Part shown: piece by piece, positions 1-39,415 of the stretch
How the letters are laid out: every line of letters starts with the position of its first letter
How positions within the stretch are numbered: the stretch's first letter is position 1
Source of the DNA: Clostridiaceae bacterium
Lineage (GTDB): Bacteria; Bacillota; Clostridia; Lachnospirales; Lachnospiraceae
Direction: 5' to 3'
Length of the DNA stretch: 39,415 bases
NCBI GenBank assembly: GCA_910575585.1
Contig: CAJTGF010000049.1
Span: 1-39,415 of the forward strand
Notes under the pieces: generated by a model
Database searches by the model: none
Told to the model about the DNA's origin: nothing
The model's input: the letters and a program-made list of their open reading frames with translations, nothing else
Program-made: the position numbers and the translations under genes

Positions 1-120
1 TATATGAAATATCAGTATATAGAACTTCTGACAGCAGACAGAATCCCCATATCATTCCAACACATAGCTAATTTATGGCAGAGTTCTTCTGAGAGACCTT
101 GCTTATCTAAATGACATTGG
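1..120 (+). repeat. Left outer arm of a perfect 120-bp inverted repeat
   Basis: Bases 1-120 are the exact reverse complement of 39296-39415; base 121 is the first mismatch. The arm is AT-rich at its outer tip and includes the tract GACAGCAGACAG. Homology to the right arm resumes after a nested insertion (about 369-525 against 39137-39290), so the perfect part is the end of a longer repeat family. No transposase lies inside or next to it. The pair coincides exactly with the window ends, which can also arise when a contig is broken at a repeat. Confidence 0.97.
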
Positions 121-376
121 GTCTCATCTCACAGGCAAATATTCACCCGTCCGGCGCCATCCCTCCCTTCCCTCGCTGGCAAAAGCAGAATTCGCTGGCT
201 GGGATTTGCTTACTTAAGACGTTTCTCATAGGGGAACTGTTCCAATTCTGCAGAAAGCCATTTTCTAACCAGCCAGAAATAACATCCAGCCAGCATGCAT
301 TTAAGCCAGCGAATCCTGTTTTGGCCCGGGAGAATCCGTCTGCTGTCCGGGTGAATATATGCCGTGGAGATGAGAC
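121..376. repeat. Nested MITE-like hairpin element inside the left repeat arm
   Basis: This segment is absent from the right arm, where the flanking sequences (ATTGG outside, ATGAGACC inside) are directly joined, so about 247 bp look inserted. Its ends form an imperfect inverted repeat: 121-149 pairs with 348-376, both with GTCTCATCTC and TATTCACCCG cores. A second stem pairs about 174-206 with 290-325 (shared core ATTCGCTGGCT). The whole folds into one long imperfect hairpin centred near 248. It encodes no convincing protein; the open frames through it are chance or decayed. A deletion in the right arm is the alternative explanation. Confidence 0.7.
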
Positions 377-525
377 CCAAGAAAACAGGAGGGCCTCACC
401 CCGAGTGTTTTCTGCTTTAGGGGCTCATCGGAATGTCTGGCATATCTGAACCCGGACAGCAGACGGATTTTCCCGGGCTCACCACAACTTCGACTCAACT
501 ATACAGCATTATACAGCAATTTGGC
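369..525. repeat. Inner part of the left repeat arm, homologous to the right arm
   Basis: A 34-bp block at 421-454 (starting GGGCTCATCGG, ending CTGAACCCG) is identical to the reverse complement of 39214-39247. The DNA either side is roughly 75% alike, including the GGAGGGCCT and TATACAGCA cores. The block at 451-478 is also an almost perfect inverted repeat of 324-351 (28 bp, one mismatch; core GTCTGCTGTCCGGG). Bases 526-600 are AT-rich gap with the small palindrome GCCTTTAAAAGGC and no gene. A possible -10 box TATACT lies at 611-616 ahead of galK, without a good -35. Confidence 0.8.
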
Positions 526-717
526 ATAGTTTTAGCCTTTAAAAGGCATTAGTAGGAAAATTATAAAGATTTTCACACAAAAATATATATTTTATTTCAT
601 AGGTTTCTGCTATACTTAAAACAAGAAAGGCGGCGAAACTTCCCGCCGGCAAGCTTGTCCCCCGTTTGTTTGGACAGATGGACAGGCCAAAAAATGAATA
701 CAGAAAGGAACGATAAC

Positions 718-2004
718 ATGAAAACAGATGCGATGAAGACCCTGGATTCCCCCAAGGCCCGCCAGCTGATGGCCAGCTTGTACGGCGAGGATAACGTGGA
801 GGCCAATGTAAAGAGGTACAAAAATCTGGTGGGAAAGTTTGAGAAGGAATTTGGGGACAGGGATATGAAGATGTTCACATCCCCGGGCCGGACGGAGATA
901 AGCGGCAATCATACGGACCACAACCACGGCAAAGTCCTGGCAGGCAGCATTAACCTGGACTGCGTGGGTATTGCGGCCAAGAATGACAGTGATAAGGTGA
1001 ACATAGTCAGCGAGACTTTTGACCAGAAGTTTTCCATTGACCTGAAAGACCTGGCGCCCAGCAGCAAGATGGCGGGGACCATTGACCTGGTGAAGGGGCT
1101 GTTAAAGGGATTTTTGGAGATGGGATATAAGGTGGGCGGATTTGACGCTTACATAACCAGCAATGTCATAAGCGCCGCCGGGGTCAGTTCCTCAGCAGCC
1201 TTTGAGATGCTTCTGTGCTCCATGCTCAACGTATTTTTTAATGACGGAAAGATGGACGTGGTGGCTTACGCCCATGTGGGGAAATATTCGGAGAACCATT
1301 ATTGGAACAAGTCGTCAGGGCTTTTGGACCAGATGGCCTGCGCGGTAGGCGGGCTGATTACCATTGACTTTTTTGACCCTGCCAATCCCAAGGTGGAGCA
1401 GATTCCCTTTGATTTCGGTTCCCAGAACCACAGCCTGATTATTGTGAATACGGGGAAGGGCCATGCGGATCTGAGCGCGGACTATTCTTCCGTGCCCAAT
1501 GAGATGAGGAAGGTGGCGGAGTATTTCGGCAAGGAGGTCTGCTCCCAGGTGAAGGAGGAGGACGTGATTGCCAACTTAAGCAAGGTGCGGCAGTTTGCCG
1601 GAGACCGGTCCGTTATGAGGGCGCTCCATTTCTTTGAGGAAAATAAGCGGGTTGAGGCGGAGGTGGCTGCCCTGAAGGAGAACCGCTTTGATGATTTCCT
1701 GGCAGGGATTACGGCTTCCGGAAACTCTTCCTGGAAGTGGCTGCAGAACTGCTATACCAACAGCAATGTTCAGGAGCAGGGCATCAGCGTGGCTCTGGCT
1801 CTCACGGAGATGTTTATTACGGATAAAAAGCGTGGGGCGTGCAGAATCCACGGAGGCGGGTTCGCCGGGGTGATTATGGCTATGCTGCCCAATGACCTGG
1901 TGGATGAGTATGTGGAGTATATTGAGAAGGCTTTGGGGAAGGGGAATGCTTATAAGATGAGCATCCGTCCTTATGGGGCTGTGTGCGTGGATGAGATGGT
2001 GTGA
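718..2004 (+). CDS. galK: Galactokinase
   Basis: GHMP-family sugar kinase, 428 aa, which phosphorylates galactose to galactose-1-phosphate, the first committed step of the Leloir pathway, in the cytoplasm. All three family motifs are visible: the galactokinase signature GRTEISGNHTDHNHG at residues 57-71, the phosphate-binding loop around residues 150-163 (ISAAGVSSSAAFE), and the C-terminal CRIHGGGFAG at 375-384. The start at 718 is chosen because AAAGGA lies 8 nt upstream; the in-frame starts at 655 and 694 lack a ribosome site. It stands alone: no galT, galE or sugar importer is adjacent. A strong terminator follows after 141 bp. Confidence 0.93.
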   Translation: MKTDAMKTLDSPKARQLMASLYGEDNVEANVKRYKNLVGKFEKEFGDRDMKMFTSPGRTEISGNHTDHNHGKVLAGSINLDCVGIAAKNDSDKVNIVSETFDQKFSIDLKDLAPSSKMAGTIDLVKGLLKGFLEMGYKVGGFDAYITSNVISAAGVSSSAAFEMLLCSMLNVFFNDGKMDVVAYAHVGKYSENHYWNKSSGLLDQMACAVGGLITIDFFDPANPKVEQIPFDFGSQNHSLIIVNTGKGHADLSADYSSVPNEMRKVAEYFGKEVCSQVKEEDVIANLSKVRQFAGDRSVMRALHFFEENKRVEAEVAALKENRFDDFLAGITASGNSSWKWLQNCYTNSNVQEQGISVALALTEMFITDKKRGACRIHGGGFAGVIMAMLPNDLVDEYVEYIEKALGKGNAYKMSIRPYGAVCVDEMV

Positions 2005-2035
2005 GATTTGGCGTATGGCTAGATCTAAAGTGCAG

Positions 2036-2064
2036 TTGACATTTCTATGAGAAGTGGTTATACT
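2036..2064 (+). promoter_or_regulatory. Sigma-A promoter downstream of galK
   Basis: TTGACA at 2036-2041, a 17-bp spacer and TATACT at 2059-2064. It lies just after the galK stop and points towards the terminator at 2146-2180 with no normal gene between, so it would make a transcript of only about 110 nt. Confidence 0.6.
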
Positions 2065-2070
2065 GTTAAT

Positions 2071-2180
2071 GGTAGATAAGTTAAAAGATTATATTGTTGA
2101 TAAGGTTGTTTTTGGTTAAGTTTTGGATAATGTTAAGTTTTTTAGAGGCAATAATCAGACTGATTATTGCCTTTTGTTTT
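2071..2180 (+). ncRNA. Candidate small RNA between galK and the methyltransferase
   Basis: Defined only by a near-consensus promoter (2036-2064) and a strong intrinsic terminator (2146-2180). The body is very AT-rich compared with the flanking genes. It contains a 16-codon frame (ATG at 2069, stop before 2120) that could only be translated as a leaderless message because the ATG sits at the expected transcript start. I recognise no RNA family. It could instead be a read-through relic of a lost gene. Confidence 0.4.
2146..2180 (+). terminator. Intrinsic terminator after galK and the candidate sRNA
   Basis: Inverted repeat AGGCAATAATCAG / CTGATTATTGCCT (13-bp arms almost back to back, leaving a tiny loop), followed by TTTTGTTTT. 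On the minus strand the run after the hairpin is weaker, but it could also stop transcription of the convergent methyltransferase. Confidence 0.85.
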
Positions 2181-2237
2181 AGTTGGCTTGCTATGGGTAC
2201 AATCAAATCAGTGCAGGTGCGCTCTTAGCACCCCACG

Positions 2238-3389
2238 CTATTTCTCACCAAGCAGCCTGTACAAAGTTGGATCCACATGAAATTCATCCATCACCCGCCT
2301 GGCCTCTTCAAGGGCATTCTGCCTGGCAGACAGGGATTTTCCGGGATTTTGCACCGCCCGGATGAGTATGTTTTTCGGAGTGTGCGCAAAGTCGATAAAT
2401 TCCAGCAGCTGGGCATTATACCCGGAATACTCCAACAGATTTGCCCGGATGGCGTCCGTCATGAGGGCGCAGAAGCGCTCAGAGACAATGCCGTATCTGG
2501 TAAAGAGGGAAAACCGGTCCGTGTCAATCTGTTTGTTCAGTTCATGCTGGCAGCAGGGCACGGAGAAAATCATCCTGGCGTTCCAGGCCACGGCGTTGTA
2601 GAGGGCATAGTCGGTTGCGGTGTCACAGGCGTGGAGGGTGATGACCATATCCACGTCAAAGGGGCAGGAAAACCCGTTGATGTCCCCCAGCTCAAACCGG
2701 AGATGGTCATAACCGTATTTGTCTGCGGCGGCCTGGCATTTTCGGATAACATCCTCTTTTAAATCCAGGCCGATGATGTCGACGGAAAGATTCCGGATTT
2801 CGGTCAGGTAATAGTAGAGGATAAAAGTCAGATAGGACTTGCCGCAGCCGAAGTCGATGATGTTAAGGTGGGTGTTGGATTCCTTTTTAATGACATCGTC
2901 AATCAGCTCAATAAACCGGTTAATCTGCCTGTACTTGTCGTACATGGATCTGACCACCTTTCCCTGGGCGGTGAAGATGCCCATATCTACAAGAGGCGGG
3001 ATAACGCGGCCTTCCGGCAGGATATAGTTTTTCACCCGGTTATGGGCGGGCTGCCAGGGGAGGTCACAGGGCGTTTTGGAGGTCTTTGCGCGGAAAAGGA
3101 CTTTCTTTTTCTTGGACACAGAGACGGAGTACTCCTTGTCTTTTGACCAGGCGTTCATCTGCCGGAAAGAGGTTTCCAAATAATCCACACATTTCTCATA
3201 AAGCTGTTCTGCGGCAACATTTTCGTGAAAAACCTGCTTCTTTGTGGATTTTGCAATCTGATAATAGCTGCCTTTCTGTTCTATGGTGATTTTCTGGTAT
3301 GGCTGGTCTTTGGAAGCGGGCTTGCTTATGACAAGCTTTAATGGGCTGTCGTTCAGGATACAGGTGACGGAATCTTGTATGGAGTTCAT
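2238..3389 (-). CDS. Class I SAM-dependent methyltransferase (Methyltransf_32-like)
   Basis: 383 aa. The C-terminal half is a Rossmann methyltransferase: SAM-binding motif I DFGCGKSY at about residues 179-186, acidic motif GLDL at 207-210, then HACDTATD at 253-260 and CCQHEL at 279-284, the combination seen in the family that includes eukaryotic METTL25/RRNAD1-type proteins. The N-terminal ~120 residues are basic and may bind nucleic acid; the substrate cannot be told from sequence. The ATG at 3389 is preferred because AAAGG lies 6 nt upstream; a TTG 16 codons earlier has no ribosome site. Transcribed towards galK and probably separate from the MATE gene (167-bp gap). Confidence 0.8.
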   Translation of the reverse strand: MNSIQDSVTCILNDSPLKLVISKPASKDQPYQKITIEQKGSYYQIAKSTKKQVFHENVAAEQLYEKCVDYLETSFRQMNAWSKDKEYSVSVSKKKKVLFRAKTSKTPCDLPWQPAHNRVKNYILPEGRVIPPLVDMGIFTAQGKVVRSMYDKYRQINRFIELIDDVIKKESNTHLNIIDFGCGKSYLTFILYYYLTEIRNLSVDIIGLDLKEDVIRKCQAAADKYGYDHLRFELGDINGFSCPFDVDMVITLHACDTATDYALYNAVAWNARMIFSVPCCQHELNKQIDTDRFSLFTRYGIVSERFCALMTDAIRANLLEYSGYNAQLLEFIDFAHTPKNILIRAVQNPGKSLSARQNALEEARRVMDEFHVDPTLYRLLGEK

Positions 3390-3556
3390 GGCGCGCCTTT
3401 CTGAAAAAATCGGATGATGGTTTTTAGTGAAATTCAAAAGCAGGCCGCAGTTTTGCAGCGGACTGACAGCAGAATTGTATCACAGCCGGCGGCAATGAGC
3501 AACGAAAATCGCCTGCGGCGCCTGATACGGGGCCGAAGTGTGAACCGGAATTCGTT

Positions 3557-4924
3557 TTACCGTTTATCTTCCCTTTTACGCCTGCTGTGACGCTCATAAC
3601 GGATAAAATACAGAAGGCAGACCACAATCTGCAGCGCTGTGGACAGAGGGATCGCCAGCCCCACCCGGAACAGGGACGCATCCGATTGCCGGCTCATAAG
3701 GTAGGACACCGGGATGCGGACGCAGAAGGCCCCGACAATCCCTTGGAGCATGACAAAGGCAGTATGGCCGCACCCGTTAAAGTACCCGATAAAACAGAAG
3801 AGGAAGGACACCAGCAGGGTGTCGATGGCGTATGCCCTGAGATAGTCTGCGGCGGCCAGAATGATTTCCCGGTCCTTGGCAAAAAGACCTGTAAGCAAAT
3901 TCCCGTGAAAGAAAGAGAGATAGGACAGAATCAGTCCGCAGCCAAAGGAAACCGCCATGCCGTAGACCATTCCCCTTTTGGCCCTGTCCATCTTTCCGGC
4001 CCCGAAGTTCTGGGCTACAAAGGCGGACATGGACTGGCTGAAAGCGGAGGGCATCATCAGGATGAAGGTACACAGCTTTTCGGCCACCCCCACTCCGGCG
4101 GAGGCGACGACGCCCAGGCCGTTGATGATGGCAAGGATGACCAGGAAGGATACGCTGACTAAAAAGTCCTGAAGGGCGATGGGAAAGCCCAGGGACAAAG
4201 TTTTGGATATAAGCTTTTTGTTAAAACGCAGGTTGGAGCGGGCGAAGGCAAAGGGAAGCTGCCGCCTGCGGATAATCACAAGGGACAAAGCCACGCTGAT
4301 TCCCTGGGCCAGGACCGTGGCAAGGGCGGCTCCGGCCGCCGCCATGTGAAAGACCGCCACAAAGACCAAATCTCCGAAAATATTGAACACGCAGGCGATA
4401 AACACCGCAAGGAGAGGCGTCTTAGAGTCCCCCACACCCCGGAAAATGCTGCCCAGCACATTGTAGGCGGTGATGAACAGAGAGCCTGCGGAGCAGATGC
4501 GTATGTAGAGAACGGTCTTGTCAAAGGCCTCCTTAGGCGCGTGCATGGCCTGAGCCAGGACTCCCGCCCCGCCAACCATTACTGCGGTGATGACAACGGC
4601 GATAACGGCAAACATACAGATGCCGCTTCCGATCACATCCCCGGCCTCCTGCTGCTTTTTCTGGCCTATTTTCTGGCCCAGGAGAATGGTGGTTCCCATG
4701 GCCAGGCCGGTGATGACAGAGGTGACGGAATGCATCACCTGGCTTCCTGTGGACACGGCGGACACGTCCGCGGCGGACGCGAACTGGCCCACAATAAGCA
4801 GATCCGTACCGCCGTACATGGCCTGGAGCAGCAGCGCGAAAAGCACCGGGACGGCAAATTGCAGCAGAGGCTTTAGAATGGGCCCTTCGGTAAAGAGCAT
4901 GGCTTGTTTCATTTTCTGATTCAT
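3557..4924 (-). CDS. MATE family efflux transporter
   Basis: 455-aa polytopic membrane protein with about 12 hydrophobic segments in two halves. The start ILKPLLQFAVPVLFALLLQ and the following YGGTDLLIVGQF stretch are typical of MATE exporters (NorM/DinF superfamily), which expel cationic drugs or metabolites in exchange for Na+ or H+. Length is normal for the family. The ATG at 4924 follows AAGGGGG on the minus strand. It has its own strong promoter (5057-5085) and a roughly 125-nt leader with a terminator-like hairpin, suggesting induction by attenuation. Substrate unknown. Confidence 0.9.
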   Translation of the reverse strand: MNQKMKQAMLFTEGPILKPLLQFAVPVLFALLLQAMYGGTDLLIVGQFASAADVSAVSTGSQVMHSVTSVITGLAMGTTILLGQKIGQKKQQEAGDVIGSGICMFAVIAVVITAVMVGGAGVLAQAMHAPKEAFDKTVLYIRICSAGSLFITAYNVLGSIFRGVGDSKTPLLAVFIACVFNIFGDLVFVAVFHMAAAGAALATVLAQGISVALSLVIIRRRQLPFAFARSNLRFNKKLISKTLSLGFPIALQDFLVSVSFLVILAIINGLGVVASAGVGVAEKLCTFILMMPSAFSQSMSAFVAQNFGAGKMDRAKRGMVYGMAVSFGCGLILSYLSFFHGNLLTGLFAKDREIILAAADYLRAYAIDTLLVSFLFCFIGYFNGCGHTAFVMLQGIVGAFCVRIPVSYLMSRQSDASLFRVGLAIPLSTALQIVVCLLYFIRYERHSRRKREDKR

Positions 4925-4966
4925 AGTCGGATTCCCCCTTAAATTAAGATGTTTTTCCTGCGGAAT

Positions 4967-5012
4967 AAAAAACGGATAAGGCAGCAGACCTTCCGGCCCG
5001 CCATCTTATCCG
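4967..5012 (-). promoter_or_regulatory. Terminator-like hairpin in the MATE gene leader (attenuator candidate)
   Basis: Read on the minus strand, CGGATAAG (5012-5005) pairs perfectly with CTTATCCG (4980-4973) and is followed directly by six T. It lies between the promoter at 5057-5085 and the start codon at 4924, so it would end transcription early unless prevented. A short competing stem (ATCTT at 5019-5015 with AAGAT at 5007-5003) overlaps the 5' arm. I cannot match it to a named riboswitch. Confidence 0.6.
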
Positions 5013-5056
5013 GCAAGATACTTGAAAAAGTATGTTCCCTCCGATGAACGGAAATC

Positions 5057-5085
5057 ATTATAGCAGAGAGGACAGGGAAAGTCAA
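5057..5085 (-). promoter_or_regulatory. Sigma-A promoter of the MATE gene
   Basis: On the minus strand TTGACT (5085-5080), 17-bp spacer, TATAAT (5062-5057). Expected transcript start is near 5050, giving a leader of about 125 nt before the ATG at 4924. Confidence 0.75.
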
Positions 5086-5114
5086 CGGTGCGTTTCCGGT
5101 TTTTAACGAAATTG

Positions 5115-5141
5115 CTAGCACTCATTTCAAATGAGTGCTAA
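5115..5141 (+). promoter_or_regulatory. CIRCE operator (HrcA binding site)
   Basis: CTAGCACTC (5115-5123), nine bases, GAGTGCTAA (5133-5141): the CIRCE inverted repeat TTAGCACTC-N9-GAGTGCTAA with one mismatch. HrcA, the heat-shock repressor of groE and dnaK operons, binds this site. It sits 7 bp upstream of the -35 box of htpG rather than downstream of the promoter, where many CIRCE sites lie. Confidence 0.93.
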
Positions 5142-5148
5142 TTTCCTG

Positions 5149-5177
5149 TTGACAATTTGTTCTATCGGTAATAGAAT
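5149..5177 (+). promoter_or_regulatory. Sigma-A promoter of htpG
   Basis: TTGACA at 5149-5154, 17-bp spacer, TAGAAT at 5172-5177. Consistent with housekeeping sigma factor plus HrcA repression through the adjacent CIRCE. Confidence 0.85.
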
Positions 5178-5228
5178 ACTCTGTAGGCAGTATAAAACGA
5201 AATTTAAAGAGAAAAAGGAGTGTTTGAT

Positions 5229-7235
5229 ATGGGAGCAAAGACAGGCAGTTTATCCATAAGCAGCGAGAATATATTTCCGGTAATCAAGAAGTGGCTGTAT
5301 TCTGACCACGACATTTTCTACAGGGAGCTGGTTTCCAACGGCTGCGACGCCATCACCAAGTTAAAGAAGCTGGAGCTGATGGGGGAGTTTGAGAAGCCGG
5401 AGGATGTGGAGTATAAGATTCAGGTGACCGTGAATCCTACGGACAAGACCATCACCGTCACAGACAACGGTATCGGTATGACAGAGGAGGAAGTGGAGGA
5501 GTACATCAATCAGATCGCTTTCTCCGGGGCTCAGGACTTCCTGAACAAATATAAGGACAAGGCCAATGAGGACCAGATCATCGGCCATTTCGGCCTGGGA
5601 TTCTACTCCGCGTTCATGGTGGCGGACAAGGTGACCATTGACACCTTATCCTACAAGGCGGACGCCAAGGCGGTACACTGGGAGTCTGAGGGCGGCACGG
5701 AATTTGAGATGAGCGACGGGGACAGAGAGACGTTCGGAACCACCATCACCCTGTACCTTAACGAGGACAGCGTGGAGTTCTCCAACGAGTACCGGGCCAG
5801 GGAAGTGCTGGAGAAGTACTGCGGGTTCATGCCGGTATCCATTTTCCTGAACAACGCGGAGGCGGAGCCTCAGTACGACACCATTGAGAAGGATGAGCTG
5901 ACAGACAAGGACACTGTGGTGGAGACCATCCTGGAGGAGGCCAAGACCGAGGAGAAGGAGAATGAAAACGGCGAGAAGGAAGTTGTGGAGGTGTCTCCGG
6001 CCAAGGAGAAATATAAGATCTTACGGCGGCCTGTGGCGGTCAACGACATAAACCCGCTGTGGAACAAGCATCCCAACGAGTGTACGGAGGAGGAGTACAA
6101 GTCCTTCTATCGGAAGGTATTTATGGACTACAAGGAGCCTTTGTTCTGGATCCATCTGAACATGGACTATCCCTTTAACTTAAAAGGCATCCTGTACTTC
6201 CCCAAGATCAACACGGAGTACGACAGCCTGGAGGGAACCATCAAGCTGTACAACAACCAGGTGTTTATCGCGGACAATATCAAAGAGGTGATCCCGGAGT
6301 TTTTGATGCTCTTAAAGGGCGCCATCGACTGTCCCGACCTGCCCTTAAACGTGTCCAGAAGCGCGCTGCAGAACGACGGATTTGTGAAGAAGATCTCCGA
6401 TTACATCACCAAGAAGGTGGCGGACAAGCTGTCCGGCATGTGCAAGACCGACCGGGAAGCCTATGAGAAGTACTGGGACGACATCAGCCCCTTTATCAAG
6501 TTCGGCTGCTTAAAGGACGAGAAGTTTGAGGAGAAGATCAAGGAGTACGTGCTGTTTAAGGATCTGGACAAGAAGTACTTAACGCTTCAGGACTGCCTGG
6601 ACGATGCCAAGGAGAAGCATGAGAACGTTATCTACTATGTGACCGATGAAAAGGAGCAGAGCCAGTACATCAACATGTTCCGGCAGGAAGGGCTTAACGC
6701 GGTTATTATGAACCACAACATTGACAGCCCCTTTATCAGCCAGCTGGAGCAGAAGAAGGAAGGCTTAAAGTTCATGCGCATTGACGCCGACGTGACGGAC
6801 ACCTTCAAGGAGGAAGTTAAGAAGGAGGACGAGGAGAGCTTCAAGGCGGATACGGAGAAGCTGACGGAGACCTTCAAGAAAGCTCTGGGCAATGACAAGA
6901 TGGAGATCAAGGTGGAGAAGCTGAAGAACGACCAGGTGGCTTCCATGATCACGGTGTCCGAGGAAAGCAGAAGGATGCGGGACATGATGAAGATGTACAA
7001 TATGTACGGCATGGATCCGTCCATGTTCGGAAGCGAGGGCGAGACCCTGGTGCTCAACGCCAACCACAAGCTGGTGCAGTATGTGTTAAACAACGGCGAA
7101 GGGGAATTGACAGAGAAGATCTGCCAGCAGCTTTACGACATGGCGTCCCTGACCCACGGCAGCTTAAGCGCGGAGCGGATGACAAACTTCATCAGCCGCA
7201 GCAATGAGATCATGATGTTCATGACAGAAAAATAA
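5229..7235 (+). CDS. htpG: Molecular chaperone HtpG (Hsp90)
   Basis: 668-aa bacterial Hsp90, an ATP-dependent cytoplasmic homodimeric chaperone for late-stage folding. The N-terminal GHKL ATPase shows FYRELVSNGCDAITK, the DNGIGM nucleotide loop, GHFGLGFYSAFMVAD and GTTITLYL. The middle domain follows, with NVSRSALQ near residue 377, then the C-terminal dimerisation region ending in MMFMTEK. A Glu/Lys-rich linker of about 25 residues lies near residues 235-260. The ATG at 5229 is 8 nt after AAGGAG; a GTG at 5220 overlaps that ribosome site and is rejected. Single gene, with CIRCE operator, promoter and terminator all visible. Confidence 0.97.
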   Translation: MGAKTGSLSISSENIFPVIKKWLYSDHDIFYRELVSNGCDAITKLKKLELMGEFEKPEDVEYKIQVTVNPTDKTITVTDNGIGMTEEEVEEYINQIAFSGAQDFLNKYKDKANEDQIIGHFGLGFYSAFMVADKVTIDTLSYKADAKAVHWESEGGTEFEMSDGDRETFGTTITLYLNEDSVEFSNEYRAREVLEKYCGFMPVSIFLNNAEAEPQYDTIEKDELTDKDTVVETILEEAKTEEKENENGEKEVVEVSPAKEKYKILRRPVAVNDINPLWNKHPNECTEEEYKSFYRKVFMDYKEPLFWIHLNMDYPFNLKGILYFPKINTEYDSLEGTIKLYNNQVFIADNIKEVIPEFLMLLKGAIDCPDLPLNVSRSALQNDGFVKKISDYITKKVADKLSGMCKTDREAYEKYWDDISPFIKFGCLKDEKFEEKIKEYVLFKDLDKKYLTLQDCLDDAKEKHENVIYYVTDEKEQSQYINMFRQEGLNAVIMNHNIDSPFISQLEQKKEGLKFMRIDADVTDTFKEEVKKEDEESFKADTEKLTETFKKALGNDKMEIKVEKLKNDQVASMITVSEESRRMRDMMKMYNMYGMDPSMFGSEGETLVLNANHKLVQYVLNNGEGELTEKICQQLYDMASLTHGSLSAERMTNFISRSNEIMMFMTEK

Positions 7236-7255
7236 AGAAAGAAAACGAAAAAAGA

Positions 7256-7300
7256 ACGGGTGTGCTGGCAAAGGTTATTTGGCAGTATACCCGTCTTTTT
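7256..7300. terminator. Bidirectional terminator between htpG and the nitroreductase gene
   Basis: A stem of about 16 pairs (ACGGGTGTGCTG at 7256-7267 with CAGTATACCCGT at 7283-7294, G-T wobbles allowed, extended by CAAA/TTTG) is followed by CTTTTT. The A-rich DNA on the other side gives a T-run for the minus strand, so it probably serves both convergent genes. Confidence 0.85.
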
Positions 7301-7343
7301 GGTAAGACCCGTCTTTGGGCGATGCTTACGCTTGTGAGGGCGG

Positions 7344-7862
7344 TCAGTCGGCGAACACGATCTTTCCGGTCCTTTCTATGTCTTTAAGCTGCGCCGGAGC
7401 GGCATATCCCAGGGCAGCGATGCCGTAGGCCGTATGGTCGTCGGGGATGCCGTAGGATGTCAGCATCCGGCGGACATCAGGATCGTCGCAGGCATCCCGC
7501 AGCTGGTTGATCCACACGGATCCGATGCCGAAAGCGTGGGCGGCCAGGAAGATGTTCTCCAGGGCGCATGCGTTGTCGTCGATGCCAAAGCGGGAGTCCC
7601 GCAGATTGGATGTGATGATGATGGTCTGAGGCTCATACATGGTGTAGTTTTCCCGGCCAAGGGCTTTGCCGATGGCGGCGGCCAGCTCCTGGATCTTAGC
7701 GCGGCTGCGAAGCACGGTAAACTGCCAGGTCTGGCGGTTCATGGCGCTGGGGGCGTACTGGGCGGCTTTGAGAATCTGATCCAGCTCTTCTTTTGGGATC
7801 GGTCTGTCCTCAAAGGCCCGGATGCTCCTTCTGGTAAGCAGATTTTCCATAACAGCGTTCAT
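7344..7862 (-). CDS. Nitroreductase family protein
   Basis: 172 aa, an FMN-dependent nitroreductase-fold protein. The N-terminus MENLLTRRSIRAFEDRPIP and the APSAMNRQTWQF segment are the typical FMN-phosphate and flavin contacts; the central GIGSVWINQL matches the conserved helix around the active site. Such enzymes use NAD(P)H to reduce nitro compounds, quinones or other electrophiles; the physiological substrate is not evident. The start at 7862 follows AAGGAGG. It lies 63 bp downstream of the small membrane-protein gene on the same strand and may share its transcript. Confidence 0.9.
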   Translation of the reverse strand: MNAVMENLLTRRSIRAFEDRPIPKEELDQILKAAQYAPSAMNRQTWQFTVLRSRAKIQELAAAIGKALGRENYTMYEPQTIIITSNLRDSRFGIDDNACALENIFLAAHAFGIGSVWINQLRDACDDPDVRRMLTSYGIPDDHTAYGIAALGYAAPAQLKDIERTGKIVFAD

Positions 7863-7925
7863 AGTGTGTCCTCCTTATGGTTCGGAGCATATGGTAATAT
7901 CTCCGATTCTGCTTTTATTGTACTC

Positions 7926-8489
7926 TTAACGGGAAAAAATGCAAGAGGAAAGCGTATATAATCGCTGCACCAGGACGGTGGTGGCAATGATGAAAAATAC
8001 TTCCAGGGCGCTGCTGATGATGCCTGCCATAAGGAGCAGAAGGCCGCTTACTACGGTAATGGCTACCATGGAGACGCGGTAGGGGCGGAGAAACCGCCGG
8101 GCGGCAGGAGACAGGGCAGACAGACGCCACAGGATCAGGTACAAACACACAGCCAGCAAAACGGAGGACACAAAGGCGAACACTACATGGAGAAAGGACT
8201 GGAGGGGGACGGTTTCCGGAAGGTAGGGCGTGGTGACAGCTAAAAGCAGGAGGAAAAGAGCCGTCAAAAGAAGCCGGTGTTCCCATATGTGCCGGGGCAG
8301 ATAGATAAGCAGTTTTTTCAGCGCTTCGTAGTAGTACAGACCAATGATGACGCCCAGGAGAAAGAAGGCGGCGCGGCGGGTGGGACGGCTTCCGATGACG
8401 GACAAGTTGGAGGTGAACCAGTTGGTCCCTCGGATAAAGAGCAGGGTGTAGATGGGGATGACGGCGTAAGCGATGCACGACAGCAGCAT
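7926..8489 (-). CDS. Small polytopic membrane protein of unknown function
   Basis: 187 aa with about six hydrophobic segments: residues 1-20, 40-58, 72-90, 100-122, 140-160 and 162-180. The N-terminal motif NWFTSNLSVIGS resembles the start of DUF998-like membrane proteins, but I do not claim membership. There are no charged catalytic motifs. The ATG at 8489 has AAGGAGGA just upstream. It is divergent from the patatin-like gene; the 194-bp gap between them holds the patatin promoter. Confidence 0.7.
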   Translation of the reverse strand: MLLSCIAYAVIPIYTLLFIRGTNWFTSNLSVIGSRPTRRAAFFLLGVIIGLYYYEALKKLLIYLPRHIWEHRLLLTALFLLLLAVTTPYLPETVPLQSFLHVVFAFVSSVLLAVCLYLILWRLSALSPAARRFLRPYRVSMVAITVVSGLLLLMAGIISSALEVFFIIATTVLVQRLYTLSSCIFSR

Positions 8490-8582
8490 AAGGTTCCTCC
8501 TTAGATAACATTTGGGATCTATGTATAAATAGTATTTGCCGGGCGCCGCCGTTAGATACCGGGAAGAAATTGGAGACAGTAT

Positions 8583-8610
8583 TTGATTTGCCCGGGAAAA
8601 TGGATATAAT
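8583..8610 (+). promoter_or_regulatory. Promoter of the patatin-like gene
   Basis: TTGATT (8583-8588), 16-bp spacer, TATAAT (8605-8610), about 70 bp before the chosen start. The leader is AT-rich and shows no clear structure. Confidence 0.6.
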
Positions 8611-8683
8611 ATTGGGTAAGGTGGCTATTTTAAAATTTTGCCATAGATAATATAGTAAGAAATAAATGGAAAGAGGATTTATA

Positions 8684-9469
8684 ATGGAAGGAACTGCATT
8701 GATCTTAGCCGGAGGCGGCGGTAAAGGCGCTTATGAGATTGGAGTATGGGGAGCTATGAGGGAGCTTGGCATTGACAAGGAGATAACGGCCGTGTCGGGA
8801 GCTTCCGTGGGAGGTCTTAACGGGGCATTGTTTGTTCAGGGGGACTATGACAGAGCCAGACAGATCTGGCTAACCATGAACGCGGAGAAGATCCTGGACC
8901 CGGGCAGACTGAATCTGATAGACGAACTGAAGGCCATGGTGGAGCGGTGGCCCGATGTAGAGGCGGAATCACTGATGAAGGAGGGGATCTTTTCCAGAGA
9001 CGGGCTGGTGCAGATCATCCGGGAGGAGCTGGATGTAAACCGGGTGGCCCAAAGCGGGATCCCCTGCTGTCTGGCCTGCTATAATGTCACATCCAATCTT
9101 ATGGATTACATTAATGTGACGGGAATGAAGCAGAATGATATGGAGACCATCCTTTTGGCCACGTCGGCGCTTCCGGGGATCTTCGGGCCTGTGCGGTTTG
9201 GGAAGAGTCTGTATCTGGACGGCGGCCTTAAGGACAATGTTCCAGTGCGCCCGCTGTACAACGCGGGGTACAGGGATTTTCTGGTGGTGCATCTAAGCCG
9301 CCGCAGCCTTGTGGACGAGGAGGAGTTTCCAGGAGCGTCTATGGTGCAGATCGTCCCATCCCGGGATCAGGGGGATTTTGTCACGGGAACGCTGGATTTT
9401 TCGGCAGAGGGAGCGAAGCGGCGGATGGAACAGGGGTATGAGGACGCCAAGGCGATTCTGGGAAGATAG
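8684..9469 (+). CDS. Patatin-like phospholipase
   Basis: 261-aa cytoplasmic-type patatin lipase. It has the glycine-rich oxyanion loop GGGGKGAY (residues 10-17), the nucleophile elbow GASVG with Ser41, and the catalytic Asp179 in DGGLKDN, so the Ser-Asp dyad is intact. This family hydrolyses acyl esters of phospholipids or related lipids. There is no signal peptide or membrane anchor, and the protein is close to a bare catalytic domain. The ATG at 8684 has AGAGG 7 nt upstream; an ATG at 8666 would overlap that site. The next gene starts 77 bp later with its own promoter. Confidence 0.9.
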   Translation: MEGTALILAGGGGKGAYEIGVWGAMRELGIDKEITAVSGASVGGLNGALFVQGDYDRARQIWLTMNAEKILDPGRLNLIDELKAMVERWPDVEAESLMKEGIFSRDGLVQIIREELDVNRVAQSGIPCCLACYNVTSNLMDYINVTGMKQNDMETILLATSALPGIFGPVRFGKSLYLDGGLKDNVPVRPLYNAGYRDFLVVHLSRRSLVDEEEFPGASMVQIVPSRDQGDFVTGTLDFSAEGAKRRMEQGYEDAKAILGR

Positions 9470-9499
9470 CAGACGCAAAACGATCAGGGAAGATTTTAT

Positions 9500-9528
9500 T
9501 TTACAAATGCCAATTTCTGTTATATAGT
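9500..9528 (+). promoter_or_regulatory. Promoter of the sodium symporter gene
   Basis: TTTACA (9500-9505), 17-bp spacer, TATAGT (9523-9528); five of six matches in each box. The ATG at 9547 is only about 12 nt from the expected transcript start, so the leader is very short. Confidence 0.55.
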
Positions 9529-9546
9529 ATAGGAAAAACAGGGGTT

Positions 9547-10950
9547 ATGGCAGGTAAACGAGAAAAAGGAAGGCAGAAGAACAGGAAGGCAGGGAATGGT
9601 TTGAGCAAAGGAAACGTTAAGGAAAAGGGACAAAGGACACACCAGAACGGAGGATTTCAAAATTCTCTGGGATTTGTGCTGGCCTGTGTGGGGTCGGCGG
9701 TGGGGATGGGCAATATCTGGCTGTTTCCCTACAGGCTGGGGCAGTACGGAGGCGCGGCCTTTTTGATCCCCTATCTGTTATTTATCGCCCTGTTTGGGCT
9801 TACAGGGCTTTCGGTGGAGTTTGCCGTGGGACGCCGGGCAGGGACGGGAACGTTAGGGTCCTATGAGTATTGCTGGGCTGCCAGGAAGAAGGGGAAGCTG
9901 GGGTATGTTCTGGGATGGATCCCCCTTATGGGTTCCCTTGGCATTGCCATCGGATATTCGGTCATATTGGGATGGGTGTTAAAAACTCTGGGCGCCAGTC
10001 TGACCGGAGAACTGTTTGTCAGGGATACGGGGGAATTTTTCGGGGAGATGTCCTCGTCATTTGGCAATATCCCCTGCCATGGGGCGGTGGTTCTCATAGC
10101 CTGCGGCCTTTTGATGGCCGGAGCCACAAAGGGCATTGAGAAGATCAATAAAGTGCTGATGCCGGCGTTTTTCGGATTGTTCGTGGTTTTGGCCGTTCGT
10201 GTGTTTTTTCTGGAGGGAGCCTTGGAGGGATACCGGTTTTTGTTTATTCCCAAGTGGGAGTATCTGTTAAAGACCGATACCTGGGTCATGGCCATGGGGC
10301 AGGCGTTTTTCTCGCTGTCCATCACCGGATCGGGCATGATCGTGTATGGTTCCTACCTTGGACGGGATGAGGATATTGTGGGAGCGTCGGTGAATACGGC
10401 GGTGTTTGACACCATTGCGGCTATGCTGGCCGGCCTGGCGATCATGCCGGCGGTGTTTGCCTTTGGCATAGAACCGGCCAGCGGGCCGCCGCTGATGTTT
10501 ATTACGTTGCCTCAGGTATTTGCCCAGATGCCTCTTGGTCGGTTGTTTGCGGTGTTTTTCTTCGTGTCCGTGGCTTTTGCGGGAATAACCAGCCTGATCA
10601 ATATGTTTGAGGCGGTGTGCGAGTCCTGGCAGACCCGGTTCGGAATGTCCCATAAGGTCATGGCAGCCCTGTGCGGCGCGGTGGCCCTGGCTGTGGGGAT
10701 CTTTATTGAGGACGGAGACAAGGTGGGAGCGTGGATGGATTTTATCACGATCCTGGTGGTGCCTTTCGGCGCGCTTTTGGGAGCTTTCTCCATCTACTAT
10801 ATCCTGGGCTGGAAGGAGATAAGCAAAGAGCTTTCCCTGGGGAGAAAACGGCCTGTGGGCCAGTGGATGGGGATGCTGGGAAAGTATGTGTATGTGCCGT
10901 TGGCGGTATTTGTTTTTGTTCTTGGGATCGTATACGGCGGTATCGGCTGA
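9547..10950 (+). CDS. Neurotransmitter:sodium symporter family (SNF/NSS) transporter
   Basis: 467-aa LeuT-fold secondary carrier that couples Na+ to uptake of amino acids or amines. The first transmembrane helix holds the hallmark GSAVGMGNIWLFPY, followed by GGAAFLIPYL in helix 2. About 11-12 helices follow in total. The first ~35 residues are an unusually basic, polar cytoplasmic extension (KGRQKNRK-type) before the core. The substrate cannot be predicted. lgt follows 43 bp later on the same strand and may be co-transcribed. Confidence 0.9.
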   Translation: MAGKREKGRQKNRKAGNGLSKGNVKEKGQRTHQNGGFQNSLGFVLACVGSAVGMGNIWLFPYRLGQYGGAAFLIPYLLFIALFGLTGLSVEFAVGRRAGTGTLGSYEYCWAARKKGKLGYVLGWIPLMGSLGIAIGYSVILGWVLKTLGASLTGELFVRDTGEFFGEMSSSFGNIPCHGAVVLIACGLLMAGATKGIEKINKVLMPAFFGLFVVLAVRVFFLEGALEGYRFLFIPKWEYLLKTDTWVMAMGQAFFSLSITGSGMIVYGSYLGRDEDIVGASVNTAVFDTIAAMLAGLAIMPAVFAFGIEPASGPPLMFITLPQVFAQMPLGRLFAVFFFVSVAFAGITSLINMFEAVCESWQTRFGMSHKVMAALCGAVALAVGIFIEDGDKVGAWMDFITILVVPFGALLGAFSIYYILGWKEISKELSLGRKRPVGQWMGMLGKYVYVPLAVFVFVLGIVYGGIG

Positions 10951-10993
10951 TACAACATGTTGAAAATACAGGCTTATATTTCGAGGTGAGTGA

Positions 10994-11755
10994 ATGAAAA
11001 ATGATTTGTTTTCCATAGGAGGTTTTACGATCCACGGCTATGGCCTTATGATCGGCATCGGGTTTTTGGCCGCCTACCTGTTATCGGATCACAGGGCAAA
11101 GAAGAAGGGACTTGACGGGGATCATGTGCTGGGGCTTGGGATGTGGGTCATCGTCATCGGGCTGGCCGGCGCCAAGTTTCTGTATTATATTACGACCATC
11201 GATGAGATCATAAAAGACCCCGGGCTCCTTTTGGACATTGCCAACGGGTTTGTGGTGTACGGAGGGATCATAGGGGGGATCTTAGGCGGATACGCCTATT
11301 GCAGGAAGTACAGGCTGGATTTTCTGAAGTACGCGGATCTGATCCTGCCTTCTGTGGCGCTGGCCCAGGGATTTGGCCGGATCGGGTGTTTTCTGGCCGG
11401 ATGCTGCTATGGTATGGAGACGGACGGGGCTTTTGCCATAATCTTCCGGGATTCTGCCTACGCCCCCAATGGGGTCAGGCTGCTGCCTACCCAGCTGATG
11501 TCCAGCGGACTTAATTTTCTCCACTTTTTTGCGCTTCTGTGGCTGTCGGGGAAAGTGAAACGGGACGGCCAGGTGGCCGGCATGTATCTGGTCTTGTACA
11601 GTTTGGGACGTTTTGTTATGGAATTTTTCCGGGGTGATCTGATCCGGGGCAATGTGGGAAGTTTGACGACCTCCCAGTTCATCTCTCTGTTTGCGGCTGC
11701 GGCAGGCGTATTTCTGCTGATAGTCAGCAGGAGATTGCCCAAAACCGCAGATTAA
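10994..11755 (+). CDS. lgt: Prolipoprotein diacylglyceryl transferase
   Basis: 253-aa, about seven-helix membrane enzyme that moves diacylglycerol from phosphatidylglycerol onto the lipobox cysteine of prelipoproteins. It shows HGYGLMIGIGF at 14-24, VVYGGIIGG in the core, and the Lgt signature region at 128-140 as GRIGCFLAGCCYG, the cysteine-rich clostridial variant of GRxGNFxN. RFVMEFFRGD near the C-terminus fits the family. The ribosome site GAGGTGA precedes the ATG. Three lipoproteins that would need this enzyme (the proteins at 14428, 25099 and 28235) are in the same window. A hybrid kinase starts 13 bp downstream, so the two are probably one operon. Confidence 0.93.
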   Translation: MKNDLFSIGGFTIHGYGLMIGIGFLAAYLLSDHRAKKKGLDGDHVLGLGMWVIVIGLAGAKFLYYITTIDEIIKDPGLLLDIANGFVVYGGIIGGILGGYAYCRKYRLDFLKYADLILPSVALAQGFGRIGCFLAGCCYGMETDGAFAIIFRDSAYAPNGVRLLPTQLMSSGLNFLHFFALLWLSGKVKRDGQVAGMYLVLYSLGRFVMEFFRGDLIRGNVGSLTTSQFISLFAAAAGVFLLIVSRRLPKTAD

Positions 11756-11768
11756 AGGAGGAGGGGAC

Positions 11769-14288
11769 GTGAAGGGGATGAAGAAGTTTCTTTTGGCCAG
11801 CGCCCTGGGACTGGCGGCGCTTTGCATTGCCTGTTTTGCGTGGCTGGGAATGTTTATAGGGGCCAAAAGTAAGGAAGCCATTGATCAGATAGGCATTATC
11901 TATATGTCAGAGGTCAGCAGGCAGCTGCAGGAAAAGTTTGACGCGGTCATCAGGCTGCGACTGTCCCAGATCGAGGGGATCATAAAGAGGACTCCCTGGG
12001 AGAGCGCGGTTTACGGGGAGGAGATGAAAAACGATCTGGCCAGAAGCGGGAGCATCCGGGAATTTGATTATCTGGGGCTGTATACCGAGGATGGAAGGTG
12101 TGAGGTCATCTATGGAGATCCTGTGGTGATATCGGACCAGGGGCAGTCCCAGCTGGGGAAGGAACGGGCGGTCATCAGCGGTACCAATGAGGCGGGGGAG
12201 CGGTTTCTTTTGCTGGGTATTAAGGCAGGGTATCCTATGGCAGACGGCGGGACCGGCTCCATGCTCATTGCAGGGATTCCCATCGAATATCTGGACAGCG
12301 TGCTTGGCCTCAATGAAGAAAAGTCTATGATATACTCTCATATCATCCGCCGGGACGGCACTTTCATCATTCAGAGCCAGACAAAGAACGGGGACGAACA
12401 ATTTACCCAGGTTAAGGAAATGTTTGCGGAATTGAACGGAAAGACGCCTCATCAGTACGTGGAGGATATGGGCAGGGCCATGGACGCCGGGGAGGATTAT
12501 TCCACCATAGCCATGGTGGACGGCGTGTATCAGCACTTTTACTGTTCCGACCTTCCGGATTCCCAGTGGTATTTGGTGGCGGTGATGCCTTACGGGATCT
12601 TAGACGATATCATCAGCCGTTTAGGCGGCGTGCGCCAGTACACCATACTGGGCGTCTGCGCCGTGATCCTGGCAGCCGGGGTGATCATCTTTGCCATGTA
12701 TTATAAGCTGTCCCAGAATCAGCTGCAGATCCTAAACAAAGCGGAACAGGCCAACCGGGCCAAAAGCGAGTTTCTTTCCAACATGAGCCACGATATCAGG
12801 ACACCCATGAACGGGATCGTGGGAATGACGGCCATTGCCATGGCCAATGTAGGCGATACGGCTAAGGTGAAGGACTGTCTGACCAAGATCACCTTATCCA
12901 GTAAGCATCTGCTGGGGCTGATCAATGACGTGCTGGACATGTCCAAGATCGAGAGCGGAAAGCTGTCTTTAAATCAGCATCAGGTATCGCTGCGGGAAAC
13001 CATGGACAGCATAGTCAATATCGTGCAGCCTCAGATCGAGGCCAGGAATCAGCATTTTGATATTTTTATCCAGAATGTGGCCCAGGAGCAGGTGTACTGC
13101 GACAGCGTCCGCTTAAACCAGGTGCTGATCAACCTTTTATCCAACGCCATAAAGTTTACGCCGGAGGAGGGGACCATCAATGTTTTTTTGAGCCAGGAAC
13201 CTTCGCCTGTTGGGGACGGCTGGGTGCGCTGCCATTTTAAGGTGAAAGATAACGGCATCGGCATGACCCCGGAATTCCAAAAGACTATTTTTGAGACATT
13301 TACCAGGGAGCGGAATCTTAGGGTGGACAAAACCGAGGGCAGCGGCCTGGGTATGGCGATCACCAAATACATAGTGGATGCCATGAAAGGCACGATCCAG
13401 CTGGACAGCGCTCCGGGGATGGGAAGCCAGTTCCATATTACGGTGGATTTTGAGAAGGCTACGGTTGCGGAGGAAGATATGGTCCTGCCTAACTGGAGGA
13501 TGCTGGTGGTGGACAATAATGAGGATCTTTGCCAGAGCGCCGTTTATGAGTTAAAGCAGATCGGGATTGACGCCCAGTGGGCCCTTAACGGAAGGACTGC
13601 GGTGGAGATGGCTTTGAAGCGCCATGAGGAGCATAACGGATATCAGATCATCCTTCTTGACTGGAAGATGCCGGGGATGGACGGTGTGGAAACCGCAAGG
13701 GAGATCCGGGATAAAGTGGGGGATGAGGTTCCCATTTTTCTCATATCCGCCTATGACTGGGGGGATATTGAGGCGGCGGCAAAGGATGCGGGCATCCAGG
13801 GATTTATTTCCAAACCGCTGTTTAAGTCCAGTCTGTATCTGAGTTTGAGCAGGTTTATGCTGAATGCGGAAAGCCAGGAGGAGGAGAAGTCCAGGGAGAT
13901 CATGGATCTTTCAGGAAAGCGCATCCTTGTGGCTGAGGATAATGAACTGAATTGGGAGATTGCGGAGGAACTGTTATCGGAGACGGGACTTGCCATGGAG
14001 CGGGCGGAAAACGGCAGGGTATGCGTGGATATGTTTGAGGGCTCGGAGGAAGGGTATTACGACGGGATCCTTATGGATATACGGATGCCGGTGATGAACG
14101 GATATGAGGCGGCCGGGCTTATCCGCAGTTCTTCAAGATCCGACAGGGGGCTTCCCATCATCGCCATGACAGCGGACGCGTTTTCTGATGATATCCAGAG
14201 ATGTCTGGACAGCGGCATGGATGAGCATGTGCCAAAGCCGATTGATGTGAAATTGGTTTTTGAAGTGTTGAAAAAGCATTTGTATTAG
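11769..14288 (+). CDS. Membrane hybrid sensor histidine kinase with two receiver domains
   Basis: 839 aa. Order: transmembrane helix at about 7-29, extracytoplasmic sensor (30-295, likely Cache-like), second helix (about 296-316), HisKA with His341 in EFLSNMSHDIRTPMNG, HATPase (NLLSNAIKF, DNGIGM, GSGLGMAI), receiver 1 with Asp631 in LLDWKMPGMDG, and receiver 2 with Asp770 in LMDIRMPVMNG and KPID. There is no HPt and no DNA-binding output, so the phosphate or signal must leave through another protein. The start is GTG at 11769, 6 nt after AGGAGG; an ATG at 11778 is the alternative. A terminator and a new promoter separate it from the ABC importer downstream, so a link to that importer is possible but unproven. 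Confidence 0.9.
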   Translation: MKGMKKFLLASALGLAALCIACFAWLGMFIGAKSKEAIDQIGIIYMSEVSRQLQEKFDAVIRLRLSQIEGIIKRTPWESAVYGEEMKNDLARSGSIREFDYLGLYTEDGRCEVIYGDPVVISDQGQSQLGKERAVISGTNEAGERFLLLGIKAGYPMADGGTGSMLIAGIPIEYLDSVLGLNEEKSMIYSHIIRRDGTFIIQSQTKNGDEQFTQVKEMFAELNGKTPHQYVEDMGRAMDAGEDYSTIAMVDGVYQHFYCSDLPDSQWYLVAVMPYGILDDIISRLGGVRQYTILGVCAVILAAGVIIFAMYYKLSQNQLQILNKAEQANRAKSEFLSNMSHDIRTPMNGIVGMTAIAMANVGDTAKVKDCLTKITLSSKHLLGLINDVLDMSKIESGKLSLNQHQVSLRETMDSIVNIVQPQIEARNQHFDIFIQNVAQEQVYCDSVRLNQVLINLLSNAIKFTPEEGTINVFLSQEPSPVGDGWVRCHFKVKDNGIGMTPEFQKTIFETFTRERNLRVDKTEGSGLGMAITKYIVDAMKGTIQLDSAPGMGSQFHITVDFEKATVAEEDMVLPNWRMLVVDNNEDLCQSAVYELKQIGIDAQWALNGRTAVEMALKRHEEHNGYQIILLDWKMPGMDGVETAREIRDKVGDEVPIFLISAYDWGDIEAAAKDAGIQGFISKPLFKSSLYLSLSRFMLNAESQEEEKSREIMDLSGKRILVAEDNELNWEIAEELLSETGLAMERAENGRVCVDMFEGSEEGYYDGILMDIRMPVMNGYEAAGLIRSSSRSDRGLPIIAMTADAFSDDIQRCLDSGMDEHVPKPIDVKLVFEVLKKHLY

Positions 14289-14297
14289 AGATCCGCG

Positions 14298-14323
14298 GAG
14301 GCAGGGAGACCTGCCTCTTTTTT
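14298..14323 (+). terminator. Intrinsic terminator after the hybrid kinase
   Basis: GAGGCAGG (14298-14305), loop GAGA, CCTGCCTC (14310-14317), then six T. Confidence 0.92.
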
Positions 14324-14361
14324 ACGGCAAGAAAAAAGTTGTGTAAAATTTACAAAAAGGG

Positions 14362-14390
14362 TTTAATTTTTAATGGATTTGTGGTATTAT
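14362..14390 (+). promoter_or_regulatory. Likely promoter of the ABC importer operon
   Basis: TATTAT at 14385-14390 preceded by TGG (extended -10), with a weak TTTAAT 17 bp upstream. The weak -35 fits a promoter needing an activator, but this is a low-information match. Confidence 0.4.
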
Positions 14391-14427
14391 TTACCTGTGA
14401 AATTCATATTTTAAGGAGGACAAGGTT

Positions 14428-15609
14428 ATGAAGAAAAAACTGGCATTGTTGTTGACCTGCTCCATGGTACTGGGCTTGACTGCCTGCGGCGGCAGCGGCG
14501 GTGAGGCTACGACTGCAGCCACAGAGCCTGCGGCGGCTTCCACGGAAGCTTCCGGTCAGACAGAGGCAGCCGACAAGGCAGAGGCTGACGATACAAAAGA
14601 CGGGGATGGCATGGAAGCCCTGATCGAAGCGGCAAAGGCGGAGGGGGAGCTGACGGTGTACGGTTCCTGTGAGGAGGAATACCTGTCTTTGGCATGCAAG
14701 AATTTTGAAGATCTGTACGGGATCAAGACAAAGTTCCAGAGACTTTCTACTTCCGAGGTATACACCAAGATCTCCGAGGAGGCCGGAAAGCCGTCGGCGG
14801 ACGTATGGTTCGGCGGGACCACGGATCCTTACAATGAGGCTGTGGCAGACGGGCTCCTCATGGAATATAAGGCAATGAACGCGGTCAACTTAATCAGCGA
14901 GGATTACAAGGACCCCACCAACTGCTGGTACGGAATCTACAAGGGGATCCTGGGATTTATGGTGAACACGGAGGAACTGTCCCGCCTGAATCTGGAAGCG
15001 CCCAAGACGTGGGACGACCTGACAAAGGAAGAGTACAAGGATCTTATTATGCTTTCCAACCCCAACACAGCCGGTACGGCCAAGCTGGTGATCAATACCA
15101 TGATCCAGATGAAGGGACATGATGAGGCGATGGAATATTTTAAAGCCCTTGACGGGAATATCAGCCAGTACACCAAGTCCGGCTCCGGCCCTTCTAAGAT
15201 GGTAGGCCCGGGCGAGTGCGTGATCGGCATCGGATTCCTTCACGACGGCATTTACCAGATCCTTCAGGGCTATGACAATATCCAGCTGATCGTGCCTGAG
15301 GACGGGACTTCTTTTGAGGTTGGCGCTACCGCTATCTTTAACGGCTGCGCGCATCCCAACGCCGCCAAGCTGTGGATCGAGTACGCGCTGTCTCCGGAGT
15401 GTGTGGACCACGCCAAGGAAGCCGGCTCCTATCAGTTCCTGGTGCTGTCCAATGGAGCCCAGCCGGAGGAGGCTGCCAAGTTCGGTCTGGATATGAATAA
15501 CACCATTGATTATGATTTTGAGGACGCGAAGGCCAACAGCTCCAAGTATGTGGAAGATTTCTTTGCGGCTTTGGGAAGCTCTGCCGACGACAGATTTAAG
15601 ACGGAATAG
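14428..15609 (+). CDS. ABC transporter substrate-binding lipoprotein (AfuA/FbpA-like)
   Basis: 393 aa. The signal peptide MKKKLALLLTCSMVLGLTAC ends in lipobox LTAC (Cys20), followed by a low-complexity Ala/Thr/Glu linker to about residue 60 and then a type 2 periplasmic-binding fold (GELTVYGS, ADVWFGGTTDPYNEA, YGIYKGILGF). Ferric-binding relatives carry two adjacent Tyr in the C-terminal half; here the corresponding stretch reads IGFLHDG (His272-Asp273), with a Glu at 297. This pattern is closer to what I recall of the hexose-phosphate binder AfuA than to FbpA. Ferric iron or phosphonate remain alternatives. First gene of a three-gene importer. Confidence 0.87.
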   Translation: MKKKLALLLTCSMVLGLTACGGSGGEATTAATEPAAASTEASGQTEAADKAEADDTKDGDGMEALIEAAKAEGELTVYGSCEEEYLSLACKNFEDLYGIKTKFQRLSTSEVYTKISEEAGKPSADVWFGGTTDPYNEAVADGLLMEYKAMNAVNLISEDYKDPTNCWYGIYKGILGFMVNTEELSRLNLEAPKTWDDLTKEEYKDLIMLSNPNTAGTAKLVINTMIQMKGHDEAMEYFKALDGNISQYTKSGSGPSKMVGPGECVIGIGFLHDGIYQILQGYDNIQLIVPEDGTSFEVGATAIFNGCAHPNAAKLWIEYALSPECVDHAKEAGSYQFLVLSNGAQPEEAAKFGLDMNNTIDYDFEDAKANSSKYVEDFFAALGSSADDRFKTE

Positions 15610-15636
15610 CCGTTAAGGATTAAAAGGACAGGAACG

Positions 15637-15675
15637 AAAATGCTGCGTGATGCGTGGTCGCACACGCGGCATTTT
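15637..15675 (+). promoter_or_regulatory. Intercistronic hairpin between binding protein and permease
   Basis: A 13-pair stem AAAATGCTGCGTG / CACGCGGCATTTT (one T-G pair) with a 13-nt loop, 27 bp after the binding-protein stop. There is only a short T-run. Such hairpins commonly protect the upstream message and let the binding protein outnumber the permease; that role is inferred. Confidence 0.65.
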
Positions 15676-15725
15676 GGTTATGGATTACGTTTGGGACATT
15701 TTTTTCTGGGGAAAGGGGGATGGAT

Positions 15726-17435
15726 ATGTCCAAAAAGCAAAGCGCGTCTCTGGAAAGGAAAAAATTTTTTTCCGATCCCATCCTTATCAGCATGATCGTG
15801 GTCTTGCTGGTATTTTTGGCGCTGTTTATCTTGTATCCCCTTCTCATGCTGCTGGTGGACAGCTTTTTTGAGGAGGAAAAGGTCACCTTTGCCGTGTTCG
15901 GAAGGGTGCTGAGCCTGGAGCGGTTTCAGACGGCGTTTAAGAATACGCTGGTCCTGGGGTTCATCACAGGGATCGCGTCCACGGCTATCGGGCTTTTATT
16001 TGCCTATGTGGAGGTTTACGTAAAGCTTCGGACAAAGGTTCTGGAAAAGCTGTTTTCCGTGGTGTCCATGCTGCCGGTGGTATCTCCGCCTTTTGTGCTC
16101 TCGCTGTCCATGATCATGCTGTTTGGGCGCAGCGGCATCATCACCCGTTCGCTTTTGAAGATTTATGATTCCAACGTCTATGGCCTTAAGGGCATTGCCA
16201 TTGTGCAGACCCTGACTTTTTTTCCGGTGTGCTATCTGATGCTTAAAGGGCTGCTTAAGAATATTGACCCGTCGCTGGAGGAGGCTACCAGGGATATGGG
16301 AGCTTCCAGGTGGAAAGTATTTACAAGCGTAACGTTTCCTTTGCTGCTTCCTGGTCTGGGCAACGCGTTTTTGGTGACCTTTATCGAGTCTGTGGCGGAT
16401 TTTGCCAACCCTATGCTGATCGGCGGCTCTTATGATACTCTGGCCACTACCATCTATCTGCAGGTGACGGGGGCCTATGATTCTACCGGCGCGGCGGCTA
16501 TGTCCGTGGTCCTTTTGTCTCTGACTGTGGTGTTGTTTTTGATCCAGAAGTATTATCTGGAGAAAAAGACGGCAGCCACTCTTACGGGAAAGGCGTCCCG
16601 CACAAGGATGCTGATCGAGGATAAGAGCGTTACGGTGCCTTTGACCATCTTCTGCGCCCTTGTGGCGGCGTTTGTGGTGCTGATGTATGTGATGGTGCCT
16701 TTTGGCGCGCTGTTTACCTTGTGGGGAAGGGATTACAGCCTGTCTTTAAAATGGTTCCAGTACATGCTTAGGACCAGCGGCATCAAGGCGTTTAAGGATT
16801 CTTTTGTGCTGTCTCTGATCGCGTCTCCGCTGACGGCCTTCTTGTCCATGGTCATCGCTTATCTGGTGGTGAAAAAGAGGTTTAAGGGCAAGGGATTTAT
16901 CGAGTTCGTGTCCATGCTTGCCATGGCTGTGCCGGGGACGGTTCTGGGCATCGGGTACATCAGGGGATACGCCAACGGATTGTTCCGCACAGGCATTATG
17001 AGCGGGCTTTACGGCACCGGGCTGATCCTTATTATCGTGTTTATTGTGCGGAGTCTTCCCACAGGAACCAGAAGCGGCATCTCAGCCCTGCAGCAGATTG
17101 ACAAGTCTATTGAGGAGTCGGCCTACGACATGGGCGCCAACTCGGCCAGGGTGTTTATGACGGTGACGCTGCCGTTGATCAAGGATTCGTTTTTCAGCGG
17201 TCTGGTGACGGCATTTGTGAGGAGCATTACGGCGATCTCGGCCATCATCCTTCTGGTTACCCCGGATTTCCTTCTGATCACCTGCCAGATCAATGAGCAG
17301 GCGGAGAAAGGCAACTACGGCGTGGCCTGCGCTTACGCCACGGTGCTGATCGCCATTACCTACGGGGCGGTCATTATCATGAATACGCTGATTAAATTTT
17401 TTGGGACCAGCAGAGCGGTCAAGGAGGAGGCATAG
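15726..17435 (+). CDS. ABC transporter permease, two fused permease halves
   Basis: 569 aa with about 12 membrane helices. It has two copies of the binding-protein-dependent transport (BPD) coupling loop that docks on the ATPase: EEATRDMGASRWKVF in the first half and EESAYDMGANSARVF in the second. A fused two-domain permease is typical of the FbpB/AfuB class. The ATG at 15726 is 6 nt after AAAGGGGG; an upstream in-frame start at 15654 would run through the intercistronic hairpin and is rejected. The next gene begins directly after its stop. Confidence 0.9.
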   Translation: MSKKQSASLERKKFFSDPILISMIVVLLVFLALFILYPLLMLLVDSFFEEEKVTFAVFGRVLSLERFQTAFKNTLVLGFITGIASTAIGLLFAYVEVYVKLRTKVLEKLFSVVSMLPVVSPPFVLSLSMIMLFGRSGIITRSLLKIYDSNVYGLKGIAIVQTLTFFPVCYLMLKGLLKNIDPSLEEATRDMGASRWKVFTSVTFPLLLPGLGNAFLVTFIESVADFANPMLIGGSYDTLATTIYLQVTGAYDSTGAAAMSVVLLSLTVVLFLIQKYYLEKKTAATLTGKASRTRMLIEDKSVTVPLTIFCALVAAFVVLMYVMVPFGALFTLWGRDYSLSLKWFQYMLRTSGIKAFKDSFVLSLIASPLTAFLSMVIAYLVVKKRFKGKGFIEFVSMLAMAVPGTVLGIGYIRGYANGLFRTGIMSGLYGTGLILIIVFIVRSLPTGTRSGISALQQIDKSIEESAYDMGANSARVFMTVTLPLIKDSFFSGLVTAFVRSITAISAIILLVTPDFLLITCQINEQAEKGNYGVACAYATVLIAITYGAVIIMNTLIKFFGTSRAVKEEA

Positions 17436-18512
17436 ATGGAGAAACAGAAAAAAGGCGTTCGCCTGGAGCATATTTCTAAGATTTATAAGGACCCGAAGAC
17501 GGGAAAGGAATTTTACGCGGTGCAGGATACTACCCTGGATATTGAGGCGGGAACGTTCGTGACCCTTCTTGGTCCGTCGGGATGCGGCAAGACCACGACC
17601 CTGCGGATGATCGCCGGGTTTGAGAGCCCGGATGAGGGGGAGATCTACCTGGGCGGCGAGGCTATCAACAGCCTGACGCCCAACAAAAGGGATACGGCCA
17701 TGGTGTTTCAGAGTTACGCGCTGCTGCCCCACTATAATGTGTTTGACAATGTGGCCTATGGGCTAAAGATCCGCAAGCTGCCGAAGGAGGAGATCCGGGA
17801 GCGGGTGATGAACATCTTAAAGCTGGTGGAGATGGACGGCATGGAGAGCCGTATGACCAACCAGCTTTCAGGCGGACAGCAGCAGCGGGTGGCTCTGGCA
17901 AGGGCTCTGGTGCTGGAGCCAGGGGTCCTTTTGTTTGATGAGCCCTTGAGCAATCTGGATGCCAAGCTGCGGGTTTCCATGAGAACGGAGATCCGTAAGA
18001 TCCAGCAGAAAGTGGGGATCACGGCCATCTATGTGACCCATGACCAGTCCGAGGCCATGAGCATTTCCGATAAGATCATCATTATGAGCAAGGGCAAAGT
18101 GGAGCAGATCGGGACGCCAAGGGAGATCTATTATCACCCTAATTCCAGGTTTGTGGCGGATTTTATCGGGGAGGCCAATTTTCTGGAGGCAAAGGTGGTG
18201 TCTGTGGAAGGGGATAAGGCGAAGATCCATGTGGCCGGGGAAAACCTGGAAGTCAATAATTACGCAAAGGCCAAGGCCGGGGATATATCGGCGCTGGTGA
18301 TCCGGCCCGAGGCTGCGTCTCTGGCTGAAAAGGGGTATCTGGAGGCCAAGGTGATGCTGTCTACGTTTATGGGTTCCTATCAGTATTACCAGGTGATGGT
18401 GGGAGATATGGAGATCCAGATCACGGACTATAATCCGGTGAACAGACGGATCTATGAGGTCGGCGAGAAGGCTTTTCTTGATTTTGATACGGCTGGGGTT
18501 TATATTTTGTAA
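17436..18512 (+). CDS. ABC transporter ATP-binding protein (FbpC/PotA type)
   Basis: 358 aa. Walker A GPSGCGKT (46-53), Q-loop FQSYALLPHYN (91-101), signature LSGGQQQR (144-151), Walker B LLFDEP (165-170), H-loop VTHDQSEA near 200. A C-terminal regulatory TOBE-like domain follows from about 240 (VVSVEGDKAKIHVAGE, LVIRPEAASL). It energises the importer formed with the two genes upstream, and its ATG abuts the permease stop, indicating translational coupling. A terminator lies 41 bp after the stop. Confidence 0.93.
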   Translation: MEKQKKGVRLEHISKIYKDPKTGKEFYAVQDTTLDIEAGTFVTLLGPSGCGKTTTLRMIAGFESPDEGEIYLGGEAINSLTPNKRDTAMVFQSYALLPHYNVFDNVAYGLKIRKLPKEEIRERVMNILKLVEMDGMESRMTNQLSGGQQQRVALARALVLEPGVLLFDEPLSNLDAKLRVSMRTEIRKIQQKVGITAIYVTHDQSEAMSISDKIIIMSKGKVEQIGTPREIYYHPNSRFVADFIGEANFLEAKVVSVEGDKAKIHVAGENLEVNNYAKAKAGDISALVIRPEAASLAEKGYLEAKVMLSTFMGSYQYYQVMVGDMEIQITDYNPVNRRIYEVGEKAFLDFDTAGVYIL

Positions 18513-18553
18513 ACTATGGGCCTTTGGTGAAAAGATAGGAGATGACAGGACAA

Positions 18554-18580
18554 GGGGCAGATAGTCGTCTGTCCCTTTTT
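18554..18580 (+). terminator. Terminator of the ABC importer operon
   Basis: GGGGCAGA (18554-18561), six-base loop, TCTGTCCC (18568-18575), then TTTTT; one G-T pair in the stem. The rest of the gap up to 18911 holds the lar promoter and leader. Confidence 0.85.
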
Positions 18581-18674
18581 CCATGTCCGCGATATCCTTT
18601 CGGATGAGAAGACAAAGAAAATATTTGTGAACTTTTGTGGTCCTGAAAACAGGGAAAAGGAAGGGCAGGGAACC

Positions 18675-18704
18675 TTGACATGGACATTGACGGTCTGGTA
18701 TAAT
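18675..18704 (+). promoter_or_regulatory. Promoter of the lar operon
   Basis: TTGACA (18675-18680), 18-bp spacer ending in TGG, TATAAT (18699-18704). It leaves a leader of about 200 nt before larB containing small hairpins: GCCTG/CAGGC at 18722-18737 and CGGC/GCCG just after. I could not match the leader to a known riboswitch class. Confidence 0.7.
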
Positions 18705-18717
18705 CGGGGGCAGACAA

Positions 18718-18837
18718 ATGAGCCTGTATAAGCAGGCAAAAACGGCAGAAGCCGCAGAAAGCAGATTTGACATGGATGCAGGAAATTGGGAAGCTGTGAG
18801 GGCAATGAGCCGCCAGAAGGGGCTGTTACTTTCATAG
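18718..18837 (+). CDS. Possible small upstream ORF in the lar leader (39 aa)
   Basis: ATG at 18718 to TAG at 18837, preceded by GGGGG with a 7-nt gap, which is a usable ribosome site. The product is hydrophilic and resembles nothing I know. The ribosome site lies almost at the predicted transcript start, so translation would require a slightly earlier start. It may be chance. Confidence 0.25.
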   Translation: MSLYKQAKTAEAAESRFDMDAGNWEAVRAMSRQKGLLLS

Positions 18838-18917
18838 CTTTTTATAGATTTGGGATATGCGGGAAAAACGGCATATTGAAAGACCGGCAGGAAAATGCCA
18901 GAAGGAGGACAATGTTT

Positions 18918-19685
18918 ATGAATGAGAACGATATCCGGCAGATCTTAGAACAGGTAAAAGCGGGCGGCATGTCCGTGGAGGAGGCAGGGCAGCTTCTCCA
19001 CATGGGCAGGTATGAGGAGATGGGATACGCCAAGCTGGATACCAGCCGGAAAGCAAGGACCGGATTTGGGGAAGTGGTCTTTTGCAGCGGAAAGACCGAC
19101 GACCATTTGGCGGCTATTTATGAGAGGCTTTATGAAAAGGAAGGGGAGGTTTTGGGGACCAGGGCCACAAAGGAACAGTTCCAACTGATCCATAGCAGAT
19201 TTCCACAGACCAGCTATGATCCGGTGTCGCGGATCTTGAAGATCCAGAGCAGGGCAAAGGAGCTTAAAGGAAATGTGGCAGTGTGTACGGCTGGGACGGC
19301 AGATATCCCGGTGGCGGAGGAGGCCGCGCAGACGGCGGAATTTTTCGGAGCTTATGTGGAGCGGATCTATGACGTGGGAGTCAGCGGGATCCACAGACTT
19401 CTCAACCGCATGGATACCATCCAGAAAGCAAACTGCGTGGTGGCGGTGGCCGGTATGGAGGGAGCTCTGGCCAGCGTCATAGGAGGTATGGTGAGCAGGC
19501 CGGTCATAGCGGTTCCCACCTCCGTGGGATATGGGGCCAATCTTCACGGTCTTTCGGCGCTTTTGACTATGATCAATTCCTGTGCCAACGGGATCGCGGT
19601 GGTAAATATTGACAACGGATACGGAGCCGGATATCTGGCCACTCAGATGAACCGGCTGGCAGTGGGAGGAAACGAAAATGGATGA
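18918..19685 (+). CDS. larB: LarB, pyridinium-3,5-biscarboxylic acid mononucleotide synthase
   Basis: 255 aa. LarB carboxylates and hydrolyses nicotinic acid adenine dinucleotide, the first step of nickel-pincer nucleotide (NPN) synthesis. The C-terminal half is PurE-like: VAVCTAGTADIPVAEEAA, then DVGVSGIHRLL, VVAVAGMEGALASVIGG and RPVIAVPTSVGYG. The N-terminus carries the family's GFGEVVFCSGKT. Two ATGs are possible: 18912, 3 nt after AGGAGG, and 18918, 9 nt after; the second has normal spacing. First gene of larB-E-C; its stop overlaps the larE start. Confidence 0.9.
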   Translation: MNENDIRQILEQVKAGGMSVEEAGQLLHMGRYEEMGYAKLDTSRKARTGFGEVVFCSGKTDDHLAAIYERLYEKEGEVLGTRATKEQFQLIHSRFPQTSYDPVSRILKIQSRAKELKGNVAVCTAGTADIPVAEEAAQTAEFFGAYVERIYDVGVSGIHRLLNRMDTIQKANCVVAVAGMEGALASVIGGMVSRPVIAVPTSVGYGANLHGLSALLTMINSCANGIAVVNIDNGYGAGYLATQMNRLAVGGNENG

Positions 19686-20520
19686 GGCGCGGAGACGATT
19701 ACACCAGATTATGGCCGGCTATGCCGATGAAAATGTGGCGGTGGCCTTTTCCGGCGGCGCTGATTCCAGCCTGCTTCTAAAGCTGGCTGTGATACACGCA
19801 AAGGAAACGGGTACCAGGGTTTTTGCTGTGACCGCCAGCACGGAACTGCACCCGGCAGGGGATATGGAGACTGCAAAAAAGGTGGCTTTGGAGACCGGGG
19901 CAGAGCACATAGTCCTTGCGGTTCGGGAACTGCAGGCGGCAGGGATCGCCCATAATCCGGTGGATCGGTGCTACCGCTGTAAGAAGTATCTGTTTGAGGC
20001 TGTTAAGGATGCGGCGGCGCAGGCGGGGGCAGCAGTTGTGTTGGACGGGACCAATGCAGATGACCTGGAGCAGTATCGGCCGGGCCTTAGAGCTTTGGAA
20101 GAGCTGGGGATAGAAAGCCCCTTAAAAAAGGCGGGGCTTACGAAGGCACAGGTGCGTCAGCTGGCACAGGAATACGGGATCTCCGTGGCAAATCGGCCGG
20201 CTGCCCCCTGTCTGGCTACCAGGTTTCCCTATGGAGACGCGATTACTGTGGATAAATTAAGAAAGGTTGAGCAGGGCGAGGCGTATTTGAAGTGTCTGGG
20301 GCTTTATAATGTGCGGTTAAGAGTCCATGGTAATGTGGCCAGGATCGAGGCAGACGAAAGGGATTTAGAAAAGCTGATGAGGGAGAGAAAGGCCATTGCG
20401 GGGGAACTAAAAGCGTTGGGATACGGATATATTACCCTGGACATGGAAGGGTTTCGGTCAGGAAGTATGGATGAGGCGCTGCCCAGGGAGATCACAGGGA
20501 AGACAAAACATCAGCCGTAA
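19678..20520 (+). CDS. larE: LarE, sulfur transferase of nickel-pincer cofactor synthesis
   Basis: 280-aa ATP pyrophosphatase (PP-loop SGGADSS at 25-31) that adenylates and thiolates the LarB product. Cys178 in PCLATRFPYG is placed like the sulfur-donating Cys176 of the Lactobacillus plantarum enzyme. Cys98 and Cys101 (DRCYRCKK) provide two more, giving the three-cysteine set described for [4Fe-4S]-dependent LarE such as that of Thermotoga maritima, rather than the single sacrificial cysteine. The start overlaps the larB stop by 8 bp, behind GGGAGG. Confidence 0.92.
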   Translation: MDEARRRLHQIMAGYADENVAVAFSGGADSSLLLKLAVIHAKETGTRVFAVTASTELHPAGDMETAKKVALETGAEHIVLAVRELQAAGIAHNPVDRCYRCKKYLFEAVKDAAAQAGAAVVLDGTNADDLEQYRPGLRALEELGIESPLKKAGLTKAQVRQLAQEYGISVANRPAAPCLATRFPYGDAITVDKLRKVEQGEAYLKCLGLYNVRLRVHGNVARIEADERDLEKLMRERKAIAGELKALGYGYITLDMEGFRSGSMDEALPREITGKTKHQP

Positions 20521-20576
20521 AGGCAGGCCCAGGAGAGATCCCGGGAATGTATGGATGAGAAAGAGAGGATGATAAC

Positions 20577-22175
20577 ATGGAAAGCGGAAAGAAATTATAT
20601 TTGGAGTGCTATTCGGGGATCAGCGGGGACATGACCGTTGCGGCGCTGCTGGATCTGGGAGCCGATGAAAAAGTGCTTTTGGAGGCATTGGAGAGTCTCC
20701 CGGTTTCGGGATTTCGGGTTGAGATCAAGAGGGTGGTAAAGTCGGGGATTGATGCCTGTGATTTCCGGGTGATCTTGGATAAAGAGCATGAGAACCATGA
20801 CCATGATATGGAGTATCTGCATGGCCACGAGGATGGGCATATGCATCACGGTCACCAGGAACATGAGGCGTGCGGTGAGCATGTCCACAGCCATATCCAT
20901 GAGGAGGGCAACGGTCATCATCATGGCCATACCCATGGAGAGAGCGGCGTCCATGATCACGCCCATACTCACGGAGAGAGCGACGGCCATCATCACAGCC
21001 ATGCTTATGGGGAGAGTGACGGCCACGATCACAGCCATGCCCATGGAGAGAGTGACGGTCATCATCACAGCCATGTCCATGGAGAGAGTGACAGTCATCA
21101 TCATGGCCATACCCACGATGAAAATGGCAGTCATCATCACGACCATATCCATGAAGAGAGCCGCCATCATGAACACAGTCATGTCCATGAACATTCCCAC
21201 CACCATCATCATGAGCACCGCGGCATGAGGGAGATCCGACAGATCATTAACCAGGGAAGCATGGCAGACGGAGCGAAAAAGCTGGCCTTGAAGATCTTTG
21301 AGATCCTGGCCCAGGCAGAAGCGAAAGCCCACAATATGGCCATTGATGAAGTTCATTTCCATGAGGTGGGGGCTGTGGATTCCATTGTGGATATTGTGGC
21401 GGCAGCGGTTTGTCTGGACAATTTAGATATCCATGAGGTTATTGTCCCAATGCTGTGCGAGGGGACAGGGACTGTCCGGTGTCAGCACGGGATACTTCCT
21501 ATTCCCGTTCCTGCGGTGGCCAATATCATGAGATCCCACAAACTTCCGGTGAGGATCGTGGACGCGGAGGGGGAATTTGTGACTCCTACGGGAGCTGCCA
21601 TTGTGGCGGCGGTCCGTACGTCAGAGACGCTTCCAAAGGAATTTGCGGTGGAAAAGGTGGGGATCGGAGCAGGAAAGAGAAACTATGAACGGCCCGGTAT
21701 CCTAAGAGCTATGGTAATTCAGGACAGGGCCGATGATCAGGATGTGATCTGGAAGCTGGAGAGCAATATTGACGACTGCAGCGGGGAAGTTCTGGGGTAT
21801 GTGATGGAGCGTCTGTTTGAGGCCGGAGCCAGAGATGTCCATTACACACCGGTATTTATGAAGAAAAACCGGCCTGCCTGGCAGTTGAATGTGATCTGCG
21901 CAAAAGAAGATATTGAAAAGCTGGAACAGATCATTTTCCGGGAGACTACCACCATCGGGATCCGGCGGATGGAGATGGAGAGGACGGTGCTTAGACGGGA
22001 AGAGCGGATTGTGGATACGGTGTTCGGTCCGGCACAGGTGAAAGTGTGTGAGGCAAGAGGGGTGAAGCGGTCCTATCCGGAGTATGAGAGCGTAGCCAGG
22101 CTTGCCGGGGAGCATCAGGCGCCGTTTTCCCAGGTGTATCAGACGGTACAAAGATGTTGTATGGATGATCAGTAA
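20577..22175 (+). CDS. larC: LarC, nickel insertion enzyme with expanded His-rich domain
   Basis: 532 aa. LarC is the CTP-dependent nickel chelatase that inserts Ni into the dithiolated pincer nucleotide. The N-terminus LYLECYSGISGDMTVAALLD and the later EVHFHEVGAVDSIVDIVAAA and EGTGTVRCQHGILPIPVPA are family hallmarks. Between them, residues 71-214 contain about 58 histidines, mostly in tandem 12-residue units. The frame is continuous through the point where L. plantarum larC needs a programmed frameshift to join larC1 and larC2. 56 bp after larE; operon-terminal. Confidence 0.93.
   Translation: MESGKKLYLECYSGISGDMTVAALLDLGADEKVLLEALESLPVSGFRVEIKRVVKSGIDACDFRVILDKEHENHDHDMEYLHGHEDGHMHHGHQEHEACGEHVHSHIHEEGNGHHHGHTHGESGVHDHAHTHGESDGHHHSHAYGESDGHDHSHAHGESDGHHHSHVHGESDSHHHGHTHDENGSHHHDHIHEESRHHEHSHVHEHSHHHHHEHRGMREIRQIINQGSMADGAKKLALKIFEILAQAEAKAHNMAIDEVHFHEVGAVDSIVDIVAAAVCLDNLDIHEVIVPMLCEGTGTVRCQHGILPIPVPAVANIMRSHKLPVRIVDAEGEFVTPTGAAIVAAVRTSETLPKEFAVEKVGIGAGKRNYERPGILRAMVIQDRADDQDVIWKLESNIDDCSGEVLGYVMERLFEAGARDVHYTPVFMKKNRPAWQLNVICAKEDIEKLEQIIFRETTTIGIRRMEMERTVLRREERIVDTVFGPAQVKVCEARGVKRSYPEYESVARLAGEHQAPFSQVYQTVQRCCMDDQ
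20895..21218 (+). repeat. Nine 36-bp tandem repeats encoding a His-rich region in LarC
   Basis: Residues 107-214 of LarC divide into nine 12-residue units of the type xHGESDGHHHSH. The central units are nearly identical in DNA and the flanking ones degenerate (HDENGSHHHDH, HEESRHHEHSH), as expected for repeat expansion by slippage from the middle. The length is an exact multiple of 36 bp, so the reading frame is kept. Confidence 0.9.
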
Positions 22176-22199
22176 ATTTTGGGGTAACCGTTCAGGTAG

Positions 22200-22248
22200 G
22201 TCTGCGCGTTTACCGCGCTGACCGCGCGAAAACGTAATGGCAGCAGAC
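22200..22248. repeat. Structured palindromic sequence after larC
   Basis: Nested inverted repeats GTCTGC/GCAGAC (22200-22205 with 22243-22248), CGTTT/AAACG (22207-22211 with 22230-22234) and GCGC/GCGC form a compact hairpin in the gap after larC, followed by CCCAA/TTGGG. It may be a dispersed repeat or a structured 3' tail of the lar transcript. No protein is evident. Confidence 0.45.
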
Positions 22249-22333
22249 ATCAGGCCCCAGCGCGAAGCAATTTTCATGGTCGCCCAATCTGTTGGGATAA
22301 GCTTTAAAAGATAACGGGAAATAAGAAATGCAG

Positions 22334-22376
22334 AGCTGCCGTGCCGGCTGGATTTGGCGCGGCAGCTTACTTTTGC
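22334..22376 (+). terminator. Terminator of the lar operon
   Basis: AGCTGCCGTGCC (22334-22345) pairs with GGCGCGGCAGCT (22356-22367), 12 pairs with one wobble, followed by TACTTTTGCTT. Confidence 0.8.
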
Positions 22377-22405
22377 TTCAAATAGCGGGAGATATGTGGT
22401 ATGAT
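22377..22405 (+). promoter_or_regulatory. Possible promoter of the kinase-regulator pair
   Basis: TATGAT at 22400-22405 with extended TGG ahead of it, and a weak TTCAAA 17 bp upstream. About 80 bp before the kinase start. Confidence 0.35.
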
Positions 22406-22484
22406 AACATTGGACTAAGGCGGACTGACCTGAAAGAAAACGGGACCGCCGGAAACGATGCGTGACAGGAAAGAAAGGATGCCT

Positions 22485-23990
22485 ATGATAGGAGCCGTTA
22501 AAAACCATTGGAATAATGCCTCTTTAAAGAAAAAGCTTGGCCTTTTTGTGGTGATGCTGGTTCTTGTCATGGGGATCTCAGCGGTCATTAATGTGGCTGC
22601 CATGAATTTTGTTATGGGGAATTTCAATGTGATCCTGGACGATAATTCCCGGTGTCACGATTTTCAGGAAGCCATGGAGCTGGAGGTGCGGGCTTTTGAA
22701 GCCTATGTGCGCAGCCGGAGCGAGGACAAGCGGCAGGAGTTTGTGCTGGCCTGCGTCAGGACGGAGCGGTGCCTTCACTCCCTGCCCTTTGACTATGGCA
22801 AGATTGGCAGGGAGCGGTATGCCAGGACTTGGAATGTGAAGAACAGCTATGAAAATTACAGTTTGTCCAGGGATCAGGTCCTTGAGATGGACCATGGCGC
22901 CGATGGATTCATTCCGCAGCTGTACAGGGTCTACGGGATGCAGGCATACCTGCAGACCTATGCCAGACGGCTGGTGCAGGCCACGCTTAAGGAGGGCAGC
23001 GGCAGCTATCAGCAGAAACTTCCCGTGGTCTATCGGATGCGGTATCTGATCCTGGTCTTTTCCGTGCTTGTGGTGGCGGTGACCATTGGGTTTACCAGGA
23101 TCTTGTCCAAGACCATAGTAAATCCCATTGTCATGCTTGCGGGCAGCAGCCAGAAGATCGCCAGGTATGATTTCAGCGAGCCGGATCTGGCTATGGACAA
23201 TAAGGACGAGATGGGAGAGCTGGTGAAGGCTTTTAACAAAATGAAGCATGCCACGGAAGGGTATATCAACACCTTAAAGAAAAACAGCGAGATCGCCGAA
23301 CTGCTTTACCGGGAAGAGATGGAGAAGGTGGAGATGGAGAAGCAGCTGGAAGGTGCCAGGCTGGAGCTTTTGAAAAGCCAGATCAATCCCCATTTTCTGT
23401 TTAACACGCTGAATACTATCTCCGGCATGGCCAAGCTGGAGGAAGCCCAGACCACGGAGCAGATGATCACCAGCCTTGGCAGTTTGTTCCGCTACAATCT
23501 GAAGATGTCAGAGCAGATCGTGATGCTGGAGCGGGAGTTAAAGGTGGTGGAGGACTACACGTTTATCCAGCGGATGCGTTTTGGGGGCAGGATCGTGTAT
23601 GAATACAAGCTGGAGCTGGACCCGGCTGTGGTGATGATCCCGGCTTTTACCCTGCAGCCGTTGGTGGAGAACGCCATTATCCACGGCATCTCCAAGAAAG
23701 AGCGGGGAGGGAAAGTGTATCTGCGGGCATGGGAGACCCAAGGGTATGTGGTGGTCTCCGTGGCGGATACCGGCGTAGGCATGTCTCCTAAGCGGTATGA
23801 GGAGATCTGCGGCGCGTTGAGAGACGGCGCGGATAAGGGGAAAGGGATGTCCAAGGCCGGGATCGGACTTGGAAATATTTACAAGCGGATACACACAATG
23901 TACAAAAACGGACAGGTGAGGATCTACAGCACAGAGGGACGAGGTACGGTGATCCAGATGTGGATTCCCAGGGAGGGCAATGGGAATTGA
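22485..23990 (+). CDS. YesM/LytS-type sensor histidine kinase
   Basis: 501 aa. Transmembrane helix at about 20-42, a short extracytoplasmic region (about 43-180), second helix (about 187-207), HAMP linker (KTIVNPIVMLAGS, DEMGELVKAFN), a coiled coil, then the His_kinase domain with His303 in QINPHFLFNTLN and a GHKL ATPase (PLVENAIIHG, DTGVGM, GIGLGNIYKR). This class pairs with AraC-type regulators to control nutrient uptake. The ATG at 22485 has AAAGG 6 nt upstream; an in-frame ATG at 22458 has no good site. The response regulator follows 36 bp later. Confidence 0.92.
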   Translation: MIGAVKNHWNNASLKKKLGLFVVMLVLVMGISAVINVAAMNFVMGNFNVILDDNSRCHDFQEAMELEVRAFEAYVRSRSEDKRQEFVLACVRTERCLHSLPFDYGKIGRERYARTWNVKNSYENYSLSRDQVLEMDHGADGFIPQLYRVYGMQAYLQTYARRLVQATLKEGSGSYQQKLPVVYRMRYLILVFSVLVVAVTIGFTRILSKTIVNPIVMLAGSSQKIARYDFSEPDLAMDNKDEMGELVKAFNKMKHATEGYINTLKKNSEIAELLYREEMEKVEMEKQLEGARLELLKSQINPHFLFNTLNTISGMAKLEEAQTTEQMITSLGSLFRYNLKMSEQIVMLERELKVVEDYTFIQRMRFGGRIVYEYKLELDPAVVMIPAFTLQPLVENAIIHGISKKERGGKVYLRAWETQGYVVVSVADTGVGMSPKRYEEICGALRDGADKGKGMSKAGIGLGNIYKRIHTMYKNGQVRIYSTEGRGTVIQMWIPREGNGN

Positions 23991-24026
23991 TCCCGAAAGT
24001 ACATTGCGGGCAGTAAGGAGGGTACC

Positions 24027-24905
24027 ATGTATCGGGTATTGATTGCGGATGATGAGATGATTGAGAGGACCGTGCTTTTCAGGACGCTGGACAAAAATCT
24101 GAAAGGACAGTGCCAGATCTTCCAGGCGGAAAACGGCAGGGAGACGCTGGAGATTTATGAGAGGGAGCAGATCCAGATTTTGATCCTGGATATTGAGATG
24201 CCGGGGATCAACGGCATTGAGGCGGCGGAGAGAATCAGGCAGAAGGACAAGGAGTGCAGCATTATCTTTCTCACGGCCTTTGATGAGTTTTCCTACGCGA
24301 AAAAGGCCATAACGGTCCGGGCGCTGGATTACCTGTTAAAGCCCTATGATGAGCAGGAGCTGATGCTGGTCATGGACGAGGCCATGCGCCAGGCGGACGC
24401 CCACGCCAAAAGAAAACAGGAGCTTTGGGAGAGGGAGAAAAAAGACGGGACCAGCCTGCTTGCTGCAGAATGGTCCCAGGGAGGAGAAGATCTGGCACAA
24501 CAGCCCCTGTCCGGGCAGCAGGCGGATCTGGGGCGGCAGGATCAGGAGACATGGGAAGAGTCCGGCAATGTACGGATGGACAAGGTGACGGAGATGATCT
24601 TCCGTTATATACAGGAAAATTATAAGTACGATATCTCCATGCAGGAGCTGGCCAAGGCCATGAACTATTCGGAAGCTTATTTCTGTAAATTATTCAAGCA
24701 GTGTTTCAGCAAAAATTTTACTTCCTACCTAACGGAATACCGGGTAAAGGAGGCAAAACGGATGCTGGAGCAGCCTACGGTCAATGTAAAGGATGTGGGA
24801 AAGGCCGTTGGGTATATGGATTCCAACTATTTTGCCCGGGTGTTTAAGCGGATCACGGGGCAGACGCCTACGGAGTACCGAATGTGCATATTTCAGCGGA
24901 AATGA
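24027..24905 (+). CDS. Response regulator with AraC-type DNA-binding domain
   Basis: 292 aa. Receiver domain at 1-120 (acidic pocket ADDE, phospho-acceptor Asp55 in LDIEMPGING, Lys in LLKPYDE), a Gln-rich linker at about 130-185, then two helix-turn-helix units of the AraC family (DISMQELAKAMNYSEAYFCK, NVKDVGKAVGYMDSNYFAR, TPTEYR). Cognate partner of the kinase just upstream; the probable target is the TRAP operon downstream. Confidence 0.93.
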   Translation: MYRVLIADDEMIERTVLFRTLDKNLKGQCQIFQAENGRETLEIYEREQIQILILDIEMPGINGIEAAERIRQKDKECSIIFLTAFDEFSYAKKAITVRALDYLLKPYDEQELMLVMDEAMRQADAHAKRKQELWEREKKDGTSLLAAEWSQGGEDLAQQPLSGQQADLGRQDQETWEESGNVRMDKVTEMIFRYIQENYKYDISMQELAKAMNYSEAYFCKLFKQCFSKNFTSYLTEYRVKEAKRMLEQPTVNVKDVGKAVGYMDSNYFARVFKRITGQTPTEYRMCIFQRK

Positions 24906-24966
24906 TATTAATTTGACGAAAGATTGTAGAAAGTGTATAAAGTTAAAATAAAATATGGATAAAATA

Positions 24967-25013
24967 GTCCTATGTTTCACAAAAATTTACTGTGTTCATA
25001 GGACGTTTTTTTT
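24967..25013 (+). terminator. Terminator after the kinase-regulator pair
   Basis: GTCCTATG (24967-24974) pairs with CATAGGAC (24997-25004), with an inner CACA/TGTG stem, followed by G and eight T. Confidence 0.9.
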
Positions 25014-25015
25014 CT

Positions 25016-25021
25016 TATAAT
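25016..25021 (+). promoter_or_regulatory. Probable -10 box of the TRAP operon
   Basis: A perfect TATAAT directly after the terminator T-run, but the bases 15-18 bp upstream contain no recognisable -35 (TGTTCA at best). This is the form expected of a promoter switched on by an activator such as the AraC-type regulator next door. The leader to 25099 is about 70 nt. Confidence 0.45.
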
Positions 25022-25098
25022 GGATATAGCGTTAAAAATGCGTTAAAGGCTTTAAGCCAAAGCAAAGTTTAACTTTAGAAAAGAGGAGGATGTGTATC

Positions 25099-26214
25099 AT
25101 GAAAAAGAAATTGATCGTTTCCGTTCTGTGCGCTGCCATGGCAGCATCAAGCCTTGCAGGCTGCGGGCTGAAGAGCCCGGACGAGCCCACCACAGCGGCT
25201 TCGGCAGCGGAGACAACAGCGGCAGCAGGAGAGACAACGGCAGCTCCGGCCGGAGACAGCGCAGGGGGGGCCGGGGCGTACAACACAGATGATATGCCGG
25301 AGATCACTCTGGTGTACGCGGAGGTTAATCCTCTGGACACCATCGTAGGTCAGATGGCTACTGATTTTAAGACCAAGGTTGAGGAGCTTTCCAATGGAAA
25401 GATCAAGATCGACGTGCAGGCCAGCGGCGTTCTCGGTTCTGAGAATGACGTTCTGGATACCATGCTTGGCGGCGGCGGAACCATTGATATGTCCCGTATC
25501 TCCGCATTTGCCCTCACAAGCTACGGCGGAGAGAAGTCCATGCTTCTGTCCCTGCCATACACCTTTGTAAACCGCAACCATTTCTGGAATTTCGCAACCA
25601 GCCCGCTGGCAGAAGAGTTTTTGATGGAATCCCAGGAGAACGGTTCCGGCGTCAGAGGTCTGTACTACGGTGAGGAAGGCTTCCGTCATTTCTTTACTGT
25701 GAAAGATATCGCAGGCATTGACGACTTAAAGGGCATGAAGCTGCGTGTGTCCAACGACCCGGTTATGAACGGCCTGGTAGAGGGACTTGGCGCATCTCCC
25801 ACAGTGGTTTCTTTCAACGAGCTGTACTCTGCTTTGCAGACCGGCGTTGTGGACGGCGCTGAGCAGCCCATCGCCAACTACAAGTCCAACGCTTTCCCGG
25901 AGGTTGCTCCAACTCTGATCCTGGACGGCCATACTCTGGGCGCCGTGCAGGTCATTATCACTGACGAGGCGTGGAATAAGCTGACCGTTGACCAGCAGGG
26001 CATCATCATGGAAGCCGGAGCTTATGCGTCCGAGCAGAACAGAGCTAACTCTGAGAAGAAGGAGAATGAGGTTCTGGAGCAGTTAAAGAGCGAGGGCGTG
26101 AATGTTGTTGAGGTAGCTGACATTGCTCCGTGGCAGGAAGCAACGAAGAAGGTGATCGAGGACAATACGAAAGGCCATGAGGATCTGTACCAGCAGATTC
26201 TGGATCTCCAGTAA
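25099..26214 (+). CDS. dctP: TRAP transporter substrate-binding lipoprotein DctP
   Basis: 371 aa. Signal peptide with lipobox LAGC (cleavage before Cys21), then an Ala/Thr/Glu linker to about 60. The DctP fold starts at ITLVYAEVNPLDTIVGQMA, with QASGVLGSENDVLDTMLGGG, the conserved DLKGMKLRVSNDPVM segment (Arg contacting the ligand carboxylate) and NELYSALQTGVVDGAEQP. It presents organic acids such as C4-dicarboxylates or sugar acids to the membrane subunits; the exact ligand is unknown. The ATG at 25099 is 9 nt after AGAGGAGG. Confidence 0.93.
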   Translation: MKKKLIVSVLCAAMAASSLAGCGLKSPDEPTTAASAAETTAAAGETTAAPAGDSAGGAGAYNTDDMPEITLVYAEVNPLDTIVGQMATDFKTKVEELSNGKIKIDVQASGVLGSENDVLDTMLGGGGTIDMSRISAFALTSYGGEKSMLLSLPYTFVNRNHFWNFATSPLAEEFLMESQENGSGVRGLYYGEEGFRHFFTVKDIAGIDDLKGMKLRVSNDPVMNGLVEGLGASPTVVSFNELYSALQTGVVDGAEQPIANYKSNAFPEVAPTLILDGHTLGAVQVIITDEAWNKLTVDQQGIIMEAGAYASEQNRANSEKKENEVLEQLKSEGVNVVEVADIAPWQEATKKVIEDNTKGHEDLYQQILDLQ

Positions 26215-26244
26215 AAAGGATCCATTTACAAATGGAGTAAAATG

Positions 26245-26279
26245 GGCGCAGAGGGGGCGCACGCCTCTGCGCCTTTTAT
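26245..26279 (+). terminator. Hairpin between dctP and dctQ (partial terminator)
   Basis: GGCGCAGAGG (26245-26254) pairs perfectly with CCTCTGCGCC (26264-26273) and is followed by TTTTAT. A small CCATTT/AAATGG hairpin precedes it. It probably reduces read-through so that the binding protein is made in excess over the membrane subunits. Confidence 0.75.
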
Positions 26280-26335
26280 AAGCCGGGTAAAGGGGTGGCA
26301 GGCTCGTTTCCGGCTTCAATGAAGGAGGGGTTTCT

Positions 26336-26857
26336 ATGCCAGAGATTTTTAAGACCATTGACAAGATTAAACCGGCATATGATATTACATATAACGCAGT
26401 TATGGTTATCTGTAAGCTGCTGTTGATTGCCGACATCATCATTACCACCATGTCAGTTATCGGCCGCTATGTGCCCTTTATTCCCGATCCGGCCTGGAGC
26501 GAGGAGGTGGTGCTGACCTGCATGTCCTACATGGCGGTGCTGTCCGCGGCCCTTGCGATCCGCAGAGGGGCTCATATCCGTATGACTGCCCTGGATACCT
26601 ACCTTCCCAAGGGACTGGTGAAGTTCCTTGATATCCTGGCGGACGTGGCGGTCCTGGCTCTTTCCATGATCATGATCGTGGTGGGCTGGCAGTATGCCAC
26701 GGGACTGGGAGCAAAGGGAAGCTATGTGAGCATGCCCGGCGTGTCCAGGTTCTGGATGTATTTCCCGGTTCCTCTTGCAGGCGTTGCCATGCTGATTTTT
26801 GAGCTGGAGGCGGTCTATAATCATATTAAGGGATTCTTTGTAAAGGAGGAGGCGTAA
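26336..26857 (+). CDS. dctQ: TRAP transporter small membrane subunit DctQ
   Basis: 173 aa with four hydrophobic segments, the standard DctQ size. It has the family's RYVPFIPDPAWSEEVVLTCM and AIRRGAHIRMTALDTYLP segments. It bridges the binding protein and DctM in the membrane. The start follows GGAGGGG, and the gene ends 2 bp before dctM. Confidence 0.92.
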   Translation: MPEIFKTIDKIKPAYDITYNAVMVICKLLLIADIIITTMSVIGRYVPFIPDPAWSEEVVLTCMSYMAVLSAALAIRRGAHIRMTALDTYLPKGLVKFLDILADVAVLALSMIMIVVGWQYATGLGAKGSYVSMPGVSRFWMYFPVPLAGVAMLIFELEAVYNHIKGFFVKEEA

Positions 26858-26859
26858 GT

Positions 26860-28155
26860 ATGAGTGTGGATACTATGGCGATTGCCATTTTACTTGGTAG
26901 TTTCTTTGTGATGGTATTTTTGCGGTTCCCCATTGCCTATGCGGTTGCCCTCTCTTCGGTCTTCTGTCTTATGGCCCAGGGACTGCCTTTGACTACGATC
27001 TGTCAGCAGATGGTAAAGGGCATCAGTTCCTTCAGCCTGATGGCGGTTCCATTCTTCATTACTATGGGATGTCTGATGGGGTCCGGCGGCATCTCGGAAA
27101 AACTGATCGCTTTGGCCAATGCCTGCGTAGGCTGGATGCGGGGCGGCATGGCCATGGTAAATATTGTGGCGTCCTATTTCTTCGGCGGTATCTCCGGATC
27201 GGCGTCGGCGGATACGGCTTCCCTTGGTTCGATCCTGATCCCCATGATGGTAGATCAGGGGTATGATGACGATTTCTCCACGGCGGTTACCATCACCTCC
27301 TCCTGCGAGGGGCTTTTGGTCCCGCCCAGCCATAATATGGTCATCTACGCCACCACTGCCGGGGGCATCTCCGTAGGCAGCCTGTTTTTGGCGGGATATG
27401 TGCCGGGAGCGCTTCTGGCGGCTTCTTTAATGATCGGGTCCTACATCATCTCCGTAAAGCGGAATTATCCCAAGGGAGAGAAGTTCAGTATCGGCAACCT
27501 GATCAGACAGCTAAGCGTGTCGTTCTGGGCCCTGGCCGCCGTGCTTATCGTAGTGTTCGGCGTGGTGTTCGGATGGTTTACGGCCACGGAGTCCGCGGCT
27601 GTGGCGGTTATCTACAGCTTGTTTGTCAGCGTGTTTATCTACAAGGGCCTTGACTGGAAAGGCGTGTGGAGAGTGCTGGGGGACTGTGTGGATACGCTGT
27701 CCATCGTGCTGATATTGATCGCTACATCCAGTATCTTCGGATACTGCCTTACCAGGCTCCACGTGCCGGATCTGGCGGCTAACGCCATTACGGGTCTTAC
27801 CAGGAATCCGATCCTTTTGGCTTTGATGCTGAACCTGATCCTGCTGGTGTTAGGCTGCATTATGGATATGGCTCCCATTATTTTGATCGCCACTCCCATT
27901 TTGCTGCCCATCGCCACTTCCATTGGTCTTGATCCCATCCAGTTCGGCATCATGGTGGTGCTTAACTGCGGTATCGGACTGCTGACCCCGCCTGTAGGCG
28001 CGGTGCTGTTTATCGGGTCGGCTGTGGCTAAGGTGCCTATGGAGAAGGTGGTTAAGGCTACGCTGCCGTTTTATGTGTGTATGGTGATCACACTGCTTCT
28101 GATCACGTTTATACCGGGCATCAGTATGTGGCTGCCCCAGTTGCTGGCAAAATGA
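26860..28155 (+). CDS. dctM: TRAP transporter large membrane subunit DctM
   Basis: 431 aa with about 12 membrane helices, the Na+-coupled transport channel of the TRAP importer. Conserved segments: GISSFSLMAVPFFITMG, FFGGISGSASADTASLG, LVPPSHNMVIYA and NCGIGLLTPPVGAVLF. Normal length. The ribosome site lies in the dctQ stop region (GGAGGAGG). A terminator follows after 25 bp. Confidence 0.95.
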   Translation: MSVDTMAIAILLGSFFVMVFLRFPIAYAVALSSVFCLMAQGLPLTTICQQMVKGISSFSLMAVPFFITMGCLMGSGGISEKLIALANACVGWMRGGMAMVNIVASYFFGGISGSASADTASLGSILIPMMVDQGYDDDFSTAVTITSSCEGLLVPPSHNMVIYATTAGGISVGSLFLAGYVPGALLAASLMIGSYIISVKRNYPKGEKFSIGNLIRQLSVSFWALAAVLIVVFGVVFGWFTATESAAVAVIYSLFVSVFIYKGLDWKGVWRVLGDCVDTLSIVLILIATSSIFGYCLTRLHVPDLAANAITGLTRNPILLALMLNLILLVLGCIMDMAPIILIATPILLPIATSIGLDPIQFGIMVVLNCGIGLLTPPVGAVLFIGSAVAKVPMEKVVKATLPFYVCMVITLLLITFIPGISMWLPQLLAK

Positions 28156-28180
28156 TATTGTGATAAGATAAGGAGGACAG

Positions 28181-28206
28181 GGTCAGACGACTCTGGCCTC
28201 TTTTTT
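28181..28206 (+). terminator. Terminator between dctM and the second DctP-like gene
   Basis: GGTCAGA (28181-28187), loop CGAC, TCTGGCC (28192-28198), then TC and six T. It separates the TRAP operon from the next gene, at least partly. Confidence 0.8.
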
Positions 28207-28234
28207 ATTGGGAGAAAACGAGGGAAAGGAAAGG

Positions 28235-29293
28235 GTGAAGGACTTGGCGCAGGGCAGTTTGGGATATAAAAAAAGAAGAGGGGCCTTATTTTCCCTGGGG
28301 GTTTTGGCCCTTGGGGTCATGGCTGCGGAAATGGGAGGGTGTGCAGGCCCAGGGGATGGCAGGAAGGATTTTGATGTGCCGGAGTTTGTGCTAACTTACG
28401 CGGAGAATCAGCCGGAAGATTATCCCACGACCCAGGGGGCGTATCGGTTTGCCCAACTGGTGTATGAAAGGACCAATGGCAGGGTGGAGATCCAGGTGAG
28501 CGCAGGCGGCGTGCTGGGGGAGGAGCAGAGCACTATTGAGCAGATGCAGTTTGGAGGCATTGATTTTGCCCGGGTGTCCCTGTCGTCGCTGTCGGATTTT
28601 ATTCCGAAAATGAATGTGCTGCAGATGCCTTATCTCTACACCGACGCGGACCATATGTGGCAGGTGCTGGAGGGGGAGATCGGGGACGTGTTTTTAGATT
28701 CCCTGGACGGGGTGGGGCTGGTGGCTCTGTCCTGGTATGACGCGGGGGCAAGGAATTTTTACAGCGTGAAAAACCCTGTGGAGACACTGGAGGACATGAA
28801 AGGGATGCGGGTCAGGGTTCAGGAGTCGGAGCTTATGAAGGCAGTGGTGGAGGCTCTGGGGGCGTCGGCAGTCCCCATGGCTTATGATGAGGTGTACTCG
28901 GCGCTGGAGACAGGAAGGATTGACGCGGCAGAGAACAACTGGCCTTCCTATGAATCCATGAGGCATTTCGAGGTGGCGCCCTATTATACGGTGGACGAAC
29001 ACACCAGGGTGCCGGAGATGCAGCTGGTGTCGGAGGCCACCTGGAAAAAGCTGCCCCAGGAGTACCATGAGATCATCCGGCAGTGCGCCAGGGAGTCGGC
29101 GGTATATGAGAGACAGCTGTGGCAGGAGCGGATCCACCAGTCGGAGGAGCGGGTGAGAAAAGAGGGCTGCCAGGTGGTGGAGCTTTCCCAGGAGGAGAAG
29201 GGAAGGTTTCGGGAGGCTATGCTCTCCATCTACGGGGAGTACTGCGGAGAGTACATGGATATCATTGAGGAGATCTTAGAGGCCGGCAGATAG
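28235..29293 (+). CDS. Second DctP-like substrate-binding lipoprotein
   Basis: 352 aa. A long basic N-terminus (VKDLAQGSLGYKKRRG) precedes the hydrophobic signal and a lipobox MGGC. The mature part is a DctP domain: FVLTYAENQPEDYPTTQGA, VSAGGVLGEEQSTIEQMQFG, DMKGMRVRVQESELMKAVV, DEVYSALETGRIDAAENNWP. It is clearly diverged from the first DctP and has no membrane subunits of its own. The GTG at 28235 follows GGAAAGGAAAGG; a TTG at 28208 lies next to the upstream terminator. It may bring a second ligand to the same DctQM, or act as a sensor partner for the YesM kinase. Confidence 0.85.
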   Translation: MKDLAQGSLGYKKRRGALFSLGVLALGVMAAEMGGCAGPGDGRKDFDVPEFVLTYAENQPEDYPTTQGAYRFAQLVYERTNGRVEIQVSAGGVLGEEQSTIEQMQFGGIDFARVSLSSLSDFIPKMNVLQMPYLYTDADHMWQVLEGEIGDVFLDSLDGVGLVALSWYDAGARNFYSVKNPVETLEDMKGMRVRVQESELMKAVVEALGASAVPMAYDEVYSALETGRIDAAENNWPSYESMRHFEVAPYYTVDEHTRVPEMQLVSEATWKKLPQEYHEIIRQCARESAVYERQLWQERIHQSEERVRKEGCQVVELSQEEKGRFREAMLSIYGEYCGEYMDIIEEILEAGR

Positions 29294-29335
29294 GAGGGCG
29301 GTCTGTTTCAAAAACATAAAAAAGTCTATAATAAC

Positions 29336-29364
29336 TTGTATTTATCTGAAAACAGCAGTATAAT
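29336..29364 (+). promoter_or_regulatory. Promoter of the Mrp-type operon
   Basis: TTGTAT (29336-29341), 17-bp spacer, TATAAT (29359-29364), about 50 bp before the first gene, in an AT-rich gap. Confidence 0.6.
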
Positions 29365-29414
29365 ACAGTTCGCAATCTTGTTTATACTTTTTTAATAAAT
29401 GAAAGGGGATGTCT

Positions 29415-29891
29415 ATGTATCTTTTATTTTTGGCAGTTTGGCTGATTCTAAACGGTAAGGTGACAGCAGAAATCCTTGTGTTTGGCATTGTGATTTCGGC
29501 GGCGCTTTTTGCGTTTACCTGCAGATTTCTGGATTACAGCCTGCACAAGGAGATCCTGTTGTTCCATCTGATACCCTTTTTCATCAGGTATTTATGGGTG
29601 CTGGTGAAGGAGATCTTCAAGGCCAACATGTGTGTGTTAAAGATCATCTTTTCGCTGGATCTGCAGCCGGAGCCGGGATTTGTGTATTTCGACACCAGCT
29701 TTAAGACCGGAACGGCAAAAATGTTGTTGGCCAATTCCATCACTCTGACGCCGGGGACCATTACCGTGTCTGTAGAAGGGGACCGGTTCTGCGTCCACTA
29801 TCTGGATAAGGAGCTGGCAGATGGGGTTGAGGATTCGGTGTTTGTAGAATTATTGAAAGAAATGGAGGCGGAGGGAGCAAAATGGAGCTAA
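29415..29891 (+). CDS. mrpE: Mrp/Mbh antiporter subunit E
   Basis: 158 aa. It has two or three N-terminal helices (LLFLAVWLILNG; FHLIPFFIRYLWVLVKEIFKAN) and a soluble tail with the MrpE pattern TGTAKMLLANSITLTPGTITV. First gene of a ten-gene operon for a multi-subunit Na+(K+)/H+ antiporter; equivalent to MbhA. The ATG at 29415 has AAAGGGG 6 nt upstream; the ATG at 29409 abuts that site. Overlaps mrpF by 10 bp. Confidence 0.88.
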   Translation: MYLLFLAVWLILNGKVTAEILVFGIVISAALFAFTCRFLDYSLHKEILLFHLIPFFIRYLWVLVKEIFKANMCVLKIIFSLDLQPEPGFVYFDTSFKTGTAKMLLANSITLTPGTITVSVEGDRFCVHYLDKELADGVEDSVFVELLKEMEAEGAKWS

Positions 29892-30262
29892 TACAGCAGG
29901 TCTATGCTGCCGTCATGTCAGTGGCGGTTGTGGTGCTGGCCGTACTGATCGTCATAAGTATTGTCCGTTCCATACTGGGGCCGGGGATCTCCGACCGTAT
30001 CATCGCGGTCAATATGATCGGCACCATGGTCATTATGATCACCGCCATATTGTCCGTAATGCTTAACGAAAATTATTTGGCGGATATCTGCCTGATCTAT
30101 GCCATGATCAGTTTTCTGGGAGTGGTGCTGTTCTGCAAGGTGTATACAGGCGTGTATCTGCAGAGAAAACATATGCTGGCGGATTTAAAAGCCATTGAGG
30201 ATAACTTAGATAAGCAGGCGGCAGACCATGAGGGTCTCCAGGAAGAGGAGGTGGCGCGGTGA
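29882..30262 (+). CDS. mrpF: Mrp/Mbh antiporter subunit F
   Basis: 126 aa with three helices and the family segment GPGISDRIIAVNMIGTMVI, followed by NYLADICLIYAMISFLGVV. The C-terminal ~35 residues are an extra acidic, soluble tail, longer than usual MrpF/MbhB. It overlaps both neighbours, indicating translational coupling. Confidence 0.9.
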   Translation: MELIQQVYAAVMSVAVVVLAVLIVISIVRSILGPGISDRIIAVNMIGTMVIMITAILSVMLNENYLADICLIYAMISFLGVVLFCKVYTGVYLQRKHMLADLKAIEDNLDKQAADHEGLQEEEVAR

Positions 30263-30669
30263 TCGGTGAGTGGATCCGGGTATTGGTCTCTTTTGGACTG
30301 ACGGTTGTGGGCGTCGCCTTTATGGTGGCGGCGGTGTTTGGGGTAAACCGGTTCAACCATGCGTTAAACCGTATGCACGCCGCTGCTCTGGGAGATACTC
30401 TGGGATTATTATTTGTTATTTTGGGGACTATCATCATGCGGGGATTATCCATGGATTCCTTAAAACTTGCCATGGTCATTATATTTTTCTGGATCGCGTC
30501 TCCGGTATGCAGCCATATGATCAGCCGTCTGGAAGCTATGACCGATGAGAGTCTGGGAGAGATCACGGTTCTGGAGAAAAATAATGCCGTTCGGGTGGAG
30601 AAACCCGACATGGAAAAGAAAGAGAAAAAGAGTTCTGCAAAGAAGAAAAAGGGGGGTAAAAAAAGATGA
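30259..30669 (+). CDS. mrpG: Mrp/Mbh antiporter subunit G
   Basis: 136 aa with three helices and the MrpG pattern RFNHALNRMHAAALGDTLG. The last ~20 residues are a striking lysine-rich tail (KKEKKSSAKKKKGGKKR), probably cytoplasmic and contacting lipid or the acidic tail of subunit F. Starts at GTG, overlapping the mrpF stop, behind AGGAGGTG. Confidence 0.88.
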   Translation: MIGEWIRVLVSFGLTVVGVAFMVAAVFGVNRFNHALNRMHAAALGDTLGLLFVILGTIIMRGLSMDSLKLAMVIIFFWIASPVCSHMISRLEAMTDESLGEITVLEKNNAVRVEKPDMEKKEKKSSAKKKKGGKKR

Positions 30670-30932
30670 AGCTGTTCGAGGGGATTCTTTTATTCAGCTT
30701 GATCGTGTGTGCGTTGTCCGTGGCATTTACAAAGGATTTGCTGACCTCCATCATTATTTTTATGTCCTACAGCCTGATCATGTGCATCATCTGGATGATC
30801 CTCCAATCTCCGGATCTTGCCATAACCGAGGCGGCCGTAGGCGCGGGAGTTACCAGCATTCTGTTTTTCCTGACTTTGAAAAAGATCAAAGCGGTGCGAA
30901 AGGAGGAGGACAGTGAGCAGGATCAGGGATGA
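30666..30932 (+). CDS. MbhD-like small subunit (DUF4040)
   Basis: 88 aa, three helices. It has the DUF4040 pattern in which a conserved segment SLIMCIIWMILQSPDLAITE precedes AAVGAGVTSILFF. In canonical Mrp this domain is the C-terminal part of the large MrpA subunit; in Mbh hydrogenases it is the free MbhD protein, as here. Starts at an ATGA overlap with mrpG. Confidence 0.85.
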   Translation: MKLFEGILLFSLIVCALSVAFTKDLLTSIIIFMSYSLIMCIIWMILQSPDLAITEAAVGAGVTSILFFLTLKKIKAVRKEEDSEQDQG

Positions 30933-31860
30933 TTATGAGACGAGCCGGTGGAAAAAATTTAAGGGCTGGCTCAACGGTGAGACGGACCTTCTGGAACACG
31001 GCATGGAGGCCAGGGAAGCGGTTTTGCGGGAAGAGGACCCCATAGTTTTGCCGCCCCACGGCGAGGGCAGGGAGGTCTTAAAGTCCAAAGGGATCTGGCG
31101 TTTTAAACAGCTGTATAAATTTATGTCGGTGGCGCTGTGCCTGGGCGTGATTTTAACGCTTCTGTGGACCGTGGCGGCTCTGCCCATTACGGGAAATGCC
31201 GACAATCCGGATAACAACGAAGTGGCGGCTCGCTACATCGAGCGGGGGCTCCAGGAGACGGGAGCGGTCAATATTGTTACGGGCATGATCTTAGACTACC
31301 GTGCCTTTGATACCTTTGGAGAGTCCTGTGTGCTGTTTATCGGTTCCTGCTGCGTGCTGCTTCTTCTGCGCCTGGACGGGAGCGGCAGGGACAAGGATCT
31401 GGAAAGGCTTGTAAACGAGACCAATGACAGGCACTTTGAGCCAAAGGATGACATCATTTTGCAGAAGTGTTCCTGCGTGCTGGTGCCGGTGATCTTGATA
31501 TTCGGGATCTATATTGTGCTCAACGGCCATCTGTCGCCGGGCGGCGGGTTCTCCGGCGGCGCGGTCCTTGGCGCGGGGCTTATTTTGTATTTAAATGCGT
31601 TTGGATATGAGAGGATGGGAAAGCTGTTTACGGAAAAGCTGTATAAGCGGATCACCTTAAGCGCGCTGACCTTTTACTGTCTGGCAAAAAGCTATTCCTT
31701 TTTCACAGGCGCCAATCATCTGGAAAGCGGGATCCCTCTGGGGACGCCGGGCGCTATTTTGAGCAGCGGACTGATCCTGCCCTTGAATATCTGCGTGGGT
31801 CTTGTGGTGGCCTGCACCATGTATACGTTTTACACCCTGTTCAGGAAAGGGGGCATGTGA
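30913..31860 (+). CDS. mrpB: MbhE-MrpB fusion subunit
   Basis: 315 aa, about twice normal MrpB length. After a soluble N-terminal ~70 residues, residues about 75-165 match the MbhE / end-of-MrpA region (RYIERGLQETGAVNIVTGMI, LDYRAFDTFGESCVLF). Residues about 190-315 are the MrpB/MbhF domain (NGHLSPGGGFSGGAVLGAG, FFTGANHLESGIPLGTPG). The C-terminal pieces of MrpA are thus distributed between this gene and the preceding one. GTG start 20 bp inside the previous gene, behind GGAGGAGG. Confidence 0.87.
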   Translation: MSRIRDDYETSRWKKFKGWLNGETDLLEHGMEAREAVLREEDPIVLPPHGEGREVLKSKGIWRFKQLYKFMSVALCLGVILTLLWTVAALPITGNADNPDNNEVAARYIERGLQETGAVNIVTGMILDYRAFDTFGESCVLFIGSCCVLLLLRLDGSGRDKDLERLVNETNDRHFEPKDDIILQKCSCVLVPVILIFGIYIVLNGHLSPGGGFSGGAVLGAGLILYLNAFGYERMGKLFTEKLYKRITLSALTFYCLAKSYSFFTGANHLESGIPLGTPGAILSSGLILPLNICVGLVVACTMYTFYTLFRKGGM

Positions 31861-32258
31861 TCGCCATGAATGTTAATGTAATACAGCATTTATTATTAAG
31901 TATAGAAGAGACGGCATCCATCATCCTGTTCGGCATCGGGTTTACCATACTTTTGCTGCACCGGAATCTGGTGAAGAAGATTATGGGGATGAATATTATG
32001 GATACGGCTACCTACCTGTTTTTGGCGGTTAAAGGGTATATCACAGGGCGGGCGGTGCCTATCGTGGTAGACGGGGTCCAGGATGTGGAGGCGTACATCA
32101 ACCCGGTGCCCAGCGGCCTTGTGCTCACGGGCATCGTGGTGTCCGTAAGTACCACGGCCCTGATGCTGGCTTTGACGATTCGTCTGTATGAGCGGTATCA
32201 TTCTCTGGATTTGGATGAGATTTTGATTTTGGCCAAAGAGGAGGAGGAACACATATGA
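31857..32258 (+). CDS. mrpC: Mrp/Mbh antiporter subunit C (NuoK-like)
   Basis: 133 aa with three helices, homologous to NuoK of complex I. It contains FGIGFTILLLHRNLVKKIMGMNIMD and the Mrp-specific DVEAYINPVPSGLVLTGIVVS. GTG start overlapping the mrpB stop; an ATG at 31866 is an alternative. Overlaps mrpD by 4 bp. Confidence 0.9.
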   Translation: MIAMNVNVIQHLLLSIEETASIILFGIGFTILLLHRNLVKKIMGMNIMDTATYLFLAVKGYITGRAVPIVVDGVQDVEAYINPVPSGLVLTGIVVSVSTTALMLALTIRLYERYHSLDLDEILILAKEEEEHI

Positions 32259-33757
32259 GTTTTGTACAGAATTTTCCGTTTTTCTCCATTATCCTAGCCA
32301 TGTTTTCCGGAATCGTATCATCTGTTTTAAGCCCAAAGAAAGCCAGAAATCTAACACTTGGGATGCTCGTCATAACGACGGCGCTGTCCGCGGGAACCTT
32401 GGCTTTCTGCTTAAAGACAGGGCAGAGTTATACCTACATGATGGGGCATTTTCCGGCTCCCTGGGGCAATGAGATACGGGCCGGAGTGCTGGAAGGCGTG
32501 ACGGCCGTGCTTTTTGGCATCGTTATGTTTCTGTCTGTGGTGGGAGGAATGGCCCATACAAATGAGGATGTGGAGGAGAGCAAACGAAACCTGTTTTACA
32601 TCATGATCGATCTGATGTTAAGCTCTCTTTTGGCGCTGGTGTACACCAACGATCTGTTTACGGCTTACGTGTTTGTGGAGATCAACACCATCGCCGGGTG
32701 CGGTCTGATCATGATCCGCCAAAAAGGGCGGAACTTATCGGCGGCTATCCGCTATATGGTCATGAGCCAGCTTGGCTCCGGTCTGTTCCTTATCGGACTG
32801 ACCCTTCTTTACGACGTGACCGGGCATCTGCTCATGAGTCCGGCCAAAGAGTCTGTGGAGCTTTTGGTGGCGGCGGGACAGTATAAGATCCCCCTTCTGA
32901 TGATCATGGCGGTCATCAGTGTGGGACTGGCCATCAAAAGCGGACTGTATCCTTTCCACTATTGGATACCGGATACTTACGGATACGCCACGCCTACAGG
33001 AAGCGCGGTTTTGTCGGGCCTGGTGTCCAAGGGATATATCTTTTTGCTGATAAAGATTTTTTACCGTGTGTTGGGCCATGAGAATCTGGTAGGGACCCAT
33101 ATGGTCAATATCCTGTACGTGTTTGGGATCTGCGGCATGATCATGGGTTCCCTTCATGCCATCGGGGAGACGGATACGAGAAGGATGATCGCTTACTCGT
33201 CCGTGGCCCAGATCGGCTACATCTACATGGGCATCGGTCTGGGGACCACAGCGGGCATGGTGGCGGCAGTTTTCCATATCTTTGCGCACTCGGCCACAAA
33301 AGCCCTGCTGTTTATCAGCGCCGTAGGGCTTTACAAGGTGTCAGGGGACAGAAAGGACTTTGTGAGCCTTCGAGGAGCGGCGTTCCGCAATCCGCTGGCA
33401 GGAGTGGGCTTTGGCATAGGCGCGCTCTCCATGGTGGGATTCCCCATGCTGTCAGGGTTTATCTCAAAGCTTTTATTTGCCACGTCGGCGCTGGACAGCC
33501 AGGATAAGATGCTGCCCACGCTGTTTGTGCTGGCTTTGAGCACATTGTTAAACGCGGTTTACTTTTTAAGGCTGATGATCACGTTGTATTCCAGGAGACG
33601 GCCGGAGGATAAGCCCCTTCCGGAATATACAAAGGCGGGGAATTTCTGGGGGCTTAAGTTTTCCATTGTTTGCTTTATCATTTTGAACCTGGTATTGGGC
33701 ATGTATTCTCAGCCCATTGTACAGGCCATCACAGACGGACTTGCCATGTTTGATTAA
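32255..33757 (+). CDS. mrpD: Antiporter-like subunit 1 (MrpD/MbhH, NuoL/M/N family)
   Basis: 500 aa, about 14 helices. The key ion-path residues are present: Glu142 in FVEINT (helix 5), Lys228 in AIKSGLYPFH (helix 7), the broken helix region TGSAVLSGLVSKGY, His/Lys in HIFAHSATKALLF, and Lys in GFISKLL. It lies at the mbhH position of the operon. Starts at an ATGA overlap with mrpC. Confidence 0.9.
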   Translation: MSFVQNFPFFSIILAMFSGIVSSVLSPKKARNLTLGMLVITTALSAGTLAFCLKTGQSYTYMMGHFPAPWGNEIRAGVLEGVTAVLFGIVMFLSVVGGMAHTNEDVEESKRNLFYIMIDLMLSSLLALVYTNDLFTAYVFVEINTIAGCGLIMIRQKGRNLSAAIRYMVMSQLGSGLFLIGLTLLYDVTGHLLMSPAKESVELLVAAGQYKIPLLMIMAVISVGLAIKSGLYPFHYWIPDTYGYATPTGSAVLSGLVSKGYIFLLIKIFYRVLGHENLVGTHMVNILYVFGICGMIMGSLHAIGETDTRRMIAYSSVAQIGYIYMGIGLGTTAGMVAAVFHIFAHSATKALLFISAVGLYKVSGDRKDFVSLRGAAFRNPLAGVGFGIGALSMVGFPMLSGFISKLLFATSALDSQDKMLPTLFVLALSTLLNAVYFLRLMITLYSRRRPEDKPLPEYTKAGNFWGLKFSIVCFIILNLVLGMYSQPIVQAITDGLAMFD

Positions 33758-33770
33758 AAGGAGAGAAGTT

Positions 33771-35264
33771 ATGGAGGGAAATGTGATTTTGCTGCTTCCG
33801 GTGGTCTGTCCCATATTGGCAGGCGTTCTGGTGCTGGCAGGAAAGGTGTTTCGAAAGGACAGGAAAAGCCTGATTGGGACCTCTCTGGCAGTTCTTGCGC
33901 TGGAAACGGGACTGACGGCCTGGGCCCTGATATCAGGGGGAAGTATCCAGGTGTGGAAGCTGACCGGGCAGATGGATATCAGTTTCCATGTGGATGAGAT
34001 CAGTCGTCTGTTCGCGGCGCTGACGGCCGCGGTCTGGCTGCTGGCGGGGATCTACTCTGTGGCCTATATGTCCCATGAGAAGGAGGAACACCGGTTTTTT
34101 GGGTATTACCTGATCGTTGTGGGGGTTCTCATGGGGCTGAATCTTTCAGCCAACTTGATCACCATGTATGTATTTTTCGAGATGATGACTTTGACATCTC
34201 TGCCCTTAGTCCTTCATGAAAGGAGCCGGGCGGCGGTGATGGCCGGTCTGAAATATCTGTTTTACTCGGTGGCGGGCGCGTTTTTGGCGCTGTTTGGGAT
34301 CTTCTTTCTGGCCGGGGTATCAGAGGATCTGACGTTTACGGCCGGCGGTATCTTAAGCGACGGGATGATCGCAGGGAAGGAAGGGCTTCTTTTGGCTTCC
34401 GCGTTCTGCATGATCGTGGGATTTGGGGCCAAGGCAGGCATGTTCCCTCTCCACGGGTGGCTTCCCACAGCCCATCCCGTGGCTCCCGCCAGCGCCAGCG
34501 CGGTGCTCTCCGGTCTGATTACCAAGGCAGGTGTCTTGGCGGTCATACGGGTCGTATATTTTATCGTCGGCCCCCACAGGCTGCGGGGGACCTGGGTGCA
34601 GAACGGATGGATCCTTTTGTCCCTGATAACCGTGTTTATGGGCTCAATGCTGGCTTACAGGGAGTCGGTGCTGAAAAAGCGTCTGGCCTATTCTACGGTG
34701 AGCCAGGTCAGCTACGTGATGTTCGGCTTAAGCCTTTTGACTCCCATGGGATTTGCGGGGGCTTTAAGCCATGTGGTGTTCCACTCCGTTATCAAGCATA
34801 CCCTGTTTTTGGCGGCAGGCGCCATTATTGTCACCACGGGATGGACCCGGGTGGAGCAGATGCGGGGATTGGGAAAGGTAATGCCCTTGACCCTGGTATG
34901 TTATACCGCGGCGTCCCTGGCCCTTATCGGCATTCCGCCGTTTGGCGGCTTTGTCAGCAAATGGTATCTGGCCTGCGGGGCGCTGGCTTCCAATACGGGA
35001 GTCTGGTCCTGGGCGGGGCCGGCAGTGCTTTTGGTAAGCGCCCTTTTGACGGCGGGATATCTGCTGCCTTTGACCATACAGGGATTTTTCCCGGGGCATG
35101 ATTTTAAAGGCGAGGAGATCGAGAAGAGAAAGCTGGGGGGAAAGGAGCCGTCTTTGTGGATGCTTGGACCCATCGGTGTTTTGGCTGCGGCGGCTCTTTT
35201 GTTTGGGTGTTTCCCGGACCGTTTACTGGTAATGATCGAATCGATTGCAGCAATGGTACTTTGA
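33771..35264 (+). CDS. Antiporter-like subunit 2 (NuoL/M/N family)
   Basis: 497 aa, about 14 helices. Glu137 in FFEMMT, Lys221 in GAKAGMFPLHGWLP, HPVAPASASAVLSGLITKAG and FGGFVSKWYL make it a complete antiporter-type subunit. The ATG at 33771 follows GGAGAG with short spacing; an in-frame start at 33717 would overlap the upstream gene and is rejected. 13-bp gaps on either side. Confidence 0.9.
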   Translation: MEGNVILLLPVVCPILAGVLVLAGKVFRKDRKSLIGTSLAVLALETGLTAWALISGGSIQVWKLTGQMDISFHVDEISRLFAALTAAVWLLAGIYSVAYMSHEKEEHRFFGYYLIVVGVLMGLNLSANLITMYVFFEMMTLTSLPLVLHERSRAAVMAGLKYLFYSVAGAFLALFGIFFLAGVSEDLTFTAGGILSDGMIAGKEGLLLASAFCMIVGFGAKAGMFPLHGWLPTAHPVAPASASAVLSGLITKAGVLAVIRVVYFIVGPHRLRGTWVQNGWILLSLITVFMGSMLAYRESVLKKRLAYSTVSQVSYVMFGLSLLTPMGFAGALSHVVFHSVIKHTLFLAAGAIIVTTGWTRVEQMRGLGKVMPLTLVCYTAASLALIGIPPFGGFVSKWYLACGALASNTGVWSWAGPAVLLVSALLTAGYLLPLTIQGFFPGHDFKGEEIEKRKLGGKEPSLWMLGPIGVLAAAALLFGCFPDRLLVMIESIAAMVL

Positions 35265-35277
35265 TGGAGGGATGAAT

Positions 35278-36834
35278 ATGAGCGAAATAATACTGGCCTT
35301 ACCGGTGTTTCTCCCTATCTTTGGCGGGCTGGCCATGCTGGCTCACCGGCCGGGGGAGGGGATCTTACGCTGGAACCGGAGCCGGGCCCTTCTGACGGCG
35401 GCTCTGGTGCTGCTGAACAGCCTTATTGTGGCGGCTGTTCTGGCAGGAGGCGTGGACGGGGAGCGCCGTTTGGTGGTGTTCAAACTGTACGCGTCCTTGA
35501 CGGTCATGTTTAAATTGGACAGGATGGGGGCGCTGTTTGCGGGCATGGTGGCGTTTTTGTGGCCTTTGGCTACCTTGTACGCCTTTGAGTATATGGAGCA
35601 TGAGGAAAGGAAAAATACGTTTTTTGCCTTTTATCTCATGACCTATGGAGTTACCATGGGCATTGCCTTTGCCGGGACTCTGGTGACGCTGTATCTGTTT
35701 TATGAGATGCTTACATTTGTGACCCTGCCTCTTGTGATGTTTACTCTTACCAAGGAGGCAGTCCGGGCTAGCCGGGCTTATCTGTACTACTCCATAGGAG
35801 GAGCCGCTTTTGCCTTTATCGGCATGGTGTTTGTTCTGGGGTATTCTTCCATAGAGACTTCGGAGTTTGTGGCCGGAGGCATGCTGGATCTGGCCAGGGC
35901 AGGGCAGAATAAGAATACGCTCCTTTTGGTGTATTTGATGGCGTTTTTCGGGTTTGGAGTGAAGGCGGCCGTGTTCCCCTGCTATCGATGGCTTCCCAAG
36001 GCGGCTGTGGCGCCCACGCCCGTGACCGCGCTGCTTCATGCGGTGGCGGTGGTAAAGTCCGGCGCTTTCGCCATTCTGCGGCTGACGTATTTCAGCTTCG
36101 GCATCGGATTTTTAAGAGGAAGCTGGGCTCAGTGGGCGGTAATGGCCGCGGCTATGGTGACTATTTTTTTCGGTTCTTCCATGGCGGTGAAGGAGGTCCA
36201 CTGGAAGCGGCGTCTGGCCTACTCTACCATAAGCAATCTGTCCTATATCCTGTTTGGTGCAGCGCTTATGAGCCCTCTTGGCCTGGCAGCCGGATTGAGC
36301 CATATGGTGGCCCACGCGTTTATGAAAATAAGCGCCTTTTTCTGCGCCGGCGCCGTGATGCATAAGTCGGGCAAAACATACATCTACCAGTTGGACGGTA
36401 TGGGAAAGAAGATGCCCATAACCTTTGGATGCCTTACGGCGGCCAGTTTATCCCTGATGGGTATCCCTATGTTCGCGGGATTTATCAGCAAGTGGAATCT
36501 GGCCCAGGCCGCGTTTGACTGCGGCGCCGCCATGACCGCGGCAGGCGGAGGGGACGGCGGCGCAGGACGGTGGCTTCCCTACATGGGAGTGGCTGTGATC
36601 CTTTTGTCGGCTTTGCTGACCGGGATCTATATGATGACTGTGCTGGTGAGAGCTTACTTTCCAAAGACCGGGGAAGCCGGGGCAATGCAGGAGACAGACA
36701 AGTCGGTGACAGATCCTACCTGGAAGATGCTTCTGCCGCTTGTGGTGTTTACGGCGGTCATTTTGGCCATCGGCGTGCATCCGGCTCCTTTGATGGAATT
36801 TTTAATGAAGATTGGAGGTGAAGTGGGAGTATGA
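35278..36834 (+). CDS. Antiporter-like subunit 3 (NuoL/M/N family)
   Basis: 518 aa, about 14 helices. Glu143 in FYEMLT and Lys229 in GVKAAVFPCYRWLP are present. The usual FPLHxWLP motif reads FPCYRWLP, so the conserved helix-7/8 histidine is replaced by tyrosine, and the downstream helix reads ALLHAVAVVKSG. AHAFMKISAFF and GFISKWNL are normal. The ATG at 35278 is 7 nt after GGAGGG. Overlaps the last gene by 4 bp. Confidence 0.9.
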   Translation: MSEIILALPVFLPIFGGLAMLAHRPGEGILRWNRSRALLTAALVLLNSLIVAAVLAGGVDGERRLVVFKLYASLTVMFKLDRMGALFAGMVAFLWPLATLYAFEYMEHEERKNTFFAFYLMTYGVTMGIAFAGTLVTLYLFYEMLTFVTLPLVMFTLTKEAVRASRAYLYYSIGGAAFAFIGMVFVLGYSSIETSEFVAGGMLDLARAGQNKNTLLLVYLMAFFGFGVKAAVFPCYRWLPKAAVAPTPVTALLHAVAVVKSGAFAILRLTYFSFGIGFLRGSWAQWAVMAAAMVTIFFGSSMAVKEVHWKRRLAYSTISNLSYILFGAALMSPLGLAAGLSHMVAHAFMKISAFFCAGAVMHKSGKTYIYQLDGMGKKMPITFGCLTAASLSLMGIPMFAGFISKWNLAQAAFDCGAAMTAAGGGDGGAGRWLPYMGVAVILLSALLTGIYMMTVLVRAYFPKTGEAGAMQETDKSVTDPTWKMLLPLVVFTAVILAIGVHPAPLMEFLMKIGGEVGV

Positions 36835-38873
36835 ACGGATGGGAGATTCTGATCCCCGGCATCTGCGGTATGGGGCTCCACCTGAAAATGGACGGATTCC
36901 GCATGGTGTACACGGCCATCGCCGTTGTGATGTGGGGCGTTGCCGGGATATTTTCAAAGGAATATATGGCTCATTACAAGAACAGATCCAGATATTACGT
37001 GTTTTTGTGGGCTACGTTTTTGGCCACGGTAGGCGTGTTTTTGTCAGCGGATCTATACACCACCTTCATCTTCTTTGAGATCATGTCCTTTACCTCCTAT
37101 GTGTGGGTGGCATTTGACGAGAGGGCGGAAAGTCTGCGGGCAGCCGAGACGTATCTGGCTGTGGCGGTCATCGGCGGCATGGTAATGCTCATGGGGCTGT
37201 TTTTGCTCCAGGATGTGCTGGGGACTCTCGACATGGACGGCATCGGACCTGCTGCAAAAGCGGTTTTGGCAGGCAGGGAGACCTTTGACAACGGGCAGGC
37301 CATCCACGCGGCAGGAGGATTTGCGTCAGCGAAAACGCAGCTTTACGTGGCAGGAGGGCTTATGCTCTTTGGATTCGGTGCGAAGGCAGGGTGTTTTCCG
37401 CTGCATATCTGGCTGCCAAAGGCCCATCCGGTGGCTCCGGCTCCGGCCAGCGCGCTGTTGTCGGGAATCTTGACCAAGGCCGGTGTGTTCGGCGTGATCC
37501 TGGTGTCCTGCGTCATGTTTGGCAGCGACGGCGGCTGGGGGCTCCTTATTGCGGGGCTTGGCCTTGTGACCATGTTTTTGGGGGCGCTCCTTGCGGTGTT
37601 TTCCGTCAATCTTAAGCGGACCCTGGCCTGCTCTTCCGTGTCCCAGATCGGGTTTATTATGACTGGCATCGGAATGTCCTGTCTCCTTTCCTGGGCAGGG
37701 GAGGAGAATGTTCTTGCGGCGCGGGGGGCGTTTCTGCACATGGTAAACCATTCCCTCATCAAGCTGGTGCTGTTTTTGTGCGCCGGCGCGGTGTTTATGA
37801 ACCTGCATCAGCTGGATCTAAATGACGTGAGAGGATTTGGGCGGGGCAAACCGGCTCTGTGCTTCTGCTTTTTAATGGGAGCCCTGGGAATCGGCGGGAT
37901 CCCTCTGTGGAACGGCTATGTCAGCAAAACGCTGCTCCATGAGAGCATCGTGAAATACGTCCACCTTCTAAACGCCGGTGTATCGGTTGAGGCAGGCGGC
38001 GCGCCGGCCGCTCTGCTGCCGGTGCTTACGGATCCGTCTGTGTGGAAAGGGGCGGAGTGGGTATTTCTGTTTACCGGCGGTATGACGGTGGCCTATATGG
38101 TGAAACTGTTTGTGGCATTGTTTGTGGAGAAACATCCCACCAGGCAGGCGGAGTTTGACAAACTGTCCTCCCATTATATGACGCCATTGAGCACAGCGGC
38201 CCTTGTGGGCGCGGCGGCTGTCCTTCCGGTTCTTGGGATGATCCCTCATCTTACCATGGACCGGATTGGAGACATGGGGCAGGGATTTTTCCATGCAGAA
38301 GGCCATGGCCATGTGATCCAGTATTTCTCGTTTGTGAACCTGAAAGGCGGGCTCATATCCATTGGGATCGGAGCCGTGCTGTATGTGGCCGTGATCCGGC
38401 AGTTCATGATGAAGTCCCAGGGGACGGGAGAAAAGCGCTATGTGGATCTTTGGCCGTCGTGGTTTGATCTGGAGGATCTGGTGTACCGTCCGGCGCTGAA
38501 AGCGTCCGCGGCGCTGGCCTGTCTGGCATTCAGGGCCTTGGAACAGGTGACCGACGGTCTGGTGCTCCTTGGCCGCAAGACGGTGTACAGGCAGCTTCCG
38601 GAACCGAAGACCTATGTGGAAGGCGACTGGCTGGCTCATGTGCTGGGGATCTTTGCGGACGGCTGGATGTTTTTGTGGGACAGCGTGACGGGAAAGCGGA
38701 AGAAAGGACAGCCCAGAGCGTCGGCAGTCAGCCGGTTCATAGAGCGGGAAAGACGGATCAAGCATATGGGAGAGCTGGTGGAACAGAGTTTTTCCTTTGG
38801 GCTTATGCTGGCCTGCATTGGGTTGTGCCTGACATTAGGGTATCTGTGGGCTTCGTTCTATCATTGGATGTAA
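36831..38873 (+). CDS. Antiporter-like subunit 4, long form (HyfB/NuoL-like)
   Basis: 680 aa. The core has Glu83 in FFEIMS, Lys185 in GAKAGCFPLHIWLPKAHPVAP, NHSLIKLVLFLCAGA and NGYVSKTLL. Helix 5 lies about 55 residues nearer the N-terminus than in the three sister subunits, so the first one or two helices seem absent. The C-terminal ~200 residues form an extension with a probable amphipathic segment (WFDLEDLVYRPALKASAALA), a basic loop and a final helix, resembling HyfB/NuoL tails. Last gene of the operon; no hydrogenase or electron-transfer gene follows. Confidence 0.88.
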   Translation: MNGWEILIPGICGMGLHLKMDGFRMVYTAIAVVMWGVAGIFSKEYMAHYKNRSRYYVFLWATFLATVGVFLSADLYTTFIFFEIMSFTSYVWVAFDERAESLRAAETYLAVAVIGGMVMLMGLFLLQDVLGTLDMDGIGPAAKAVLAGRETFDNGQAIHAAGGFASAKTQLYVAGGLMLFGFGAKAGCFPLHIWLPKAHPVAPAPASALLSGILTKAGVFGVILVSCVMFGSDGGWGLLIAGLGLVTMFLGALLAVFSVNLKRTLACSSVSQIGFIMTGIGMSCLLSWAGEENVLAARGAFLHMVNHSLIKLVLFLCAGAVFMNLHQLDLNDVRGFGRGKPALCFCFLMGALGIGGIPLWNGYVSKTLLHESIVKYVHLLNAGVSVEAGGAPAALLPVLTDPSVWKGAEWVFLFTGGMTVAYMVKLFVALFVEKHPTRQAEFDKLSSHYMTPLSTAALVGAAAVLPVLGMIPHLTMDRIGDMGQGFFHAEGHGHVIQYFSFVNLKGGLISIGIGAVLYVAVIRQFMMKSQGTGEKRYVDLWPSWFDLEDLVYRPALKASAALACLAFRALEQVTDGLVLLGRKTVYRQLPEPKTYVEGDWLAHVLGIFADGWMFLWDSVTGKRKKGQPRASAVSRFIERERRIKHMGELVEQSFSFGLMLACIGLCLTLGYLWASFYHWM

Positions 38874-38897
38874 CGGGAACAATAAAAAGGATAGGGG

Positions 38898-39097
38898 CCT
38901 CCCTTTCGTCTTTAAGGTACTCTCGGAGTCTCTTTGTGCCTGATTTTGTGAGATGATTTTTTGTCAGATGTGCATAAATTTATGAGGTGTACGTGGAACG
39001 TACGTTGATTAAATTTATGTGCATATGACGGAAAATCATCCACAAAGGCAGGTGCAAGAGAGATTCCGAGAGTACATCTTTAGGGATGAGGGGGAGG
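38898..39097 (+). repeat. 200-bp imperfect palindrome (long hairpin)
   Basis: Two ~97-nt arms meet at a GGA loop (38995-38997) flanked by GTACGT/ACGTAC. Shared blocks include TACTCTCGG, GATGATTTT and CATAAATTTA. Most differences between the arms are T against C or G against A in the direction that leaves U-G or G-U pairs in a plus-strand RNA. The hairpin lies 25 bp after the last antiporter gene and could form the 3' end of that transcript. No T-run and no protein. Confidence 0.85.
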
Positions 39098-39136
39098 TTC
39101 TTATTTTAATTCGGGTAAATGGAAGTTTAAATTCGA

Positions 39137-39415
39137 CATATTGCTGTATTGTTGAGTGAGCAATGGGCGGGGATTGTCGTGGGCCCGGGAGGGAAGGGAG
39201 GCTGTGTGCCGTTCGGGTTCAGATATGCCAGACATTCCGATGAGCCCAAAGCGGAAATCAGGAGGGGTTAGGCCCTCCTGCTTTCCTGGTCTCATCCAAT
39301 GTCATTTAGATAAGCAAGGTCTCTCAGAAGAACTCTGCCATAAATTAGCTATGTGTTGGAATGATATGGGGATTCTGTCTGCTGTCAGAAGTTCTATATA
39401 CTGATATTTCATATA
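39137..39415 (-). repeat. Right arm of the terminal inverted repeat
   Basis: 39296-39415 is the exact reverse complement of 1-120, and 39214-39247 that of 421-454. Between and beyond these the match is roughly 75%, with the left-arm nested element missing here. An 82-codon open frame at 39156-39404 crosses the arm, but its counterpart in the left copy is broken by stops and frameshifts, so I do not call it a gene. Confidence 0.9.

Follow-up and report, generated by a model that had tools for sequence, protein, structure and literature searches.

Mrp operons without mrpA, sometimes with several mrpD genes, are treated as an accepted class, group 3, in PMC8415708, which, like PMC5703873, describes only mrpD-type large subunits and an irregular gene order. 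A stand-alone example is mrpEFGBB'CD of P. furiosus, which, according to PMC8415708, has a single antiporter-like subunit and MbhD/MbhE-type domains, and neither mrpA nor a redox module. Group 1 and 2 Mrp complexes (6Z16, 7QRU, 7D3U) have two antiporter-like subunits, with mrpA as one large fused gene; the MBH and MBS complexes of P. furiosus have one and two, respectively, and a hydrogenase-like redox arm, as have the archaeal mbh-related clusters of P. abyssi and S. marinus, with up to three such subunits, the number listed for P. abyssi and for one S. marinus cluster (PMC2678158). Among complexes I, the quinone- and redox-driven 2M, green and Manganitrophaceae forms are known to have four or five pumping subunits (PMC9040806), and therefore the count of three given for complex I in the preliminary description of the present locus does not hold universally. 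Sets with three D genes have appeared in print in passing: MrpEFGBCD1D2D3 of Verruconatronum, written with mrpA in a table (PMC13274419), MrpEFGBBBCD and MrpDD of Unc8 (PMC6305446), and probably also the Nitrospira mrpA-G genes with two NuoM/NuoL-like genes (PMC7784846).

Operon layout and classification

The window, by which we mean the whole 39,415-nucleotide stretch of DNA analysed, comes from a gut bacterium and carries ten plus-strand genes at 29409-38873 in the order mrpE-F-G-mbhD-[mbhE+mrpB]-C-D1-D2-D3-D4, from a first ATG at 29409 (29415 being the next in-frame Met) to a last stop that closes at 38873, with the contig terminating 542 bases past D4. Pfam and NCBIfam name the products of the small genes MnhE, MrpF, MnhG, MbhD, MbhE+MnhB and MrpC/NuoK-like: mrpE (29409..29891, 160 aa; PF01899, E 1.8e-29), mrpF (29882..30262, 126 aa; PF04066, E 1.5e-13), mrpG (30259..30669, 136 aa; PF03334, E 4e-20), the mbhD-like gene (30666..30932, 88 aa; PF13244, E 4.1e-21), the mbhE+mrpB fusion, one protein of 315 aa (30913..31860; PF20501, E 1.1e-9, and PF04039, E 4.6e-25), and mrpC (31857..32258, 133 aa; PF00420, E 1.8e-20). 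Four Proton_antipo_M (PF00361) proteins follow, of which trees place D1 (32255..33757, 500 aa) on the MrpD/NuoN side and D2 (33765..35264, 499 aa) and D3 (35275..36834, 519 aa) as middle antiporter-like subunits, and D4 (36831..38873, 680 aa) is distal and MrpA-N/NuoL-like. Seven of the nine gene junctions overlap, by 4-20 bases each, and D1-D2 and D2-D3 are separated by 7 and 10 bases when the ATGs of D2 and D3 are taken as 33765 and 35275; a promoter scan gave matches equal to the shuffled mean. These families bear out both the Mbh-like gene order and the three further NuoL/M/N-like genes after D1 that the preliminary description had reported.

The same ten genes in exactly this order recur in 62 of 80 named loci, which is not due to chance; 15 are truncated at their start by a contig end, and the other three are L077, by our reading an ORF-start artefact, L085, where MbhD was not called, and L112, with an extra D2. 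Such a tight row speaks against an alternative that we consider unlikely, in which D1/D4 and D2/D3 would form alternative or separate complexes sharing the small subunits, with no four in a row. Pairs of large subunits can nonetheless be encoded apart, since next to rnf in L160 lie one middle-type gene and one of D4 type, and no small subunit was called in the 18 kb covered there, and since MrpDD is written apart from MrpEFGBBBCD (PMC6305446).

By its gene content the window operon is likeliest a stand-alone group-3 Mrp (CPA3), in a variant with four large subunits: E, F, G, B and C lie in one cluster, there is no full-length mrpA, the MbhD and MbhE/B genes are separate from D1-D4, and the large subunits carry proton-path residues. 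Subunit families are shared with groups 1 and 2, but identity with either was rejected, as no mrpA with an N-terminal antiporter domain fused to an MbhD/E domain is present. The P. furiosus operon described in PMC8415708 agrees in the order E F G B B' C D and differs from the window in its one antiporter-like subunit, against four, and in its fusion, MbhD-MbhE rather than MbhE-MrpB. MBH and MBS resemble the window in the cation module and in the sequence type of MbhD/MbhE and C, and the H' subunit of MBS has HL, like D4 (PMC7684303). The 2M, green and Manganitrophaceae complexes I share with the window the high number of antiporter-like subunits, but a Sinorhizobium cluster of this kind, unlike the window, shows no E/F/G cation module. 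Among three-D sets, which are likewise stand-alone with several large subunits, we read loci on plasmids of Peptoclostridium acidaminophilum and Halobaculum, both with the order E F G MbhD/E B C D and, as in the window, Asn at the D35f place of MrpF; the printed cases are likened to the window by their description. Three-D sets have three antiporter-like units with one middle subunit, whereas the window has four with the middle one duplicated. The preliminary description had allowed that the arrangement might already be a standard Mrp type; group 3 with several mrpD genes is indeed in print, but our literature search found no four-D form.

Conserved residues and evolution of subunit number

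Each large subunit has a complete set of proton-path residues (D1: E142, K228, K259, K405; D2: E139, K223, K254, K399; D3: E144, K230, K261, K406; D4: E83, K185, K216, K366). Across the window and 65 complete orthologous operons, a set that includes some closely related members, the TM5 Glu and the TM7, TM8 and TM12 Lys are invariant (D1 66/66, D2 67/67, D3 66/66, D4 66/66; the 67th D2 arises because L112 carries two), which confirms and extends the helix-5 Glu and helix-7 Lys noted earlier in all four. The TM12 residue is Lys in all four subunits, in contrast to the Glu of E. coli NuoM and HyfB. The best PDB match of D1 is 6u8y_H (MbsH), and D3 retains a TM8 His (H255), as does the lone middle subunit in each of L189 and L147. 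D4 matches the HyfB profile from position 68 on, and its first helices are therefore missing; AlphaFold2 (pLDDT 87.9, pTM 0.83) predicts C-terminal helices at 501-525, 547-584, 600-620, 632-653 and 656-679, in the arrangement TM15, amphipathic helices, TM16, and the best structural matches are the MrpA chains 9a6h_A and 7qru_A, so that the model gives D4 an MrpA/NuoL fold with a C-terminal amphipathic segment.

D2 and D3 are sister paralogs in the tree (support 99.9/100), which indicates that they arose from one middle subunit by duplication inside this lineage, and because of this duplication the 'ancestral-like' four-subunit module proposed in the preliminary description is not supported for this operon. 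In L148, which also belongs to this lineage, no more than three large subunits were called. Trees also reveal operons with both A and B middle subunits (L149, L157, L171, L176) and place the first MrpD-like subunit of L191, the Sinorhizobium cluster, in the same middle-A clade. The number of antiporter-like subunits has changed in evolution and, on the tree topology, the four-subunit state has at least two compositions, with A+A or with A+B middle subunits; the A+B operons would be compatible with an older four-subunit state followed by losses. The length of the D4 lateral-helix linker was considered as a ruler of subunit number because PMC9040806 reports an insertion in two of the unusual complexes I, though also in ordinary-sized ones and not in the rhizobial green form; no clean relation emerged.

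This last result, the duplication of D2/D3 and the three large subunits of L148 would all suit a reading that we regard as rather doubtful, in which the usual 2 H+:1 Na+ ratio is unchanged and the added middle subunit is structural, regulatory or spare. Against it stand the invariance of the D2 and D3 proton-path residues over the window and 65 operons, and the two or more compositions of four-subunit states, which fit a working role.

Small-subunit residues were compared along the cation path given in PMC7419157, and most of those inspected are retained: MbhD-like E55, aligned with MBH E69d (Glu in 65/65), D133/E137 in the DTxGE motif of the fusion (Asp and Glu in 66/66), which we read as D792a/E796a at the proposed Na+ exit, the acidic D49 of MrpC (66/66), read as near the proposed cation site, P115 of MrpE (66/66), read as P114 of MrpE, and D38 of MrpF, which equals D29f in an alignment to 6z16_F, 6cfw_B, 6u8y_B, 7qru_F and 7d3u_F. 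The fusion has its best PDB profile match in 6u8y_E, and MrpC, closest to MBS/MBH, in 6u8y_G. At the D35f place (Asp35), MrpF has N44, Asn in 66/66 operons; these five solved MrpF/MbhB/MbsB chains, the MrpF of groups 1 and 2 included, have Asp there, as have L190 and L192, and the residue is Asn in 34 of 35 other gene-family loci with a called F and Thr in L152. D35f is called invariably conserved in PMC7419157, its change to Leu inactivating and its change to Glu or Asn mild in B. subtilis and highly detrimental in E. coli. The uniform Asn may therefore mean a different cation route or ion, and would count against a plain Na+ path.

Redox partners and genomic neighbourhood

Profile searches (E <= 0.001) of the window genome, 96.9% complete, so that about 3% may be missing from every genome-wide negative, found D1-D4 as the only Proton_antipo_M proteins and no homologs of NuoD/MbhL (PF00346), NuoH/MbhM (PF00146) or NuoB/MbhJ (PF01058). 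On these searches we rejected a partner of hydrogenase or complex I type encoded at another place in this genome, an identity as MBH, MBS or group-4 hydrogenase, and, with Q-module and NuoH not found, an identity as complex I. The absence of a hydrogenase, remarked on earlier, is upheld in that no redox module of hydrogenase or complex I type was found in this genome or regularly beside the operon in relatives. The genome also holds rnfCDGEAB on another contig, and F-ATPase genes whose c subunit, with GPGVGQG and AETTGLY, we take to be of the Na+ type from the Ilyobacter motif.

Flank coverage reached up to 10 kb downstream and, in most loci, no more than about 2.5 kb ahead of mrpE, and within these flanks no oxidoreductase regularly accompanies the 80 named loci. 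Probes from E. coli Nuo/Hyf/Hyc match only L037 and L038, which have NuoE/F/G-like genes on the opposite strand plus a ferredoxin-like ORF, and L085, with two ferredoxin-like ORFs; a further 40 loci include L148, where NuoE/F-like genes run divergently from the operon. A conserved flank gene as hidden partner was also rejected: the largest single-linkage family, by our reading an ABC ATPase, occurs in 15/80 loci, on either strand and in scattered places. Two upstream families are common only to the close loci L036-L039, and a direct functional tie to the TRAP genes that immediately precede the operon is therefore not general.

Among more distant Bacillota loci, 12 of 40 have rnf genes next to the mrp-type genes; in 11 of these, rnf lies upstream in the same orientation, separated by no more than one called gene in the cases listed. 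An oxidoreductase regularly following orthologous operons, which the preliminary description named as grounds for abandoning its reading, is thus absent from the flanks covered in close relatives and has a partial counterpart in these distant loci, where rnf is a separate enzyme and not an Mbh-type hydrogenase arm. This adjacency, with the presence of rnfCDGEAB in the window genome, could be taken to mean that the complex docks on Rnf, or on some other ferredoxin oxidoreductase, and like MBH is driven by redox chemistry. We hold this to be highly improbable: the 80 named loci have no clear rnf gene beside them (upstream flank about 2.5 kb or less), weak RnfB-probe matches in L037 and L038 falling on NuoF-like and ferredoxin-like ORFs, the genome yielded no MbhM/NuoH-type docking subunit, and adjacency also fits a shared Na+ currency.

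Proposed mechanism and significance

On balance, the operon probably encodes a group-3 Mrp Na+(K+)/H+ antiporter that stands alone and in which the additional antiporter-like subunits would raise the H+:Na+ ratio. We infer a single complex holding all four large subunits, as well as their linear order, the direction of transport, the ion, the stoichiometry and the physiological role. D1 would adjoin a cation module made of E, F, G, MbhD, MbhE/B and C, with D2, D3 and D4 in line behind it and the C-terminal helices of D4 acting as a clamp along the row, the part played by HL in MrpA/NuoL. Each antiporter-like subunit would offer one proton entry path, neighbours would be coupled from the TM12 Lys of one to the TM5 Glu/TM7 Lys of the next, and the final coupling, to Na+ (or K+), would take place in the cation module. 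The published two-subunit mechanism has one H+ per antiporter-like subunit and about 2 H+:1 Na+ (PMC7419157), and by extension four subunits could reach a ratio of about 4 H+:1 Na+ at most; the full proton-path residues of all four make the unusual stoichiometry suggested in the preliminary description a fair prediction. A weak proton force would be stepped up into a steep Na+ gradient, used through the Na+-type-looking ATP synthase and Na+ symporters, with Rnf as a separate redox pump. A more general view, possible but tentative, is that stand-alone Mrp complexes form a series of one to five channels, each adding one H+, in which the window would be a step-up transformer of about 4 H+:1 Na+ and four subunits would have been reached at least twice (A+B, A+A).

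Whether one proton moves per antiporter-like subunit per cycle in Mrp and complex I is a long-standing question, hard to ask in complex I because the redox arm sets the drive. In a redox-free complex with a naturally varying subunit number and removable sister duplicates, the H+:Na+ ratio would become measurable against subunit number, which also bears on the trade of protons for sodium in fermenting gut Clostridia.

Operon layout, conservation and class

The ten-gene antiporter operon with four large subunits and an Mbh-like gene order, anticipated in the preliminary description, was borne out on the + strand at 29409-38873, where mrpE, mrpF, mrpG, mbhD, a fused mbhE+mrpB gene (product EB), mrpC and four genes for Proton_antipo_M proteins, D1, D2, D3 and D4, follow one another, the contig ending 542 bases past D4. 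The window is all of contig 49 of a 6.1 Mb genome assembled in 253 contigs and 96.9% complete. Among 65 orthologous operons that are complete, each of the first six junctions has a median spacing of zero or an overlap, and the median gaps are 15 bases for D1-D2, 13 for D2-D3 and 151 for D3-D4, the last being overstated because D4 starts were set to that of the window and many relatives carry about 50 extra N-terminal residues on D4. Elsewhere in the window, AIR-carboxylase-like and nickel-insertion family genes lie either side of an ORF lacking a Pfam match at 1e-10 (18786-22175), a set that we take to resemble that for the Lar nickel-pincer cofactor.

Scanning genome contigs with D4 yielded 112 relatives, of which 80, with titles mostly Lachnospiraceae, Oscillospiraceae or Hungatella, were kept. 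The exact order E F G MbhD EB C D1 D2 D3 D4 is found in 62 of these, and the locus start is cut in 15; one locus (L077) departs through an ORF-start artefact, another (L085) has no called MbhD, and L112, with an additional D2, has five large subunits. The second-D2 region of L112 spans 5337-8300, and key residues are kept in both D2 copies. As the 80 loci were picked by likeness to the window's D4, the share with four subunits is not a general frequency. A family-level search found a match at E <= 1e-40 in 43 of 200 genomes; in three of these the E value was no better than 1e-41 to 1e-45. Reading of the gene calls in 40 more distant Bacillota loci, which are best hits of a search and not a random draw, gave four large subunits in the operon in seven, three in 22 and two in three, with eight cut or unclear.

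The operon is best classed as a variant form of group 3 Mrp, a group defined, in the cited excerpts, either by the absence of mrpA and the presence of one or more mrpD (PMC8415708) or by irregular gene order (PMC5703873). Excerpts of other reports mention three D genes in passing, as MrpEFGBCD1D2D3 in text and MrpABCD1D2D3EFG in a table (PMC13274419) or as MrpEFGBBBCD and MrpDD (PMC6305446), and describe mrpA-G with two further NuoM/NuoL-like genes after mrpD (PMC7784846), redox-linked archaeal clusters with up to three antiporter-like subunits (PMC2678158), and forms of complex I in which four or five subunits pump (PMC9040806). Among the papers listed by searches of the open-licence literature, none was on a stand-alone Mrp with four D subunits.

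Origin of the four subunits

Trees of 208 large subunits (FastTree) and of 103 of these (IQ-TREE), both shown midpoint-rooted, agree. D1 groups with MrpD and NuoN (98.2/99), and D4 falls within a clade (99.8/95) shared with MrpA-N, NuoL, NuoM and subunits of Hyf/Hyc. D2 and D3 form sister clades (99.9/100) within a clade, "middle A" (100/100), of subunits encoded between D1 and D4. The preliminary description had raised the possibility of an ancestral-like module; this found no support, the fourth subunit being a lineage duplication and no relic. The single middle A subunits of Peptoclostridium acidaminophilum (L189) and of L147 fall outside D2+D3, and the duplication therefore postdates a three-subunit state.

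Other Bacillota operons have a different middle subunit, B, in that place (96.7/99), and the arrangement D1-A-B-D4 occurs in L149, L157 and L171 (IQ-TREE set) and in L176 (FastTree set). Subtrees of D1, A and D4 share one branching order near the window lineage, each placing L149/L157 and then L189/L147 beside it (for D4, the L149/L157 step has 96.6/84), from which we conclude that the genes of the operon largely evolved together. The simplest course of events would run from four large subunits (A+B) to three (B lost), to four (A doubled) and to five (L112), its first step being the least certain. L148, which lies inside the D2 clade (85/92), has three large subunits only, which may reflect either loss or a gap. 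In Sinorhizobium meliloti pSymA (L191, 3991-7458), a green-type complex I has two MrpD-like subunits, one grouping with middle A and the other on the NuoL side with the C half of a haloarchaeal double subunit, which suggests that the pair was taken together from a multi-D Mrp.

Ion-path residues and D4 structure

The helix-5 Glu and helix-7 Lys noted earlier in all four subunits proved invariant once positions were set by alignment to NuoL of E. coli: 66/66 D1, 67/67 D2, 66/66 D3 and 66/66 D4 sequences carry both of them and the TM12 Lys as well, and TM8 Lys is likewise invariant in each. The TM12 residue is Lys in D1-D4, whereas it is Glu in E. coli NuoM and HyfB.

As the reference for the cation we took the route put forward for A. 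flavithermus Mrp (PMC7419157, excerpt). Acidic residues at or near it are MbhD E55 (65/65), EB D133 and E137, C D49 and F D38 (66/66 each), and E P115 is also present in 66/66; as we read the motifs, EB D133/E137 would correspond to D792a/E796a, E P115 to P114e, and C D49 to the double-cavity residues. MrpF D35f, described in that excerpt as invariably conserved (PMC7419157), is replaced by N44 in the window (mrpF, 29882-30262), with Asn in 66/66 of the lineage and in 34 of 35 other family loci with a called F (L146-L185, L189, L193; Thr in L152); the haloarchaeon (Halobaculum plasmid) has Asn, whereas group 1/2 type loci (L190, L192) and five aligned PDB chains have Asp. We take this Asn as a mark of the family and as a caution that its cation route may differ. 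Five residues further on, Lys occurs in 29 of 37 rows, and the window lineage has M, Q, I or L.

An AlphaFold2 model of D4 (63 sequences; pLDDT 87.9, pTM 0.83) ends in TM15 (501-525), amphipathic helices (547-584, 600-620, 632-653) and TM16 (656-679), with the linker partly below pLDDT 60. D4 lacks the first helices of the HyfB profile, and the closest structural matches of the model are MrpA chains (TM-score to query 0.65-0.68). In MrpA, MbsH' and NuoL the C-terminal part clamps the subunit row, and the length of the lateral helix (HL) is reported to correspond to the number of subunits in MBH, MBS and complex I (PMC7684303, excerpt); in the set compared here, D4 linker length did not track subunit number.

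Redox partners, sodium context and stoichiometry

In the genome, PF00361 matches are D1-D4 only, and no Mbh/complex I type redox partner was found in the 96.9%-complete assembly at E <= 0.001 with PF00346 (NuoD/hydrogenase large subunit), PF00146 (NuoH/MbhM) or PF01058 (NuoB), each positive in 11 of 14 control genomes. Nor are hydrogenase or oxidoreductase genes regular neighbours of orthologous operons: no conserved flanking genes were found around the 80 loci, most with upstream flanks of ~2.5 kb or less, and E. coli Nuo/Hyf/Hyc probes matched beside L037, L038 and L085 only.

An rnfCDGEAB cluster is present on a different contig of the genome. The genome also encodes an F-type ATP synthase; its c subunit contains GPGVGQG...LGQAVAETTGLY, which presumably fits the Na+-binding motif known from c subunits of the Ilyobacter type. 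On the strand of mrpE, a histidine kinase/AraC-type response regulator pair and TRAP genes (DctP, DctQ, DctM, second DctP) occupy 22458-29293, ending 115 bases ahead of mrpE, and an SNF symporter gene lies ~19 kb upstream of the operon; TRAP transporters and SNF symporters are usually Na+-driven. Methanosarcina acetivorans has both Rnf and Mrp. The rnf-mrp link is present in some lineages and is not general, since rnf genes adjoin mrp-type genes in 12 of the 40 distant loci (best hits, counted without a chance model) and no clear rnf gene was seen beside the 80 loci, within those mostly short upstream flanks. In eleven of the twelve (L151, L152, L155, L158, L160-L164, L167, L179) rnf precedes the mrp-type genes on their own strand; rnfC/D of L184 lies downstream on the opposite strand. 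A solitary rnfG-like gene is present in L170 and in L172. In L160, rnfCDGEAB precedes one middle-type and one D4-type gene only, small mrp subunits not being called.

In the Mrp model, two antiporter-like subunits move two H+ per Na+, neighbours being coupled via TM12 Lys and TM5 Glu/TM7 Lys, and its authors point out that complex I-like enzymes can extend the unit to three or four (PMC7419157, excerpt). By extension of this model, four subunits with complete residues would predict an exchange of as many as ~4 H+ per Na+; by simple multiplication, that ratio would let a proton force of ~45 mV sustain a Na+ force of ~180 mV. The value of the operon lies in allowing the contribution of each antiporter-like subunit to be tested free of a redox module.
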